From a virus: DNA of 54,913 bases. Position numbers and translations under genes: made by a program. This document shows positions 1 through 54,913 of this stretch, in pieces. The stretch covers positions 1-54,913 of the IMG/VR virus record IMGVR_UViG_3300025131_000048. One strand, given 5' to 3'. Each line of letters starts with the position of its first letter. The first letter of the stretch is position 1. Below the pieces are notes generated by a model. That model searched no databases. It saw only the letters and a list, made by a program, of their open reading frames with translations, and was not told where the DNA came from.

Positions 1-792
1 GTAATCAAGATGATCACGGACATAAAACAACAAAAGCTTAATATCGATTTAGATTCTATTAAGCCACAACTGGTGTCCGTCGCCGGCAAGAATTTTATAC
101 AGAGGCTTCAGACGAGCAGCCCGGTGGTCGACTATAATCCGTTTGGGACCGTGACGGGCCGATTGACCACGATGCGCGACACCTTTCCTATTCTGACTCT
201 TAACAAAGAGTTCCGCGGTTGTCTACATCCTAACAACGATTGGTTTCTAGAGTTAGATTATAACGCGGCCGAAATACGGACCCTCCTGGCTCTCTCTGGA
301 CTCCCTCAACCTAAAGGTGATATTCATGAGTGGAACCGTAAGCACGTCTACAAGGGGGAAGGCACCCGCGACGAAGTGAAGAAAAGAATATTTGCGTGGT
401 TGTATAACTCAAAGTCTGAAGACCAGTTGTCCTCGCGCGCATATGACAAAGAGTTAGTTAAAAACAAGTATTGGGATGGTCAGACCATTATAACTGAATT
501 TGACAGAGAGATAAAAGATGTTGACGACCATCACGCGTTGAATTATATTATTCAGAGTACAACTAGCGATTTGGTTCTTTCGAAAGCACTCCTTCTCCAC
601 GAACGACTCGCAGACATGGAAAGTCGAATAGCTTTTATGATGCATGACTCCATTGTTATTGATTTAAAGAATTCCGAGAGATCTGTTATTATAGAGCTTC
701 TGCAACTATTTGGCAATACTCGCTTTGGCAAGTACAAGGTAAATCTTTCTCTTGGCAAAAATTTTGGAGATATGAAGAGGACAAACCTATAG
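1..792 (+). CDS. DNA polymerase family A, C-terminal part (5' end outside window)
   Basis: This is the polymerase domain of a PolA/T7-type DNA polymerase, which copies the phage genome. The reading frame is open to the window edge, so the ATG at 10 is probably internal and the gene partial. Motif A is seen as LDYNAAEIR (catalytic Asp), motif B as a T7-like K-K-R-I-F-A-W-L-Y-N stretch, and motif C as MMHDSIVI (second catalytic Asp; HDS instead of the usual HDE). The upstream fingers segment contains GTVTGRLTT. It ends one base into the next gene, so it heads a replication operon with the MazG-like gene. A DnaE polymerase is encoded 13 kb downstream, so which enzyme is the main replicase is open. 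Confidence 0.9.
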   Translation, partial: VIKMITDIKQQKLNIDLDSIKPQLVSVAGKNFIQRLQTSSPVVDYNPFGTVTGRLTTMRDTFPILTLNKEFRGCLHPNNDWFLELDYNAAEIRTLLALSGLPQPKGDIHEWNRKHVYKGEGTRDEVKKRIFAWLYNSKSEDQLSSRAYDKELVKNKYWDGQTIITEFDREIKDVDDHHALNYIIQSTTSDLVLSKALLLHERLADMESRIAFMMHDSIVIDLKNSERSVIIELLQLFGNTRFGKYKVNLSLGKNFGDMKRTNL

Positions 793-1100
793 TGGCTAAA
801 AAACATTACCGAAAGCTTGTACGAGATAAAATTCCCGAGATTATTGAGAACGAGGGCAAGACTTGCAAATCACACCGTGCAACCGAAAAAACTTATTTGC
901 GCTTTCTAACTAAAAAGCTTGTGGAGGAGGCAAAAGAATTCCAGGCTGATCCGAGCGATGAAGAATTAGCAGACGTGTGGGAAGTAATGTGGGCGATTAC
1001 CCTTTATCGTGGTCATACCCATTGGGCCGCTCTAGCACAGAAGGCCAAGACCAAGGGACGCTTTAACGAGCGCCTTATATTAGATTGGGTGGAAGAATGA
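792..1100 (+). CDS. MazG-like nucleoside triphosphate pyrophosphohydrolase
   Basis: This 102-residue all-alpha NTP pyrophosphatase has the fold used to remove unwanted or modified (d)NTPs. It shows the family pattern: LVRDKIPEII near the N-terminus, then EEAKEF and EELADVWEV, which supply the Mg-binding acidic residues. Start is GTG 792, overlapping the polymerase stop codon by one base. Lying between a PolA gene and a tubulin-like gene, and in the same window as a PurZ-like enzyme, it could act like MazZ (dGTP to dGMP), but the sequence alone does not fix the substrate. Confidence 0.8.
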   Translation: MAKKHYRKLVRDKIPEIIENEGKTCKSHRATEKTYLRFLTKKLVEEAKEFQADPSDEELADVWEVMWAITLYRGHTHWAALAQKAKTKGRFNERLILDWVEE

Positions 1101-1954
1101 ACATAGTTGGTCTGGGTAAAGCTGGTTGCGCCATAGCGGACTGCTTCTCAAAATTCCCCCAGTATGAAATATATAAATTCGACCACAGTTTGGAAGGAAA
1201 TAATTGTTTTAGCCTTCCTCTCTGCTCTTCTCATGAAGAATATGAGCAAAAGTGCCCCGATTTCCGAAAAAGGCTTCAGAATGTCTCTGGAGAGCTTCTT
1301 TTTGTGGTCTCCGGCGCCGGAAAAGCCTCAGGATGCTCTCTGAGGCTCCTGGAGCAGTTCTCAGACGTTTTAGTCTCGATCCTATACGTGGAGCCGGATC
1401 GTACCCTTTTAAGCGAAGTAGAGACGACTCAGGAGACAATTGTGAAAAACATTCTCCAAGAATACGCCCGATCCGGCGTTTTTGAGAGAATCTACCTTAT
1501 TAGTAACTCATCTATTGAGAAAAGCATCGGAGAAATCCCCATTATAGGTTATTATGACACCCTGAACCAGGCAATTGTGAATACTTTGCATATGGTCAAT
1601 GTTTTTAAAAATTCAGAACCTGTTTTGGGGACTTTTACACAGCCTCACGAGATCGCTCGTGTTTCAACCCTCGGCGTGGTCGACATAGAAGAAAATGAAG
1701 AAAAGTGGTTTTTTGACTTGCAAGTTCCGCGAGATGTGGTATACTATTATGGTATTGGTGAAGAAGACCTAAGGACGGACACAACACTTTTGAAGAAAAT
1801 TACGGACTACGTGAAAAATAAGGTAGATGAAAAAATTAACGTATCATACGGAATTTATCAAACTGCCTATGAACAAAAATATTGTTATTGCATTAAGCAC
1901 AGTTCTGTGGTACAATCATATATAGATAAAGTAGACGATCAGGATATTGGCTGA
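1097..1954 (+). CDS. Probable tubulin/FtsZ-superfamily-like protein
   Basis: The protein starts with MNIVGLGKAGCAIADCF, a glycine-rich nucleotide loop like that of FtsZ. It continues with FVVSGAGKASGCSLRLLEQF, in the place of the tubulin signature GGGTGTG, and with a segment around residues 125-170 (EYARSGVFERIYLISN, then YYDTLNQAIVNTLH) that resembles the FtsZ/TubZ region contacting the nucleotide. Some phages use such filaments (PhuZ) to position DNA. The signature is degenerate, so GTP hydrolysis is uncertain. I chose ATG 1097 (GGAAGA upstream, ATGA overlap with the MazG-like gene). A hairpin spans its stop codon. Confidence 0.5.
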   Translation: MNIVGLGKAGCAIADCFSKFPQYEIYKFDHSLEGNNCFSLPLCSSHEEYEQKCPDFRKRLQNVSGELLFVVSGAGKASGCSLRLLEQFSDVLVSILYVEPDRTLLSEVETTQETIVKNILQEYARSGVFERIYLISNSSIEKSIGEIPIIGYYDTLNQAIVNTLHMVNVFKNSEPVLGTFTQPHEIARVSTLGVVDIEENEEKWFFDLQVPRDVVYYYGIGEEDLRTDTTLLKKITDYVKNKVDEKINVSYGIYQTAYEQKYCYCIKHSSVVQSYIDKVDDQDIG

Positions 1955-1958
1955 TCGT
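1935..1958 (+). promoter_or_regulatory. Hairpin in the SSB leader
   Basis: ACGATCAG (1935-1942) and CTGATCGT (1951-1958) form a perfect 8-bp stem with an 8-base loop, spanning the stop codon of the upstream gene. It is followed by an unstructured A-rich stretch with AAGGAG and the SSB start at 1989. T4 gene 32 is controlled by its own protein binding a structured leader, so this may be a translational operator. An mRNA-stabilising hairpin is the simpler alternative. Confidence 0.45.
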
Positions 1959-1988
1959 ACTCTAGCCTAACAAAAAGGAGAAATAATT

Positions 1989-2777
1989 ATGGCTATTAAT
2001 TTAGATAAGATGCGAGAGAAGCTCGCAACGGTGCGCGGTGAAAACCGCGATAAGGACACCTTCTGGCGTCCGAACGATGGTGATCAGGACATTCGAATTG
2101 TCCCGACTGCCGACCAGGACCCCTTCAAGGAGAAGTGGTTCCATTACAACCTGGGAAGCAACCCAGGCTTTTTATGCCCTAAGCGTAACTACAGCGATGA
2201 CTGTCCAGTTTGCGAATTCGCTTCGCAGCTGTGGCGTGACGGTGTAGAGAATAATGATGACGAAAGCAAGAAGCTCGCCAAGAGTCTTTTTGTGCGCGCT
2301 CGATTCTTTTCCCCGGTTTTGGTCCGCGGTATGGAAGACCGCGGCGTGCGTATTTGGGGTTACGGGAAGATGGCTTACGAGCAGCTTCTCGGTCTCGTGC
2401 TCAATCCGGAGTACGGAGATATTACAGACCCCGAGACCGGAACCGATCTCACCCTGAACTACGGAAAGCCCGCGGGAGCGTCTTTCCCACAGACCAAGCT
2501 GCAGCCTCGTCGCCGCAGCTCTGAGCTGTGCGAGGACATGACTCCCGACTCATGCTCCGAGCTTCTTGAGAGCATCCCCGATTTTGACGATCTCTTTGAG
2601 CGTAAGTCAACCGAAGAGGTTGGCACTATGCTGGATGGCTTCGTTAACGGCGGCGTCGAAGACGCCGAGGCGGTTTCTTCCGAAACCAGTAAGTTCGGTG
2701 GGACTCAGACTAGTGATACTACGTCTGGTGAGACAAATGCAGTTGACGCTGCTTTTGCAGAGCTGGGCGCTCTTTAA
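1989..2777 (+). CDS. Single-stranded DNA-binding protein, gp32-like
   Basis: A 262-residue SSB that coats single strands during replication and recombination. Layout matches T4 gp32: a basic N-terminal arm, a core containing a zinc site (CPKRNYSDDCPVC preceded by His), aromatic-rich strands (WFHYNLG, VRIWGYGKMAYEQ), and an acidic Ser/Glu/Asp-rich tail ending FAELGAL, which would recruit replication partners. AAAGGAG sits before the ATG. It is followed by a small membrane gene and the RecA/UvsX gene, the usual functional partners. Confidence 0.88.
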   Translation: MAINLDKMREKLATVRGENRDKDTFWRPNDGDQDIRIVPTADQDPFKEKWFHYNLGSNPGFLCPKRNYSDDCPVCEFASQLWRDGVENNDDESKKLAKSLFVRARFFSPVLVRGMEDRGVRIWGYGKMAYEQLLGLVLNPEYGDITDPETGTDLTLNYGKPAGASFPQTKLQPRRRSSELCEDMTPDSCSELLESIPDFDDLFERKSTEEVGTMLDGFVNGGVEDAEAVSSETSKFGGTQTSDTTSGETNAVDAAFAELGAL

Positions 2778-2781
2778 TTGT

Positions 2782-2794
2782 CTCCCGCAGGGAG
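2782..2794 (+). other. Small GC-rich stem-loop after SSB gene
   Basis: CTCCC and GGGAG form a 5-bp hairpin with a 3-base loop five bases after the SSB stop codon. No U-tract follows, so it is more likely an mRNA 3' stabiliser or weak attenuator than a full terminator. Confidence 0.35.
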
Positions 2795-2835
2795 GCCCGG
2801 GGTTACAGGGGTCTCAACTAATTTAGGAGATAGAT

Positions 2836-2961
2836 ATGGAACTGTTGCCCGCTCTTGCATTTTTTACCGGTGCAGGTTATTTGGTATATCGTCTGGTCAA
2901 GCTAGACACAGAGATTAGCCGCCTTAAGGCTAAGATTGAGGATCTTAATGGCGAGGAATAA
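2836..2961 (+). CDS. Small membrane-anchored coiled-coil protein
   Basis: This 41-residue protein has a strong ribosome site (TTAGGAGATAGAT before ATG). It has one hydrophobic segment (LLPALAFFTGAGYLVYRLV) followed by a charged helix (DTEISRLKAKIEDLNGEE) with heptad spacing. It overlaps the RecA start by 14 bases, suggesting translational coupling. Function unknown. Confidence 0.6.
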   Translation: MELLPALAFFTGAGYLVYRLVKLDTEISRLKAKIEDLNGEE

Positions 2962-4063
2962 ATCTAAGGTCGGCAACATAGAGATTGCCGATCTACGTTC
3001 TTTGATTAACAAGGCCTCCGGAATGGAAGTTGCCTATAATCTCAAGGACGAAAACCCTACAGAAGTTAAAGAGTGGATCCCTACCGGCTCTCGGTGGCTT
3101 AATAGTATTATCTGCCGCGGCAAGCTAGCTGGAATTCCAATTGGGAAGATTAGCGAGATAGCTGGACTGGAGGCTACAGGAAAATCTTTTATAGCTGCCC
3201 AGGTTGCCGGAAATGCTCAAAAGATGGGGATGTCCGTTATCTATATGGATGCCGAGTCGGCAATCGACCCCTCGTTCCTAGAACGCGCTGGATGCGACCT
3301 AGATGAGCTTATCTACGTTCAGGTACAATCTGTTGAGCAAGTGCTTGAAACTATTGAGAGTATCCTCAATGCCGGACACGAAAGGACACTGTTTATTTGG
3401 GATTCGCTGGCCCTTACACCGTCCATTTCAGATGTAGAGGGCGATTTCAACCCTCAATCATCCATGGCAGTAAAAGCCCGCATCCTGGCAAAGGGAATGT
3501 CAAAGTTGACGATCCCCATTGCGAACAGTCAGTCAAGCTTTCTGGTGTTGAATCAGCTTAAGACAAACATTACTCGCTTCCCAGCGGAAGCGATGACCAC
3601 CCCATATGTCACTCCGGGCGGAAAGGCAATGATTTATGCCTACTCTCTCAGAATCTGGCTCACGGGCCGAAAAGCCAAGGCAAGCTTTGTTCTTGACGAC
3701 AACGGGTTCCGTATTGGATCCGAGGTTAAAGTAAAGCTTGAGAAGTCTCGCTTCGGCACCCAGGGGCGAAATTGTGCCTTTAAAATTCTATGGGGCGAAG
3801 AAGTTGGAATTCAAGATGAAGAATCTTGGTTCGAAGCTATCAAAGGATCTGACAAGATTAAGAGAGCGGGCGCATGGTATGCGCTTGTCTACGACGACGG
3901 GACTGAAGAAAAGTTCATGGGCTCTCATTGGGTAGGAAAGCTTCAGGATGAAAAGTTCCGAAATCGTGTACTAGAAATCATGGATAAAGAAATTATTATG
4001 AAGTTTGATAAGCGCATCGGAGAAGCACAAGAATTTTATACTCTGGATGGCGAAGAAGAATAG
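2948..4063 (+). CDS. RecA/UvsX-like recombinase
   Basis: A 371-residue strand-exchange ATPase. Walker A is GLEATGKS at about residues 73-80. Walker B is TLFIWDS near 148-152. The DNA-contact region reads FLVLNQLKTN and TPGGKAMIYAYSLRIWL, matching RecA loop L1/L2 surroundings. The length is close to T4 UvsX. It would load on gp32-type SSB filaments and drive recombination-dependent replication and repair. Start is ATG 2948 (MARNKSKVG); an upstream TTG in frame has no ribosome site. Confidence 0.88.
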   Translation: MARNKSKVGNIEIADLRSLINKASGMEVAYNLKDENPTEVKEWIPTGSRWLNSIICRGKLAGIPIGKISEIAGLEATGKSFIAAQVAGNAQKMGMSVIYMDAESAIDPSFLERAGCDLDELIYVQVQSVEQVLETIESILNAGHERTLFIWDSLALTPSISDVEGDFNPQSSMAVKARILAKGMSKLTIPIANSQSSFLVLNQLKTNITRFPAEAMTTPYVTPGGKAMIYAYSLRIWLTGRKAKASFVLDDNGFRIGSEVKVKLEKSRFGTQGRNCAFKILWGEEVGIQDEESWFEAIKGSDKIKRAGAWYALVYDDGTEEKFMGSHWVGKLQDEKFRNRVLEIMDKEIIMKFDKRIGEAQEFYTLDGEEE

Positions 4064-4068
4064 TGGAG

Positions 4069-4084
4069 ACTATTTATAGTGGAG
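4069..4084 (+). promoter_or_regulatory. Candidate late promoter element ACTATTTATA plus GGAG
   Basis: ACTATTTATA (4069-4078) lies 14 bases before the ATG at 4093 and is followed at once by GTGGAG. The 18 bases GACTATTTATAGTGGAGA recur exactly at 10491-10508 with the same spacing to a start codon, and related forms occur at 30542 and 34161. All four sit before genes for proteins with the capsid-targeting-like N-terminus. T4-type late promoters are an AT-rich octamer with no -35 box. Confidence 0.55.
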
Positions 4085-4092
4085 ACACACTT

Positions 4093-4977
4093 ATGAAACT
4101 TATAATGGAGAACTGGCGCAGGTATTTAAACGAACAAGAAGGGGCGGCATCGCCATTACAAAAGGTGGCAGGAAAACTAGGAGATCCCGGAACAAGTTTG
4201 TCACAATATGTTGCGATTCTTAAGAAGTACGCTAGCGACCCAGCCTTCCGCCAACTTGCTCTCGCAGGGCACACCGACACCGCCGGACCGGAGGATGAAC
4301 AGGTTTCCGTCGAGAGGACTTCTATCGGAGCCGATAAACTAACAGCTACACAAGCGGAAATTGGATTTAGTAACAGTCTAGCCGATCAGGTGACAAATAA
4401 ATATAATGCCACCAAGGCCGCTCTGGGACTAGAGGGCGAACCAATTATCATGCCCAGTCCGGACAATCCTCCTCCCGCAATTCTTATTTATAATGGCAGA
4501 TATATTTTGGACGGACACCATCGTTGGTCACAAGTTATGATGACAAACCCGACCGGCGTCGTAGCTGTCGACAATGTGACAGGTCCAGCGATAGATGATG
4601 AAGAAGAGGCCCTCAAGACAATGCAGTTAGCAATCGCTGCAGCAGCCGGCAACGTGGTGACTAAGCCATTTGAGGGCGCTAATTTGATGCAAGCAACTCC
4701 GGAACAAGTCTATGCATTCGTTGTAAAAGAGATTACGGACGAAGTATTGCAATTATTGGTAGAGAAAGGGAAGATACCAGAGCCCTCGAAAGAGCTTGCA
4801 GGCAAATATTACGCCGGTAACCTGGGGGTTATCAAGAAAGCTCAAGGCAAGTTCTCAAGAGAGAAGTCTATGCCCCAAGCCGGCAAGTCCGGAACCTCTC
4901 AGGGAGAGGTCAATGATTTGCTTGGCACTGGGAAAGTTAATTTCGACGCACCCGTCGCTAGCGATGTAAAGAAATAA
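4093..4977 (+). CDS. Probable internal virion protein with ParB-like domain
   Basis: A 294-residue protein starting MKLIMENWRRYLNE, an amphipathic helix with two (L/I)-x-E sites like the capsid-targeting propeptides removed by T4 prohead protease. The middle has ILIYNGRYILDGHHRWSQV, the DGHHR signature of ParB/sulfiredoxin-like nucleotide-binding domains. The rest is Ala-rich with no recognised domain. I infer it is packaged in the head and acts on DNA or nucleotides after injection. ATG 4093 is preferred over one 10 codons upstream because of GGAG at 4081 and the element at 4069. Confidence 0.6.
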   Translation: MKLIMENWRRYLNEQEGAASPLQKVAGKLGDPGTSLSQYVAILKKYASDPAFRQLALAGHTDTAGPEDEQVSVERTSIGADKLTATQAEIGFSNSLADQVTNKYNATKAALGLEGEPIIMPSPDNPPPAILIYNGRYILDGHHRWSQVMMTNPTGVVAVDNVTGPAIDDEEEALKTMQLAIAAAAGNVVTKPFEGANLMQATPEQVYAFVVKEITDEVLQLLVEKGKIPEPSKELAGKYYAGNLGVIKKAQGKFSREKSMPQAGKSGTSQGEVNDLLGTGKVNFDAPVASDVKK

Positions 4978-4992
4978 ACTCTAACTAAACCC

Positions 4993-5032
4993 TTGACACT
5001 GAAGCTCCTATAGGTTATACTTATAGGAGCTT
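4993..5032 (+). promoter_or_regulatory. Consensus sigma-70 promoter with dyad over the -10 box
   Basis: TTGACA (4993-4998) and TATACT (5016-5021) are 17 bp apart. AAGCTCCTATA (5002-5012) and TATAGGAGCTT (5022-5032) form a perfect 11-bp inverted repeat flanking the -10 box. It looks like a repressor operator. Because TTTT follows the second arm, it could also be a weak terminator for the upstream gene. Confidence 0.7.
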
Positions 5033-5049
5033 TTACTATTGGAGTCTCC

Positions 5050-5436
5050 TTGAAAAAGACCAAGCGTTATATATCCCTCGCCAAGAAAATTGCAGAACAG
5101 TCAGACTATGGAAAGTTTAGGCATGGTGCGGTTCTGGTTAGAGGAAGTTCAGTTCGAAATATGGCATGCAATAAGTATCGTCATTGTCATTTTGGAAAAA
5201 GGTTCCGCGAAGCCAACACTGGCAACGCCACACTTCACGCCGAACTGGGGGTTATCCTAGGAATGGATCGTTCAGTCACACAGGGGGCGACAGTATATAC
5301 TGCGCGTGTAAATAAAGAAGGATCGGCCCGAATGAGTAAGCCATGCCCCATGTGTGAGAACGCAATGCGACACGTGGGAATAAAAAGAGTTGTATATACC
5401 GACAGAAGTGGTAGAATAGAGACGATGACCCTATGA
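5050..5436 (+). CDS. Zinc-dependent cytidine/deoxycytidylate deaminase family protein
   Basis: A 128-residue deaminase-fold protein with the catalytic HAE (in TLHAELG) and the zinc pair PCPMC, the hallmark of dCMP/cytidine deaminases. The expected role is dCMP to dUMP for the dTTP supply, alongside dUTPase and ribonucleotide reductase in this window. Free base or tRNA deaminase activity cannot be excluded. Start is TTG 5050 with GGAG at 5041-5044. It follows a strong promoter and overlaps the exonuclease start by 4 bases. Confidence 0.75.
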   Translation: MKKTKRYISLAKKIAEQSDYGKFRHGAVLVRGSSVRNMACNKYRHCHFGKRFREANTGNATLHAELGVILGMDRSVTQGATVYTARVNKEGSARMSKPCPMCENAMRHVGIKRVVYTDRSGRIETMTL

Positions 5437-6401
5437 AAAGACTGATGATAGTAGATGCCCTCAATATGTATTTTAGGGCTTATATAGTAGATCCGAGTTT
5501 GTCTACAAACGGACACCCGATAGGCGGCGTCAAAGGATTTATGAAGATACTGCAAAAGCTTTCTCGGGATCTTAAGCCCGACCTTATAGCTATGTGCTGG
5601 GATGGCCCCGGAGGTTCTAACAAGAGAAGGCAGATAGTCAAAGAATATAAGGAGGGCCGAAAGCCCATCCGCCTCAATCGAGACACAGACTTGTCTGAGA
5701 ACGAGGAGCTAGAGAACAAAATATGGCAACAGACGAGGGCCATAGAGTACGTTAATCAGCTACCGGTCCCCCAGTTTATGTTTCCAGAAGTGGAGGCAGA
5801 CGACGTGATCGCTTACATAGCACACTCACCACAGTTTAAGGGATGGCAAAAAATTATAGTCTCCAGTGATAAAGACTTTTTGCAGCTCTGCGACGAGGAA
5901 ACAGTTTTATTCCGACCCATCCAAAAGAAAGTTCATAATCGCAACAACGTAATAGAAGACTTCGGCATCCACCCTCTCAACTTTGCGTTGGCCCGAGCCA
6001 TCGCCGGAGATAAGTCTGACAACCTCAAGGGTGTTCCCGGAGCGGGACTCCCCACGGTTCAAAAAAGATTGCCATTTTTATCTGAGGCAAAAGAGTACTC
6101 AATTCAAGAGGTTATGGATTATTGCGAGAATATCGACAGCAAGGTCCTATTTTTTGACCGCGTAACGGATCACAAAAGCCTAATTATAAGGAACTACAAG
6201 TTGATGCAATTGTATGATCCCACCCTTTCGCTTCAAGGCAGAAAAAAAATAGATCATGTTTTTGAAAATCTTGGATATGAATTTAATAAGACACAAGTAA
6301 TAAAAATGATGAATGAAGACGGGTTTGGGGTGTATAATTGGGGTGATTTATTTGCCGTCATGAATCGTATTTCTGTTGACAAAGCACTTAAAGTAAGATA
6401 G
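5433..6401 (+). CDS. 5'-3' exonuclease / flap endonuclease (RNase H-like)
   Basis: A 322-residue nuclease of the PolA N-terminal/T4 RNase H family that removes RNA primers and flaps. Visible metal-site motifs are MIVDALNMYFRAY at the N-terminus, AMCWDGPGG, the EADDVIAY helix, SSDKDFLQL, and AIAGDKSDNLKGVPGAG (the H3TH DNA-binding region). As a separate protein it complements a family A polymerase and forms an operon with the deaminase before it and the helicase after it. Confidence 0.9.
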   Translation: MKRLMIVDALNMYFRAYIVDPSLSTNGHPIGGVKGFMKILQKLSRDLKPDLIAMCWDGPGGSNKRRQIVKEYKEGRKPIRLNRDTDLSENEELENKIWQQTRAIEYVNQLPVPQFMFPEVEADDVIAYIAHSPQFKGWQKIIVSSDKDFLQLCDEETVLFRPIQKKVHNRNNVIEDFGIHPLNFALARAIAGDKSDNLKGVPGAGLPTVQKRLPFLSEAKEYSIQEVMDYCENIDSKVLFFDRVTDHKSLIIRNYKLMQLYDPTLSLQGRKKIDHVFENLGYEFNKTQVIKMMNEDGFGVYNWGDLFAVMNRISVDKALKVR

Positions 6402-6421
6402 AATACGATTAAGAGGAAAGA

Positions 6422-7786
6422 ATGAATTCACAGGAAAAGGTCAATTTTTCACGATATGGTAAAGCTTTTCAAGAGCAACTCTGCATGGTCATACTGGATG
6501 ACCGACCCTTCGCGGACCAGATAGAGGAAGTTCTAGACATTAATTTTCTAGAGCTGCGATACCTCAAACTATTCACAAAAAAGATTTTTGAATACCGGAA
6601 GAAGTATGGCGTACACCCCAGTCGTCAGATCTTTACAACGATTCTGCGCGTCGGCATCGAAGACGAAAATGAAATGACCCAGAAACAAGTGCGTGAATAT
6701 TATGCGCGGGTCATGTCTACCAAGGCGGAGAACGCAGAATATATTAAAGAAACGGCGCTGGATTTCTGCAGGAAACAAAATTTAAAGGGCGCCATGATTA
6801 AGTCTATTGGGCTTCTTCAGAGTTCTTCCTTCGATGAGATAGCTCTTCTTATCAACGACTCTCTCAAGCTTGGAGCCGACAACAATGAAGGATACGATTG
6901 GAAGAAAGATTTCGAAGAGAGATTCAAGCCCAAGTTTCGCAACCCCATTCCCACCGGCTGGACTCTCATTGATGACATATGTAAGGGTGGCCTAGGGCAA
7001 AAAGAGCTGGGTGTTGTTATTGCTCCCACTGGTGCCGGCAAATCTATGGCTCTTGTCCACCTGGGGACGCAAGCGGTTTTGGCGGGGAAGACCGTCATTC
7101 ATTATACTCTAGAGTTGCAAGACACTGTGGTGGGGTCTCGTTATGACAGCTGCATCACTAGGATTCCCCTCTCCAACCTAACTTCCTTCAAAGAAAAGAT
7201 ATATGAAGACATTCAGGAGATAGAGGGTCGACTAATAATCAAAGAATATCCAACCAAAGCAGCGTCTACTCACACCTTGAAAACACACCTTGAGCGACTA
7301 AAGATGAAGGACGTAGAGATAGATCTGATCATAGTAGACTACGCCGATTTGCTAAGACCAGTGATAGCCCAGCGAGAAAAAAGAAATGAGCTAGAGTCGA
7401 TTTATGAGGAATTACGCGGACTTGCGCAAGAATATAAGTGTCCCGTATGGACAGCTTCACAGACAAACCGTTCCGGATTAAACGCAGAAGTGATAACAAT
7501 GGAGTCTATATCCGAAGCTTTTAATAAATGTTTTGTTTCCGACTTCATTTTTAGTATCTCTCGTACCGTAGAAGATAAGCAGACCAACACGGGAAGAGTG
7601 TTTGTTGCCAAGAACAGGAACGGCCCCGATGGGATGGTGTTCCCGCTATTCATGGATACGAGTAATGTGTGCATTAAAGTTCTAGAGGGTGTTACCGACT
7701 CGGAGGACAGCGGCGTTAATTCTAAGACACAGAAGCAAAAGCTGGCCGAGAAATATAAAAAATTTAAGAAAAGCAATGGAGGGTAG
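6422..7786 (+). CDS. Replicative DNA helicase, DnaB/gp41-like
   Basis: A 454-residue RecA-fold hexameric helicase that unwinds the fork. The N-terminal helical domain (1-150) is followed by the ATPase core: Walker A APTGAGKS at about 201-208, Walker B LIIVDYADLL near 300, and a sensor region with WTASQTNRSG. It ends in a lysine-rich tail. No primase domain is fused, and none is seen in the window. AGAGGAAAGA precedes the ATG. Confidence 0.88.
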   Translation: MNSQEKVNFSRYGKAFQEQLCMVILDDRPFADQIEEVLDINFLELRYLKLFTKKIFEYRKKYGVHPSRQIFTTILRVGIEDENEMTQKQVREYYARVMSTKAENAEYIKETALDFCRKQNLKGAMIKSIGLLQSSSFDEIALLINDSLKLGADNNEGYDWKKDFEERFKPKFRNPIPTGWTLIDDICKGGLGQKELGVVIAPTGAGKSMALVHLGTQAVLAGKTVIHYTLELQDTVVGSRYDSCITRIPLSNLTSFKEKIYEDIQEIEGRLIIKEYPTKAASTHTLKTHLERLKMKDVEIDLIIVDYADLLRPVIAQREKRNELESIYEELRGLAQEYKCPVWTASQTNRSGLNAEVITMESISEAFNKCFVSDFIFSISRTVEDKQTNTGRVFVAKNRNGPDGMVFPLFMDTSNVCIKVLEGVTDSEDSGVNSKTQKQKLAEKYKKFKKSNGG

Positions 7787-7789
7787 TTG

Positions 7790-10204
7790 ATGTACGACGA
7801 AAATGAAGTTCGAGAGGAGACTCTTAAATATTTTAATGGCGACAAGCTGGCTACCAACGTCTTCATAACAAAATATTGTTTACGTGACAAAAAGAGCCGC
7901 TGTGTAGAAAAGTCACCAGCCGACATGCATCATCGCCTGGCCAAAGAGTTTGCGAGGGTAGAAGAAAAGTTTGCTAATAATGCCCTCAGTGAAGAAACAA
8001 TCTATAGTTATTTGAAAGACTTCAAATATGTTGTCCCTCAAGGCTCCCCAATGATGGGAATAGGAAACGATTATGTTAAGGTATCTCTCTCCAACTGTGT
8101 GGTTATTGACAATCCGGCGGATAATATTTCGTCCATTATGGACTCTGGCAAAGACCTTGCTAATCTTTTTAAACGACGTTGTGGTGTTGGCCTTGACATT
8201 AGCGGGTTACGCCCTACTGGGGGCATTGTTAATAATTCTGCTCGTACTACTACTGGGGCTTGGAGCTTTGCTGATTTCTACTCTTACATCTGCCGTATGA
8301 TCGGCCAGAACGGCCGCCGCGGCGCGCTCATGATTTCCATGGATGTTCGCCACCCCGACATAGAGAAATTCGTTACAATGAAGCAGGACCTTAAAAAGGT
8401 CACCGGAGCAAATGTATCGGTCAAGATAAGCGATAGTTTCATGGAAGCTGTTGAGAACAAAGAGTCGTTTACGTTGCAGTTCCCGGTGGATTCGGACACC
8501 CCTGCTTATACATCTGAAATTCAAGCCGAAGACTTGTGGAATAAAATAATTATCTCCGCCACCAAAACAGCAGAGCCCGGGCTCCTTATGTGGGACAATA
8601 TTACGCGAAATTTGCCCGCCCACGAATACGAAGATTTTAAGACCCTAACGACCAATCCCTGTGGCGAGATCCCCCTTTCGGCATATGATAGCTGCCGCTT
8701 GATTTCATTAAATCTAAAACATTTAATTAAAAATCCCTTCTCAGAGAAAGCAAAATTTAATTTTAACAAATTAAAAGAGATAGCAGCCGTAGGGATGCGT
8801 CTTTCTGATGACCTAGTGGAACTAGAGCTTGAGAAATTAAAAAAGATTCGACGACACGCTGATACCGAAGACGAAAAAGAGTTGTGGGGAAAGCTGCTGC
8901 ACGCGGCAAAGGCCGGCCGACGGACAGGCCTAGGCACTCACGGACTCGCAGATGCTTTGGCTCGTCTGAACCTACCTTATGACTCACACGAGGCCCTACG
9001 CATTGTAGATAAAATTTATTCTACTATTCGAAACGTGGCCTACGAAGAAAGTATGCGACTCGCCCAGGAGCGCGGTGCTTTCCCGGCCTTTGACTGGCCA
9101 AAAGAAGAAAATAATGCATATATTAAAAGGCTGCCTGAAGAGTTGCAGCGGTTAATAGCTGAGCACGGCCGTCGTAACATTTCTATTTTGACTAACGCCC
9201 CTACGGGCTCTGTTTCTATAATGTCTCAGACTTCTTCCGGCCTAGAGCCGGTGTTTAGAAATTTTTATATTCGACGTCGTAAACTTTCTCACAACGAGCA
9301 AGAACTAGAAGCCGATTTTATTGACGATTTGGGAGACCGATGGGTAGAATATGAAGTATTCCATCATAATGTCCAAGAGTGGATAAATATGTATGGTACT
9401 GTCGACAAGGCCAAGCTTCCTTCTTTTTTTGTGGAATCCGATGGAATCGATTGGCCCCAACGCATAGCCCTGCAGGCAGCGATTCAACAGTATATTGACC
9501 ACAGCATCAGCTCGACCATCAACTTGCCTAAAGCTACAGACCCTCAGTTGGTTGGTAAACTATACCAAGAAGGATGGCGCCAGGGACTTAAAGGGATTAC
9601 TGTTTATGTTGACGGATCCAGAAGTGGGGTGCTCGTCTCTGATGCCCCAGAGTCCAAATTCCCTCACCACAAAGCACCCAAGCGCCCTGTTGAATTGCCC
9701 TGCAGTATTCACCACACCACCATCAAAGGAGAACGGTGGATTATATTGGTGGGTCTATTGGAGGAGAAGCCCTACGAAATCATGGGAGGTCTTTCAAATT
9801 TGATTGAGATTCCCAAACGAGAGACTGAAGGGATATTGGTAAAGCACCCCAGAAAGTCAATAAATTCAATATACGATTTAAAAATTGGAAGAAACGGTGA
9901 TAGCATTGTAGTAAAGGATTTGGTTAAGGTCTTCGACAACCCCAACCATTCGGCGTTTACTCGCATGATTTCCTTGGGCTTGCGCCACGGAGCGAACATT
10001 CACTACGTGGTCGAACAACTCCAAAAGGATCGTGACAGCGACATGTTTAGTTTTGCTAGATGTATCGCTCGTATTTTGAAGAACTATATTCCGAACGGCC
10101 AAGAGGCCACGGAAAGAACTTGTCCTGCATGTACAACCGAAGGATTGATTTATGTTGAGGGTTGCGCGACATGTCGAAACTGTGGCTTTGCTAAATGCGG
10201 ATAG
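7790..10204 (+). CDS. Class II (adenosylcobalamin-dependent) ribonucleotide reductase
   Basis: An 804-residue single-chain reductase making dNTPs from ribonucleotides with vitamin B12 as radical source. Seen: SNCVVIDNPADN with the first active-site Cys, RRCGVGLDISGLRPTGG, NPCGEIPLS with the catalytic Cys and Glu, NAPTGSVSIM, and a C-terminal zinc-ribbon-like segment with CPAC and CATC pairs that serves as the redox shuttle. No small radical subunit is nearby, as expected. Start is ATG 7790 with GGAGGG six bases upstream. The host must supply or import B12. Confidence 0.9.
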   Translation: MYDENEVREETLKYFNGDKLATNVFITKYCLRDKKSRCVEKSPADMHHRLAKEFARVEEKFANNALSEETIYSYLKDFKYVVPQGSPMMGIGNDYVKVSLSNCVVIDNPADNISSIMDSGKDLANLFKRRCGVGLDISGLRPTGGIVNNSARTTTGAWSFADFYSYICRMIGQNGRRGALMISMDVRHPDIEKFVTMKQDLKKVTGANVSVKISDSFMEAVENKESFTLQFPVDSDTPAYTSEIQAEDLWNKIIISATKTAEPGLLMWDNITRNLPAHEYEDFKTLTTNPCGEIPLSAYDSCRLISLNLKHLIKNPFSEKAKFNFNKLKEIAAVGMRLSDDLVELELEKLKKIRRHADTEDEKELWGKLLHAAKAGRRTGLGTHGLADALARLNLPYDSHEALRIVDKIYSTIRNVAYEESMRLAQERGAFPAFDWPKEENNAYIKRLPEELQRLIAEHGRRNISILTNAPTGSVSIMSQTSSGLEPVFRNFYIRRRKLSHNEQELEADFIDDLGDRWVEYEVFHHNVQEWINMYGTVDKAKLPSFFVESDGIDWPQRIALQAAIQQYIDHSISSTINLPKATDPQLVGKLYQEGWRQGLKGITVYVDGSRSGVLVSDAPESKFPHHKAPKRPVELPCSIHHTTIKGERWIILVGLLEEKPYEIMGGLSNLIEIPKRETEGILVKHPRKSINSIYDLKIGRNGDSIVVKDLVKVFDNPNHSAFTRMISLGLRHGANIHYVVEQLQKDRDSDMFSFARCIARILKNYIPNGQEATERTCPACTTEGLIYVEGCATCRNCGFAKCG

Positions 10205-10212
10205 GAAAATAA

Positions 10213-10491
10213 ATGATATTTACACCAGTTAACAATTATCTCTACGTAAAAGCAGTAGAGAACAATAAGTCTGACGAGAGCGGTATTCTACTCCCCCAGG
10301 AGTACCGGTCAGCTGAGAACCCGCATGCGGTTGTCGAAGTACTTAATTGTGCCGGAGATTCCGGCACCCTGTGGGGGACTGGATTGCAGATTGTGGTTGA
10401 AGCCCATATGCTCAAAGATATTCAACATAACGGCGAGACCTTCACGGTCATCAAAGAAAACCACGTAATCGGCATTTTATCGGATAGTTAG
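10213..10491 (+). CDS. groES: GroES-like co-chaperonin (Hsp10)
   Basis: A 92-residue Hsp10-fold protein with the typical ending NGETFTVIKENHVIGIL and a mobile loop region (SDESGILLPQEYRSAENP) that would bind GroEL. It can cap either the host chaperonin, as T4 gp31 does, or the phage GroEL encoded at 24403. It is separated from GroEL by 14 kb and sits directly behind the reductase gene. Confidence 0.8.
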   Translation: MIFTPVNNYLYVKAVENNKSDESGILLPQEYRSAENPHAVVEVLNCAGDSGTLWGTGLQIVVEAHMLKDIQHNGETFTVIKENHVIGILSDS

Positions 10492-10508
10492 ACTATTTAT
10501 AGTGGAGA
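10491..10508 (+). promoter_or_regulatory. Candidate late promoter element, second copy
   Basis: GACTATTTATAGTGGAGA is identical to bases 4068-4085. The ATG follows 14 bases after ACTATTTATA (10492-10501), the same spacing as at 4093. Confidence 0.55.
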
Positions 10509-10515
10509 TCTCACC

Positions 10516-11136
10516 ATGAGCAAGTATTCAAGTTTTAAAGAGCACCAACTGATCACAGAGAGTTGGCGTCGTTACGTAAATGAAGGGCAAGAGGAACAAC
10601 TTGCCGACGAAGCCGAAAAGGTTCTAGAAAAATTAAGTGAAGATGAAATCCAGGACGCGATCTCCAATGCTATAAAAAAAGGTGAACTACCTCCCGAAAT
10701 TCAGGCCCAGATTGAGGCGGTTGCGGACAAAGTGGCCACTCAAGCAATTGCCCGCGGCAAAGAAGACCTCGATGAGGCTAAAGAAGATCGGTGGCGCTCG
10801 GGGTTCTCATGGTCCAGAAACGACGAGCCCCCCGAATACATCGAGGGGAATCCCTCCGAGGTCGAAGGGGAGCACGCGGTTACAGACGCCCTTGCCAAGC
10901 TCGGTGGCATGGCAGGCTTCGGTGCCGGTGTGGCCGCGGCCCCGTGGCTGATTGAAGATGCAATTGGAGGGCTGCAGCAGCTTGGCGCGCTAACCGCTCC
11001 ATTCAGCGGGGGCATGATAGGAGTACTAGGGGGAATAATTGTCGCCCAGACTATTCTCTCAGCGCGCCGAAAGATGGTTAAATCCCTCAGCACCACTCAG
11101 GTCGTAGAGCCAGTCTCTGGGCCTGATCCCGAATAG
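10516..11136 (+). CDS. Probable internal virion protein with glycine-rich hydrophobic region
   Basis: A 206-residue protein starting with HQLITESWRRYVNE, a close match to the N-terminal motif of the protein at 4093, so a likely cleaved head-targeting peptide. A charged helical part (residues 25-95) is followed by two hydrophobic glycine/alanine-rich segments (about 130-150 and 155-180) and a basic end. These could insert into a membrane during DNA entry. No enzymatic motif is visible. Confidence 0.55.
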   Translation: MSKYSSFKEHQLITESWRRYVNEGQEEQLADEAEKVLEKLSEDEIQDAISNAIKKGELPPEIQAQIEAVADKVATQAIARGKEDLDEAKEDRWRSGFSWSRNDEPPEYIEGNPSEVEGEHAVTDALAKLGGMAGFGAGVAAAPWLIEDAIGGLQQLGALTAPFSGGMIGVLGGIIVAQTILSARRKMVKSLSTTQVVEPVSGPDPE

Positions 11137-11152
11137 TGAACTAATTACAAAG

Positions 11153-11887
11153 ATGGTAAAGCTATCCTTAAATGAAATGAGGCAGATGGTAAACGGCCTA
11201 CTTCATACCAAAGGGAGACGGTCTTTTATGCTTTTGGCCAGTCCGGGCCTCAATTTGGTGGAACGTAAGCGATTCCAAGGTCAGTTTGAGAAAGTGCTTG
11301 ATAAGTTACGTGGAGTTGCTCCGGAAGCTGAAGGAATTGGAATCCTCACTGCCCAGAACCCTCTTAAATGGAGGGAAGAGCCAGAAAGCGCCCCTGCTAG
11401 TTCCCAAGGCCAAAGCGCCTACAACCTTGTATCCAACGAAGCTATGGAGCGCGACCTCCGCGCTGACGGTTATGAATTCTGGAAAATAGGTGGGCGCTTT
11501 GGAGGCGATGTGGAAGAGTCTTATCTGGTCAAAAATATAGATGCTGATGACGTTGAAAGACTCGCGAGAAAATATAACCAAGAAGCCTTTATACATGGAG
11601 AATTTATTAACATTGGGAAGTATGCGCGTAAGGGCGAAGAAGAAGACGGGAGCCCCTCAGAGGATCAATACGAATCTCACTTCACCTACTATGATGTAGA
11701 CTACGCCCAAGCTCTGGGCGCCTATCCTGTTGAAACTCGAACTAGAATCTTTACCGACGCTGATATACAATCCCGAGAAGATTTCTATTCTAAGGTTGCC
11801 GGTAAAAAGTTTTTGATACCGTTTTTCGACACAGACGCAGCGACAGTTGTGCGAACCAAGGCCCCCGAAAGAAAACCGGCAGCTTAG
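11153..11887 (+). CDS. DUF3293-like protein
   Basis: A 244-residue protein. GIGILTAQNPLKW followed by a conserved Asn/Leu region, DGYEFWKIGGRFGG and EESYLVKN, then YNQEAFIHGE, matches the layout of the DUF3293 family, whose biochemical role is unknown. The N-terminus (KLSLNEMRQMV) has one L-x-E site, so packaging in the head is possible. The next gene starts GTG on the last base of its stop codon. Confidence 0.5.
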   Translation: MVKLSLNEMRQMVNGLLHTKGRRSFMLLASPGLNLVERKRFQGQFEKVLDKLRGVAPEAEGIGILTAQNPLKWREEPESAPASSQGQSAYNLVSNEAMERDLRADGYEFWKIGGRFGGDVEESYLVKNIDADDVERLARKYNQEAFIHGEFINIGKYARKGEEEDGSPSEDQYESHFTYYDVDYAQALGAYPVETRTRIFTDADIQSREDFYSKVAGKKFLIPFFDTDAATVVRTKAPERKPAA

Positions 11888-12612
11888 TGATTGCTAGGCT
11901 AAAAGCCCAAAAACTGGTTATTGGGCACACTCTAGAAGCCCTTCAATTTGCGCAAGATAATGGGGCCGTCGTATTAATCAACGAGCAGCAAACCCCCCAT
12001 CCTATAGAGAACCCCAAAGAATGGAAAGAGTGGCACCGTCTCACTTTTTTACTTGGGATGAGGGGGTTGTCCCCCATCCCTTCGGACACCAATAGCATTA
12101 GAATTGAAGAAGGGTGTGCTAGTGTTTCCACAGAAGCACATCGCGTAATAAAAATAAACTTCGAGGAACTTCATATTTTTGATACTTCGCGCGTCCAAGG
12201 CCTCGGGATAGAAACAAAAGTCTTGAAGTTTTTAGTATATGATTGGTTTGATATAAAGCGTGGAGCCAAGCAGAGTATTAACAAGTTGGTCAACGACGAT
12301 GAGTTTGTAAGAGAGCTGTGTTTTTATCCCTCACTCCGAAAGGATGGTAACAATGGCTCCATTAAAGATTGCTACACTAAATCATATATTAATTCCGAGG
12401 ACCTAGAAAAGTTTGAATACTCAGAAACTGCGGCGCGCTTTGCTGCCATGAGACTAATAAAAGAAAACAATCTTACTGGGCCCAGTAGAAAGTTCGGGGA
12501 CAAGGTTCATCATTTAAATTTAGTGTTAAAACATAGCCGGCGCGAGCTTTATGAGCACACCAAAAAATATATTATAAATGAAAGCTTGCCAAAAAATATA
12601 TTTTTGTTATAA
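11887..12612 (+). CDS. Conserved phage protein of unknown function
   Basis: A 241-residue protein starting GTG 11887. LVIGHTLEALQFAQDNGAVVLIN near the N-terminus is the kind of opening seen in a marine-phage family of unknown function. No catalytic motif is recognised. It is followed by a predicted nucleotidyltransferase-like gene, so a link to sugar or nucleotide chemistry is possible but unproven. Confidence 0.55.
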   Translation: MIARLKAQKLVIGHTLEALQFAQDNGAVVLINEQQTPHPIENPKEWKEWHRLTFLLGMRGLSPIPSDTNSIRIEEGCASVSTEAHRVIKINFEELHIFDTSRVQGLGIETKVLKFLVYDWFDIKRGAKQSINKLVNDDEFVRELCFYPSLRKDGNNGSIKDCYTKSYINSEDLEKFEYSETAARFAAMRLIKENNLTGPSRKFGDKVHHLNLVLKHSRRELYEHTKKYIINESLPKNIFLL

Positions 12613-12613
12613 T
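12586..12613 (+). promoter_or_regulatory. Promoter with near-leaderless start
   Basis: TTGCCA (12586-12591) and TATAAT (12608-12613) are 16 bp apart. The GTG start at 12624 is only 10 bases after the -10 box and no ribosome site fits between, so the message would be leaderless or nearly so. Confidence 0.55.
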
Positions 12614-12623
12614 ATAACTATAA

Positions 12624-13514
12624 GTGAAGCAAGCGCAACAGAATCCACACTCATTTCATTTGGCCGGGATCATTCCTGTTGCCGCATCTACATCTGAATT
12701 CAATTTGCCGGGGCACGATGTGCTTATGCCTATAGCTCCCAATTATAGTCTTATAGAAAGAGCTGTTGCAGAGTGTTCTTATGCCGGCTGCGAATCAATT
12801 TGGATAGTGTGTAATGACGACATTGCCCCACTCCTTAAGCATCGGCTCGGAGAGTACGTAGAAGATTTAATAAGTGTGGAGAAGGGCGCCTTCGTGCGGT
12901 TTCCTTCCGAGGTGCGCAACACCATTCCAATTTACTATGTACCGATTCATCCGAAACATCGGGATAAGATAGATTGTTATGCTTGGTCCATTTTACATGG
13001 AGCCAATGTGGCCTACTGGATCTGCCGTAGACTTTCTCGATGGTTCATCCCTGATAGATATTATGTAGCTTTCCCCTTCGGGATATATAATCCTCACCAG
13101 GCAAAGGCGGCAAGAAAATTAATAGCATCCAAGAAGCCCTTTTATTTTTCTTATGAAGAGAAAACTGTTCGTGATGGAATTCCCCTCGGATTTACTTTTG
13201 ATGCTAACGAATGGAAACGAGCCCGAGACGTTATTAAATCTAACTCAAAAACCTACTACCCGCCTCTGGAGGGAGAGCAGATGCCAAGCAAAAGATTGCC
13301 TGCTGAAGAAAGACTTAAATCTAGGCATTATAATCTTCACGATGTATTTAACGAGGCGTCCCTAGTGGAGGCACAAATAAGTGAACTAGATTGGTTTTAT
13401 GACTTGACAAAGTGGGAAGAATATTGTAAACTATTAACATCTGGACATCATGAAGACCTGAAGCGGCCATACGGCTTTACGACGGGTCACCTACACGAAG
13501 GGGAAGAAGAATGA
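12624..13514 (+). CDS. Nucleotidyltransferase-like protein
   Basis: A 296-residue protein. AGIIPVA, then GHDVLMPIAPNYSLIERAVAECSYAGCESIWIVCNDD, resembles the opening of nucleotide-sugar pyrophosphorylases (GT-A fold: a nucleotide loop, then a helix, then IWIV). The usual G-x-G-T-R loop is not evident, so activity is uncertain. It could act with the cupin and phosphomannomutase genes downstream. It overlaps the DnaE start by four bases. Confidence 0.5.
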   Translation: MKQAQQNPHSFHLAGIIPVAASTSEFNLPGHDVLMPIAPNYSLIERAVAECSYAGCESIWIVCNDDIAPLLKHRLGEYVEDLISVEKGAFVRFPSEVRNTIPIYYVPIHPKHRDKIDCYAWSILHGANVAYWICRRLSRWFIPDRYYVAFPFGIYNPHQAKAARKLIASKKPFYFSYEEKTVRDGIPLGFTFDANEWKRARDVIKSNSKTYYPPLEGEQMPSKRLPAEERLKSRHYNLHDVFNEASLVEAQISELDWFYDLTKWEEYCKLLTSGHHEDLKRPYGFTTGHLHEGEEE

Positions 13515-16500
13515 AAGATACGCGAGACAAGAGAGCAACATCATCAATCCCGTTTGTGGGATTACACGCTCATAGCGTAGCTGGTTCAATTTTTGATGCC
13601 ATAGGCTATCCTCCCGAACATATGGATTTTGCATATCAGAATGGATCTGATGCTCTAGCTCTCACTGACCATGGAAATATGAATGGGTTTAGTTATCAGC
13701 TTCTGCACTGGAAAAAGATGAAGGCGGAGGGCAAAAAGTTTAAAGCCGTTTTTGGAGTGGAAGCTTACTTCCTCCCCAGCCTAAAAGAGTGGAGAGAAGA
13801 GTATAACAAAGCAAAAGAGGATGCCAAGCTAGCCAGAAAGCTAGCCAAAGAAGAGGCCTCTGGGGCCACGGTCGAAGATGAGGGCGAGAGTAAGAAGGCG
13901 CAAGAAGTCTTAAAAAGGCGCCGTCACCTAATCCTCCTGGCGCAGAATCAAACCGGCCTAAATAATATCTTTAAAATAATCTCTGCAAGCTACAAAGCAG
14001 AAAACTACTATCGCTATCCTCGCGTTGATTATGAAATGCTAGAGAAGTATAGCGAAGGGGTCATCGCCGCATCGGCGTGTCTGGGTGGCGTATATGCTGG
14101 TAATTATTGGGAAAATCGAGAAGAGGGCCCCGAAGCCATCTTAGATGCAATGCGCGAAACCACTCGGCAGATGATAAAGATCTTTGGCGCCCGTTGGCAC
14201 GGAGAATTGCAATGGAACGGAATAGACGAACAGCACGAACTCAATCAGTATATTATTAAAATGCACGAGGAGTTCGGGATCCCCCTAATATCAACCGCTG
14301 ATAGTCATTACCCTAACCCAGACGCGTGGAAAGATAGAGAACTATACACACGCCTAGGCTGGCTTGGTAAAGGGGGACTCCCAGAATATATATCTTCGGA
14401 GCTGCCGATAGGTGTTGAAGACATAGGCTATGAGCTTTATCCCAAGAATGGCGATCAGGTGTGGGAGAGCTACAAGAAATATTCAGATTTAAACCAACAA
14501 GAGTACGATGATGATGTGGTGCTTGACTCAATCACCAGAACTCATGCCATCGCTCACGAATTGATTGAAGATTTTGAGCCCAACATCGAAGTAAAGCTGC
14601 CAGATTTTGTTGTACCAAAGGGGGCTACTGCCACTGGCGCATTGACCCAATTGGCAATAGATGGACTAAGATCAAAGGATCTACACAAAGACCAAGACTA
14701 TGTTGATCGCCTAAAGATGGAGCTGAAAGTTATTAGTGACCGAGGATTTAGTAAATATTTCTTAACGATGAAAGCGATTGTCGACAAGGCTAACGCATGT
14801 CAGCTTACAGGCCCTGGCCGCGGCTCCGCGGCAGGCTCCCTTGCGGCCTATGTTTTGAACATTACACAGATAGATCCTATCAAACACGGGCTGCTGTTCG
14901 AAAGGTTTTTACGCCGAGATGCAACAGACTACCCCGACATAGATTATGATGTAGCTGAGCCAATGGAGCTTAAAGAAATGTTGGCAGAAGAATGGGGGCA
15001 CAACACGGTGGTTCCCATTTCTAACTGGAACACATTACAACTACGTTCGTTGATCAAAGATATTTCAAAATTTTATGAAATTCCGTTTATTGAAGCAAAC
15101 AAAGTTACAGGCGTGATGATTAGAGAAGCAACTCCCGATGCCAAGCGTAAGAATGGTATTCGAGCCGGAGTGTATAATCCCACATGGGAAGAAGTAATGG
15201 AATTTAGTCCCTCCCTTAGAGGATTCTTACTAAAATATCCTCAGATTAAGCCTCACGTTGAGGCGTTGGTGGGCCAAGTTAGGTCTTGTTCTCGTCATGC
15301 CGGCGGCGTTTTGATCGCGGACGACTTAGATAAGCATATGCCTTTAATTAACTCGGGAGGAATACGACAAGCCCCTTGGGCCGAGGGACAGAACGTTCGT
15401 CACTTAGAGCCACTCGGGTTTATTAAATTTGATCTTCTCGGGCTATCGACATTGCGCATGATCGACGGCGCCGTCAGACATATTCTGCGCAGGCATCAAG
15501 GAATAGAAAATCCAAGCTTTGAGCAGGTACAACAGTTCTATAATGAAAATCTTCACCCAGATGTAATAGATTTTAATAATGCGGAAGTGTACGAGAACAT
15601 ATTTCATAAAGGAAACTGGGCCGGAGTATTTCAATTCACAGAGGAAAAGGCACAGCAGTTTTGTCAGCGCGCCACACCTCAAAGCTTAATTGATATATCC
15701 GCCATTACTTCTATTTATCGACCGGGACCTCTGGCCGCGAATGTACACGAACAATACATAGCTGCAAAAAATGACCCCGAAGAGGTGTACTATCTTAATG
15801 ACATAGTGAAGGACGTCACGGAAGAAAGTTACGGGTTCTTAATTTTTCAGGAGCAGATAGCTCTCTTGGCCCACAAGCTTGGGAAAGACCTCTCCCTGGA
15901 TGAAGGGAACCTTCTCCGCAAGGTTTTAACAAAGCGTGGGACAGGAAAGGGCGCCCAGACGAAAGAAAAGCTCTACACCAAGTTTATTGCCGGATGTGTT
16001 GAAAAGGGCATTAATAAGTTTAAGGCCGAGGACCTGTGGAAAACGTTTGAATATTTCTCAGGCTACGGTTTTAATAAGTCTCATGCTGTTTCTTATTCGG
16101 CAATTTCATTTCAGTGTGCGTGGCTTCTTAACTATTATCCCTCTGAGTGGATGGCAGCATTCCTCGACAAAGAGCCTGAGGCTCGCAAAGAGAAGGCCAT
16201 TAACATTGCCAAGAGCTACGGCTTTGCTATTCGGAAAGCTGATGTGAACAATTCTGGAGATGTATGGGAAATCAGCGACGACGACCCGATGATGCTCATT
16301 CAGCCTTTAAGCTCTATCAAGGGTTTGGGCGACAAAGCTATCGAGCAGATTTTAATGCATCGCCCCTTCGAAACCATCGAAGAGTTTATCTTTAATGACG
16401 AAATAGTTTATTCCAAACTGAACAAGAAAGCTCTAGATGTTTTGATTAGGTCTGGTACGGCCGATTGTTTAATGGACGAGAGGTTTACTGGTCGGAAACA

Positions 16501-16963
16501 TTTTTGGTCGGCTGTGGCCGTTGAAAGGCCCGCCAGCAAAAAGAAACTTAAAGAGCAAATAGAGTTGTATCAAGAAGAGGGAGACTTTACCGAGGAGGAA
16601 GAAATAGAAAATACTATCTCTTTGACAGGCATATTCCCTATGGATCTGGTTATAGACGAGACGGTCAGGAGTCGCCTGGACGAACTTTATGTCCCTCCGG
16701 TATCAGAATATGATCCAGACCTGGGTCTTGTGTGGTTTATTCCTCGCGAGATTGTTCAGAGGAACACCAAGAATGGAAAGCCGTATTGGATAGTTTCAGT
16801 GATTGATAGCAACTCGGCTTTAACAAAGATTAGGTGCTGGGGAGTCAACCCAGCCAGAGACAAGATTTTTATAAATCGCCCCTACATGGCTCGACTAGAT
16901 TATAGTGAAGAATGGGGCTTTTCAGCAAGAGCCATACGAAGGACAATGAAACTTTTAGGATAG
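13511..16963 (+). CDS. DNA polymerase III alpha subunit (DnaE-type, family C)
   Basis: A 1150-residue replicase. An N-terminal PHP domain reads GLHAHSVAGSIFDA and ALTDHGNMNG with metal-binding His and Asp. The palm has GRGSAAGSLAAYVLNITQIDP (about 436) and YPDIDYDV (about 475; two catalytic Asp), with the third at KFDLLGL (about 638). SRHAGGVLIA, YRPGPL and SYGFLIFQEQ follow, then helix-hairpin-helix and OB-like segments (about 930-1150). A fully formed polymerase C beside a family A polymerase is unusual for a phage. Confidence 0.92.
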   Translation: MKDTRDKRATSSIPFVGLHAHSVAGSIFDAIGYPPEHMDFAYQNGSDALALTDHGNMNGFSYQLLHWKKMKAEGKKFKAVFGVEAYFLPSLKEWREEYNKAKEDAKLARKLAKEEASGATVEDEGESKKAQEVLKRRRHLILLAQNQTGLNNIFKIISASYKAENYYRYPRVDYEMLEKYSEGVIAASACLGGVYAGNYWENREEGPEAILDAMRETTRQMIKIFGARWHGELQWNGIDEQHELNQYIIKMHEEFGIPLISTADSHYPNPDAWKDRELYTRLGWLGKGGLPEYISSELPIGVEDIGYELYPKNGDQVWESYKKYSDLNQQEYDDDVVLDSITRTHAIAHELIEDFEPNIEVKLPDFVVPKGATATGALTQLAIDGLRSKDLHKDQDYVDRLKMELKVISDRGFSKYFLTMKAIVDKANACQLTGPGRGSAAGSLAAYVLNITQIDPIKHGLLFERFLRRDATDYPDIDYDVAEPMELKEMLAEEWGHNTVVPISNWNTLQLRSLIKDISKFYEIPFIEANKVTGVMIREATPDAKRKNGIRAGVYNPTWEEVMEFSPSLRGFLLKYPQIKPHVEALVGQVRSCSRHAGGVLIADDLDKHMPLINSGGIRQAPWAEGQNVRHLEPLGFIKFDLLGLSTLRMIDGAVRHILRRHQGIENPSFEQVQQFYNENLHPDVIDFNNAEVYENIFHKGNWAGVFQFTEEKAQQFCQRATPQSLIDISAITSIYRPGPLAANVHEQYIAAKNDPEEVYYLNDIVKDVTEESYGFLIFQEQIALLAHKLGKDLSLDEGNLLRKVLTKRGTGKGAQTKEKLYTKFIAGCVEKGINKFKAEDLWKTFEYFSGYGFNKSHAVSYSAISFQCAWLLNYYPSEWMAAFLDKEPEARKEKAINIAKSYGFAIRKADVNNSGDVWEISDDDPMMLIQPLSSIKGLGDKAIEQILMHRPFETIEEFIFNDEIVYSKLNKKALDVLIRSGTADCLMDERFTGRKHFWSAVAVERPASKKKLKEQIELYQEEGDFTEEEEIENTISLTGIFPMDLVIDETVRSRLDELYVPPVSEYDPDLGLVWFIPREIVQRNTKNGKPYWIVSVIDSNSALTKIRCWGVNPARDKIFINRPYMARLDYSEEWGFSARAIRRTMKLLG

Positions 16964-16972
16964 GAGATAAAG

Positions 16973-18007
16973 ATGTCTAATGTAAATAGAAAAAAAGAGG
17001 AAGCGTCGACAATGATTGCGGATATAGTGCTCGGATTAAGTTACGGCGACGAGGGGAAGGGAAAGGTTACCCACCACCTCTTAAAAAGTGGAGACTATAC
17101 TCACTGCTTGCGTTTCAATGGGGGATGTAATGCTGGTCATACCATTTACCACGAGGGTAAGAAATTTGTCACCCACCATATTCCCGCGGGAGTTTTTTTT
17201 GGAGTGAAATCAATTATTGGCCCTGGGTGTGTAGTAAACTTAGATCAGTTCTTTAAAGAATTGAACGAACTTAAAGAGGGCGGCATAGACGTTGAAGATA
17301 AAGTTTTTATTGCCCAAAATGCTCATATTATCACAAGTCGGCATATGGCTGAAGATAGAAATGATTATCAAATAGGGACGACCAAGCAAGGAAATGGGCC
17401 GGCTTATAGAGACAAGTACAGTCGACAAGGTGAGCGCGCCGGAACTGTAAAGGTCTTGGAAGATTATATAATAGATATTTTTACTGAGTTCCATGAAAAT
17501 GAAGAAACTGTTGTTCTTTGCGAGGGCGCCCAAGGTTTTGGTCTTGACATTGATTGGGGCGACTATCCCTTTGTTACGTCAAGCCACTGCACCGCTGCTG
17601 GTGCGCTCTTGAATGGGATCCCGCCCCAAGCGGTGCGGAAAGTATATGGGATTGCAAAAGCCTACGACACCTATGTGGGAGCTAAAGCTTTCCACGGGAA
17701 AGGAAGAGAGTATGATTTGATGCAATCGGTAGGGAAGGAATTTGGCGCCACCACAGGGCGCCCCCGACAGTGTAACTGGTTAGATATGAAGAGTCTAGGG
17801 AAGGCTATTAAAGTAAATGGTGTGACGGATGTGATTATCAACAAGGTGGACGTTTTAAGAGAGATGGGGCTGTGGCGACTACGCTATTCTACCGATGACA
17901 GAATTAATATGACCTTCGGAAATGAACAAAGCTGGAAGCAGTATATTAAAAAGTTTTTGCCTGAGAGTTTAACAATTCAATTTTCAGATAGCCCCGAAAG
18001 GATTTAA
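16973..18007 (+). CDS. PurZ/PurA-like adenylosuccinate synthetase
   Basis: A 344-residue enzyme of the adenylosuccinate synthetase family, about 90 residues shorter than bacterial PurA and in the size range of phage PurZ. It has the P-loop YGDEGKGK (25-31), NAGHTIYHEGKKFVTHHIP, the core EGAQGFGLDID, and the aspartate-binding ATTGRPRQCNWLD. PurA makes succino-AMP from IMP; PurZ makes succino-2-amino-dAMP from dGMP. Classical PurZ replaces the catalytic Asp of GDEGKG, which is kept here, so it is either a hybrid-type PurZ or a shortened PurA. GGAG precedes ATG 16973; ATG 17012 is an alternative. Confidence 0.85.
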   Translation: MSNVNRKKEEASTMIADIVLGLSYGDEGKGKVTHHLLKSGDYTHCLRFNGGCNAGHTIYHEGKKFVTHHIPAGVFFGVKSIIGPGCVVNLDQFFKELNELKEGGIDVEDKVFIAQNAHIITSRHMAEDRNDYQIGTTKQGNGPAYRDKYSRQGERAGTVKVLEDYIIDIFTEFHENEETVVLCEGAQGFGLDIDWGDYPFVTSSHCTAAGALLNGIPPQAVRKVYGIAKAYDTYVGAKAFHGKGREYDLMQSVGKEFGATTGRPRQCNWLDMKSLGKAIKVNGVTDVIINKVDVLREMGLWRLRYSTDDRINMTFGNEQSWKQYIKKFLPESLTIQFSDSPERI

Positions 18008-18010
18008 AGA

Positions 18011-18472
18011 ATGATAGTACAATATGAGCGCACTCGGCCCGACGCATTGAAACCCACACGAGGTCATCCCAGTGATGCTGGCCTTGACGTCTATTATTGC
18101 CCCGAAGACGCGTCGACCACAGGACACATGATTAAGCCGGGCGAAAGTGTTCTGCTCCAAAGTGGATTGAAATTTGAAGTGCCTCACGGCTACATGTTGG
18201 AGGTAAAAAATCGCTCCAGCATAGCAGCACTCCGTAGCTTGGTGGTGGGCGCATGCGTAATAGATTCAGGATATAGCGGCGAAGTGTTTATAAATCTTCA
18301 TAACATCGGGAATGAGGATCAGGTGGTGGAAAAGGGTACGAAAATAGCGCAGCTGGTAATGGTGCCCATAATTTCATTTAGACCACGAGAAATATCCGGA
18401 GAATCTTTATACAGAGACTCTATCACCATTAGTGACCGAGGCCCCGGGGCCCTGGGGAGCACCAATGAGTAG
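18011..18472 (+). CDS. dut: dUTP diphosphatase (dUTPase)
   Basis: A 153-residue trimeric-type dUTPase converting dUTP to dUMP. All five motifs are seen in order: SDAGLDVYY, KNRSSIA, ACVIDSGYSGEVF with the catalytic Asp, GTKIAQLV, and a C-terminal RGPGALGST. It prevents uracil incorporation and feeds dTMP synthesis. It lies between the PurZ-like and IMP dehydrogenase-like genes in a nucleotide operon. Confidence 0.92.
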   Translation: MIVQYERTRPDALKPTRGHPSDAGLDVYYCPEDASTTGHMIKPGESVLLQSGLKFEVPHGYMLEVKNRSSIAALRSLVVGACVIDSGYSGEVFINLHNIGNEDQVVEKGTKIAQLVMVPIISFRPREISGESLYRDSITISDRGPGALGSTNE

Positions 18473-18734
18473 GCCTAAAATACGTAAAATCGATACGAAC
18501 AAAAGAAAAAAGGATGCCAAGGCAGCGCAAAGGAGTTTGGCATCGCGCACAAGCCTTCTCCTTAATATGCCAGAAGAGTGTTGTGTATGCAAGGCAGCCT
18601 TTGATAAAAAAAACAAGGAAATGGCTACCACGTGGCATGTGGTAGTATATGAAGAAAAGAAGAAAGTGCATCTCACATGCCCGATATGCTGGCAAGCAGT
18701 TGAACAATTAGCGGAGGAAATAAATGCAACTTAA
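18465..18734 (+). CDS. Small zinc-binding protein
   Basis: An 89-residue protein with a very basic N-terminus (RPKIRKIDTNKRKKD) and two cysteine pairs, ECCVC and TCPIC, about 30 residues apart, fitting a four-Cys zinc ribbon. ATG 18465 overlaps the dUTPase stop region by 8 bases, and its own end overlaps the next gene by 11. A nucleic-acid-binding role is likely; the target is unknown. Confidence 0.55.
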   Translation: MSRPKIRKIDTNKRKKDAKAAQRSLASRTSLLLNMPEECCVCKAAFDKKNKEMATTWHVVVYEEKKKVHLTCPICWQAVEQLAEEINAT

Positions 18735-19758
18735 AGAAGCCCTGTCTTATGACGATATATTGTTGATACCTCAGTATTCTGATATTGTTTCTCGATCGGA
18801 GGTAGATATAGGCACCCAGCTGGGAGAATACAATCGATTTGAACTCCCCATAGTGTCTAGCCCAATGGACACAATCACCGAAACAGAAATGGCCAAAGCT
18901 ATGAACAAGGCCGGAGGTTTAGCTATCATACACCGCTATAATACAATCGAGGCCCAGGCGACCATGGTGCGTACATCTCTCAATATGAATGGGGACCGCT
19001 GCGCTGCCGCCGTTGGAGTGACGGGGGACTACTTCGAAAGAGCCCAGGAGTTGGTGAAATCAGGAGCGAAAATTCTCTGTTTGGACATAGCGCACGGGCA
19101 CCATTCGTTGATGAGAGATGCGCTGCGCATCTTACGCCGAGAAGTAGGCCCAGACATTCACCTAATGGCGGGAAATGTAGCCACCCTAGAAGGGTTTGTT
19201 GATTTGGCGACGTGGGGAGCTAACAGCGTGCGAGTGGGGATCGGCGGAGGAAGTATTTGTTCCACCCGAACTCAGACGGGACATGGTGTTCCGACCTTAG
19301 AATCTGTTGTGGCAGCCAAAATGGGCAAGTCACAGGGTAAGTTCAGTGATGTGGCCATTATAGCAGACGGCGGCATTAAAAACTCTGGCGATATTATTAA
19401 GGCTTTGGCGTGCGGTGCCAACATGGTGATGATTGGTTCGTTGCTAGCGGGCACCGACGAGTGTCCCGGAGAGGTTATAAAAACCTCCGAAGGTAAATTT
19501 AAAACTTATCGTGGTATGGCGAGTAAGGATGCTCAAATGGCATGGCGTGGTAAAACTGCGTCCTTGGAGGGAATATCTACGGTAGTCCCATATCGGGGCC
19601 CCGTACACACTGCACTTAAAAACCTGGAGAGGGGAATAAAGAGTGGGCTTTCCTACTCTGGCGCGCGCAGCATAAAAGAACTGCAACAGAAGGTTCGTTT
19701 TATAGTTCAAACTGCATCGGGTCAGGTTGAAAGCTCGACTCATATTTTAAAAAGATGA
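18724..19758 (+). CDS. IMP dehydrogenase / GMP reductase family enzyme without CBS domains
   Basis: A 344-residue TIM-barrel purine enzyme. GGGSICSTR contains the catalytic Cys179, followed by [30 protein letters not shown] and KTYRGM. The ending QVESSTHI resembles IMP dehydrogenase. The CBS pair of bacterial GuaB is missing, and the flap Arg-Tyr typical of IMP dehydrogenase is not visible; the flap instead resembles GMP reductase ([14 protein letters not shown]). It may make XMP/GMP to feed a dGMP-using PurZ, or run GMP to IMP. Confidence 0.8.
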
Positions 19759-20075
19759 CAGATTTAACTAAAGTAACTTTTTTCGCGGACCCAAGGATGC
19801 ACGAGGACTTCAGAGTGCGGCTGCACTACGACGGGTTTAACACCTTAAGCGAGTTTTTTCGAGCATGCATGATTTCCTATTTAGAAAAAAATCATAAGTT
19901 TATGGAATTTATGGATCTATATAGGGCAGATACAAAGTTGCAATCAAAGGCTAATATAAAGAAGTCAATAAGATTGAGAGAGAGTGGTGCCAACCTAATG
20001 AAAAATTTGGGCATCACACAAGAAGACGTAGAAAATATATTTGATTTAATAGAAGAGGAGATGCCTGAGTTATGA
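19755..20075 (+). CDS. Ribbon-helix-helix-like regulator
   Basis: A 106-residue protein. KVTFFADPRMHEDFRVRLHYDGFNTLSEFFRACMISYL fits a strand followed by two helices, as in ribbon-helix-helix repressors, and the C-terminal helix ends ENIFDLIEEEMPEL. It overlaps the dehydrogenase by four bases and the sigma-like gene by four. It may be an early regulator acting with that gene. Confidence 0.6.
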   Translation: MTDLTKVTFFADPRMHEDFRVRLHYDGFNTLSEFFRACMISYLEKNHKFMEFMDLYRADTKLQSKANIKKSIRLRESGANLMKNLGITQEDVENIFDLIEEEMPEL

Positions 20076-20311
20076 GAGAATGTTCTAGACGTTGTATATT
20101 AAAAGAGAGGTGCTGTTCAGAAAAGGAGTGTCGCATGTGGATAGATTTCCCAGAAGATAATAACTGCACTTTGGTGGCAGTAGATAAACATGGGGCGATG
20201 ACTTTAAAAGAAATAGCGCTACGCCACGACATCAGCATCGTAAGAGTCAAACAGATCGTAGATCAGACCTTGGCTAAAATAAAATCTGTCGTTAGTTCCG
20301 CAGGTTACTAA
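20072..20311 (+). CDS. Small sigma-70 region 4-like protein with Cys cluster
   Basis: A 79-residue protein. The C-terminal half (MTLKEIALRHDISIVRVKQIVDQTLAKI) is a helix-turn-helix like sigma region 4.2. The N-terminal part has five or more Cys (CSRRCILKERCCSEKEC) that may bind zinc. It could direct host RNA polymerase to phage promoters, making it a candidate reader of the promoter cassettes or the ACTATTTAT element. Confidence 0.65.
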   Translation: MRECSRRCILKERCCSEKECRMWIDFPEDNNCTLVAVDKHGAMTLKEIALRHDISIVRVKQIVDQTLAKIKSVVSSAGY

Positions 20312-20350
20312 TTAATTGTAGCAATACTCTTTGTTTTTGGGAGATTTAAA

Positions 20351-21034
20351 ATGAGTAAAAGAGACAACACACTGCTTAGTGAAAGCCAGATTCGCAAGTT
20401 TATGAAATTGGCCGAACTGGCCCCTTTGGCAGACGGGTTTGTGGAAGGCCTAGTCGAAAAGAAAGATCCCGACTGGGGTGAGGGCAAGGACGAATATAAG
20501 CGCAAGACCGTCGCCGGCGTCAAGAAAAAGGCCGGCGATGTTAAAGGCCATTATAAAGACTACGAAGACGAAGATCTTGAAGAGTCGCACGGCCGCGGCC
20601 GCAAAGAGGGCGCTGCCGGCTATGGCCGCGAAGACCAAAACTCCCGACTAGAAGAGGCTGAAGCGGACCCAGAAGCACTGGAAGATTATGCCCTTGGCGA
20701 TGAAGAGCGCGGGGAGGACGAAGAGGCTGCCGACGACGAGCTTGAGGCTGCCGAGGAAGAGTTCCCTGTTGAAGATGAACTAGGTCCCGATCGTAGTGTG
20801 AGTGTGGACGACTTCCTTGCCGCCCTAGAGACCGCCCTAGAAGATGTTTTGGGTGATGAAGTTGAGGTCGAGCAGGAAGAGGGGGAAGAGGTTGAACTCG
20901 CCCCCGAAGAAGAAGAAGAAGTGGAACTAGCCGACGTCGAAGTAGAAGACGAGCTAGAACTTCAAGAAATGGTAAATCTTATTACGAAGCGTGTTGCTAA
21001 AAGAATTGTAAAAGAGGCTCTAAATAAAAAGTAA
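20351..21034 (+). CDS. Very acidic protein, possible scaffold or head-core protein
   Basis: A 227-residue protein. It starts TLLSESQIRKFMKLAE, again with two L-x-E sites, then a basic patch (about 50-80), then a long Glu/Asp-rich tract (about 100-205), and a basic C-terminal helix (ITKRVAKRIVKEALNKK). T4 scaffold/core proteins are similarly acidic and cleaved by the prohead protease. GGGAG is upstream of the ATG. No ACTATTTAT element is seen here. Confidence 0.5.
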   Translation: MSKRDNTLLSESQIRKFMKLAELAPLADGFVEGLVEKKDPDWGEGKDEYKRKTVAGVKKKAGDVKGHYKDYEDEDLEESHGRGRKEGAAGYGREDQNSRLEEAEADPEALEDYALGDEERGEDEEAADDELEAAEEEFPVEDELGPDRSVSVDDFLAALETALEDVLGDEVEVEQEEGEEVELAPEEEEEVELADVEVEDELELQEMVNLITKRVAKRIVKEALNKK

Positions 21035-21042
21035 AAGTTTGG

Positions 21043-21071
21043 TTGACAAACCAAGCGGTGGTTGTTATAAT
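21043..21071 (+). promoter_or_regulatory. Near-perfect sigma-70 promoter with dyad at -35
   Basis: TTGACA (21043-21048) and TATAAT (21066-21071) match the consensus with a 17-bp spacer. TTGGTT and AACCAA form a short dyad centred on the -35 box. The first transcribed bases would begin the hairpin described at 21075. Confidence 0.75.
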
Positions 21072-21074
21072 AAA

Positions 21075-21097
21075 GGCTGTGGGGTAACTCACAGCCT
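21075..21097 (+). promoter_or_regulatory. 5'-terminal mRNA hairpin
   Basis: GGCTGTG and CACAGCC form a perfect 7-bp stem right at the predicted transcription start, followed by TTTG. It could protect the 5' end of the mRNA or act as an attenuator. Confidence 0.5.
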
Positions 21098-21117
21098 TTG
21101 TTGCTTTGGGGATTAAC

Positions 21118-21525
21118 ATGGAACCTACAACCATTCAGCTGGCAATTTTAGTATGCGTGTATTTTTTGGGCGTTTTCTCGTGCAGATTTTTTACACAGTT
21201 TTTCGAAGTATCTCATGCTGCACGTATTGTAGAAAAGACAATTTACAGATGCTTATTAATTTGTTCTAAAATCCACGAAGATGTTGTTTTCCTTAAGGAA
21301 ATCAAACGTAAGCACCTGCGCGACTCCGGCTACGATGAGAAAAAAATTCGCCAGTTTATGGAAGTAGATGATAAAATTACCGACGGCTGGAAAGAATCTA
21401 TTATCCAAAATATTTTAATTAATTCACCTCGCGTCTTCTCTTTTGTTACTAAGTTTACTAATTGGAGAGAGGCGATGCGTCAGCTTGACGAGATGCATGG
21501 CATACATCGAGGAGACAAAGAATGA
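21118..21525 (+). CDS. Membrane-anchored protein of unknown function
   Basis: A 135-residue protein with one N-terminal membrane segment (IQLAILVCVYFLGVFSCRFF) and a soluble helical remainder. ATG 21118 is chosen over an in-frame TTG at 21106 because of GGGGATTAAC before it. It is the first gene after the strong promoter at 21043, so likely expressed early. No family recognised. Confidence 0.6.
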   Translation: MEPTTIQLAILVCVYFLGVFSCRFFTQFFEVSHAARIVEKTIYRCLLICSKIHEDVVFLKEIKRKHLRDSGYDEKKIRQFMEVDDKITDGWKESIIQNILINSPRVFSFVTKFTNWREAMRQLDEMHGIHRGDKE

Positions 21526-21842
21526 AGGCACACGCGTGGAAAGTGGACGCGCGCTTGAGCGAAAGCGAACAACATAAGTACTATATCCAGATAAATGACA
21601 TTCCGGGAAAAAGGTCTTTTAACCGACTCCTTAAAGAAATGACTATCGAGTGGGACATTTACGGCGACGGCTTTGACAAACATAAGGAAAGTTTTATGAT
21701 GTTGGGAGCCCGCGAGTTTGACTCTCCCGAAAAATGGATAGAATGGGCTAGAAATTTCCCTTACGATCTGGTAGAATATAACAGAAGCGGAAGCCCGAAG
21801 CCCATAAAGCTTGGGTCCAACTACCGCAGAAAGGCACATTAA
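21522..21842 (+). CDS. Conserved hypothetical protein
   Basis: A 106-residue soluble protein, rich in Trp and charged residues, with no recognised motif. ATGA overlap with the upstream gene and a one-base overlap with the ClpP-like gene place it in the same operon. Confidence 0.55.
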   Translation: MKAHAWKVDARLSESEQHKYYIQINDIPGKRSFNRLLKEMTIEWDIYGDGFDKHKESFMMLGAREFDSPEKWIEWARNFPYDLVEYNRSGSPKPIKLGSNYRRKAH

Positions 21843-22444
21843 TGCAAGAGGAAGAAAATTCCGAACAGAACTCAGACATAGTTTTTGAAGAAGCGCCAGA
21901 GGCTCCCCCCAGAATTGTAGGGATCTATGGTGAAATAGCTGACGAGAGTGTTAGTGAATTTATAGGCTCTCTGTTGGGCTATTATCATGACCGACAATCG
22001 CCGCCCGACTCCGAGGGGAACTGTGTTGCTCTCCCTGTCGAGTTTATTATTTCAACGGGGGGAGGTAACGTGGCGGATATGTTCTCAGCCTACGACGTAA
22101 TGCGAATGGTTAGAGAAGAGTGCCCCATTCATACCCTAGGGGTCGGAAAGGTAATGTCGGCCGGCGTTCTATTATTGGCAGCCGGAACGAAAGGCAAAAG
22201 ACGTATAGGAAAGTACTGTCGCATTATGCTACATCATGTACTAGGCGCGGAGCAGGGGAGCGTCGTCGACATTGGTCAATCCTACGAGGAAGCCAAAGTT
22301 ATGGAACACAATATGTTTGAAGCAATTGCCCAGGAGAGCAATCTGACATTAGAGGAGCTACAGGAGATTGTTTCCAAGAACACGGACGTTTTCTTTAGTG
22401 CAGAAGAAGCAGTAGAAATGGGTATTGCGGATATAATTGTCTAA
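21842..22444 (+). CDS. ClpP-like serine protease
   Basis: A 200-residue S14-family protease. STGGGNVADM, then KVMSAGVLLLAAGTKGKR with the nucleophile Ser106, then RIMLHH with His131/132, match ClpP. An acidic N-terminal extension of about 25 residues is present. It may be a ClpP partner of host unfoldases or a head maturation protease that cleaves the L-x-E propeptides; some phages use ClpP-fold proteases in that role. Confidence 0.8.
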   Translation: MQEEENSEQNSDIVFEEAPEAPPRIVGIYGEIADESVSEFIGSLLGYYHDRQSPPDSEGNCVALPVEFIISTGGGNVADMFSAYDVMRMVREECPIHTLGVGKVMSAGVLLLAAGTKGKRRIGKYCRIMLHHVLGAEQGSVVDIGQSYEEAKVMEHNMFEAIAQESNLTLEELQEIVSKNTDVFFSAEEAVEMGIADIIV

Positions 22445-22463
22445 TTATAGTAGGAGCTTTAAC

Positions 22464-24344
22464 ATGTCATCAGATTTTGATTTATTGGTCGAGGACCACT
22501 TTAAAAAGAAAGACCTTCTAGGGTTTGATCAGCTTGCGGGTCTTATAGAGGAGGTTATCAATACGATGGGTGAGGCGGGCCTTCCGATGGTGGAGAACCA
22601 GGACCCAGGCCTCCTCACAGAAGGAATAAAAGATTTTTCTGCTGCTAAGTTCTTTGACACCATCTATACTCCCAATATTACCGAAGAGATTGGCGAGATA
22701 AAAGATAAAAATAAAACACGCCAGGCGTTTATACGCTCCATGAGCGGCGTCGGAGGGGGGTCTCTCCGGGAGAAGCTTAATAATGTAAAGCGCTTTATGA
22801 CGAAATATGATGAGTCGCGCTCGGTCGATGAGATTTTATCTTTCGTAACTTTCCTTAAATGTATGTCAGAGGTTTTTAAAGGCTATTCTCCGTCCGGAAG
22901 CGGGTTCCTTTTGGAAGCTTTTCTTGCGGGCCTCATGAAAGGAAGGCAGATTGTAGAGAACAGTGATGAGACGGGGGGCACCCTTCCCATTGTTGACTAC
23001 GAAGGTGGTGCTGGTGATCCCGTCTCACTTAAAAGACTCACCGGCGGAAAAGGTAAAACCCCCATCAAGGGATCTCTTAAAAATCTTGCAAATCATATAT
23101 CTAAGTTTCCCGATCGTGGGATAGACTATGTGCTTGCTGCGGTACACGCGGATGCAGCACAAGTGGGCTTTTATGAGTTCAATATCAACATTGAAAATTT
23201 TATTTATTGGGTGGGCAAGTTTATTGTTATCGATCCGGTCGAGTATCAGCATGCCCTGTCAGATCAGCCCGAGGACGCGGACGAGGAAGCGAGCGGGGAG
23301 GAGCCTAAGAAGCGCAAAAAGCGCCTCGGAAAGTATAAGCCGGGCCCCGAAGAGCGCGAGGATGAAGCCGCCGCGGCTACCCGGTTCAGAAAGGAAGTAC
23401 TAAAGATCCAGCCTGCGATAGGCATCCCCAAGGGTGACCTTGGCGATCAAACAATGGCAGACGGAAAGAAGGCACCAAGTTTTGTGTCCAGCAACCAATC
23501 CATCAAAAACGCTTGGGCCTCCTCACAAGCCGGGATCGTGCCGGCAGCTGAATACCTTCTGAGCCAACACGAGCTTCTCAAAAGCATGTACAAACATGCC
23601 ACGGACCTCAAAATCAATAATGGCCCAGAGTGGACGGCCGAATGGCTCGAACTCGACCCCGCGGGAGGCTACACAGGCCAACTAAAGATTGGACAGCCCC
23701 AGATTGACACAGCCTTGGGAGTTTTAGCACAAGGCGCACCGGACGACAGAGAATATGCGTTCGCATCCAAGATTCTTAACAATGCTTTCAGGAATGCTGT
23801 CCCTCAGTTGTCGCGCATCTCGGGTCGTTTTAGCACCGGTGGTTTTGTATATACGAGAACTCCTAGCGAGAAAGCCCAAAAATCGGCGGCTGAAAAGCTG
23901 GCCACAGTCCAGGCGGGAACTCTGGCTGGTCTAGACGACGCTGAGCAACAAAACTTTGTTGCGTGGGCGAAAGCCAATCCCAAAGACTTTTACACGCTAG
24001 TCCTAAGCTCCGCAAAAGGTCTTGACGAGAAGTCTCAGTTCACCATACCCCAGGAGAAGGTCACCTTTGGGGAAACTTCATATTTTATTGAAGAGATCGC
24101 ACTAGATAAGCGCTCTATTTATAAGGCGATTAATCTATATAACAAAGACATCAAGGCGCGCCTAATGCCGGTTTTTGTAAGTGTCGACAATCTGATGGCC
24201 CAGCTACAGTTGCTGTACACTCAGAACGACCTTGGAGCGGGCCAAGACGCCTCTGATGAGTGCATAGAACTTAGAGACAATGTAGACGCGGAAGTAACTA
24301 CGCGCAAAGAGGCAGAAGTCCTCCCTCAAGCAGCAGAAGAATAA
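22464..24344 (+). CDS. Large protein of unknown function, possible virion protein or nuclease
   Basis: A 626-residue protein. A helical N-terminus is followed near residues 170-200 by LPIVDYE, then DPVSLKRL and IKGSLKNL, an arrangement (acid, then x-L-K) that loosely fits PD-(D/E)XK nucleases. A Lys/Glu-rich segment (about 275-310) precedes a mainly helical C-terminal half. ATG 22464 has TAGGAG upstream. It follows the protease gene, as structural genes often do. Confidence 0.55.
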   Translation: MSSDFDLLVEDHFKKKDLLGFDQLAGLIEEVINTMGEAGLPMVENQDPGLLTEGIKDFSAAKFFDTIYTPNITEEIGEIKDKNKTRQAFIRSMSGVGGGSLREKLNNVKRFMTKYDESRSVDEILSFVTFLKCMSEVFKGYSPSGSGFLLEAFLAGLMKGRQIVENSDETGGTLPIVDYEGGAGDPVSLKRLTGGKGKTPIKGSLKNLANHISKFPDRGIDYVLAAVHADAAQVGFYEFNINIENFIYWVGKFIVIDPVEYQHALSDQPEDADEEASGEEPKKRKKRLGKYKPGPEEREDEAAAATRFRKEVLKIQPAIGIPKGDLGDQTMADGKKAPSFVSSNQSIKNAWASSQAGIVPAAEYLLSQHELLKSMYKHATDLKINNGPEWTAEWLELDPAGGYTGQLKIGQPQIDTALGVLAQGAPDDREYAFASKILNNAFRNAVPQLSRISGRFSTGGFVYTRTPSEKAQKSAAEKLATVQAGTLAGLDDAEQQNFVAWAKANPKDFYTLVLSSAKGLDEKSQFTIPQEKVTFGETSYFIEEIALDKRSIYKAINLYNKDIKARLMPVFVSVDNLMAQLQLLYTQNDLGAGQDASDECIELRDNVDAEVTTRKEAEVLPQAAEE

Positions 24345-24350
24345 AATAGT

Positions 24351-24378
24351 TTGACATTAGACAATTTTGTGTTATAAT
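24351..24378 (+). promoter_or_regulatory. Sigma-70 promoter of groEL
   Basis: TTGACA (24351-24356) and TATAAT (24373-24378) are 16 bp apart, seven bases after the preceding stop codon. GAGAGG follows as the ribosome site. No CIRCE-type repeat is seen. Confidence 0.75.
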
Positions 24379-24402
24379 GTGTATAGTGAAAGAGAGGTAT
24401 GA

Positions 24403-25974
24403 ATGCCTACATGCAAATTTGAGAATCGACGCGTTCTCACTGATAAACTTTTAAACGGAGTAAACAAACTAGCAGACAACGTTGCAACAACGTTGGGCCC
24501 AAAAGGTAGAAATGTAATATTACAAGAAAAGGGTAAGGAACCCTTCGTTACCAAAGATGGGGTGACGGTAGCAACCTTTGTGCATCTAGAAGATGAATTC
24601 GAAAATGCGGCCGCACAAATTCTTAAGCAGGCCGCTTCCCAGACAAATATAGATGCCGGCGACGGCACGAGCACCGCAACGGTTTTAGCGCGAGAAATAT
24701 TTGTGCAAGCACAAAAATATTTATCAGCGGGAATTTCCCCAATCGAACTAAAACGCGGGATCGACAAGACCGTAGAACAGATTGTAGAAAACTTAGATAA
24801 GATTGCTCAGCCGGTTACGAGTCTTGACGACATTGAAAATATTGCCACCATTTCGGCCAACAACGATCCAGTTATAGGAAAGCTCATAGCGACCGCTATT
24901 GATAAAGCCGGCGCCGATGGAGCAATAACCATTGAGGAGGCTCGCTCTTTAGAAACCTCACTAGATATGTTAGAGGGATTCCGGATGCCGTCTGGCTACG
25001 CGGCCGGGGCATTTGTCACCGACGAACGCCGCGGCGCTGTCAAGTATGAAGCACCATTGCTGTTAGTAACTGACGCCAGGATTGATTCAGTGGAGCAGAT
25101 TCTTCCCATTCTGGAAATCGTAGCACGGGATGGGCGCCCATTGGTAATTATTGCCGAAGAGATAGAAGGGCAAGCGTTAGCAGCCCTAATTATGAACACG
25201 GTGCGAGGGACGATGAAGATTGCAGCCGTGAAAGCTCCCTTTTATGGAGAAGCCAGAAAGAGTATTTTAGAAGATCTGGCTGTTTCTACTGGTGCTGCAT
25301 TTATATCAAGAGAATCAGTCACCCCTCTCAGAGAAGCTACATTGGTAGACTTTGGACAATGTAAGTCGATTGACATAACAAATGCTCTTACTACTATCGT
25401 GGGCGGCAAAGGAGATTTTGAAGCAATCGATAAACGGATTGAGTTCCTTAAACAACAGGTTTCTAACACCGAGAGTATAAGTGAATGTGAAGTGATTCAA
25501 CGAAGAATTAGCCGGCTGGCCAGCGGGATCGCCGTCATTCGAGTAGGCGGCGCAACCGAGGTGGAAATGACCGAAAAGAAACATCGTGTAGAGGACGCCC
25601 TGGAGGCTGTTAAGGCCGCCCAAGAGGGGGGAATAGTGCCGGGAGGCGGAGTTGCGCTTGTTCGGGCACTAGAGGGCCTCGTCGTAGACAATTTAGAAGA
25701 TAACGAGGCCCTGGGGGCCGAAATAGTGAAAAAAGCTGCGGGAGCGCCCTTGCGACAGATGACAACCAATGCGGGAGAATCTGCCGATATAGTACAAAAT
25801 AGGGTTGAACGCGCCGACCTTCACGATGGATATGATTTCAGAAGTGGGGAGATGGTAGATATGTATGCAGCTGGAATTATTGATCCCCTCAAGGTGACCA
25901 AGAGCGCGCTCCAAAATGCTGCCTCTGCGGCCGGCACTTTAATCACCACTTCTCATGGAATTATAGAAATTTAA
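24403..25974 (+). CDS. groEL: Chaperonin GroEL (Hsp60)
   Basis: A 523-residue full-length chaperonin. LGPKGRNVIL, KDGVTVA, GDGTSTATVLA (86-94; catalytic Asp) and a late PGGGVALVRAL glycine motif are all present; the C-terminal Gly-Gly-Met tail is missing. It would fold capsid or polymerase proteins, with the phage GroES encoded at 10213. Full GroEL genes are rare in phages. It has its own promoter and stands alone rather than in a groESL operon. Confidence 0.95.
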   Translation: MPTCKFENRRVLTDKLLNGVNKLADNVATTLGPKGRNVILQEKGKEPFVTKDGVTVATFVHLEDEFENAAAQILKQAASQTNIDAGDGTSTATVLAREIFVQAQKYLSAGISPIELKRGIDKTVEQIVENLDKIAQPVTSLDDIENIATISANNDPVIGKLIATAIDKAGADGAITIEEARSLETSLDMLEGFRMPSGYAAGAFVTDERRGAVKYEAPLLLVTDARIDSVEQILPILEIVARDGRPLVIIAEEIEGQALAALIMNTVRGTMKIAAVKAPFYGEARKSILEDLAVSTGAAFISRESVTPLREATLVDFGQCKSIDITNALTTIVGGKGDFEAIDKRIEFLKQQVSNTESISECEVIQRRISRLASGIAVIRVGGATEVEMTEKKHRVEDALEAVKAAQEGGIVPGGGVALVRALEGLVVDNLEDNEALGAEIVKKAAGAPLRQMTTNAGESADIVQNRVERADLHDGYDFRSGEMVDMYAAGIIDPLKVTKSALQNAASAAGTLITTSHGIIEI

Positions 25975-26018
25975 TACTAGTTAAAGAAGAATTCTCAGTA
26001 TCATGGAGTACCCCAGGA

Positions 26019-26303
26019 ATGCCCGAGCCCGAAGTCGCAGGACAAATAGCAATTGCAATAAACGAACTCGCCAACAAAATTCAAATTCTTTTGGAAAAGC
26101 AAGAAGAGTTGGCAGAGAACGTGAGTCAAATCAAGGAAGCGGTTTACAATCCCGACAAGGGTCTGTACGCTCGCTTAAAAGAACTAGATATGCGTCTAAT
26201 CTCTCTCGAAGCTTGGAAAGGAAGCAACACCAAATTTCTTTGGTTAGTTGTCACCATTTTAGTAGGACTTACAGCCACCGGCATATGGCAAGTTGTTTTT
26301 TAG
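26019..26303 (+). CDS. Coiled-coil protein with C-terminal membrane anchor
   Basis: A 94-residue protein. A helical coiled-coil region (about 5-65) leads to one membrane segment (FLWLVVTILVGLTATGIWQVVF) at the C-terminus, a tail-anchored layout like small phage holin or spanin-type proteins, though no lysis gene is adjacent. GGAGTACCCCAGGA precedes the ATG. Function unknown. Confidence 0.6.
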   Translation: MPEPEVAGQIAIAINELANKIQILLEKQEELAENVSQIKEAVYNPDKGLYARLKELDMRLISLEAWKGSNTKFLWLVVTILVGLTATGIWQVVF

Positions 26304-26349
26304 CTTTAAACTTTCTCAAAAAAGATTATAATAGAGAAAAGGGAAATGA

Positions 26350-26688
26350 ATGAGAGTAAAACTCAGTTATACGGCCGACGTCGAAGAAATTTATTCAGAA
26401 GCGACGTTACTGTTGGGGAGCTTGAAAGAAACCATCCAAGGAGTGGTGAATAATTACAACAACGTCCTCCAGGAACTTCAAGGTACCCAACCAAATCTAC
26501 TAAAAATTCAGAAAAACATTTCTGAGACGCGCCAACTTTTAGAAAAAGTAGACAGGCGTTCAGGCGAAGTGGGCGATATATTATCCGGCTATCAGGAATA
26601 CGCACTTAGGGATCGAGAAGACCTCTTCTCGGAAGAGGATTTCTCCGAAACCAAGCCTTTGGGCGACGAAGGAGAAAAAGATGATTAA
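26350..26688 (+). CDS. Helical protein of unknown function
   Basis: A 112-residue, largely helical protein with an acidic C-terminus (about 90-112). A TATAAT-like box lies at 26325-26330, about 20 bases upstream. It overlaps the next gene by 8 bases. No motif recognised. Confidence 0.55.
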   Translation: MRVKLSYTADVEEIYSEATLLLGSLKETIQGVVNNYNNVLQELQGTQPNLLKIQKNISETRQLLEKVDRRSGEVGDILSGYQEYALRDREDLFSEEDFSETKPLGDEGEKDD

Positions 26689-26989
26689 GCTTGTTGAAGT
26701 TAAAAATACCCGAGAGTTTAATGCCATGGAGAGAAAAGCTATAGCCCATTTTCAGCTAGATGAAATTTGGATCAACCCTGATTCTATTTTGCAAATAAAA
26801 CCCGATGAGACAATGAAAAATAATCTCTCTAAGGGATATTTGCCCGGCAATTTGGATGCGCGTCAGGAGTTCTCGCGCATACTTTTTGGTAGCGGCAACA
26901 ATGTGTCGACGGTGACCGTGGTGGGAAAGCCAGAAGCGGTAGTAGAAAAAATTTATAAAGGGCTCGGTAAGGAAATCTTAACAGGATGA
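26681..26989 (+). CDS. Small conserved phage protein, FlbD-like
   Basis: A 102-residue protein: MIKLVEVKNTREF, then IWINPDSILQIKPDE, then VSTVTVVGKPEAVVEKI. This resembles a phage family related to FlbD (V-x-I-N-P-x-x-I pattern), whose function is unknown. Four-base overlap with the cupin gene that follows. Confidence 0.55.
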   Translation: MIKLVEVKNTREFNAMERKAIAHFQLDEIWINPDSILQIKPDETMKNNLSKGYLPGNLDARQEFSRILFGSGNNVSTVTVVGKPEAVVEKIYKGLGKEILTG

Positions 26990-27408
26990 TAGAAGAAACT
27001 GAAATTAAATTGGCAGCGTTGTTGCGAGTAGACGAGGACATTCCTTATATTGAAAAGCCATGGGGTTATGAAAGAATATTTGCCCAGACGGACAAATACG
27101 TAGGTAAGTTTTTATTTATCGCCGGAGGACACAGACTGTCGCGCCAGTATCATGAAGAAAAAGATGAAACAATCACCGTGTTGAGCGGACCCCTTACTCT
27201 GGAAGTCGGCCCCATAGGGGATGATCAAACCATCACAAGTATAACTCTTTTAGTGGGAGAAGCGTTTCATATAGCCCCGGGCCTAATTCATCGCTTTTGC
27301 GCCCCCGAGGGTGTAGACGTAGAGTTGATAGAAGTGAGCACCCCCCAACTGGATGATATAATTCGCCTAGAAGATGATTACAAGCGGATCCCCGACATTA
27401 CCGCTTAG
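26986..27408 (+). CDS. Cupin, mannose-6-phosphate isomerase type II-like
   Basis: A 140-residue single-domain cupin with KPWGYERIF, RLSRQYHEEKDETITVLSG (metal-binding His/Glu cluster) and FHIAPGLIHRF (second His), as in the isomerase domain of GMP/PMI enzymes. The likely reaction is fructose-6-phosphate to mannose-6-phosphate. Together with the phosphomannomutase at 29820 it would give a two-step route to mannose-1-phosphate. Confidence 0.7.
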   Translation: MIEETEIKLAALLRVDEDIPYIEKPWGYERIFAQTDKYVGKFLFIAGGHRLSRQYHEEKDETITVLSGPLTLEVGPIGDDQTITSITLLVGEAFHIAPGLIHRFCAPEGVDVELIEVSTPQLDDIIRLEDDYKRIPDITA

Positions 27409-27606
27409 ACCACTTTTTTAAAATATTTATAGTTAAAATCCGTTAAAGACAGTTAGCCTCATAGTTACTAGTAGGGACCGTGTGTGCAGCTGCATATGCG
27501 AACCCACTTAAGTATGAAAGGGCTCGGAGGTTGATAGCTGTCGTTATATCCCGTTGAAGCTAATGGTGACTAGAAAGTGAGCTAAAATAAAGGGGAGGCG
27601 CGAAAA
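27409..27606 (+). other. Untranslated leader region with AT-rich promoter-like element
   Basis: About 200 bases without a coding frame that I trust. It begins with TATTTATA (27424-27431), similar to the putative late element, and continues with a mixed-sequence leader up to GGGGAGG before the GTG start at 27607. No tRNA and no strong terminator hairpin were found. The long leader suggests a regulated mRNA or a small RNA. Confidence 0.4.
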
Positions 27607-28416
27607 GTGCCCAATTGGACGCGGAACATAGTTTTTATATTCACGATACTCGCGTCATCGTGCACCGTTTCCTCACCCACCTCTACCCAATTAGATAAAG
27701 AATCCGGATTTTCTTCGGGCCCCACGCACATAGTTGATTCTGCGTTGGAGACCATGGAGGTCTCCAATCTAACCCTTGCAGAAAAAAAGAGCCGCTCTAG
27801 CGCCGTGCGTGTCGTACGCCCCTTCTCCGAAGGACACGGATCTGGCACCTACATGAAGATGCACGGACGCCTTGTGGTGGTCACTGCTGCTCATGTGGTG
27901 GAGGGCTACACTGTTATGTTTCTTCGCGAAGCGGACGGTACCCAATCTGCAGCGCGCGTCATATATAAGGATGACGAAGCCGACATAGCGGTTCTTCAGG
28001 CTCCCGAATTAAAAAGCAGGGTCGCCATTCCTTACCGCCCCAAGAAGAATGATAAAAACCTTTTGGGCGCGTACGTGAGCTACACCGGTTTTCCGGGTCG
28101 CCACGAGTTAATCACCATCCGCGGTCACGTCGCCAGCTTAGAGCGCAATATGATAGTGATCAATATGTTCGGGTGGTTTGGAGCATCTGGGTCGGGGGTT
28201 TTTGATCGAGAAGGGAGATTTCTGGGCGTTGTATCAGCAATCGACGTGGGAAACATAGGAGTTCCCATTCCTTTGGATAGCATAGTGTGGGTAGCCCCGG
28301 CATGGGATATCGACGAAGAAACACTTAAAATTCGTGTCGTCACGGCTCCTCCCTTAACGGCGTTTAATTCTTTTCCGGGCGCCCCCGCTCCCCGAAGGGG
28401 AGGACCGAGGGACTGA
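27607..28416 (+). CDS. Trypsin-like serine protease lipoprotein
   Basis: A 269-residue predicted lipoprotein (hydrophobic segment ending LASSC, Cys19) with a chymotrypsin-fold protease: VVVTAAHVVEG (His), DEADIAVLQAP (Asp) and GASGSGVFD (Ser). It would act in the periplasm or at the outer membrane, for example in host-envelope remodelling or in excluding other phages. Start GTG 27607 follows GGGGAGG. The VWA lipoprotein gene begins two bases after its stop codon, so the two probably act together. Confidence 0.8.
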   Translation: MPNWTRNIVFIFTILASSCTVSSPTSTQLDKESGFSSGPTHIVDSALETMEVSNLTLAEKKSRSSAVRVVRPFSEGHGSGTYMKMHGRLVVVTAAHVVEGYTVMFLREADGTQSAARVIYKDDEADIAVLQAPELKSRVAIPYRPKKNDKNLLGAYVSYTGFPGRHELITIRGHVASLERNMIVINMFGWFGASGSGVFDREGRFLGVVSAIDVGNIGVPIPLDSIVWVAPAWDIDEETLKIRVVTAPPLTAFNSFPGAPAPRRGGPRD

Positions 28417-28418
28417 CC

Positions 28419-29420
28419 ATGAGACGCTTCCCTTTCATCCTGGTATTATTAATGCTGATTGGGTGTGACGGTGGCGACTACACAATATACGATCAGAGCC
28501 CTCCCCAAATTATTGAAGTCGAAGTCATCGTTGAGGTCCCGGTCGAAGTACCAGTGGAGGTGCTGGTACCGAGTGAAGGGGGGGATGTTTGGATTGATTC
28601 GTTTGAGCAGCCGTTCACCATGGACGGAATCGATATCATTTGGTTAATAGATCGGTCTGGCTCCATGAATTCTTTTACCAACGATGTCATACTAGGTATC
28701 GAGTCCATGATGAACGCCTTGCCGCCGGGAGGGTGGAGGCTTGGAATAGCAACCACCTCTCGCACAGCTTCCATAAATGTATCAGAGTTTCCTCTGGTCC
28801 CTGGAGATACGGTGCAGGATGCGTGGGATGCTTATAACAATTTATCTATCTACGGACACGAGGCTGGCTTTGATTCTCTTATAGGCTATCTCGACCACAA
28901 CTCTTACAACTCGACGTGGCTGCGTCCCGACGCTGGCCTCCTTGTGGTTTTTGTCAGTGATGAAGAGGAACAAAGCAACCAATACGTTAGCTCTCCACAA
29001 CAGTTCATAAATTGGTACCAAGTCCAAAGAAGTTCTGTTTTCATGGCAAGCATTGTTAATGTTCCGGCCGATGAGTCCGTGTGCCCGAATCCTCCGCACG
29101 CCATAAACGTAGGCGATGGATATATAGAAGCAACAAACTATTTTGGAGGAGTAGTGGTAGATATCTGCTCAGAGGATTGGTCGCCCGGTGTCCAAGCCGC
29201 GACGGCCCAGGTAGAGCCTCATGAAGAATGGGAACTTACCTACACTCCCATGGAAGATACCATTATAGTTTTTGTAAATTTTGTAGAATTTGAAGATTGG
29301 ACTTACAATTCTGCCACAAATAGTGTAGAATTTGATGTGATACCTCCGGAAGGCTCATTAGTCGAGATAGGATATGTTATTGACTACGGCGATGGCGACG
29401 ACGACGATTCCGGAAATTAA
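28419..29420 (+). CDS. VWA-domain lipoprotein
   Basis: A 333-residue predicted lipoprotein (LLMLIGCDGG; Cys16). Next is a periodic Val-Glu-Val-Pro linker, a VWA domain with the MIDAS DRSGSM near residue 81, and a C-terminal beta-rich part ending in an Asp/Gly tail. Asp follows the lipidated Cys, which in enterobacteria retains lipoproteins in the inner membrane. VWA domains bind partner proteins through a metal ion. It pairs with the protease lipoprotein just upstream. Confidence 0.8.
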   Translation: MRRFPFILVLLMLIGCDGGDYTIYDQSPPQIIEVEVIVEVPVEVPVEVLVPSEGGDVWIDSFEQPFTMDGIDIIWLIDRSGSMNSFTNDVILGIESMMNALPPGGWRLGIATTSRTASINVSEFPLVPGDTVQDAWDAYNNLSIYGHEAGFDSLIGYLDHNSYNSTWLRPDAGLLVVFVSDEEEQSNQYVSSPQQFINWYQVQRSSVFMASIVNVPADESVCPNPPHAINVGDGYIEATNYFGGVVVDICSEDWSPGVQAATAQVEPHEEWELTYTPMEDTIIVFVNFVEFEDWTYNSATNSVEFDVIPPEGSLVEIGYVIDYGDGDDDDSGN

Positions 29421-29440
29421 TTTTACGAAAAGAGGAACTC

Positions 29441-29641
29441 ATGAAATCTTTAGATATGTTTGAGATCACACAGAACAATTATATTAAAAACCCCTTCCCC
29501 TTGGCGCTCGATGCACAAAAACGTTTATTAGAATTAATCTATAATCGAAAGTCAGGTATAATTACTAGACAGGAGTTAATAGATGTTCTCTTTAGTCCGG
29601 AAGACGCTAGCAAAGGCACGTTCATTCAAAACTCTCTTTGA
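29441..29641 (+). CDS. Small hypothetical protein
   Basis: A 66-residue protein with GAGGAACTC before the ATG. Its central part is helical (PLALDAQKRLLELIYNR). The last 59 bases overlap the next gene in another frame. No family recognised. Confidence 0.45.
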   Translation: MKSLDMFEITQNNYIKNPFPLALDAQKRLLELIYNRKSGIITRQELIDVLFSPEDASKGTFIQNSL

Positions 29642-29819
29642 GAGAGTAGAAGAACTGGAGCGCCGCCTTGGCACCCTCGAAAACATTTCAGAGGAATACG
29701 ACGCCCTGAAAGGCCTCATGGAGGAGTCTGCGCGACATGAAGAGGAGGTGTACCAAATACTCCAGCAAGAGCTGGACGATGCTCTTTTGCGTAAAATAAA
29801 ACCGTGGGGAGAGGCCTAA
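29583..29819 (+). CDS. Coiled-coil hypothetical protein
   Basis: A 78-residue protein dominated by a Glu/Leu-rich coiled coil (about 18-70). AGGAG lies seven bases before ATG 29583. Its stop codon is followed directly by the phosphomannomutase GTG start. Confidence 0.5.
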   Translation: MFSLVRKTLAKARSFKTLFERVEELERRLGTLENISEEYDALKGLMEESARHEEEVYQILQQELDDALLRKIKPWGEA

Positions 29820-30569
29820 GTGAAAACCGTATATCTCTTCGATGTTGACGGTACCCTCACCCCTTCTCGACAAGAGATAGATGAGGAGTTTGCTAGCGTT
29901 TTTCTAGACTGGGCCGAAAGGGATTCAAAGGAAATCTATCTTGTGAGCGGCAGCGATATCAAAAAAATTAAGCAGCAGCTATTTGGGGCCTTTCTGGATA
30001 GATTGGCCGGCATCTTCTGTTGCACCGCGAATGAGCTTTATAGGAAAGATAAGCTCGTATATGAAAATAAATTTACAGCTCCGGCCCAACTTCTTGAAGA
30101 TTTGGAAATATATTTAAGCGAAGCACAATATCATATTAAAACCGGAAACCACATTGAGCAACGCCCCGGGATGATAAATTTTAGTGTGGTGGGGAGAAAT
30201 GCCACCCTGTCACAACGAGAAGCATATACTAAGTGGGATGAGGATGTTCGCGAGAGAGAAGATGTGGTTGTCTATATAACTGAGAATTATCCCGAGCTTG
30301 ACGCGTCGATTGGGGGAGCCACCAGCGTGGACATATACCCTCTAGGGAGAGACAAATCCCAAGTGGTTCAGTACTTGAAAGATTACTACAAAGAAGAAAT
30401 ATCTATGGTATTCTTAGGAGATAAAAATATTCCCGGCGGCAATGACTATCCATTGGCGATGGCTCTGGAGGAAGATCCCAACTCTCATTGGTTTCAGGTG
30501 ACAAGTTATGAAGAAACAAGGGCCTTTATCGAATACTCAAAACTATTTATTGGAGAGGGGGGCGTTTAA
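29820..30569 (+). CDS. Eukaryote-type phosphomannomutase (HAD family)
   Basis: A 249-residue HAD enzyme: FDVDGTLTPSR (nucleophile Asp and second Asp), LVSGSD, QRPGMINFSVVGR (substrate-binding), GGATSVDIYP.G.DKS and FLGDKNIPGGNDYPLA. This is the PMM1/PMM2 type, converting mannose-6-phosphate to mannose-1-phosphate, unlike the usual bacterial alpha-phosphohexomutase. Start is GTG. Combined with the cupin at 26986 it suggests GDP-mannose supply for a glycan or DNA/protein glycosylation. Confidence 0.82.
   Translation: MKTVYLFDVDGTLTPSRQEIDEEFASVFLDWAERDSKEIYLVSGSDIKKIKQQLFGAFLDRLAGIFCCTANELYRKDKLVYENKFTAPAQLLEDLEIYLSEAQYHIKTGNHIEQRPGMINFSVVGRNATLSQREAYTKWDEDVREREDVVVYITENYPELDASIGGATSVDIYPLGRDKSQVVQYLKDYYKEEISMVFLGDKNIPGGNDYPLAMALEEDPNSHWFQVTSYEETRAFIEYSKLFIGEGGV
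30542..30555 (+). promoter_or_regulatory. Candidate late promoter element, variant
   Basis: ACTATTTATT (30542-30551) followed by GGAGAGG lies inside the end of the phosphomannomutase gene, 17 bases before the ATG of a gene whose protein begins with the capsid-targeting-like peptide. Confidence 0.45.
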
Positions 30570-31111
30570 TGAAAAATCTTTTTACAGAGTGGCGTACTTT
30601 TTTAACTGAGAAAAAAGATGACCCCAACTACGATCAAGAAACGTATAATGCGTTTCTCTTGTTAGCCATTTCTAACGAGCGTGGAGGCAACCGAGATGAA
30701 ATTAAAAATGATATACGTGCCATTGAAGATATATTAACGGTTACTCCCGTTGAGGCCTCCGACGGCGGTATACAAAAGAACTTAGGAGACTATTTTCTTT
30801 CTACAATGAAATTAAGGATACGTCTCCCTAGCGGCATAGAACGGGAAAGGCTAACCCAAGAGATAGTTAATGTGGTTAATAGAATGCGTGGTCTTACTGT
30901 TCGTCGCCATACATCCGAAAAGGGCACTGAATTGCGTGAGGAGTCTGACGAATATCCGGGGACTTTGCCGGCCTACGTTAAGGGCCACACACGCAAAAAG
31001 AAGCGATTGATAGGAAAAGGGGGACAGGCAAATAGTGCTCCCTATACTAAAAAACCCTCCTACAAAAGATCTAAATCTGCTCCTCTCGGTTTCGGCGGAT
31101 CCGAAGAATGA
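30569..31111 (+). CDS. Probable internal virion protein
   Basis: A 180-residue protein starting LFTEWRTFLTE, then KKDD: two x-T-E sites as in the other head-targeted candidates. The body is helical and mixed-charge; the last 40 residues are strongly basic (TRKKKRLIGKGG, KKPSYKRSKSA) and could bind packaged DNA. No catalytic motif. Confidence 0.5.
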   Translation: MKNLFTEWRTFLTEKKDDPNYDQETYNAFLLLAISNERGGNRDEIKNDIRAIEDILTVTPVEASDGGIQKNLGDYFLSTMKLRIRLPSGIERERLTQEIVNVVNRMRGLTVRRHTSEKGTELREESDEYPGTLPAYVKGHTRKKKRLIGKGGQANSAPYTKKPSYKRSKSAPLGFGGSEE

Positions 31112-31851
31112 AAATTAAAATTAGGTCTCAGGCTCCTCTTCTGACTTCTTTTGAGATGCAGTCTACTTTAAATTCGTCCGTCTGGGACGACGGGGTAATG
31201 CGCCCTGCAGTTTCCCAAAGACTTCGACAGATAGCGGAAGAATTTATCGAAAAACTGGATATTCCCGGGCTAGAGATTATGGATATAATTCTTACAGGCT
31301 CGTTGGCCCACTACAATTGGTCCAAATATTCTGATCTAGATGTGCACATAATTGTTGACTTTAAAGCTATCAGCGATGACGAAGGGTTTGTAAAAAAGTA
31401 TTTTGACGCCGTCCGGTCGAACTGGAACCGAAGACATGATATCACCGTAAAGGGATTTGAAGTGGAACTGTATATACAGGACGACGATGAAAAGCATGAG
31501 TCAACAGGAATATATTCGTTGTTGCACAACGAGTGGCTAGCCAAGCCAATGCGCGAAGAACAAGTGATAAACAAAGCCGGCGTTCATAAAAAATCTAGAC
31601 ACCTGGTGAGAGAAATAGATAAAGTGGCAAACTTGTATGATAGTCAGAGATATGAGAAAGCCATAGAGCTGGGCAACCAACTAAAGAAAAAGATTAAGCG
31701 CATGCGGCAAAGCGGCCTTGAGCGCGCTGGTATATCTTCTACCGAGAATCTCGCATTTAAAGTATTGCGTAGAAGCGGTTATATGAAAAAGCTTTTTGAT
31801 ACTGTAAACGACGCTTATGACCGCAATAAATCTTTGGCGGAGCAAGAATAG
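31108..31851 (+). CDS. Pol beta-superfamily nucleotidyltransferase
   Basis: A 247-residue protein. LTGSLAHYNWSKYSDLD has the G-S-x(n)-S-D-x-D pattern of minimal nucleotidyltransferases, followed by a third acid in GFEVELYI. A helical basic C-terminus resembles substrate-binding domains. The acceptor (tRNA, protein or sugar) is unknown. It overlaps the upstream virion gene by four bases and may itself be packaged. Confidence 0.75.
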   Translation: MKIKIRSQAPLLTSFEMQSTLNSSVWDDGVMRPAVSQRLRQIAEEFIEKLDIPGLEIMDIILTGSLAHYNWSKYSDLDVHIIVDFKAISDDEGFVKKYFDAVRSNWNRRHDITVKGFEVELYIQDDDEKHESTGIYSLLHNEWLAKPMREEQVINKAGVHKKSRHLVREIDKVANLYDSQRYEKAIELGNQLKKKIKRMRQSGLERAGISSTENLAFKVLRRSGYMKKLFDTVNDAYDRNKSLAEQE

Positions 31852-31852
31852 G

Positions 31853-32236
31853 TTGGAGCCTTTCGGCGCATCCATTGTTGTATTAAATGAAAAGAACGAA
31901 ATACTTTTACTTAAGAGAGTCGGCACGTGCAACTGGATGCCGGACAAGTGGGGCCTTCCGGGCGGTCTCATCGAAGCTAATGAAACCCATCACGCCGCTG
32001 CTTTGCGAGAAACATTTGAAGAAACAGAACTTAAAGTTGACCCGGCTAGCTTGGTGTTACTTTCTGTAGACAAAAAGGTTGCAATTTATTTTTCAATGGT
32101 GTATACTGGTGTAGTAAAGATTGATGAAGAGCATAGCGATTGGGCGTGGGTTAACCGAGAAAAGGTGACTACTTACGATACCGTTCCGCGAATTGCAGAG
32201 CTATTTGATAGGGCATTAAATTATGGCAAAAACTAA
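31853..32236 (+). CDS. Nudix hydrolase
   Basis: A protein of about 127 residues with a complete Nudix box: GGLIEANE, then ALRETFEETEL (G-x5-E-x7-R-E-U-x-E-E). The WGLPGG context and KVAIYFSMVY strand fit a nucleotide or nucleotide-sugar hydrolase. I use TTG 31853 (GGAG at 31838-31841); an ATG at 31817 inside the previous gene would add 12 residues but lacks a ribosome site. It overlaps the next gene by 14 bases. Confidence 0.8.
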   Translation: MEPFGASIVVLNEKNEILLLKRVGTCNWMPDKWGLPGGLIEANETHHAAALRETFEETELKVDPASLVLLSVDKKVAIYFSMVYTGVVKIDEEHSDWAWVNREKVTTYDTVPRIAELFDRALNYGKN

Positions 32237-32600
32237 ACAAAAAAAGACGGACGCCGCAGAGGCTGAAAATGGTACTCACGAAGAAGTATCCACGGAGCCC
32301 GAAGACCTAAAACCCAAGCGTCCCACAACTAAAGCGCCGGAGGGTATTAGAACATTTACTATCGCTCGGCAACATGATGAAACAGGTGTCTCCGGAGTGG
32401 GAGTGGTAATCGAAGGGGTGGTACTCGCTACCGGGCAAACCATTATTCATTGGCTCACTCCTGCTCCTCGCGGAGCGTTAGCAATTTTTGATTCAATGGC
32501 TGATTTTGCCAAAATTCATATACGTCCCCATCCTGACAATGCGAGCATTCTCACGTGGGACGACGGCGAACAAGATGTATTCGGAAATTTACCTGAATAG
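32223..32600 (+). CDS. Conserved small protein of unknown function
   Basis: A 125-residue protein with a charged, disordered first 40 residues and a compact beta-rich remainder (VSGVGVVIEGVVLATGQTIIHWL). A segment with W.TP.P RGALAIFDSMADF is likely conserved among marine phages. No catalytic motif is seen. Confidence 0.5.
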   Translation: MAKTKQKKTDAAEAENGTHEEVSTEPEDLKPKRPTTKAPEGIRTFTIARQHDETGVSGVGVVIEGVVLATGQTIIHWLTPAPRGALAIFDSMADFAKIHIRPHPDNASILTWDDGEQDVFGNLPE

Positions 32601-32609
32601 GTATCCTTG

Positions 32610-32819
32610 ATGTCTGGAAAGAAAACCGATCGCACCTCCGAGTTGGAATGTGGGAACATAGTACTCCACTCGCCAGGAGGCGACCACATTTGTTTCGGGC
32701 CCGGCACCCTAATCAAAAAGAGGCCTCCCCAAATATGGGAGGTTAAATTTTTTGATGGGAGGGAATTTGAAATGGTACACTGGAGCCTAAAAAAGATTAC
32801 AGACCCCTTGACAAAGTAG
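32610..32819 (+). CDS. GDLV-like small SH3/KOW protein, first in window
   Basis: A 69-residue protein with the same strand order as the family, but starting ECGNIVLHSPGG, then GPGTLIKKRPP, then WEVKFFDGREFEMVHW.LKKI. SH3/KOW barrels of this size bind proteins or RNA. It precedes the main array and is the most divergent copy. A TTGACA promoter lies at its 3' end. Confidence 0.5.
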   Translation: MSGKKTDRTSELECGNIVLHSPGGDHICFGPGTLIKKRPPQIWEVKFFDGREFEMVHWSLKKITDPLTK

Positions 32820-32836
32820 AGTTTTTCAGATAGAAT
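32808..32836 (+). promoter_or_regulatory. Promoter with leaderless start
   Basis: TTGACA (32808-32813), 17 bp, TAGAAT (32831-32836), then only six bases to ATG 32843. Transcription should start at or beside the A of the ATG. Confidence 0.65.
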
Positions 32837-32842
32837 AGAAGA

Positions 32843-33043
32843 ATGAATAATAAACAAGTAGATCGCTATACCAAACGATGGTTCGCTGCCCAACGAGGCG
32901 AGACGATCATAGATCCGGGAGTAGACTCCTACACTGAGAGGTGGTTTAAAACTCCCTCGACAACAGCTTATGCGTGCGATGTGGAATCAGTATTCCCCTA
33001 TATGCAGCAACGACTTAAAGAAATGAGTGATGAAAAAGATTAA
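32843..33043 (+). CDS. Small hypothetical protein
   Basis: A 66-residue protein with a near-repeat: DRYTKRWFAAQRGETIIDPGVDS and SYTERWFKTPS share the YT.RWF pattern. It is leaderless by promoter position. Function unknown. Confidence 0.55.
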   Translation: MNNKQVDRYTKRWFAAQRGETIIDPGVDSYTERWFKTPSTTAYACDVESVFPYMQQRLKEMSDEKD

Positions 33044-33203
33044 GGCCTTTATTACAAAACTATTAAAACAGTGCCCCGGGCATCATTCGCGAAATTGTGA
33101 TACAATTAGCAGGAAATGCAGCGATTGCATCCTTCGAGTTGATCACTCCGGTAAGTGTGAAGACGCATGGGGATATTGCTGGGAAAAGGGCGACAGCCTG
33201 TAG
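33030..33203 (+). CDS. Small cysteine-rich protein
   Basis: A 57-residue protein: basic N-terminus (MKKIKAFITKLLK), then six Cys and several His (CPGHH, NCDT, KCSDC, KCED, YC), suggesting zinc binding. It overlaps the upstream gene by 14 bases. Confidence 0.5.
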   Translation: MKKIKAFITKLLKQCPGHHSRNCDTISRKCSDCILRVDHSGKCEDAWGYCWEKGDSL

Positions 33204-33213
33204 GGGCTTTTAA

Positions 33214-33321
33214 ATGACTTGTTTGGGGTCGTTAGTAGGGTTCTTTTTCATCCTGTTGTTCTTTTGTGGCCCAGCGGCCCTTGCGCTAGCGGCACGTATG
33301 TATGATAAGTACGACTCTTAA
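33214..33321 (+). CDS. Tiny membrane protein
   Basis: A 35-residue protein that is one hydrophobic segment (LGSLVGFFFILLFFCGPAAL) plus a short polar end. It overlaps the next gene by 20 bases. Similar tiny membrane proteins occur at 48704 and 54478. Confidence 0.45.
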   Translation: MTCLGSLVGFFFILLFFCGPAALALAARMYDKYDS

Positions 33322-33502
33322 GGCGGGCGAGAAGGTAAGGATTAGGCGTCTAAGGTCGTGGGGAATATGCGAGGTTCTTAAAAAAGAAATTGACTGCAGT
33401 TACGAGAAAGACATAAATAAAAACACAAGACTACAAATGTTGATGCGCTATGAAGAAGTAGACTGTGGCCCGTTACCTCCCAAAAATTTGTTTGACAAAT
33501 AA
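33302..33502 (+). CDS. Small SH3/KOW-like protein
   Basis: A 66-residue protein: TTLKAGEKVRIRRLRSWGICEVLKKE resembles the GDLV family opening (K-x-G-x-x-V), followed by strands and LPPKNLFD. The family link is weaker because the usual Trp strand is missing. Confidence 0.45.
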   Translation: MISTTLKAGEKVRIRRLRSWGICEVLKKEIDCSYEKDINKNTRLQMLMRYEEVDCGPLPPKNLFDK

Positions 33503-33519
33503 TATTCAATGATTATAAT
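33492..33519 (+). promoter_or_regulatory. Sigma-70 promoter of hsp20
   Basis: TTGACA (33492-33497) overlaps the end of the previous gene; TATAAT (33514-33519) follows after 16 bp. Transcription should start near 33526, giving a leader of about 60 bases. Confidence 0.75.
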
Positions 33520-33524
33520 TATAG

Positions 33525-33579
33525 TGTAGGCAGATCCTTGCGACTGTCTACAGCTTTATACTAAGCATAGATAAAGGAG
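33525..33579 (+). promoter_or_regulatory. Two-hairpin leader, candidate RNA thermometer
   Basis: Hairpin 1 pairs TGTAGGCAG (33525-33533) with CTGTCTACA (33544-33552), nine pairs with one G-U. Hairpin 2 pairs CTTTAT (33554-33559) with ATAAAG (33571-33576), covering the first half of the ribosome site AAAGGAG (33573-33579). A weak stem masking the ribosome site of a small heat-shock gene is the classic design of RNA thermometers. Confidence 0.55.
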
Positions 33580-33587
33580 AAAACAAC

Positions 33588-34073
33588 ATGACAAGTATAA
33601 TCCGTAGAGGCGCTTTTCCTGCGCGCACAATTTCTAAGCGGGAACTCTTCAGTCCATTTGACGAGCTGATTAATTCTTTCTGGGGCGATATGTTCCCAGC
33701 CTTCCACAAAGAAGTCGGACAAGATTTCTTTCTTCAAGGAGGATACCCCAAAGTAAATGTTCTTACCTGGAATGATAAAATTGAGATTGAAGCAGCCATT
33801 CCAGGGTTGTCCAAAGAAAATGTGGACATCGAAATCAAAGATGGTATTTTGACCATCCGAGGGGATAGTAATCAGCGTTCTGGCGTAGAAGATTCTCAGT
33901 ATGCTCGACGGGAAGTGAAGCGTTCAGCTTTTGCTCGCTCGTTCCAGCTTGGTGATAATCTTGATCAAGCAAATGTTACGGCAGCCTATGAAAATGGAAT
34001 TTTGACTCTTACTGTTCCAAAGATGCATCCAACTGTGGAAGAATCTGTGGTAAGAAAGATTGAAATCAGCTAA
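33588..34073 (+). CDS. Small heat-shock protein Hsp20
   Basis: A 161-residue alpha-crystallin-type holdase. The core strands read PKVNVLTWNDKIEIEAAIPGL and GILTIRGDSNQ, the conserved late motif is ENGILTLTVPK, and the end is KIEIS. It keeps unfolded proteins soluble for GroEL. It stands alone with its own promoter and structured leader. Confidence 0.9.
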   Translation: MTSIIRRGAFPARTISKRELFSPFDELINSFWGDMFPAFHKEVGQDFFLQGGYPKVNVLTWNDKIEIEAAIPGLSKENVDIEIKDGILTIRGDSNQRSGVEDSQYARREVKRSAFARSFQLGDNLDQANVTAAYENGILTLTVPKMHPTVEESVVRKIEIS

Positions 34074-34160
34074 TTAAAGCGCTAATGAGATAACCCCGCT
34101 TTGTCGGGTGGATTTGATAGGTAGGTGGGACCTGTCGCCCTTCTCTTTTGGAGTCTCGCG

Positions 34161-34170
34161 ACTATTTATA
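34161..34170 (+). promoter_or_regulatory. Candidate late promoter element, third exact core
   Basis: ACTATTTATA is followed by TAGAG and, 12 bases after the element, by ATG 34183. The intergenic stretch before it (34074-34160) shows only a weak CCCG/CGGG stem that could end the hsp20 transcript. Confidence 0.5.
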
Positions 34171-34182
34171 TAGAGCAACTCT

Positions 34183-35856
34183 ATGCGCAGATTCAAAATA
34201 AAAATTAAGCGGCGCCTAACAGAAGGAAGAATTCTTCTTAATGAAATAACTTTTGCGTCTGCAGTTAATAATCTCGGCGCTAAAAAAATGCGAAAGGCTG
34301 TTCGTCGCTGGCACGATGAGCGGCCGCGATTCATGGTGACGGTGGCGGGAGGCCGGAGATTGGATCAGCTATCTCCCGAGGAAGAAGCCGAGTTTATACA
34401 GAACCGCGTGGGTCAGCTCAAAGACTGGCTGCTCGATATTGTACCCGAGGATTTAGAAGATAATCAGAAGGGCCTCGTCGTTACGTGGCTCGCTCGTCTC
34501 GCCCGAGATCTAGAAACGGGATATATGACCCAATTCTTAGAAGGCAACGCTCCTGGCCGCGACCCCTGGAGCGATTTTGAAATGTTTTTTCACTATCAAC
34601 AATTTATGGGTGAGAAAGATTTAAATAGAATCGCAGATCTGGACGAACTGTCTCAAGTTGTCCGAGCAGCCCGCCCCCAAATTGAGAAACACCAAGAAGG
34701 AAAAGACTATGGGGACGTATCAAAAGGAACAGAAGTTTTCCGCGATGATGACGAGTGGTTTATCGCCGCACTCCACAACAAGGGGGCCGCGTGTTCTTTC
34801 GGCAAAGGCACCGATTGGTGTACGGCTGCGCCGGGCCTAGATTATTTTGCAGACTACTACGAAGAAAACGATCCACTATTTTATTTCGAGGACCGCGATC
34901 CATCGGTTGCTTATCCGCGCAACCGCCCACCGGAGGACCTTGACACCGGGGACAGTCCACGCTACCAATTTCATTATGGCTCGCTACAATTTATGGACGA
35001 GAACGACAACCCGCTTGAACCCGACGATATGCACGCACTGCATCGTCGTCTGATGCAAACCAGGGCTCCCAATAAATATCCTATTATCAAGAAGTACGAC
35101 CGGAAAGTGAAAATAGAGCGCGAGGATACCTCTCCCGAGGAACTGCACCAACTGGTAGAGGATGACATGACCCACTATGAAGAACTCGTAGATATTGCCC
35201 TGCATAGTAATGTTTCGGAAGAATCTTTGAGAAAATTGATGGTAGTAGCTGACCCCGCAACTCCCGATTATGTTGGAGGCGGGGATCAACGCTATGCTAC
35301 CGCTCTTAAAGGTGCTGTTGCACGCAGAGCACACACCCCAGAGCTGCTTGAAGACTTATGGGAAATAACTAAATCTGCTGCCACCTCGGCAGCAGAAGAG
35401 ACGGAAAAACGTCTGCGTCGAGATCAAAAACATTACGAGGAAAAGTACGGTCCGAATTGGGCAGAGGAGAGATTGCCCCTCCAGTTAAGAATAGCCCGAG
35501 GTCAGTATGTTGCCGTGTGGAAATCAATAGCGTTTAACGCAAATGTTTCTAACGATCTTCTCAAACAAATAGCTGAGTACGATGGTGGAGAATATTTGAA
35601 AACTTTTGCAGCCGAGAAGATATTAGCCCGAGAAGAGGGGTTTGTCGGAGAGAAGGAATTGCGCCCCATCCAGATTCGCGGCCGCGTTGTCCGGCGAATA
35701 GCCGCCGAGGAGGACAGTCCAACTGCCGCTCGCTGGGACGAGGAAACCGCCCAGAACGCGCGCTCGCTCGTTCAGGGCCTCGGTGGCTTCGACCGCGACG
35801 ACCTCGACCTTGCTGAGTCAAAAATCTATGCTCAGTGGAAAAAAATCATAAATTAG
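34183..35856 (+). CDS. Large probable virion protein with WCTA motif and helical repeats
   Basis: A 557-residue protein. The N-terminus (IKIKRRLTEGRILLNE) has two L-x-E sites. Residues 190-225 contain CSFGKGTDWCTAAPGLDYFADYY, a motif shared by many uncharacterised phage proteins. Residues 330-480 have repeated helical units (ALHSNVSEESLRKL, VARRAHTPELLEDL, IAFNANVSNDLLKQI), like leucine-rich variant/Arm repeats. Likely packaged and delivered to the host. Function unknown. Confidence 0.6.
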   Translation: MRRFKIKIKRRLTEGRILLNEITFASAVNNLGAKKMRKAVRRWHDERPRFMVTVAGGRRLDQLSPEEEAEFIQNRVGQLKDWLLDIVPEDLEDNQKGLVVTWLARLARDLETGYMTQFLEGNAPGRDPWSDFEMFFHYQQFMGEKDLNRIADLDELSQVVRAARPQIEKHQEGKDYGDVSKGTEVFRDDDEWFIAALHNKGAACSFGKGTDWCTAAPGLDYFADYYEENDPLFYFEDRDPSVAYPRNRPPEDLDTGDSPRYQFHYGSLQFMDENDNPLEPDDMHALHRRLMQTRAPNKYPIIKKYDRKVKIEREDTSPEELHQLVEDDMTHYEELVDIALHSNVSEESLRKLMVVADPATPDYVGGGDQRYATALKGAVARRAHTPELLEDLWEITKSAATSAAEETEKRLRRDQKHYEEKYGPNWAEERLPLQLRIARGQYVAVWKSIAFNANVSNDLLKQIAEYDGGEYLKTFAAEKILAREEGFVGEKELRPIQIRGRVVRRIAAEEDSPTAARWDEETAQNARSLVQGLGGFDRDDLDLAESKIYAQWKKIIN

Positions 35857-35858
35857 TG

Positions 35859-35887
35859 TTGACAAGCGGCGGGGCCTGTGGCATACT
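35859..35887 (+). promoter_or_regulatory. Sigma-70 promoter
   Basis: TTGACA (35859-35864), 17 bp, CATACT (35882-35887). It overlaps the end of the previous gene by none and reads into the PC4-like gene with a leader of about 25 bases containing TAGGAG. Confidence 0.7.
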
Positions 35888-35918
35888 ATAGCTACGATTG
35901 GATGATAGGAGTCGCCAA

Positions 35919-36158
35919 ATGAGTAAACCGAAGCCCGCCAAGTTGGGCGAGATCGACAAGCACGAAAATAAACTAGAAGTTTGGATTCAAGAATATAATG
36001 GGCACACTTACCTAGACGCCAGGGAGCGTTATCTCTGTAGAGAAACTAAAGAGTGGAAGCCAACCAAGAAGGGAATTACTCTCACAAGCGCCGACGAGGC
36101 CCAGAAGATTATTTCTCTTCTCAACGAGGGAGTTTCTAAGCTCGGTTGGGAAAAATAA
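35919..36158 (+). CDS. PC4-like single-stranded DNA-binding protein
   Basis: A 79-residue protein matching the PC4/p15 coactivator fold: LEVWIQEYNGHTYLDARERY, then EWKPTKKGITLTSADEAQKII. PC4-type proteins bind single-stranded DNA as dimers and assist transcription or repair. ATG 35919 follows TAGGAG by eight bases. Confidence 0.7.
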   Translation: MSKPKPAKLGEIDKHENKLEVWIQEYNGHTYLDARERYLCRETKEWKPTKKGITLTSADEAQKIISLLNEGVSKLGWEK

Positions 36159-36161
36159 TCC

Positions 36162-36190
36162 TTGACAGACGCCCGTCATCATGATATGCT
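36162..36190 (+). promoter_or_regulatory. Leaderless-type promoter heading the GDLV array
   Basis: TTGACA (36162-36167), 17 bp, TATGCT (36185-36190), six bases, ATG 36197. No room for a ribosome site. Confidence 0.7.
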
Positions 36191-36196
36191 ATAGGC

Positions 36197-36394
36197 ATGA
36201 CAGTGTTTAAGACAGGCGATTTGGTCCGCAAAAAGCGGATGGAGTGGGACAAGCACACTCTGGGTCTCGTACTGGAACACAACGAAGTCTTAGAAGGGTT
36301 CAACAGGCTCAAGGTCTGTTTTCTTACTGACAACAAGACTGAAATGGTCCTCGCGGACCAGTACGAGGTTGTGAGTAATAATAAACAATTATGA
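36197..36394 (+). CDS. GDLV-family protein
   Basis: A 65-residue member: FKTGDLVRKKRMEWDKHTLGLVLEHNEV, then LKVCFLTDN, then YEVVSNN. This is the typical order of five strands: entry GDLV, G-x-V turn, central strand, closing strand. It is leaderless and overlaps the next member by four bases. Confidence 0.65.
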   Translation: MTVFKTGDLVRKKRMEWDKHTLGLVLEHNEVLEGFNRLKVCFLTDNKTEMVLADQYEVVSNNKQL

Positions 36395-36561
36395 ATTTTA
36401 AGGTTGGAGATATAGTGCAACACAAGAAATTTAAGCTGCGCTTTCTAATACTAGAAGCAGAATATTGGGGGTACAAAATGGAAAACTTACGAGACAAAGA
36501 AAAAGAAAAATTCCCCCTCCAAGAGGCACACAAAGATTATATACTAATAAGTGAGGCATAA
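36391..36561 (+). CDS. GDLV-family protein, short
   Basis: A 56-residue member: MNFKVGDIVQHKKFKLRFLILEAEYWGYKMENL, ending YILISEA. The second strand pair is shortened and charged. Overlap ATGA with the upstream member. Confidence 0.55.
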   Translation: MNFKVGDIVQHKKFKLRFLILEAEYWGYKMENLRDKEKEKFPLQEAHKDYILISEA

Positions 36562-36569
36562 TATCAGAG

Positions 36570-36671
36570 ATGAATAAGTTTTTTTGCAGGTTCTGCGGTT
36601 GGCACAGTCACAAGCAGTGGCACAAGTGTTTGGCATGCGGAAGCGGCGTCCCCCTCAAGGAGCGCAAGTGA
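36570..36671 (+). CDS. Tiny zinc-ribbon protein
   Basis: A 33-residue protein: FCRFCGWHSHKQWHKCLACGSG, two CxxC pairs 11 residues apart, a minimal zinc ribbon. It overlaps the next GDLV member by four bases (AAGTGA). Confidence 0.5.
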   Translation: MNKFFCRFCGWHSHKQWHKCLACGSGVPLKERK

Positions 36672-36823
36672 AAATCGGTGACTTGGTGAAACTTACTGAA
36701 TCCGTGGGGATTATTGTTGAGGTCGCGGAATGGGCAACGCTCGTACAGTGGCTTGACGATGGAACTATTGAAGATATAGAAAACTATTATCCCAAAGAAG
36801 CGGAGGTTATAAGTGAGTCGTAG
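36668..36823 (+). CDS. GDLV-family protein, minimal
   Basis: A 51-residue member, the shortest: MKIGDLVKLTESVGIIVEVAEWATLVQWLDDGTIEDI, ending EVISES. It shows the core barrel without inserts. Start is GTG 36668 in GTGAAAATCGGTGACTTGGT, the sequence reused at many gene junctions downstream. Confidence 0.65.
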   Translation: MKIGDLVKLTESVGIIVEVAEWATLVQWLDDGTIEDIENYYPKEAEVISES

Positions 36824-37145
36824 TCCTGCTGACGAAGTAGCGGCAGACTGGGGGTGGGAAGAATTTATCCCCCTTGACGTAAAGCAGGGCGATCTGATTT
36901 GGATGGAGTGTCTGCCGGGAGGAATATGTATTTTTCTCAATAAGCACCCCCACTCGAAACAGCGCGATAACCTCCGCGCAAACTGTGAGTTCAGTGTTTA
37001 TCACGCCGTTGGTGGCCGCATGAGAATACCCGATTATTATTTTATTTCGCTTGACGAAGCCCACCGCTTGGGGTATACTGTAAAGACAGATGAAGAAGAG
37101 TCCCCCAATGATTGGGAGACGACCCCCTACGGAGAACAAAAATGA
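36813..37145 (+). CDS. Hypothetical protein with SH3-like features
   Basis: A 110-residue protein starting GTG 36813. The middle (VKQGDLIWMECLPGGICIFLNKHP) resembles a GDLV entry with an added N-terminal 25 residues and a C-terminal acidic part. Four-base overlap with the next member. Confidence 0.5.
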   Translation: MSRSPADEVAADWGWEEFIPLDVKQGDLIWMECLPGGICIFLNKHPHSKQRDNLRANCEFSVYHAVGGRMRIPDYYFISLDEAHRLGYTVKTDEEESPNDWETTPYGEQK

Positions 37146-37333
37146 GAGTGGGCGACATTGTAAAACTTGTCGATAGTCCTTCGATTGAGTGGATGGAAAA
37201 CTATCTTGATAAAACATTTGAGATTCAAGATTTTTTGACTGGTTCGATGAAAATAAAGATGGTAGACACCGACCCCGAGTGGGTTTGGTTCGCGACAAAA
37301 GATAATTTTGAGCTGGTCGAGAGGGAAGAATGA
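37142..37333 (+). CDS. GDLV-family protein
   Basis: A 63-residue member: MRVGDIVKLVDSPS, then TFEIQDFLTGSMKIKMVDTDPEWVWFATKDNFELVERE. ATG 37142 overlaps the upstream stop; the downstream member begins at the ATGA of its own stop. Confidence 0.65.
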   Translation: MRVGDIVKLVDSPSIEWMENYLDKTFEIQDFLTGSMKIKMVDTDPEWVWFATKDNFELVEREE

Positions 37334-37536
37334 ACTTCCGAGTCGGTGACGTTGTACGATGCCGGGGGCACCTCGCGGTAATTGTAGCCCACAAGCTCTA
37401 TGACGCGAAGCGTGACGGCTATGTTCTTGAGTACCTCAATCAAGCTGTTCCCCGCTCAGGCCGTGGGGAAAGAGTGGTACTCTCCGAAAATCTCACCTTG
37501 GTGAGTTCCTCGCAAAAAAACGAAAAAGACGGTTGA
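37330..37536 (+). CDS. GDLV-family protein
   Basis: A 68-residue member: MNFRVGDVVRCRGHLAVIVAHKLYD, then YVLEYLNQ, then LSENLTLVSSSQ. It ends just inside the tRNA promoter and is the last gene before the tRNA cluster. Confidence 0.65.
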   Translation: MNFRVGDVVRCRGHLAVIVAHKLYDAKRDGYVLEYLNQAVPRSGRGERVVLSENLTLVSSSQKNEKDG

Positions 37537-37561
37537 CAGAGGCCCTCAACGATGCTATTAT
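37533..37561 (+). promoter_or_regulatory. Promoter of the tRNA genes
   Basis: TTGACA (37533-37538), 17 bp, TATTAT (37556-37561). Transcription should start about 18 bases before tRNA-Lys. Confidence 0.7.
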
Positions 37562-37585
37562 AGGAGTATGATGGTGATTGGCGAT

Positions 37586-37661
37586 GGACCCATAGCTCAA
37601 CTGGCAGAGCACTGGACTTTTAATCCATTGGTTGTAGGTTCAAGTCCTACTGGGTTCACCA
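37586..37661 (+). tRNA. tRNA-Lys (UUU)
   Basis: A 76-base cloverleaf: acceptor GGACCCA pairs with TGGGTTC (one G-U), discriminator A and encoded CCA. The anticodon loop CTTTTAA gives UUU. GGTTCAAGTCC forms the T arm. Confidence 0.93.
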
Positions 37662-37676
37662 ATCAAACAGTTTCAC

Positions 37677-37763
37677 GGCGCGGTGGTGGAATCGGTATAC
37701 ACAGCAGACTCAAAATCTGCCGCCAACTATGGCTTGCGAGTTCGAGTCTCGCCCGCGCTACCA
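37677..37763 (+). tRNA. tRNA-Leu (CAA)
   Basis: An 87-base class II tRNA with a long variable arm. Acceptor GGCGCGG pairs with CCGCGCT (one G-U), with CCA encoded. The anticodon stem GCAGA/TCTGC encloses CTCAAAA, giving CAA for UUG codons. It lies 15 bases after tRNA-Lys. Confidence 0.92.
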
Positions 37764-37779
37764 ACTTAGGAAAAATATT

Positions 37780-38064
37780 ATGAGTGTAATGGGACCAGAC
37801 GGAAAAATTGGAATTGCGGGAGGCGGCTGGTGGTCGCCCTACGGCGACACCGACGAAGAAATCCAAGAGAATATGAAAACCGGACAGATGCCGAACGCGC
37901 CCGACGCCTTCCGTGCCTCTCCATTCTCTGGGGCCACTGAAAAAAAGAACGAGGATCTCCAGGATTTTCTTGGGAGCATTGGCGCTCTGGGCGGTCCCGC
38001 GAAAGAAGAATACGAGAAGAGAAAAAAGAAGCACCGAGGCCGAAGCAGGCGACGAGGCCGATAA
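37780..38064 (+). CDS. Small Gly/charged protein between tRNAs
   Basis: A 94-residue protein: VMGPDGKIGIAGGGWWSPYGDTDEE, then an acidic middle and a strongly basic end (RKKKHRGRSRRRGR). ATG 37780 lies 16 bases after the tRNA-Leu CCA. The basic tail suggests nucleic acid binding. No family recognised. Confidence 0.55.
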   Translation: MSVMGPDGKIGIAGGGWWSPYGDTDEEIQENMKTGQMPNAPDAFRASPFSGATEKKNEDLQDFLGSIGALGGPAKEEYEKRKKKHRGRSRRRGR

Positions 38065-38132
38065 AAGAGAGAAGAGTTAGACGATGCTTATGAACCTAAG
38101 AGAATACTCAGAAATGACCTACACCCCTGCGC

Positions 38133-38209
38133 GGGGCAGTAACTCAGTAGGTCAGAGTAGCGTTCTTATAAAGCGCCGGTCGCGGGTTCAAGTCCCGCCT
38201 GCCCTACCA
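38133..38209 (+). tRNA. tRNA-Ile (UAU)
   Basis: A 77-base cloverleaf: acceptor GGGGCAG pairs with CTGCCCT (one G-U), with CCA encoded. The anticodon stem GCGTT/AGCGC (one U-G) encloses CTTATAA, giving UAU for AUA codons, which are usually rare in bacterial hosts. Confidence 0.92.
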
Positions 38210-38226
38210 ATATCAAATGAGGAATT

Positions 38227-38382
38227 ATGAAGCGCCGAATATTTGCTGTTGAAGGTGCTGATTATAAATCATACTGGCGACGAGCAACAATAAATCAGAT
38301 ACGTTTAGAAAATCTTAAGAAGCTGTTGGCACGCAATTCACGAGAAAAAGTAGAAATACTCAGAAAGTCAAAAGATGTATGA
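38227..38382 (+). CDS. Small basic helical protein
   Basis: A 51-residue protein rich in Arg and Lys (MKRRIFAVEGADYKSYWRR, NLKKLLARNSREK). GAGG lies upstream of ATG 38227. It overlaps the next member by eight bases. Confidence 0.5.
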   Translation: MKRRIFAVEGADYKSYWRRATINQIRLENLKKLLARNSREKVEILRKSKDV

Positions 38383-38605
38383 AATAGGAGATCTGGTGCG
38401 CCGAGCGAAGGAGCCCGATGGCCGACGTTTCAAAGAAGGTTTTGGAATTGTGGTGAAAACACTCAGGCAAAAAGAAGGATGGGACGAGCCCACTGTTGAA
38501 GTAGATTGGGGCGACGGGTATGTGTTGAGCGCCCCTCTTCGCTGGATTGAAAAATGTAGTTCCATTCCGAAGAGGAGGATAGAATATGCGAGTCAAGCTG
38601 AATAA
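38375..38605 (+). CDS. GDLV-family protein
   Basis: A 76-residue member: MYEIGDLVRRAKEPDGRRFKEGFGIVVKTL, then PTVEVDWGDGYVLSAPLRWIEKCS. It has a longer C-terminal tail than most. Confidence 0.65.
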   Translation: MYEIGDLVRRAKEPDGRRFKEGFGIVVKTLRQKEGWDEPTVEVDWGDGYVLSAPLRWIEKCSSIPKRRIEYASQAE

Positions 38606-38927
38606 AAAAGTAATTTGTGCCGATGGATTTAGCGTGTCGGTCCAGGCGAACGAGGGGGCGTATTGTACTCCTCGTCAGGACAGTGCCGAGCAATATACGG
38701 AAGTGGAACTTGGCTTTCCTTCCGCACCCGAAGAACTTATTATGGACTGGATAGAATCTTATGGAGATCCTCCCCCCGACCCTACCGGGGCAGTTTATCC
38801 CTACGTTCCGGTATCTGTGGTCACGAATGTAATTGCAAAGCACGGTGGGATTGTTTCTGGAGAAGTACCACCGGGCATCCCGAGACTGGAGGCAATAAGT
38901 GGAAAATTTAAAATTCCAAGCGGGTGA
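38586..38927 (+). CDS. Conserved marine-phage protein
   Basis: A 113-residue protein: MRVKLNKKVICADGFSVSVQANEGAYCTPR, YTEVELGFPSAPEELI, PTGAVYPYVPVSVV, and KHGGIVSGE. I recognise it as a recurrent marine-phage hypothetical but know no function. Its end is nested in the next gene for 29 bases. Confidence 0.6.
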   Translation: MRVKLNKKVICADGFSVSVQANEGAYCTPRQDSAEQYTEVELGFPSAPEELIMDWIESYGDPPPDPTGAVYPYVPVSVVTNVIAKHGGIVSGEVPPGIPRLEAISGKFKIPSG

Positions 38928-39114
38928 TCTCGTAAAGTTTTTTCCTCACAAGCCTCCTGTCTCCGGTATACCGGAGATTGGGGTGGTGGTGGAAAGCAAA
39001 AAGATTCACCACGCAGAGCGCGGCTATCTATATGAAATTACAACAGTCCAACTGGGAGAGCAACAATATTACCTCCCCTCCTGCGACTTTAAACTAATTC
39101 AGAGAGTGAAATGA
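38899..39114 (+). CDS. GDLV-family protein, nested start
   Basis: A 71-residue member: MENLKFQAGDLVKFFPHKPPV, then PEIGVVVESKKI, then YEITTVQLG and CDFKLIQRV. Start GTG 38899. The upstream stop TGA lies inside its GGTGAT (Gly-Asp) codons. Confidence 0.65.
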   Translation: MENLKFQAGDLVKFFPHKPPVSGIPEIGVVVESKKIHHAERGYLYEITTVQLGEQQYYLPSCDFKLIQRVK

Positions 39115-39359
39115 AGAAGACTATTATTTTGTTTTTGTTTTTAACCGGATGCGCCCATGTTCATCCGGCAACCTACACCGGGACGTGTCCGACAGATTTT
39201 CCGATTAAGGGGAATGTAGATTCCCTCGTCTACCATACGAGCGGCTCCCCCTATTATATACGCACGCGCGCAGAGATTTGTTTCGAGAGCGAAGAAGCTG
39301 CGGAGCGTCATGGCTACCGAGCCATCCAGAAAAAAAACTGGAAGATTTCTGTTGACTAA
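39111..39359 (+). CDS. Small lipoprotein with sunset-type domain
   Basis: An 82-residue predicted lipoprotein (LFLFLTGCAHV, Cys14). The mature part, CPTDFPIKGNVDS, YHTSGSPYYIRTRAEICF and SEEAAERHGYRAI, matches the sunset/Ada-like metal-binding domain found beside nucleases and in secreted proteins. Its TTGAC coding for the last residues doubles as the -35 box of the next gene. Confidence 0.75.
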   Translation: MKKTIILFLFLTGCAHVHPATYTGTCPTDFPIKGNVDSLVYHTSGSPYYIRTRAEICFESEEAAERHGYRAIQKKNWKISVD

Positions 39360-39380
39360 GGAAATACCCCGTGCTATAGT
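39352..39380 (+). promoter_or_regulatory. Leaderless-type promoter
   Basis: TTGACT (39352-39357) inside the lipoprotein gene, 17 bp, TATAGT (39375-39380), six bases, ATG 39387. Confidence 0.65.
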
Positions 39381-39386
39381 ATAAGC

Positions 39387-39584
39387 ATGATGAAGATTGG
39401 CGACCTCGTGAAGCTCTCAACCCCCGACAGTGACGACGGGAAGGTGGGGCTATTGCTCCACCAAATCCGCCCGAGGGACCGCGACGAAGTGACTGCATAT
39501 GGAGTACAAATTCTTGGTGAAATAGAAGTCCGCGATTATCTTACATGGGAAGTGGGGATTGTAAAAAATGTTCCAACCCGGTGA
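39387..39584 (+). CDS. GDLV-family protein
   Basis: A 65-residue member: MMKIGDLVKLSTPDSDDGKVGLLLHQIRP, then TAYGVQILGEIEV, then WEVGIVKNVPTR. The final PTR and stop are read from the bases that begin the next protein (overlap 17). Confidence 0.65.
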   Translation: MMKIGDLVKLSTPDSDDGKVGLLLHQIRPRDRDEVTAYGVQILGEIEVRDYLTWEVGIVKNVPTR

Positions 39585-39765
39585 TTTGATAAGGTACGGA
39601 GCGGCCCTGGGCATCTTGCTGCGAAAGCTCCAGTGGGATGAATTTGAACAAGAAGATTACCTTAATTGGGACGGAGAGCCCGCGTGGTGGATTCAGTATA
39701 CGAAGCTACCAAACCGCGTGTGGAACTACGAAGAAGAACTAACTCTGGTATCGAAAGGAAATTAG
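39568..39765 (+). CDS. GDLV-family protein, nested start
   Basis: A 65-residue member: MFQPGDLIRYGAALGILLRKLQWDEF, then WWIQYTKLPN, then EELTLVSKGN. Pro replaces the usual residue before Gly-Asp, giving CCCGGTGAT, whose CGG TGA supplies the upstream Arg and stop. Confidence 0.65.
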   Translation: MFQPGDLIRYGAALGILLRKLQWDEFEQEDYLNWDGEPAWWIQYTKLPNRVWNYEEELTLVSKGN

Positions 39766-39767
39766 AA

Positions 39768-39974
39768 ATGGAAATTGGAGATAAGGTACAACATTTTAAC
39801 ACCGGGTCAGTTGGCACGGTTCTTGACAGCAGCTACGAGATTGAAAGCCCTCGACAGCAGTTCCTCGTACAGTGGGAGGACGACCGAAGTTTCAGTCGAG
39901 ACTCGTGGGAGCGCACCACGGATTTGTCAATCATTCCGCACATTTACGAAACAAATACTTTTATTTCAGAATAA
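39768..39974 (+). CDS. GDLV-family protein
   Basis: A 68-residue member: MEIGDKVQHFNTGSVGTVLDSSYEI, then QFLVQWEDDRSFSRDSW. The closing TNTFISE is encoded by the AT-rich box of the following promoter cassette. GAAAGGAAATTAGAA precedes ATG 39768. Confidence 0.65.
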   Translation: MEIGDKVQHFNTGSVGTVLDSSYEIESPRQQFLVQWEDDRSFSRDSWERTTDLSIIPHIYETNTFISE

Positions 39975-40014
39975 AGTTTCTGTCCTTGACTCTCGACCAT
40001 CGGCGTGCTATACT
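39957..40014 (+). promoter_or_regulatory. Promoter cassette 1 (dyad, TTGACT, TATACT)
   Basis: ACTTTTATTTCAGAATAAAG, then TTGACT (39986-39991), 17 bp, TATACT (40009-40014), nine bases, ATG 40024. The final AAGTACG before the ATG recurs in the cassettes at 40881 and 41538. Confidence 0.75.
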
Positions 40015-40023
40015 ATAAGTACG

Positions 40024-40233
40024 ATGAAGACTGGCGATTTGGCACGAGTGGTACAGCCCGAGGAGTTGGCGCTTACACCCCCTTATTTGGGGGAACTCTG
40101 TGTCATTGTCACCAGAAAAGATGGGCCGATTGCCCCTCCCTGGTATGAAGTCTGCATCGCTGACAGTCAGACGGGGCAGCAGTACCTTAGACTGATGCGC
40201 GACAACTACCTGGAATTACTCAATGCCTTGTGA
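40024..40233 (+). CDS. GDLV-family protein, cassette head
   Basis: A 69-residue member: MKTGDLARVVQPEELALTPPYLGELCVIVTRKDG, then YEVCIADSQ, then DNYLELLNAL. It uses GGC for the motif Gly. Leaderless by promoter position. Confidence 0.65.
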   Translation: MKTGDLARVVQPEELALTPPYLGELCVIVTRKDGPIAPPWYEVCIADSQTGQQYLRLMRDNYLELLNAL

Positions 40234-40432
40234 GAACTGCCGCAAGAAAGCAAAACGACAGTTCAAAATTATTGAACCGGGCATCGTATATAAAATGAAT
40301 AACACCGACACCGAGGACGAGCGCATAGGAACTTTTTGTACAGCAGCTTGTGCAAAATCATTTGCAGCCTGGATGTACGGGCCGGGACTATCTAAAATGC
40401 CGAAGGGCTGGAAGGTTGAGGAAATTAAATGA
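40223..40432 (+). CDS. Small zinc-binding protein
   Basis: A 69-residue protein: PCENCRKK at the start and FCTAACAKSFAAWM later, giving a C-x2-C and C-x3-C pair as in small treble-clef fingers (MYM/FCS-like). Overlaps both neighbours (11 and 4 bases). Confidence 0.55.
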   Translation: MPCENCRKKAKRQFKIIEPGIVYKMNNTDTEDERIGTFCTAACAKSFAAWMYGPGLSKMPKGWKVEEIK

Positions 40433-40620
40433 AAATCGGTGACTTGGTAAGATCGCGGATCGGAAAACACGGTGTGGGAATCATAATAGATACTTATTGG
40501 AACAACGCCAATGGAGACTACAGTGAAATGCGTGTTAGGTGGTTCTCTGAGTGGGCGAATAACAGCGGGTGCCCTTGGTTCCTCACTCGCGATCTGGAGA
40601 TACTCAGTGAAAATCGGTGA
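40429..40620 (+). CDS. GDLV-family protein
   Basis: A 63-residue member: MKIGDLVRSRIGKHGVGIIIDTYW, then EMRVRWFSEW, then DLEILSENR. The last four residues and stop are shared with the next start. Confidence 0.68.
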   Translation: MKIGDLVRSRIGKHGVGIIIDTYWNNANGDYSEMRVRWFSEWANNSGCPWFLTRDLEILSENR

Positions 40621-40825
40621 CTTGGTAAAATATATTGCGGACGAAGACTTCGACGCAGACTTCTACGGAGGGGATATGTTTGGTATCATCGAGGAATTGG
40701 AGTACTACGTCCCGAGCCTTAAATGCTACGAGAAAATTTGGGTTCGATGGCTCGCCAGCGCCAATTTACAGTGGGCAGACTCAGACCACTTGGAAATTGT
40801 CAGCGAAGTGAAAACTTTTATTTGA
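40607..40825 (+). CDS. GDLV-family protein, nested start, cluster end
   Basis: A 72-residue member: MKIGDLVKYIADEDFDADFYGGDMFGIIEELEYY, then KIWVRWLASANLQW, then LEIVSEVKTFI. GTG 40607 lies 14 bases before the upstream stop ends. The terminal VKTFI comes from fusion to the next AT-rich dyad at the shared bases GTGAAAA. Confidence 0.66.
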   Translation: MKIGDLVKYIADEDFDADFYGGDMFGIIEELEYYVPSLKCYEKIWVRWLASANLQWADSDHLEIVSEVKTFI

Positions 40826-40871
40826 CAATAAAGTTTTGGCCCTTGACTCTCGGCCCCTTCTGGGCTATACT
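40811..40871 (+). promoter_or_regulatory. Promoter cassette 2
   Basis: Dyad arms AAAACTTTTAT and ATAAAGTTTT (40811-40836), TTGACT (40843-40848), 17 bp, TATACT (40866-40871), nine bases, ATG 40881. Confidence 0.75.
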
Positions 40872-40880
40872 GTAAGTACG

Positions 40881-41060
40881 ATGAAGGCTGGCGATTTGGT
40901 AAAGACTACAGGATTTGGCCCCGAGGGCACAACCGACGAGCTTGGCGTGATTGTCAAAGCCGACCCGAGATTCCAGAGAGTTTTTATTGTTTATTTTAAC
41001 AGCGGCGTGCGAATCCCATACGCCGCAGACGGCCTGGTGGTTGTAAATGAAAATCGGTGA
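40881..41060 (+). CDS. GDLV-family protein, cassette head
   Basis: A 59-residue member: MKAGDLVKTTGFGPEGTTDELGVIVKADP, then VFIVYFNSGVRIPYAA, then GLVVVNENR. The ENR end and stop are nested in the next start (14 bases). Confidence 0.67.
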   Translation: MKAGDLVKTTGFGPEGTTDELGVIVKADPRFQRVFIVYFNSGVRIPYAADGLVVVNENR

Positions 41061-41280
41061 CTTGGTAAAGTGGGGCGGTTTGCACTCTCGAAACGAGGGC
41101 TGGTCCGGCGAACGCTCCGACACAGGAATCATTGTGGACGGACCCCGCGACGAAGAGGCAAGAGAGGGTTCCGATGACGAAGACTCCCCCGCGACTTCTT
41201 ACGCTGTTGCGTGGTTCGACGCAAAAACAACATTCTGGCACCTCGATTTCAATTTGGAGTTACTCAGTGAAAATCGGTGA
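41047..41280 (+). CDS. GDLV-family protein, nested start
   Basis: A 77-residue member with an acidic loop insert: MKIGDLVKWGGLHS, then TGIIVDGPRDEEARE, then SYAVAWFDAKTTFW and LELLSENR. Overlaps both neighbours by 14 bases. Confidence 0.67.
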   Translation: MKIGDLVKWGGLHSRNEGWSGERSDTGIIVDGPRDEEAREGSDDEDSPATSYAVAWFDAKTTFWHLDFNLELLSENR

Positions 41281-41482
41281 CTTGGTAAAGGTAACCCCAG
41301 CCCCAAAGTGGGATATGAACCCCGAAGATCACACCCATATTGGTGTTGTAACTAAACTGGCTCATTCCTTCGACGGATACACAGAGCAGATTGCTCTCCT
41401 TAGTTTTGGGGACCATAATGGAATCTTTCGCACAAACGACTGGAGATTTGAGATTCTCAGTCAAGTAAAAACTTTTATTTGA
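41267..41482 (+). CDS. GDLV-family protein, nested start, cluster end
   Basis: A 71-residue member: MKIGDLVKVTPAPKW, then HIGVVTKLAHSFDGY, then IALLSFGD, then FEILSQVKTFI. Like 40607 it ends by running into the dyad of the next cassette. Confidence 0.66.
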   Translation: MKIGDLVKVTPAPKWDMNPEDHTHIGVVTKLAHSFDGYTEQIALLSFGDHNGIFRTNDWRFEILSQVKTFI

Positions 41483-41528
41483 CAATAAAGTTTTGCTTCT
41501 TGACTCCGCGCCTGGACCCTGCTATACT
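41468..41528 (+). promoter_or_regulatory. Promoter cassette 3
   Basis: The same dyad as cassette 2, TTGACT (41500-41505), 17 bp, TATACT (41523-41528), nine bases, ATG 41538. Confidence 0.75.
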
Positions 41529-41537
41529 ATAAGTACG

Positions 41538-41738
41538 ATGAAGGTTGGCGATTTAGTAACGATGGACACCCCACTCACACCCGAGAGGCATGAAGTGGGG
41601 ATTATTCAGAAGATAGTTCAGTCTCGACGTTTCGCTGGAACCCGAGCTTGGACCTCGCCGGTCTATCACATTCGCTGGCCCGATGGGGGAATCAGCAATC
41701 AGTACGATAATGAAATCGTCCTAGTTTCAGAGGCTTAG
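41538..41738 (+). CDS. GDLV-family protein, cassette head
   Basis: A 66-residue member: MKVGDLVTMDTPLTPERHEVGIIQKIVQ, then VYHIRWPDGGISN, then EIVLVSEA. It is followed two bases later by an unrelated conserved gene. Confidence 0.66.
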   Translation: MKVGDLVTMDTPLTPERHEVGIIQKIVQSRRFAGTRAWTSPVYHIRWPDGGISNQYDNEIVLVSEA

Positions 41739-41740
41739 AT

Positions 41741-42121
41741 ATGGGCTATCGCTCGCAAGTAGTTTTGGCAATCGCCAAAGAAATTCAGCCACACTTCATG
41801 GCTGCTCTGTCGGTTTGCAACGCAGCGACCGTCCTCGTTTTTAATGACGCCGACCGTTTCGACAGAGATTATTATCAGGACGGCACCGGGCACTGGCTCA
41901 TTCATTGGGATTCAATCAAGTGGTACGATTCCTACGAGGAAATTGGTACTATTGAAAAGTTTGTGGATGCTGCGAATGATGACTGCATTGAACTTGGCGA
42001 AGACGAGGGAGACTCCAGCGACTATATTAAATTTGTGCGCGTGGGGGAGGAAACGGGCGATATTGAGCGCCGAGGCTTCGGTTTTGATGATATTCATGCC
42101 TCCACCTCAATTAGCTTCTAA
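41741..42121 (+). CDS. Conserved phage protein (GYRSQV type)
   Basis: A 126-residue protein: MGYRSQVVLAIAKEIQPHFMAAL, then WDSIKWYDSYEEIGTIEKF, then FVRVGEETGDIERRG. This family is common in marine and other phages; its function is unknown. The layout suggests a small alpha/beta domain. Confidence 0.65.
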   Translation: MGYRSQVVLAIAKEIQPHFMAALSVCNAATVLVFNDADRFDRDYYQDGTGHWLIHWDSIKWYDSYEEIGTIEKFVDAANDDCIELGEDEGDSSDYIKFVRVGEETGDIERRGFGFDDIHASTSISF

Positions 42122-42122
42122 A

Positions 42123-42170
42123 AAGTATTTCAAATAAAAGATTGACTTTCCTACAAAAAATGGTTATACT
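42123..42170 (+). promoter_or_regulatory. Promoter cassette 4 (second dyad type)
   Basis: AAGTATTTCAAATAAAAGA replaces the first dyad. TTGACT (42142-42147), 17 bp, TATACT (42165-42170), six bases, ATG 42177. The AT-rich box recurs nearly exactly at 42974, 44880 and 46140. Confidence 0.72.
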
Positions 42171-42176
42171 ATAGGC

Positions 42177-42413
42177 ATGATGATGAATACAAACACAGAC
42201 ATTCTTGGTTTTGAATCCGACGCGCTACAGCGGTTCACCGAAGCCCGACGACAAGGACAATCTCTACCTCCCGAGGTAGAATCGCTCTTTGATTCGATTG
42301 GGATTTGGTGGGATGAAATCTCGCAAGAATACTTTAGCATGCAGCAGGTTTATACTGATTCGATTAGCGACTTGCTGGCGACTCATGGACCCGAGCCCGA
42401 GCCGGAAAATTAA
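42177..42413 (+). CDS. Small acidic protein
   Basis: A 78-residue protein, helical, with Trp-rich IGIWWDEISQEYF and an acidic end (GPEPEPEN). Leaderless by position. No family recognised. Confidence 0.5.
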   Translation: MMMNTNTDILGFESDALQRFTEARRQGQSLPPEVESLFDSIGIWWDEISQEYFSMQQVYTDSISDLLATHGPEPEPEN

Positions 42414-42414
42414 G

Positions 42415-42666
42415 ATGGGTCGTAGACTTTACAAGGTTGGTGCCCTCGTTGAAGCTCGAAATACAAAGTACGAGCGCGGCAAGGGAATCATTCTGGCCGG
42501 CCCCCACGGCGTAAAAAACTATTGGAACGACAATATTATCGAAAACTTTACCGTTCACTGGTTTGACCGTCCCGGCATCATCGACCGCTGGGAATGGAAC
42601 AGAGAGAGCACCCGCAACTTTAAAATGACAAAGAATCAAATTAAAATTCTTAGGGCGTCTGGCTAA
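42415..42666 (+). CDS. GDLV-like protein, basic variant
   Basis: An 83-residue member: RLYKVGALVEARNTKYERGKGIILAGPHG, then FTVHWFDRPGIIDRW, then NQIKILRASG. It has more Arg/Lys than its relatives and a long central loop. Confidence 0.58.
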   Translation: MGRRLYKVGALVEARNTKYERGKGIILAGPHGVKNYWNDNIIENFTVHWFDRPGIIDRWEWNRESTRNFKMTKNQIKILRASG

Positions 42667-42989
42667 TGACAAAGAAACTTCCTGTTATCTCCACGCACCC
42701 ACCTGTTATTCACAGGTCGATTGTGAGCGGCAAGCGTTATGCTATTGGTGGCGAGTGGGTGGAGATTCCCGAGGATGTTACGAGGGACACGCTGCACAAG
42801 TGGATGGTTTGGCGGCAAGATATGCCCAAACCAAAATCCCCGTTGCCGATGGAATGGACCGTCCCCGGCTCTGGAAATCGCCGCTACGTCGTTTCCTTTG
42901 TCGAGGGTCGATGGTCCTGTGAGTGTCAGGGATTTAAATTCCGTCGCGACTGCAAACACATCGAGAACCAAAAAAAGTATTTCAAATAA
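42666..42989 (+). CDS. SWIM zinc-finger protein
   Basis: A 107-residue protein. Its C-terminal RYVVSFVEGRWSCECQGF with RDCKH gives the C-x-C-x(n)-C-x-H pattern of SWIM fingers, which bind DNA or proteins. The N-terminal half (SGKRYAIGGEWVEIPEDV, then MPKPKSPLPMEW) is not recognised. Its final codons (KKYFK) come from the AT-rich box of the next cassette. Confidence 0.7.
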   Translation: MTKKLPVISTHPPVIHRSIVSGKRYAIGGEWVEIPEDVTRDTLHKWMVWRQDMPKPKSPLPMEWTVPGSGNRRYVVSFVEGRWSCECQGFKFRRDCKHIENQKKYFK

Positions 42990-43022
42990 AAGATTGACTC
43001 TCGCCCGGTTCTGGGCTATACT
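42974..43022 (+). promoter_or_regulatory. Promoter cassette 5
   Basis: AAGTATTTCAAATAAAAGA, TTGACT (42994-42999), 17 bp, TATACT (43017-43022), six bases, ATG 43029. Confidence 0.72.
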
Positions 43023-43028
43023 GTAAGT

Positions 43029-43241
43029 ATGATGAAGGCAGGCGATCTGGTGAGCTTCAACGCTCCCGATGATAAATTCCACGGTTCCAAGGGCTTGATT
43101 GTCCGGTGCGTGGAAAGCAATATATATCAGCAGGGTCGCCACTACGAAGTTCAAACATTTTGTGGGCATACTATCGTCGCCCTCGATTTTGAACTAGAAC
43201 CACTTGAGAACAAAGTAAGTATCCCGAGGCCTCGACAATGA
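43029..43241 (+). CDS. GDLV-family protein, cassette head
   Basis: A 70-residue member: MMKAGDLVSFNAPDDKFHGSKGLIVRCVESN, then YEVQTFCGHTIVALDFELEPLENK. It ends CAATGA, giving a four-base overlap with the next gene. Confidence 0.65.
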   Translation: MMKAGDLVSFNAPDDKFHGSKGLIVRCVESNIYQQGRHYEVQTFCGHTIVALDFELEPLENKVSIPRPRQ

Positions 43242-43423
43242 TTATTGGTGATTTGGTAAAGTACCGGAACACAGGTTTTAGGTCTTGGCTTGGAATTATA
43301 ATCAAGGAAGTGCCCGGTAGTGCAGAATACAAAACGGTGCAGTGGCTAAACACTGACGACGGAAGTCAGGCTAGAGTCACCCACAAACCAGGGGAGTTGT
43401 TCAAACTAAATGAAAATCGGTGA
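43238..43423 (+). CDS. GDLV-family protein
   Basis: A 61-residue member: MIIGDLVKYRNTGFRSWLGIIIKEVPGS, then YKTVQWLNTDDG, then LFKLNENR, the last residues shared with the next start. Confidence 0.66.
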   Translation: MIIGDLVKYRNTGFRSWLGIIIKEVPGSAEYKTVQWLNTDDGSQARVTHKPGELFKLNENR

Positions 43424-43580
43424 CTTGGTAATGCGTACTTATGGTGAAGGCCGACGACCAGTGGCAATCCTTGTGGGTTGGCGTTGGGAAGGTGCGGTGG
43501 TCCAAGTAAGATGGTTGGGCAGCGACGAGACAGAAGAAATCGGTTCTCAATATGTGGAGTTGGCATATGAAGCCCGGTGA
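43410..43580 (+). CDS. GDLV-family protein, nested start and end
   Basis: A 56-residue member: MKIGDLVMRTYGEGRRPVAILVGWRWEGAVVQVRWLG, then QYVELAYEAR. Both ends overlap neighbours by 14 bases: its start supplies the previous ENR and stop, and its EAR and stop lie in the next start. Confidence 0.62.
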   Translation: MKIGDLVMRTYGEGRRPVAILVGWRWEGAVVQVRWLGSDETEEIGSQYVELAYEAR

Positions 43581-43764
43581 TTTGGTAAAATTTGATTGGA
43601 AGAATACGCCCGCTGGGAGAGGTCCCGATGAAATGGGAATTTGTTTGAAGGTTAGTCAACCAAATCCACTAGAGAAGCCCATCGCAAAAGTGCATTGGTT
43701 CTCGATGAAGCACCCACTTCAGCATTTGACTGAAGTTTTGGAGGTTGTAAGTGAAAATCGGTGA
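43567..43764 (+). CDS. GDLV-family protein, nested start and end
   Basis: A 65-residue member: MKPGDLVKFDWKNTPAGRGPDEMGICLKVSQ, then AKVHWFSMKHPLQHL, then LEVVSENR. Nested with both neighbours (14 bases each). Confidence 0.67.
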   Translation: MKPGDLVKFDWKNTPAGRGPDEMGICLKVSQPNPLEKPIAKVHWFSMKHPLQHLTEVLEVVSENR

Positions 43765-43966
43765 TTTGGTAAGATTTAATGACTCGCCTGACGAACGCGA
43801 CCCCTGCGGGCGGCCTAGCCGCGTAGGTTGCCGTTCTCCCGAGTTGGGAATCATTACAAAAACTGACCCAGGCATGCCTAAACGCTGTCATGTTGAATGG
43901 TTCAGTTGTGACAACCGAGGTTGGTGGAGCTACAAGAATCTGGAGGTTGTAAGTGAAAATCGGTGA
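43751..43966 (+). CDS. GDLV-family protein, nested start and end
   Basis: A 71-residue member: MKIGDLVRFNDSPDERD, then SPELGIITKTDPG, then CHVEWFSCDNRGWW, then LEVVSENR. GTG start. Shares 14 bases with each neighbour. Confidence 0.67.
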   Translation: MKIGDLVRFNDSPDERDPCGRPSRVGCRSPELGIITKTDPGMPKRCHVEWFSCDNRGWWSYKNLEVVSENR

Positions 43967-44159
43967 TTTGGTAAGATTTACAGCCGAAAGCTGGGGGACT
44001 CCGCTGGAGGACCGCCCGCTCGGCATTGTGGTTAAAGAACCCTACACTCCCGAAGTCCGCGCCCACCCCGTTGTGGTTGACATTCGGTTCCCCGGCGACA
44101 CCGGGATTTACTCAATTACCCCCAACGACCTGGAGCTTCTCAGTGGCACAAGAAACTAA
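43953..44159 (+). CDS. GDLV-family protein, cluster end
   Basis: A 68-residue member: MKIGDLVRFTAESWG, then LGIVVKEPYTPE, then VVVDIRFPGDTGIYSI, then LELLSGTRN. It begins in the upstream stop (14 bases) and is last of a five-gene nested run from 43238. Confidence 0.67.
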   Translation: MKIGDLVRFTAESWGTPLEDRPLGIVVKEPYTPEVRAHPVVVDIRFPGDTGIYSITPNDLELLSGTRN

Positions 44160-44176
44160 ATATAATTTAACCGGTT

Positions 44177-44235
44177 AACTTTTATTTGAGAATAAAGTTT
44201 TGGAGCTTGACTCCCGTCCGCTTCTGAGCTATACT
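44177..44235 (+). promoter_or_regulatory. Promoter cassette 6
   Basis: Dyad AACTTTTATTTGAGAATAAA (44177-44196), TTGACT (44207-44212), 17 bp, TATACT (44230-44235), nine bases, ATG 44245. Confidence 0.75.
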
Positions 44236-44244
44236 ATAGGTACG

Positions 44245-44472
44245 ATGAAGGTTGGCGATTTGATTATTTGGGATGAAGAGGGCAACGGTTTTTACTCTGG
44301 AGCCGTCGCGGGGCTGATCATCGAACGAGACGACAGCGACCACGATGAACCTGCGGTGCTGGTACAATTTATTGAGTCTCCTCCGTGTCCCCCGAACTAC
44401 CTGCACTATTACGACAGGGAAATCGAATTGTGGACGAAAGAAGGAACAGTGAGAGTTCAGAGTGCGACGTAA
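44245..44472 (+). CDS. GDLV-family protein, cassette head, acidic
   Basis: A 75-residue member: MKVGDLIIWDEEGNGFYSGAVAGLIIERDDSDHDE, then AVLVQFIESPPCP, then REIELWTKEG. It uses GGC for the motif Gly. Confidence 0.65.
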   Translation: MKVGDLIIWDEEGNGFYSGAVAGLIIERDDSDHDEPAVLVQFIESPPCPPNYLHYYDREIELWTKEGTVRVQSAT

Positions 44473-44659
44473 AAAGCCAGAAATCGGGGACCTTGTTAGG
44501 GTTTCAGCGACATTGTACATCTCGACCGCTCCTTTCACCTGTCTCGTAACGAGCACTCAGGGTATTCACCTTTGGGTTCAACCATTGAACCGGGCTCTGA
44601 AGCCCGTTTACGTCCGACGCGACAGCGTGGAGGTTATTTCTCGTGCCAACTCACACTGA
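44462..44659 (+). CDS. GDLV-family protein
   Basis: A 65-residue member with a basic N-terminal extension: RRKKPEIGDLVRVSATLYI, then TCLVTSTQGIHLWVQPLN, then VEVISRANSH. GTG start. Overlaps 11 bases upstream and 17 downstream. Confidence 0.62.
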   Translation: MRRKKPEIGDLVRVSATLYISTAPFTCLVTSTQGIHLWVQPLNRALKPVYVRRDSVEVISRANSH

Positions 44660-44879
44660 TTTGAGAATTGGGATGCTGGTTCGCTGGCATGGCGACGACT
44701 GCTGCGACGACGACCCCAACGATTTGGGGATTGTGGTGAAGATGCCAGGACAGAGCTTCCACGGTTACTATCATATTGCGTGGTCTGTAACCAATACCCT
44801 GAGTCATCACAGTGCTGAAATGATTGAGGAATCTTTGTATCAGGGGCATATGGAGATTATCCCCGCAGCCCCCGCCTAA
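44643..44879 (+). CDS. GDLV-like protein
   Basis: A 78-residue member: DLRIGMLVRWHGDDCCDDDPNDLGIVVKMPGQSF, then YHIAWSVTNT, then MEIIPAAPA. The Gly-Asp is replaced by Gly-Met, and an acidic CC loop is inserted. Confidence 0.6.
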   Translation: MPTHTDLRIGMLVRWHGDDCCDDDPNDLGIVVKMPGQSFHGYYHIAWSVTNTLSHHSAEMIEESLYQGHMEIIPAAPA

Positions 44880-44928
44880 AAAGTATTTCAAATAAAAGAT
44901 TGACAAAGCCTGAAGTCTCAGGCATAAT
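44880..44928 (+). promoter_or_regulatory. Promoter cassette 7
   Basis: AAAGTATTTCAAATAAAAGA, TTGACA (44900-44905), 17 bp, CATAAT (44923-44928). Here a leader of about 35 bases with GGAGAG precedes ATG 44969, so this message is not leaderless. Confidence 0.72.
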
Positions 44929-44968
44929 ATAGATAGTAGGGTGATGAACACCCGACCCCGGAGAGAAG

Positions 44969-45121
44969 ATGGACACAAATAACCTTGAAAATATGATTCG
45001 CGATAAGCTGACTGATGATGATCTGATTTCAGACCTTATTGAACAGGATGATGTCTTTGAACATCTAATAGATTTGATTGGCGAGACTATTGATGAATGG
45101 GGCCAGACGGAGAGAAAATGA
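44969..45121 (+). CDS. Small acidic helical protein
   Basis: A 50-residue protein, almost all helix-forming and acidic (DDDLISDLIEQDDVFEHLIDLIGETIDE). GGAGAGAAG precedes the ATG; overlap of four bases with the next gene. Acidic DNA-mimic character is possible but unproven. Confidence 0.5.
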   Translation: MDTNNLENMIRDKLTDDDLISDLIEQDDVFEHLIDLIGETIDEWGQTERK

Positions 45122-45735
45122 AAGACAACTACACTTCACCCTACGCAAAAAACGTGCCAAGTATGTACAATTCCGAAGTTGTGGCTCTGGCGAAGAATCG
45201 CTGGACTGACGGCGAGACTCAGCTTGCTATAGCGAAGCACTGGTACAGGCTAGGCAGAGAATATCTTGCTGGCAACCCGAACATTACCGAGGAAGCCGCA
45301 GAAGAACTGTGGAAGGTTCGCGGATACGTCCTAAAGGCCCGCCTGCTGGCGAAGGGCAGCATAAAGCTGAAGAAGGGGGAATATACCGAAGTTTATCGTA
45401 AGTATTTCAAGAACAATCGTCGTTCGCACTGGCGCATGATGCAAGCGTTTCTGGGTGGCTACTCTTATTGGGACAGCACCGGCAACAAAAGTAATACCCC
45501 GAGTGAATTGCTACAAGAGATTTATGACGACTTGCCCGATGAAGAAAAGCGAGCGTATACCCTGGAACGATTTATCAGTCACCAGAATTGCTCTCTGGAG
45601 CTTGCTATCAGGTTGTCTACAATAAAGACACCCGAAGTGCCCAATCACTACTATCCCGCCAACTTCGACAAAATTCGACAATCGGCTTTGATGAAGGTTG
45701 CCGAGCTTACTAAGAAGCAGCTTGAAGGAAAGTAA
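45118..45735 (+). CDS. Hypothetical protein
   Basis: A 205-residue soluble, helical protein: MYNSEVVALAKNRWTDGETQLAIAKHWYRLGREYL, then GYVLKARLLAKGSIKLKKGEY. No catalytic motif recognised. It is one of the few mid-size genes in the array and follows cassette 7. Confidence 0.55.
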   Translation: MKDNYTSPYAKNVPSMYNSEVVALAKNRWTDGETQLAIAKHWYRLGREYLAGNPNITEEAAEELWKVRGYVLKARLLAKGSIKLKKGEYTEVYRKYFKNNRRSHWRMMQAFLGGYSYWDSTGNKSNTPSELLQEIYDDLPDEEKRAYTLERFISHQNCSLELAIRLSTIKTPEVPNHYYPANFDKIRQSALMKVAELTKKQLEGK

Positions 45736-45739
45736 AAAG

Positions 45740-45925
45740 ATGACGAAGCCCCGTGGAATGATTATGATTGGTGCCTTGGTCCGAGAGAGCCAGGGCACCG
45801 GAATCCTAAAAATTGTCACCGGATATAAGTGTGATGCGTCCTGCGAGTTCGTTCATTTTGCGGGCGACAGCGCAACAACTTGGTATCCCCTGTACGACTA
45901 CGAGATTCTTTCCGATGGACACTAA
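45740..45925 (+). CDS. GDLV-like protein
   Basis: A 61-residue member: MIMIGALVRESQGTGILKIVTGYK, then CEFVHFAGDSATTWYPLYDYEILSDGH. Its end overlaps the next start by 11 bases. Confidence 0.6.
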   Translation: MTKPRGMIMIGALVRESQGTGILKIVTGYKCDASCEFVHFAGDSATTWYPLYDYEILSDGH

Positions 45926-46139
45926 ATGCCACGGCATTAAAATTGGCGACCTTGTGAAGTTTAAGCATCACATTTTTGATGGTATGCAACCCATTCATCT
46001 TGTAGTCGAGGTCTTCGCCCGCGACCGTTATACCTGGGAGCAGCCGGCACGCCGGGATGAACCGATGAATATCCGACTTCACGGAAACAGCGGCATTACT
46101 CACCGTGCAAATAATTTTGTGGTGGTGAAGCGAGCCTAA
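45915..46139 (+). CDS. GDLV-family protein
   Basis: A 74-residue member: CHGIKIGDLVKFKHHIFDGMQPIHLVVEVFARDR, then MNIRLHGNSGITHR, then FVVVKRA. ATG 45915 lies inside the upstream gene end. Confidence 0.64.
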   Translation: MDTKCHGIKIGDLVKFKHHIFDGMQPIHLVVEVFARDRYTWEQPARRDEPMNIRLHGNSGITHRANNFVVVKRA

Positions 46140-46188
46140 AAAGTATTTCAAATAAAAGTTTGACATCCACAAGATGTTCAGGCATAAT
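46140..46188 (+). promoter_or_regulatory. Promoter cassette 8
   Basis: AAAGTATTTCAAATAAAAGT, TTGACA (46160-46165), 17 bp, CATAAT (46183-46188), then a 20-base leader with GGAGAAA before ATG 46209. Confidence 0.72.
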
Positions 46189-46208
46189 ATAGATACTGGA
46201 GAAACGCG

Positions 46209-46484
46209 ATGAAGACTGTACTCGTTTTTGATACTGAGGATGACAAGGGCATGCGTGCCACAATCAAGATTGTGGAGCACCTTGCAGAGCAATATCTTCC
46301 GTCCCGAAGGTCGGCTCGTCACGATGTTTCTTTCGGGAAGATTGAATTTATCAAGACGCTCCGCACTTTTATGAAGGATGCGGAGGAACTTGAGGACCCG
46401 TCTGACGGAACCAGCCTGCGGTTCGCCAAGGGATTTGCCGACAAGGTGTGGAAGCGGAAGAACAAGGACCTGGGAATCTCCTAA
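46209..46484 (+). CDS. Conserved small marine-phage protein
   Basis: A 91-residue protein: MKTVLVFDTEDDKGMRATIKIVEHLAEQYL, FGKIEFIKTLRTF, and SLRFAKGFADKVW. A recurrent small phage family without known function. Confidence 0.6.
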   Translation: MKTVLVFDTEDDKGMRATIKIVEHLAEQYLPSRRSARHDVSFGKIEFIKTLRTFMKDAEELEDPSDGTSLRFAKGFADKVWKRKNKDLGIS

Positions 46485-46534
46485 ACTTTATTTTCAAATA
46501 AAAGATTGACAGCAAGAAGTTTCTCAGGCATAAT
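46485..46534 (+). promoter_or_regulatory. Promoter cassette 9
   Basis: AACTTTATTTTCAAATAAAA, TTGACA (46506-46511), 17 bp, CATAAT (46529-46534), nine bases, ATG 46544. Confidence 0.73.
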
Positions 46535-46543
46535 ATAGGTACG

Positions 46544-46699
46544 ATGAAACGTGAGGGACGAAACCTGATTGCACTCGCTGCCTGGAACCACCGGGGAGCA
46601 GGAAAGCACAAGAACAAGTCCAACCGTGGAAGCGGCAAGGGCAGCGGCAAAGCTGCTCGTCACGCGAAGCACAAGGGGCGACGATATGCCCGCGATTGA
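46544..46699 (+). CDS. Very basic small protein, leaderless
   Basis: A 51-residue protein with about 20 Lys/Arg/His: NHRGAGKHKNKSN, then GSGKGSGKAARHAKHKGRRYA. No acidic balance, so likely DNA- or RNA-binding, like small histone-like or ribosome-targeting peptides. It overlaps the next member by 14 bases. Confidence 0.55.
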   Translation: MKREGRNLIALAAWNHRGAGKHKNKSNRGSGKGSGKAARHAKHKGRRYARD

Positions 46700-46907
46700 G
46701 GTCGGAGATTTGGTAAAAAGAAATCCCCCCCACCTGGGACCAGACAACAAAGTTTATCTGGTGGCAGAAATAGAAAAACGCGAACATTCCGATGGAAGGC
46801 CGATTCTCGGCCCGCACGGTGCACCGAGTTGGTGCATACTCCACGACGACGAGGACCGCTTGACTGCCGTCAAGTCTTTGACGGTCGTACTCAAGGCCCG
46901 ACGATGA
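46686..46907 (+). CDS. GDLV-family protein
   Basis: A 73-residue member: MPAIEVGDLVKRNPPHLGPDNKVYLVAEIEKREH, then WCILHDDEDRLTAV, then LTVVLKARR. Confidence 0.65.
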   Translation: MPAIEVGDLVKRNPPHLGPDNKVYLVAEIEKREHSDGRPILGPHGAPSWCILHDDEDRLTAVKSLTVVLKARR

Positions 46908-47125
46908 GAAGAACAGACGCATGGGGAAAGCCCATCTTGCGAGTGGGCGACATTGTACAATGTTTGCCACAAAAGGACCCCGGCACAGTAGTAAAGATTC
47001 TCCAGGTGAACGCAAACGGCGCTTGGGTTGTCGCGGTCAAGTGGTTCACTTGGGACAACGGCAGAACCACAGAAGAATACATCACAGAACTTGAACTTAT
47101 AAGCGAGGCACAAAATGAGAAATAA
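46904..47125 (+). CDS. GDLV-family protein
   Basis: A 73-residue member: GKPILRVGDIVQCLPQKDPGTVVKILQV, then WVVAVKWFTWDNGRT, then LELISEAQNE. Four-base overlap upstream, 11 downstream. Confidence 0.66.
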   Translation: MRRTDAWGKPILRVGDIVQCLPQKDPGTVVKILQVNANGAWVVAVKWFTWDNGRTTEEYITELELISEAQNEK

Positions 47126-47423
47126 TCAAGTAATTCAAGCATTTAGACGAGGCGACAAGGCTCGTAGCTGGACCGAAAACCTCCGCACGGATGGAACAAC
47201 ACTCTGGTCGTACAACAAGAAAATCGCTCACCGCACCAGCGGAGGCGTGATTGTTGTGGGCGACTTCACCGCACCGGGCGGGCAGTTCCATTCGGTGACG
47301 ACTTCGGGCCATGTAAATCGTGCGAAGGGTGTAGCCCATCACGTTTTTCACCCGAGAATCTATATCGAATCTGAGCAGTTCTTTGTGCACGGCGACAACC
47401 TAACTTTTACTAATTTTATTTGA
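47115..47423 (+). CDS. Conserved phage protein (TTSGHVN type)
   Basis: A 102-residue protein: WSYNKKIAHRTSGGVIVVGDFTAPGGQFHSVTTSGHVNRAK. The pattern dg-x-L-SY-x-I ... TAPG ... TTS-x-HVN belongs to a widespread phage family with no known function. Its final FI residues come from the next AT-rich box. Confidence 0.6.
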   Translation: MRNNQVIQAFRRGDKARSWTENLRTDGTTLWSYNKKIAHRTSGGVIVVGDFTAPGGQFHSVTTSGHVNRAKGVAHHVFHPRIYIESEQFFVHGDNLTFTNFI

Positions 47424-47469
47424 AAATAAAGTTTAAAGGGTTGACTTCTTACTGAAACTCAGGCATAAT
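47411..47469 (+). promoter_or_regulatory. Promoter cassette 10
   Basis: AATTTTATTTGAAAATAAAG, TTGACT (47441-47446), 17 bp, CATAAT (47464-47469), six bases, ATG 47476. Confidence 0.73.
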
Positions 47470-47475
47470 TAGAAC

Positions 47476-48099
47476 ATGGACAACAACGGAGACACTACGA
47501 TGATAGAACGAGTTGAACGACTAACCACCCGTGTGCCTGAAAATGGCGGTTGGGACCGAGGTTTTATTGAGTCCGTCAAAGAGCAACTAGAAGCAGGCCG
47601 AACGCTCTCCCCTCGACAGATTGAAACAGTAGAGAAGATTGAGGGCAAGTTTTCCGACGAAGCCATCGAGGCTGCTGCAACCTGGGCCGAAAGGTGGGAC
47701 GACGAGAAGCAGGCGCGATTTAATGTCGCCCTGAAATATTATGGACGCACGGGCTACTATCAAAACATTGTTCAGAAAGCCTGGGGCAGTGAGAAGTTTA
47801 TTCCATCCCAAAAGGAATACAACGCGATGGCATGCAACAAGTATGCCAATGCTGTTATCAACAACGCGATGAGTGAGGCAAAGTGGCCCCTTGGTTCGCT
47901 GGTTAAGTTCCGCACTGCGAATCGAATTCGCAGCTTCTATCGCGGCAAGATTGCCGTGGTGGTTTCCCATCCTACTGACGTAAAGACGCACGCGAAGGGT
48001 GGCAAGCCCTACGGTGTTGTCCTCATTGGCAATTCTGCCATTATTCAATGCGAGGAACGCGACTTGAAAAACGCGCCGAAGAAGGCGAAGCGTTCCTAA
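47476..48099 (+). CDS. Protein with C-terminal SH3/KOW-like domain
   Basis: A 207-residue protein. The first 140 residues are helical (ESVKEQLEAGRTLSPRQIETVEKI, then WDDEKQARFNVALKYYGR). The end, PLGSLVKFRTANRIRSFYRGKIAVVVSHP with GVVLIGNSAIIQCEERDL, is a GDLV-type barrel. This shows that the domain can be fused to another domain. Leaderless ATG 47476. Confidence 0.6.
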   Translation: MDNNGDTTMIERVERLTTRVPENGGWDRGFIESVKEQLEAGRTLSPRQIETVEKIEGKFSDEAIEAAATWAERWDDEKQARFNVALKYYGRTGYYQNIVQKAWGSEKFIPSQKEYNAMACNKYANAVINNAMSEAKWPLGSLVKFRTANRIRSFYRGKIAVVVSHPTDVKTHAKGGKPYGVVLIGNSAIIQCEERDLKNAPKKAKRS

Positions 48100-48191
48100 C
48101 AGGGCGACGGGTAATATCTATATATAGGGGATTCAATGTCTCTCATGAATCCCGGCGAGAACATCAACAATTAATTTGGTGGGCGCGAAAA

Positions 48192-48211
48192 CAATATTAA
48201 ATTTAATATTG
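48192..48211. repeat. Perfect AT-rich palindrome
   Basis: CAATATTAAATTTAATATTG is its own reverse complement over all 20 bases. It lies in the longest non-coding stretch of the window and could be a dimeric protein-binding site. Confidence 0.6.
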
Positions 48212-48292
48212 TAGGTTGCAAGGAGACTAGGCACCAGGGACCGAAGAGAACCTGGACCCCGACCCCGAATAGAATCAATGACTTAGAGCAAT

Positions 48293-48351
48293 AACTTTTT
48301 TTTCACAATAAACTTTAACAGCTTGACTTCTTGCCTGGACTCAGGCATAAT
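48293..48351 (+). promoter_or_regulatory. Promoter cassette 11
   Basis: AACTTTTTTTTTCACAATAA, TTGACT (48323-48328), 17 bp, CATAAT (48346-48351). The leader contains a GTGGC/GCCAC hairpin (48361-48376) and GGAGA before ATG 48389. Confidence 0.72.
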
Positions 48352-48388
48352 ATAAGGACAGTGGCAATCAAGCCACGCGGAGACAACA

Positions 48389-48703
48389 ATGAAACTTGAA
48401 CTGACCGACGACGAGTGGACGACTGTCCTCGTCGCCCTCGACCACTACAGGGCGCACAAGGCGGCGATGGCAGCCGAACTGTACGACCCTCAACTGATGG
48501 AAGATGCTGGGTCCGCTGAGTGGTGCTGGCAGAAGATTTGGGGTGCAATCTGCATCGAGCGCAACGCAACCGCCGACGCGGTGGGCGAAGGCGAACAGCC
48601 CCAACTTCCTTTCAACACACAAACAAATTCAGGGCGCTCCGCTTCGGTGGACCCCTTCGACTTGGGTATGGCTAGCCAGTACGACAATATGGGAGACAAG
48701 TAA
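48389..48703 (+). CDS. Hypothetical protein
   Basis: A 104-residue protein: MKLELTDDEWTTVLVALDHYRAHKAAMAAELYDPQL, mostly helical, with a disordered C-terminal third. A short conserved-looking opening (L-T-x-x-E-W) is seen in other phage hypotheticals. Function unknown. Confidence 0.5.
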   Translation: MKLELTDDEWTTVLVALDHYRAHKAAMAAELYDPQLMEDAGSAEWCWQKIWGAICIERNATADAVGEGEQPQLPFNTQTNSGRSASVDPFDLGMASQYDNMGDK

Positions 48704-48757
48704 ATGTTGGTACTCGCAGCGGTTAGTGTGACTCTTGGAATCATCGGGAGTCTGTAA
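48704..48757 (+). CDS. Possible 17-residue membrane peptide
   Basis: LVLAAVSVTLGIIGS is a single hydrophobic segment, directly after the previous stop (GGGAGACAAGTAA before ATG). Too short to be sure. Confidence 0.3.
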   Translation: MLVLAAVSVTLGIIGSL

Positions 48758-48759
48758 AA

Positions 48760-48879
48760 GTGGAGTATTATCAGTCACTTAGGTATGGTTTCGACCCCGA
48801 TTATGACCCTCCGGTCTTTGACGACGAGGAGGAAACCCCCGAGGTAAAACCCAATGATTCCGAGGACATAGAAGAATAA
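48760..48879 (+). CDS. Small acidic protein
   Basis: A 39-residue protein: YYQSLRYGFDPDYDPPVFDDEEE, then PNDSEDIEE. The sequence coding for its C-terminus plus part of the next AT-rich box is repeated, without an open frame, at 51707-51730. Confidence 0.4.
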   Translation: MEYYQSLRYGFDPDYDPPVFDDEEETPEVKPNDSEDIEE

Positions 48880-48936
48880 CTTTTATTTGACTATAAAGTT
48901 CTAACTCTTGACTTTCAAGTAAATCTCAGGCATAAT
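48880..48936 (+). promoter_or_regulatory. Promoter cassette 12
   Basis: ACTTTTATTTGACTATAAAG, TTGACT (48908-48913), 17 bp, CATAAT (48931-48936), six bases, ATG 48943. Confidence 0.74.
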
Positions 48937-48942
48937 ATACCT

Positions 48943-49131
48943 ATGATGAAGGTTGGCGATTTGGTAAAATACTCTGCCCCGCGAGGGCGCAGCACATGGC
49001 TGAAAGGTATCGGAGTGGTGACAGAAACCAACCTGGACCGGCCAGCCCATGTGAGAGTTAGCTTTCCCAATGTTGGAGTCCACGCATGGATGTTCAAAGA
49101 AACTTTGGAGGTTCTCAATGAAACCCGGTGA
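48943..49131 (+). CDS. GDLV-family protein, cassette head
   Basis: A 62-residue member: MMKVGDLVKYSAPRGRSTWLKGIGVVTETN, then HVRVSFPNVGVHAWM, then LEVLNETR. The ETR and stop lie in the next start. Confidence 0.66.
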   Translation: MMKVGDLVKYSAPRGRSTWLKGIGVVTETNLDRPAHVRVSFPNVGVHAWMFKETLEVLNETR

Positions 49132-49318
49132 TTTAGTTGTATGGACGGAGTATGCCGCAGGTTGGTCTAACGGACCCAAAGCGGGCGAGTACGCGGGCAC
49201 AGTTGTTCGCGTCATTCCTCCGACCCGCCGCAAACGCAGCCGCGCTAAGATTGAAATCTTGGCCGAAGAAACTTTCATTGTCGGACGAAGATTTATTGAG
49301 GTTGTCAGTGGAGTCTGA
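49118..49318 (+). CDS. GDLV-family protein, nested start
   Basis: A 66-residue member: MKPGDLVVWTEYAAGWSNG, then EYAGTVVRVIPPTRRKRSRAKIEIL, then RFIEVVSGV. The RRKRSR loop is unusually basic. Overlaps 14 bases upstream, 11 downstream. Confidence 0.65.
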   Translation: MKPGDLVVWTEYAAGWSNGPKAGEYAGTVVRVIPPTRRKRSRAKIEILAEETFIVGRRFIEVVSGV

Positions 49319-49511
49319 TTATATTCCCCTCCATCCCGGCGATTTAGTGGAAATCTCGCGGAATTCAATTCTTTTCAGGCATGGCGACCGAGGCTGGGTC
49401 GAATCAATGGGCTGGGGCTCCGGCGTACTCATTTGTGTGGTGCAACTATTTGAGAAGTCCAACAAAGTACGGATTCTCGTTAATGATTTGATAAAGATTT
49501 CAAACACTTAG
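49308..49511 (+). CDS. GDLV-family protein, last short copy
   Basis: A 67-residue member: YIPLHPGDLVEISRNSILFRHGDRGWVESMG, then VLICVVQLFEKSNKVRILVNDLIKI. GTG start. It closes the array of short copies. Confidence 0.64.
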   Translation: MESDYIPLHPGDLVEISRNSILFRHGDRGWVESMGWGSGVLICVVQLFEKSNKVRILVNDLIKISNT

Positions 49512-49519
49512 AAAAAGAA

Positions 49520-49578
49520 AACTTTTATTTGACAATAAAGTTTTACTTGTTGACTTTTGCCTCCCACTCAGGCATAAT
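49520..49578 (+). promoter_or_regulatory. Promoter cassette 13
   Basis: Dyad AACTTTTATTTGACAATAAA, TTGACT (49550-49555), 17 bp, CATAAT (49573-49578). A GGGC-GCTTAA-GCCC hairpin lies in the leader at about 49591-49604. Confidence 0.74.
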
Positions 49579-49621
49579 ATAGAGAGTGGAAGGGCGCTTA
49601 AGCCCCGATGGAGATTACAGA

Positions 49622-50470
49622 ATGTCTTACAATGGAACGGTTCGATGCGGCCACTGCTACAGTCAGGGTCACAACAAGCGTGGGTGCCCCGCACTCAAGA
49701 AGATTATCGAAGAAAATCCCGACAGTTATGAAGCGAAGCACGGAGCCGGGAAGGCTCGACAGTGCTCGTACTGCCAGGGTGAGGGACACAATCGAGCATC
49801 ATGCTCTGGCCGCAAGACTCACGAGGCCACTTTCCGAGCCGATAACACGCTCTGGCGAAAGGCTTTCGACAAGTGGGCGACCTCGCAAGGTCTGGGCTAC
49901 GGTGCCCTGCTTCGTGCGCCGATTACATGGCGCAACACAAAGCAAGAACGCATCGACGGCGAGAGCACTCCCGCTCTGGGGATGTTCAAGGGTCTGAGGA
50001 CTCACGAAGAGGATGACCCGCTCACGAGAGAGTGGGCGCGGAAACCAGCCTATCAGAACCGAGGGGCTCTGTGGATGGACCTCATTGGTGCGGAGCTTGG
50101 CTATAACGACCGTGCACAGTCGGCCCACCTTCAGCTTCCTGACATTCCGGTGATTGCTCCAGCCCACGGCAAGGATTCCTGGGGCTACGAGCGCAGCCGC
50201 GACGGTGGCGACTCTAAGTGGACCGTCGCTTCCCCTTCGCCTGTTCCGGGCCTGGGTCCTGAGTTTACTTCGACCGCTGCAATTGACGCACTAGTCAAGG
50301 ACTACTTCAAGACGGGCAAGTACGCAAAGACCGAGAGCAACTGGAACGAGTTGACGAAGGAAACTCGTCAGGCTCTCGTGGATTACCTCAATGATTCCGC
50401 GACGTTGGAGGAGCTTGGCCGACGCCTCAACCCCGAGGACGACGCAAACTCCGAGAGTGATAACCAGTAA
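49622..50470 (+). CDS. Protein with two CCHC zinc knuckles
   Basis: A 282-residue protein. CGHCYSQGHNKRGC (about 8-21) and CSYCQGEGHNRASC (about 48-61) are both exact C-x2-C-x4-H-x4-C knuckles, known from retroviral nucleocapsids and cellular RNA-binding proteins. The remainder is soluble with a helical acidic C-terminus (ATLEELGRRLNPEDD). Expected to bind single-stranded RNA or DNA. ATG 49622 has GGAGATTACAGA upstream; an in-frame GTG at 49586 would add 12 residues. Confidence 0.7.
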   Translation: MSYNGTVRCGHCYSQGHNKRGCPALKKIIEENPDSYEAKHGAGKARQCSYCQGEGHNRASCSGRKTHEATFRADNTLWRKAFDKWATSQGLGYGALLRAPITWRNTKQERIDGESTPALGMFKGLRTHEEDDPLTREWARKPAYQNRGALWMDLIGAELGYNDRAQSAHLQLPDIPVIAPAHGKDSWGYERSRDGGDSKWTVASPSPVPGLGPEFTSTAAIDALVKDYFKTGKYAKTESNWNELTKETRQALVDYLNDSATLEELGRRLNPEDDANSESDNQ

Positions 50471-50503
50471 TTTCAACTACTTAGAGTAGCTAAAAGAGTT
50501 TTG

Positions 50504-50550
50504 ACAATAAAGTTTAATTACTTGCAATTCACCCCCACATGGGGTATACT
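50504..50550 (+). promoter_or_regulatory. Promoter cassette 14 (TTGCAA type)
   Basis: TTTTGACAATAAAGTTTAAT, TTGCAA (50522-50527), 17 bp, TATACT (50545-50550), then a leader with the GGGC/GCCC hairpin and TAGGAGA before ATG 50594. Confidence 0.7.
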
Positions 50551-50593
50551 TAGAGAGTGGAAGGGCGCTTAAGCCCGCTAGGAGACACAAAAC

Positions 50594-51658
50594 ATGGCAA
50601 TCGATTTCAAAACACTTCTTACCGTCCTTCCCCACGTCACGGACGCGAACCACCCGGTACTGCTCCGAGGACGACACGGCATTGGCAAGTCCAGCGTCGT
50701 CTATCAGTTCGCTGAGACTGTCGGCCTGCGGGTTGTCGAGCGGCGAGCCAGCCAGATGACCGAAGGCGACCTCTTGGGTCTGCCGAAGACCGATGGTGAC
50801 GTGACCTCTTTCTGCCCGCCTGATTGGTTCGCGGAGGCTTGCAGCACTGGCGTGCTTCTTTTCCTCGATGAAGTGGACCGGGCGACTCTGGAAGTCCGTC
50901 AGGGCATCTTTGAGCTTTGCGACTCTCGCAAGCTCGCGGGACACGTCCTGCACCCCGAGACTCTGATTTTCGCTGCCGTCAACGGTGGCACTCACGCGGG
51001 CGCGGCCTCCTATCAGGTGGGCGAGATGGACCCTGCCGAGCTTGACCGCTACACCACTTTCGACGTTGAGCCGACCGTGGACGACTGGTTGACTTGGGCG
51101 CAGGACCGACTGGACCCGCTGGTTGTGGATTTCATTCGTAACAACGTCGTACACTTGGAGCACAACGACGACCCAGAACCCAACAAGGTCTACCCGTCCC
51201 GTCGCTCTTGGCAGCGGTTCAGCGACACTGTGAGCACTGCTGCTCTCGTCGTCGCCGGCGAAACGAACCCAACCGTGTACTCGCTGGCGAGTGCCTACGT
51301 TGGCTTTGAGGCTGCGGTGTCGTTCAACGACTTCGTGGCGAACTACAGCAAGGTGGTTTCCGTGGGCGATGTCCTCGACCGGGGCAAGGTCCCCGAGGAC
51401 CTCGACCTGAACGACCACTGTGCCCTGATTGACAAGCTGGGTGCCTCCGGTCGGCTGGCGGCTGAAGTCTCCGATAGCGTGCGAGTGAACCTCGCGAGCT
51501 ACTTCCTGAGCCTTCCGAGCGAGCCCGCGATGAAGCTCTGGACCGTTATCGGACAGGCGAACAGCGACCTTGCGATTGCGATGCACTCCACCGAGGTCAA
51601 GGACAAGAGCGTTGGAGCGTACCTTGTCGAGATTCTCACCGGAAAGGAAATCCAGTAA
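50594..51658 (+). CDS. MoxR-type AAA+ ATPase
   Basis: A 354-residue AAA+ ATPase. Walker A LLRGRHGIGKSS (about 22-33), a MoxR-like loop after DLLGLPKTDGD, Walker B GVLLFLDEVDRA, sensor 1 IFAAVNGG, and an arginine-finger region DPAELDRYTTF. MoxR ATPases remodel targets through a VWA-domain partner; such a partner is encoded next. Codon third positions are rich in G/C, unlike the 1-35 kb genes, and produce a 397-codon antisense shadow frame. Confidence 0.88.
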   Translation: MAIDFKTLLTVLPHVTDANHPVLLRGRHGIGKSSVVYQFAETVGLRVVERRASQMTEGDLLGLPKTDGDVTSFCPPDWFAEACSTGVLLFLDEVDRATLEVRQGIFELCDSRKLAGHVLHPETLIFAAVNGGTHAGAASYQVGEMDPAELDRYTTFDVEPTVDDWLTWAQDRLDPLVVDFIRNNVVHLEHNDDPEPNKVYPSRRSWQRFSDTVSTAALVVAGETNPTVYSLASAYVGFEAAVSFNDFVANYSKVVSVGDVLDRGKVPEDLDLNDHCALIDKLGASGRLAAEVSDSVRVNLASYFLSLPSEPAMKLWTVIGQANSDLAIAMHSTEVKDKSVGAYLVEILTGKEIQ

Positions 51659-51675
51659 AAACAGAGTCATTCCGA

Positions 51676-51699
51676 GGGGTTGCGGGTTTCCCGCGCCCC
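51676..51699 (+). terminator. GC-rich stem-loop after the ATPase gene
   Basis: GGGG-TT-GCGGG pairs with CCCGC-G-CCCC around a TTT loop. No U-tract follows, so it is a possible factor-dependent end or mRNA stabiliser. Confidence 0.4.
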
Positions 51700-51706
51700 G
51701 AAGACG

Positions 51707-51790
51707 AATGATTCCGAGGACTTAGAAGAACAAAGTTTCTTTCAAAGAATAGTTTAATTACTTGCAATTCGCCCCCCGATGCGGTATACT
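51707..51790 (+). promoter_or_regulatory. Promoter cassette 15 with duplicated gene end
   Basis: The start (AATGATTCCGAGGAC, then TAGAAGAA) is a degraded copy of bases 48853-48877. TTGCAA (51762-51767), 17 bp, TATACT (51785-51790), then AAGGAA before ATG 51810. Confidence 0.68.
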
Positions 51791-51809
51791 TAGAGAGTAA
51801 GGAATTCAT

Positions 51810-53105
51810 ATGACGACAACGACCGACATGACCGACGACACTTCAGACGCCCAGGATGCGCCTGTGAGCCCTTTCAACCTGAACGTGCATATGCACCGAT
51901 TGCTGCTCGACGAGCCTTTCTTCGCTGCACTGTCGCGCCGGATGGACAAGCGGCGAACGACGAGCGTTCCGACTGCCGGGGTCCGCGTGACCGAGGAAGG
52001 CAAGCTGGAGCTTGTCTACAACCCGACGTTTTTCCAGGGGCTCTCCGACGAGGAGCAGCGGGACGTGCTCAAGCACGAATTCTATCACATCGTCTTTCAG
52101 CACGTCACGGGTGGACGCTTCGCGTCTTTCCGCGACCTGACGCCCGAGCAGCGCAAGCGACACAATATTGCGATGGACCTGTCTATCAACTGCCACTTGC
52201 CGAATCTGCCCGAGGGCTGCTGCATGCCGGGTGTTGGTCCCTTCGCGGAGCTTCCGAGCTTCAAGACTGCCGAATGGTACTTGAGCAACCTCCCCGAGTC
52301 CGAAGGTGGCGGCGAAGGTGGCGGCGAAGGCGGCGGCGAGGGTGGCGGCGAGGGTGAAGGTCCCGGCGAAGGCGGCGGCAGCGGTCCCTTTGAGGATGGC
52401 GTCTTTGACGACCACGAGGGCTGGGGCGACTGCGACGACCAGTTGAAGCAGATTGCCGAGGAGCGGGTGAAGGATTTTATCAAGGAGGCTGCCGAGGAGG
52501 CGAACAAGACTTCTCGCGGCTGGGGCTCCGTCCCGGCAGACTGCAAGAAGGCTATCATGGACGCTATCAGCAACAAGGTTGACTGGAAGTCCGTCCTGCG
52601 CTACTTCGTCAAGCAGAGTCAGAAGGCTAACAAGCGTTCGACCGTGCGGAAGATTAACAAGCGTTACCCCTACATGCACCCAGGCAAGAAGGCGACCCGG
52701 CGAGCAAAGGTGGCGATTGCCATCGACCAGTCCGGTTCCGTCAGTGATTCGATGCTCGCGGCCTTCTTCGCGGAGCTAAACTCTCTGGCGAAGCTCGCAG
52801 AGTTCACGGTCATTCCGTTCGACACTCGCGTGGACGAATCGAAGAATTGGGTCTGGAAGAAGGGGCAGACGCGCAAGCGTGAGCGGACCATGCACGGTGG
52901 TACCTGCTTCAACGCTCCGACGAACTTCGTCAACGAAAAGGGCGGATTCGATGGGCTCATCGTCCTGACGGACATGGAAGCCCCGAAGCCTGTTCCTTGC
53001 AGGGTGCAACGAATGTGGCTTACCACCGAGTACTACGCGAAGCGACCGTATTTCGACCCGAAGCCCGAAAGGCTCGTGTCCATCCCCGAAAAGGATATGG
53101 AGTAG
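51810..53105 (+). CDS. Metallopeptidase-like/VWA protein (DUF2201 type)
   Basis: A 431-residue protein. The N-terminal zincin-like domain has LKHEFYHIVFQH (HExxH, about 75). A Gly/Glu repeat linker (about 165-195) leads to a charged helical region and a C-terminal VWA-like domain with the MIDAS AIDQSGSVSDS (about 308). This matches DUF2201 partners of MoxR ATPases. With the upstream ATPase it forms a likely remodelling or proteolytic machine. Whether the peptidase is active is not known. Confidence 0.85.
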   Translation: MTTTTDMTDDTSDAQDAPVSPFNLNVHMHRLLLDEPFFAALSRRMDKRRTTSVPTAGVRVTEEGKLELVYNPTFFQGLSDEEQRDVLKHEFYHIVFQHVTGGRFASFRDLTPEQRKRHNIAMDLSINCHLPNLPEGCCMPGVGPFAELPSFKTAEWYLSNLPESEGGGEGGGEGGGEGGGEGEGPGEGGGSGPFEDGVFDDHEGWGDCDDQLKQIAEERVKDFIKEAAEEANKTSRGWGSVPADCKKAIMDAISNKVDWKSVLRYFVKQSQKANKRSTVRKINKRYPYMHPGKKATRRAKVAIAIDQSGSVSDSMLAAFFAELNSLAKLAEFTVIPFDTRVDESKNWVWKKGQTRKRERTMHGGTCFNAPTNFVNEKGGFDGLIVLTDMEAPKPVPCRVQRMWLTTEYYAKRPYFDPKPERLVSIPEKDME

Positions 53106-53114
53106 CTCAGAGAG

Positions 53115-53213
53115 TCGCCCTGGAAGGCCCTGACGGGCCGGGATAGGGGTTGGGTATGAAGTCGCCTAATCGGCGGCTCAGAGCCTCTCAGGAGGTTTTG
53201 CGATCCAGGGCGA
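53115..53213 (+). ncRNA. Candidate structured RNA with multi-branch fold
   Basis: TCGCCCTGGA (53115-53124) and TCCAGGGCGA (53204-53213) form a perfect 10-bp closing helix. Inside are three hairpins: GGCCC/GGGCC (53126-53139), CGCC/GGCG (53163-53175) and CCTC/GAGG (53184-53195). No credible protein frame fills it. It lies just after the metallopeptidase/VWA gene. Confidence 0.5.
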
Positions 53214-53223
53214 GAACGACACC

Positions 53224-53249
53224 CCGGCGAAGCCGGTCGGAAGAATTTT
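53224..53249 (+). terminator. Possible intrinsic terminator
   Basis: CCGGC-GAA-GCCGG is a tight 5-bp hairpin followed after nine bases by TTTTT (53246-53250). The spacing to the U-tract is long, so termination may be weak. Confidence 0.4.
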
Positions 53250-53302
53250 TCTTTGAAATAAAAGTTTATTTCCTTGCAATCAGAGCAGAAGTCAGGCATA
53301 AT
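53246..53302 (+). promoter_or_regulatory. Promoter cassette 16 (TTGCAA type)
   Basis: CTTTGAAATAAAAGTTTATT, TTGCAA (53274-53279), 17 bp, CATAAT (53297-53302), six bases, ATG 53309. Confidence 0.7.
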
Positions 53303-53308
53303 AGGTAT

Positions 53309-53440
53309 ATGAGTGAGGTGAAGCCAACCCCAGAGCAAGTCAAAGAAGACTTCCGGTCGGCTTTTCCTCTTAACGAGAACAAAAATGCGACCCGGCGCAC
53401 ACCCCGGTGGAGACAACAAAATGGCCGCAGTTCAGTTTAA
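53309..53440 (+). CDS. Small leaderless protein
   Basis: A 43-residue protein: EVKPTPEQVKEDFRSAFP, then a basic tail (NATRRTPRWRQQNGRSS). Overlaps the next gene by 20 bases. Unknown function. Confidence 0.5.
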   Translation: MSEVKPTPEQVKEDFRSAFPLNENKNATRRTPRWRQQNGRSSV

Positions 53441-53693
53441 TAGCCCGCCCCGAGTCACCCACTCTTTCAGCATGCGCGTCGAGGGCGAAGTGGTTGAGTT
53501 CCGCTTCACTCACGCCCTCGCGCAGACCGCGAACATGCACAAGATTGGTTATCCCAATAGCACGGAGGCTCTCAACAAGTCTCTAGAGGATGCAGCGACC
53601 CGCGCCGTCGAAGCCGGGGCTAGCTCGCTGCATTGGGTTGATTTATACGACGAGCCGAAGGCTTCTGTCCTTCTAAACACGGAGAGCAACTAA
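53421..53693 (+). CDS. Hypothetical protein
   Basis: A 90-residue alpha/beta protein: VTHSFSMRVEGEVVEFRFTHALAQTANMHKIG, then a helical region and HWVDLYDEPKASVLL. GGAGACAACAAA precedes ATG 53421. No family recognised. Confidence 0.55.
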   Translation: MAAVQFNSPPRVTHSFSMRVEGEVVEFRFTHALAQTANMHKIGYPNSTEALNKSLEDAATRAVEAGASSLHWVDLYDEPKASVLLNTESN

Positions 53694-53694
53694 A

Positions 53695-54465
53695 ATGACT
53701 TTCAAGCAAGCCCTCGCCGGCAACGGTTTCAAGCCGCACAACAACAAGAGCAAAGAACTTGTTGCCAGCAAGTTTCATTCGTCCATTCGGAACGTCCGAA
53801 TCGTCGTGAACACTGGTACCGACAAGAACACGGGCAAGCCGATTGCCGGCAAGCAGGCACAGTTCAAAGCAGTTTATATCAATAATCAGTCGCAGTGGCG
53901 AACCATCGCTACCGGCTCGTACTTTAAGCCGGGAGCGTTCAAGTCGGAGATTCCCTCAAAGCTGATTGCCATCGAGGCAGGAGCCGAGAGCGCGTCTTCC
54001 TGTAAGTGCGGAGCTAAGAAGTTCAAGGCAAAGTCCGGCAACGTCGTCTGCGCCAACGCATGCTGGGCCAACAAGGGTTGGAGCAGCAAGAAGAAGTGGC
54101 AGGGCACAAAGAAGAATACTTCTCAGCCCCAGAAGCGGACTGCTCGCACTCCCGCAAAGAAGAAGGCAATCCGAGCAGAGATTCTTCAGAAGCGTGCAGA
54201 GGAGAAGAAGGCACAAGAAAAGATTGACGAAGGAAAGTTCACCACTTTCGTTCCAGGTCAGCTTGTCAAGATTGTCGAGCCCCAGCAGAACACCCTGAGC
54301 GACTTCGTTGGAACCGTGATTAAGGTTGAGCATGCGACCGGTCGCCCATCGACCTCAAAGCTCATGAACGTGAGCGTGATGTGGATGCACTCAGGGAAGA
54401 CCTCACGGCACAACAACTACAACGCTGGCACCGGCACCTCGACCTATCTGGTCGCAGTGGCTTAG
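53695..54465 (+). CDS. Zinc-binding protein with C-terminal SH3/KOW-like domain
   Basis: A 256-residue protein. A central zinc site (SCKCGAKKF, then VVCANACW) is followed by a Lys-rich helix (about 140-180) and a C-terminal barrel: FVPGQLVKIVEPQQN, DFVGTVIKVEHA and MNVSVMWMHSG, the GDLV-family pattern. The combination of zinc ribbon, basic linker and KOW-like domain suggests RNA or ribosome binding. Confidence 0.6.
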   Translation: MTFKQALAGNGFKPHNNKSKELVASKFHSSIRNVRIVVNTGTDKNTGKPIAGKQAQFKAVYINNQSQWRTIATGSYFKPGAFKSEIPSKLIAIEAGAESASSCKCGAKKFKAKSGNVVCANACWANKGWSSKKKWQGTKKNTSQPQKRTARTPAKKKAIRAEILQKRAEEKKAQEKIDEGKFTTFVPGQLVKIVEPQQNTLSDFVGTVIKVEHATGRPSTSKLMNVSVMWMHSGKTSRHNNYNAGTGTSTYLVAVA

Positions 54466-54477
54466 GGGGAACGACGG

Positions 54478-54561
54478 ATGACTGCTCCGCTGGTTTTGTT
54501 TGGGGTGTCCCTTTTAATTATTGCAAAGGTCGCCTTTGGTGTGACCCGCACAAGTACATGA
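54478..54561 (+). CDS. Tiny membrane protein
   Basis: A 27-residue protein that is almost one membrane segment (PLVLFGVSLLIIAKVAFGV). GGGGGAACGACGG is before the ATG. Moderate certainty because of its size. Confidence 0.4.
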   Translation: MTAPLVLFGVSLLIIAKVAFGVTRTST

Positions 54562-54570
54562 GCTAGCCGC

Positions 54571-54913
54571 GTGAGTCAAGCAGTGAGTTTTGTGAGTTCC
54601 GTGAGCGCCCTGTGAGCCCCGTGAGGCGTGAGCGCAGAAAGCTCACGGTCGAGGAGAGAGAAAGAAAGATATGAGAACCCTCACCCCCAGATACGCAGGC
54701 TACCTAGAAGCCTATAGCCCTCACAGTTCCGACACTGCCCGCGTTGTTGCGGGGAAGCCGGGCGACATGGTGGAGGAGATCACGCGCTGGGTGTGCCTGG
54801 ACACTCACACCACCTGGCTTCTTGTGAGTCTCCGTGAGCGTGAGCCGCGTGAGGACCGTGAGCCCATCGGGTGGCTCCTTGAATCCGAAACTGTGAGCTT
54901 GTGAGTTCCGCGA
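54571..54913. repeat. Tract of clustered GTGAG repeats
   Basis: The pentamer GTGAG occurs about 15 times on the plus strand in these 343 bases (for example 54571, 54583, 54592, 54601, 54612, 54621, 54628, 54824, 54834, 54840, 54893, 54901), often as CCGTGAGC or TGTGAGTTCC. It spans both untranslated sequence and the gene at 54671. Confidence 0.6.
54671..54904 (+). CDS. Hypothetical protein within GTGAG tract
   Basis: A 77-residue protein: TLTPRYAGYLEAYSPHSSDTARVVAGKPGDMVEEITRW, then LREREPREDREPIGWLLE. The Arg/Glu repeats are a product of the GTGAG repeats. GAGAGAGAAAGAAAGAT precedes the ATG. KPGDMVEE weakly recalls the GDLV motif. Confidence 0.45.
   Translation: MRTLTPRYAGYLEAYSPHSSDTARVVAGKPGDMVEEITRWVCLDTHTTWLLVSLREREPREDREPIGWLLESETVSL

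Follow-up and report, generated by a model that had tools for sequence, protein, structure and literature searches.

Certain uncultured tailed viruses carry arrays of small paralogous genes in which a single short stretch of DNA both closes one gene and opens its successor; this joint is strictly conserved among paralogues that are otherwise divergent. What is conserved there, and for what? The DNA analysed here (the window) comprises positions 1–54,913 of record IMGVR_UViG_3300025131_000048, a fragment of the viral genome.

Nested junctions and head modules in the array

A sequence-only reading had proposed that at ten junctions the upstream stop TGA lies within the GGTGAY (Gly-Asp) codons of the next gene. 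This was true of all ten, and the upstream frame was open at each. The junctions had also been described as linking paralogue to paralogue, which applies to nine of them; the tenth, at 38899, has a non-paralogous gene upstream. The overlap is exactly 14 nt at eight junctions; the other two, at 38899 and 39568, overlap by 29 and 17 nt, respectively. A connector pattern spanning the joint, allowing ≤2 mismatches, matched 19 times in the window vs 0.01 times in shuffled sequence. The joints are as follows:

38899–38927, + strand: 29-nt variant joint; upstream gene 38586–38927, non-paralogue
39568–39584, + strand: 17-nt variant joint with the start moved one codon upstream (M-F-Q-P-G-D), 39387–39584 to 39568–39765
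40595–40606, + strand: Shine–Dalgarno-like GGAG in upstream Leu-Glu-Ile codons, at the usual distance to GTG 40607; 5′ half of the connector
40607–40620, + strand: 14-nt joint, end S-E-N-R-stop of 40429–40620 and start GTG AAA ATC GGT GAC of 40607–40825
41047–41060, + strand: 14-nt joint, 40881–41060 to 41047–41280
41267–41280, + strand: 14-nt joint, 41047–41280 to 41267–41482
43410–43423, + strand: 14-nt joint, 43238–43423 to 43410–43580
43567–43580, + strand: 14-nt joint, 43410–43580 to 43567–43764
43751–43764, + strand: 14-nt joint, 43567–43764 to 43751–43966
43953–43966, + strand: 14-nt joint, 43751–43966 to 43953–44159
49118–49131, + strand: 14-nt joint, 48943–49131 to 49118–49318

The genes between these joints, here called cassettes, form same-strand runs:

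40429–40620, + strand: un-nested cassette with GGT, 63 aa, predicted SH3-like barrel
40607–40825, + strand: last cassette in run; the repeat ahead of the next promoter encodes its C-terminus VKTFI
40843–40900, + strand: head module, promoter TTGACT-17-TATACT, ATG 9 nt past the −10, first codons with GGC
40881–41060, + strand: head cassette downstream of the promoter, Gly codon GGC
41047–41280, + strand: cassette nested on both sides
41267–41482, + strand: last cassette in run, C-terminus VKTFI
43029–43241, + strand: head cassette with GGC, 4-nt ATGA junction to the next gene
43238–43423, + strand: cassette with GGT though un-nested upstream
43410–43580, + strand: cassette nested on both sides
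43567–43764, + strand: cassette nested on both sides
43751–43966, + strand: cassette nested on both sides
43953–44159, + strand: final cassette of run

The head module recurs as a unit at 39352, 39986, 41500, 42994, 44207 and 48908. Strong promoters in the window sit before heads, and few nested joints are preceded by a −10-like match.

Beyond the window we found at least 242 related loci with at least 1,377 family members, mostly from IMG/VR. Nearly all of the contigs compared are uncultured, and all but a few are metagenome assemblies. The frequencies given below for this collection refer to the matches listed, in a sample picked partly by pattern: one set of 299 adjacent junctions is biased toward GGT, and another of 305 members was chosen regardless of the Gly codon. 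Nested paralogue pairs occurred in 138/182 contigs among the matches listed, the longest run comprising 13 genes. The overlap was 14 nt at 240 of the 299 adjacent paralogue junctions (80%, all with GGT) in the biased set, and 174 of the 305 members in the other set were nested.

Bases and residues dictated by the overlap

The joint carries the initiation signals of the downstream gene. A Shine–Dalgarno sequence, GGAGGT, is embedded in the upstream Leu-Glu-Val codons at standard spacing, with the consensus TGGAGGTNNTNA before RTG. The Glu codon of the upstream motif LE[VIL][VIL]S was GAG in 177/186 nested vs 65/86 un-nested members, and GTG served as the start codon in 55% of nested vs 13% of un-nested members (both among the matches listed). 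With two exceptions, a GTG start was paired with upstream Ser; where the start was ATG, the upstream residue was Asn, Asp, Tyr or His. Nested joints folded no better than shuffled sequences (z = 1.2 and 0.2); for promoter repeats in the window, z was −1.1, −1.5 and +0.8.

The sequence-only reading had further contrasted GGT in nested copies with GGC in seven promoter-proximal heads. All seven heads do use GGC, as does an eighth promoter-proximal copy starting at 36197 or 36203, and the nested copies are all GGT, since no other Gly codon yields the upstream stop. The converse failed: un-nested copies at 36668, 37330, 40429 and 43238 also have GGT, as do 84/131 un-nested copies in other viruses (among the matches listed), against a baseline of 33% in long ORFs. 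GGT is also found in promoter-proximal copies elsewhere, and we rejected GGC as a general mark of heads. In the window, the GGC start belongs to the repeated promoter-plus-first-codons module.

The conserved C-terminus had been suspected to be a by-product of the overlap, which proved correct for the last three residues only. Orthologues end in E-x-R in 86/93 nested cases vs 0/19 at 4-nt or 1-nt junctions, because the start of the next gene dictates those bases. The C-terminus of orthologues thus varies with junction context, and even unrelated upstream proteins gain E-x-R when nested with a family member. The nested ends in the window are SENR (four), NENR (two), YEAR, NETR, VPTR and IPSG. 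SESR is the commonest nested end in other viruses (among the matches listed), since the next gene there begins MKVGD rather than MKIGD. A base that would turn the upstream C-terminal residue into Trp was present in 1/174 nested vs 21/131 un-nested members (among the matches listed). The preceding LE[VIL][VIL]S, however, is also found in un-nested members and corresponds to the last β-strand of the barrel in the predicted model. In the model of gene 40429–40620, this strand is LEILS (residues 56–60), and the tail ENR has no secondary structure.

Probable exchange of cassettes at the joint

At ≥75% protein identity, cassettes had a changed neighbour in 210/255 comparisons at nested junctions (82%) vs 34/87 comparisons at other junctions (39%) among the matches listed. 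The odds ratio was 7.3 (p = 1.5 × 10⁻¹³), or 5.95 (p = 9 × 10⁻⁹) within the same contig pairs; the cassette pairs are not independent, and family-level and contig-pair controls agreed. Measured against a locus-matched background, nucleotide linkage to the upstream cassette was high to +3 and gone from +14, and linkage to the downstream cassette was absent at +3, became high at about +5 and stayed high thereafter. Cassette order is scrambled between related arrays, and fifteen comparisons among the matches listed showed one-cassette indels (A-B vs A-X-B). In four of five inspected indels, the best crossover range extended into the overlap; the exception was L220/L103, where the crossover fitted best at −12 to −11, ahead of the overlap. 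The linkage, neighbour and crossover analyses thus show that a short conserved sequence does border the exchanged modules. Recent tandem duplication was rejected as the source of identical junctions: only 11 within-locus member pairs were found at E ≤ 10⁻⁸, mostly 34–50% identical.

We consider it highly probable that the overlap, coding in two frames at once, serves as a joint for the exchange of single-gene cassettes encoding a small SH3-like family. Each unit would begin at about codon 3 of its own gene and end with the next gene's start codon. Its last codons (Leu-Glu-Val-x-Ser/Asn-Glu) would supply the Shine–Dalgarno sequence and start codon to any follower, and codons four and five (GGT GAY) the stop to any predecessor, so that joining any pair of cassettes within this common stretch would give a correct in-frame stop and start. 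Somewhat less firmly, we favour the view that the ends of the family are themselves an evolved connector, and that phages rebuild operons by recombination there, with every cassette carrying the initiation site for the gene that comes after it. The most likely course is homologous recombination in the shared connector, followed by re-initiation at the same spot. The agent may be homologous or annealing recombination within the ≈14–30 nt of shared sequence (a RecA-like protein is encoded at 2936–4063 in the window), and the downstream gene could be started by local re-initiation or directly via the embedded Shine–Dalgarno sequence. Coupling weakens with longer overlaps and is lost at −25 nt (PMC12548453), so efficient re-initiation across 14 nt is not certain. 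Shuffling may be retained for a varying repertoire of small proteins, perhaps used in host takeover or counter-defence.

Translational coupling alone, in which overlap and sequence are conserved to set the ratio of neighbouring proteins and shuffling is incidental, is possible though unlikely. Gene overlaps generally serve such coupling (PMC10666635, PMC12548453), and the embedded start signals at standard spacing would suit it. Within the same contig pairs, however, nested junctions see far more changes of neighbour than the other junctions do, and no fixed partner ratio is therefore maintained. Overlaps of 4 nt, the most frequent coupling geometry, are a minority here, and the joint has no unusual RNA structure. 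Descent from a large ancestral array, with lineage-specific losses creating new neighbours without shuffling or insertion, appears improbable. Some array pairs are indeed collinear (tau 1.0 for L049/L055, L049/L239 and L204/L206), and the A-B vs A-X-B pairs could be deletions. Nevertheless, same-strand orthologues are scrambled in many pairs, up to full reversal (L054/L103, tau 0; L072/L224, tau −1), and if losses occurred by recombination at the joint, the overlap would be the recombination site all the same.

It is very improbable that the new neighbours arose from assemblers jumping between cassettes, even though nearly all contigs are metagenome-assembled and the connector is a short repeat. 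Exact shared runs at the joints within a locus had a median of 7 nt and a 95th percentile of 22 nt, reaching 31 nt in 0.2% of pairs; such runs are short relative to the word lengths of assemblers, which counts against an artefact. The same orders recur across independent contigs, and exchanged cassettes mostly differ in protein between contigs, indicating that they evolved and are not re-wired copies. Least probable is programmed +1 frameshifting, which would yield a tandem-domain polyprotein rather than separate small proteins. The downstream frame is +1 relative to the upstream one, and the TGAY stop matches that of the RF2 frameshift site; however, the P-site Arg codon CGG re-pairs poorly at +1 (GGU), the Shine–Dalgarno sequence and start codon are normally spaced, heads have their own start, and runs end in ordinary stops.

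Known exchange systems and the cassette family

The short conserved gene-boundary sequences of lambdoid phages (Clark et al. 2001, phage HK620, as cited in PMC2327257 and PMC3029335) are likewise common to gene borders and proposed for module exchange by homologous recombination. Relative to those citing accounts, the present joint differs in lying inside two coding frames and carrying Shine–Dalgarno sequence, start and stop, in linking one paralogous family in long same-strand runs, in supplying C-terminal residues, and in having breakpoints mapped to the overlap. The PeSLs of T4-type phages, promoter plus stem-loop elements (Arbiol et al. 2010; Comeau et al. 2014; as cited in PMC4503421), are also repeated between modules and tied to accessory-gene shuffling, and they resemble the promoter repeats of the window; the nested joint, in contrast, has no promoter, stem-loop or intergenic base. 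Both appear in T4-like phages: the T4-like gp23 capsid is present in many related array-bearing contigs, and a domain scan found gp23 (PF07068) in 13/20 array-bearing records, although not in the window, itself only a genome fragment. Coupled overlapping pairs (4-nt ATGA, 1-nt, 8-nt) share the stop/start overlap on one mRNA and the Shine–Dalgarno sequence in the upstream gene, whereas here 14 nt, a length not among the commonly enriched ones (PMC12548453), dominates the paralogue junctions (the 80% noted above, among the matches listed) and partners are exchanged. Integrons also line up exchangeable one-gene cassettes in a single orientation; the nested arrays, however, have no attC or other intergenic recombination site, since overlapping genes leave no intergenic sequence for one. 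Our literature searches found no described joint of this dual-coded kind.

The joint would be a sequence-level answer, for one virus class, to swapping single genes without breaking operons, which stay intact because it sits where both reading frames remain correct. A protein end conserved for reasons other than the protein is also a caution for anyone annotating overlapping genes or searching them for motifs.

The predicted model of the cassette protein 40429–40620 (pLDDT 88, pTM 0.73) appears to be a small SH3-like barrel, possibly with the fold of Tudor, chromo, PWWP, R67 DHFR, PetP and KOW domains, and we regard this fold as predicted for the family. In a structure search no PDB match reached E = 0.001 (best E = 0.045; the leading matches gave a query TM of up to 0.72), and Pfam and PHROGs contained no family for eight window members or an 83-member alignment, with at most single members matching. 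The shuffled proteins are candidate host-takeover or counter-defence factors, and the joint is an easy signature for gathering many of them. Searches of cultured phages, by blastn with two arrays and tblastn with two members and a consensus, gave no clear relative. In GTDB genomes, the connector pattern was present at four places only, every one in a MAG, two of which also contained a gp23 gene. One of these matches was in a WOR-3 chromosome.

Nested junctions in the window and in related loci

The window, a 54.9-kb IMG/VR virus fragment, carries more than 20 small genes starting with M-K-x-G-D-L-V or a near variant, between ≈36 and 50 kb. The ten nested junctions of the sequence-only reading were found as described: in each, the upstream frame closes at a TGA within the GGT GAY of the follower. 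The overlap is 14 nt at eight of them, 17 nt at 39568 and 29 nt at 38899, where the upstream gene is a non-paralogue. The pattern of the joint, or connector, RTGAARRYYGGYGAYYTRGTNA, with up to two mismatches, matched 19 times in the window versus 0.01 times in shuffled sequence. Directly ahead of the array (37586–38209) lie tRNA-Lys, tRNA-Leu and tRNA-Ile(tat).

Related loci were drawn from three IMG/VR pattern scans and one GTDB genome scan; including the window, the collection comprises at least 242 loci (L-numbers) and at least 1,377 members. The connector pattern occurred in four places in the GTDB genomes, and no clear relatives were found in cultured phages. Among the matches listed, adjacent paralogues in the first set overlapped by 14 nt at 240 of 299 junctions, by 4 nt at 31 and by 1 nt at 9; according to a review, the gene overlaps that are enriched measure 4, 1 and 8 nt (PMC12548453). 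In the second IMG/VR scan, in which the Gly codon was left free, 174 of the 305 exact matches listed were nested. At least one nested paralogue pair was present in 138 of 182 contigs, among the matches listed, and the longest runs comprised at least 13 genes. A T4-like major capsid protein was encoded by 13 of 20 array-bearing records.

Coding constraints and the C-terminus

The fourth-last residue of the upstream protein is dictated by the first base of the start codon. It is Ser where that codon is GTG, and Asn, Asp, Tyr or His where it is ATG; two of 241 cases among the matches listed depart from this rule. GTG starts made up 55% of nested versus 13% of other members listed. The base ahead of GGT is silent downstream (ATC/ATT or GTC/GTT), but chooses Arg or Trp upstream; T occurred there in 1 of 174 nested versus 21 of 131 un-nested members, among the matches listed. 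The pre-start region reads TGGAGGTNNTNA, with the Shine-Dalgarno sequence within the upstream gene's Leu-Glu-Val codons, where GAG encodes the Glu in 177 of 186 nested versus 65 of 86 un-nested cases listed. Nested members of related loci with G-N (9 cases) or G-S (8 cases) for G-D at the joint still carry an other-frame stop, TAA or TAG.

It had been proposed that the conserved C-terminus might be a by-product of the overlap. In orthologue pairs of ≥65% identity with one partner nested and one un-nested, the nested partner ended in E-x-R/G in 86 of 93 cases, versus 0 of 19 for partners with a 4-nt or 1-nt junction. One gene ends TIEVISESR in L103 and TIEVIR in L054. Un-nested members retaining E-x-R/G were mostly at locus edges or at joint variants (GGTAG/GGTAA/GGTGAA). 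Unrelated genes upstream of a cassette (a one-gene unit of the family) share that ending, such as a SWIM-like zinc-finger protein that ends CKHVEAQKNESR in L037 and L090; the window has a relative with the ending ENQKKYFK. On this sequence evidence, the last three residues are a by-product of the overlap. The proposal does not extend to LE[VIL][VIL]S, which is not a by-product alone, because it is present in un-nested members and forms the last strand (56–60) of the predicted barrel; the tail ENR has no secondary structure in the model. A PDB fold search with the predicted barrel points to SH3-like barrels, but gave no significant single relative.

Exchange of neighbours and position of the switch

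Between L054 and L103, orthologous cassettes of up to 95% identity are scrambled in order, nearly all still joined by 14 nt. We compared orthologues of ≥75% identity in all contigs according to the junction type on the compared side. The neighbour had changed at 210 of 255 nested versus 34 of 87 other junctions (odds ratio 7.3, p = 1.5e-13). Restricting the comparison to contig pairs with both kinds of junction, so that divergence is about equal, gave 102 of 137 nested versus 24 of 73 other junctions (odds ratio 5.95, p = 9e-9). Kendall tau of shared cassette order between arrays ranged from 1 to −1, and one cassette family had 12 different predecessor families among 13 nested cases.

Linkage was profiled as per-position identity above a locus-matched background, numbered from the downstream start. 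Where a pair had only the upstream cassette in common, the value was ≈0.3–0.95 up to the start codon, with minima at the third base of codons; it was still 0.70 at +3, and from +14 onward it was zero. Where the downstream cassette was common to the pair, it was near zero at most positions to +3, 0.57–0.92 at +4 to +8, and high further on. All 15 comparisons of A-B with A-X-B arrangements between viruses were nested. In L103 versus L242, the match follows the A side through +13, then the B side (best crossover +6 to +14); the crossover ranges of further pairs take in part of the overlap, with the exception of L220/L103 (−12 to −11). Identity dips at each third base on both sides of the joint, indicating that both frames are under selection as proteins.

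Taken together, these alignments demonstrate that the joint codes in two frames, that C-termini depend on context, that neighbours are exchanged and that linkage switches inside the overlap. Cassettes probably recombine through homology within the connector; the identical stretches that joints of one locus share have a median length of 7 nt and a 95th percentile of 22 nt. The follower would be translated via re-initiation or the embedded Shine-Dalgarno sequence, and the position of the breakpoint implies that each cassette would bring its follower's initiation site. The nearest ideas to the joint are the short boundary sequences of lambdoid phages (Clark 2001, cited by PMC2327257 and PMC3029335) and the PeSLs of T4-type phages (cited by PMC4503421). 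Unlike the joint, neither the boundary sequences nor the PeSLs, as described in those citing papers, involve an overlap of start and stop that is coding in two frames and confined to a single gene family.

Promoter heads and other genes of the window

The window contains the following promoters and repeats:

39352, 39986, 40843, 41500, 42142, 42994, 44207, 48908: predicted strong sigma-70-like promoters
40813, 41470, 44177, 47411, 48293, 48878, 49520: repeat family AACTTTTATTTGACAATAAAGTTTT, ahead of promoters
42128, 42980, 44886, 46146, 46492: repeat family AAAAAGTATTTCAAATAAAAG, ahead of promoters

The −10 elements end only ≈6–9 nt ahead of the ATG, so that the mRNAs would be nearly leaderless. 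A 58-nt unit (TTGACT, 17 nt, TATACT, ATG 9 nt on, and first codons with GGC) is present in seven copies, so that the GGC start and the promoter seem to move together as one module. The sequence-only reading had assigned GGT to nested copies and GGC to heads, the promoter-proximal first copies of runs. GGC holds for the promoter-module heads of the window, but un-nested GGT is found at 36668, 37330, 40429 and 43238, and promoter-proximal copies outside the window have GGT or GGC. TATATTATATATATG heads of like kind are present in L017, L022, L041 and L090.

The pre-promoter repeats are PeSL-like, although predicted hairpins are weak or absent. They are translated as the end of the preceding gene (VKTFI, KKYFK); as read from the codons, these ends are a second instance of a C-terminus dictated by downstream sequence.

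Elsewhere, the virus encodes:

7787–10204: B12-dependent ribonucleotide reductase
13511–16963: DnaE-type DNA polymerase III alpha
16973–18007: PurA/PurZ-like adenylosuccinate synthase (PurA models score above PurZ; below both cut-offs)
24403–25974: GroEL

A DNA polymerase I-like protein is split over two genes, with the polymerase part at 10–792 and the 5'-3' exonuclease part at 5433–6401.
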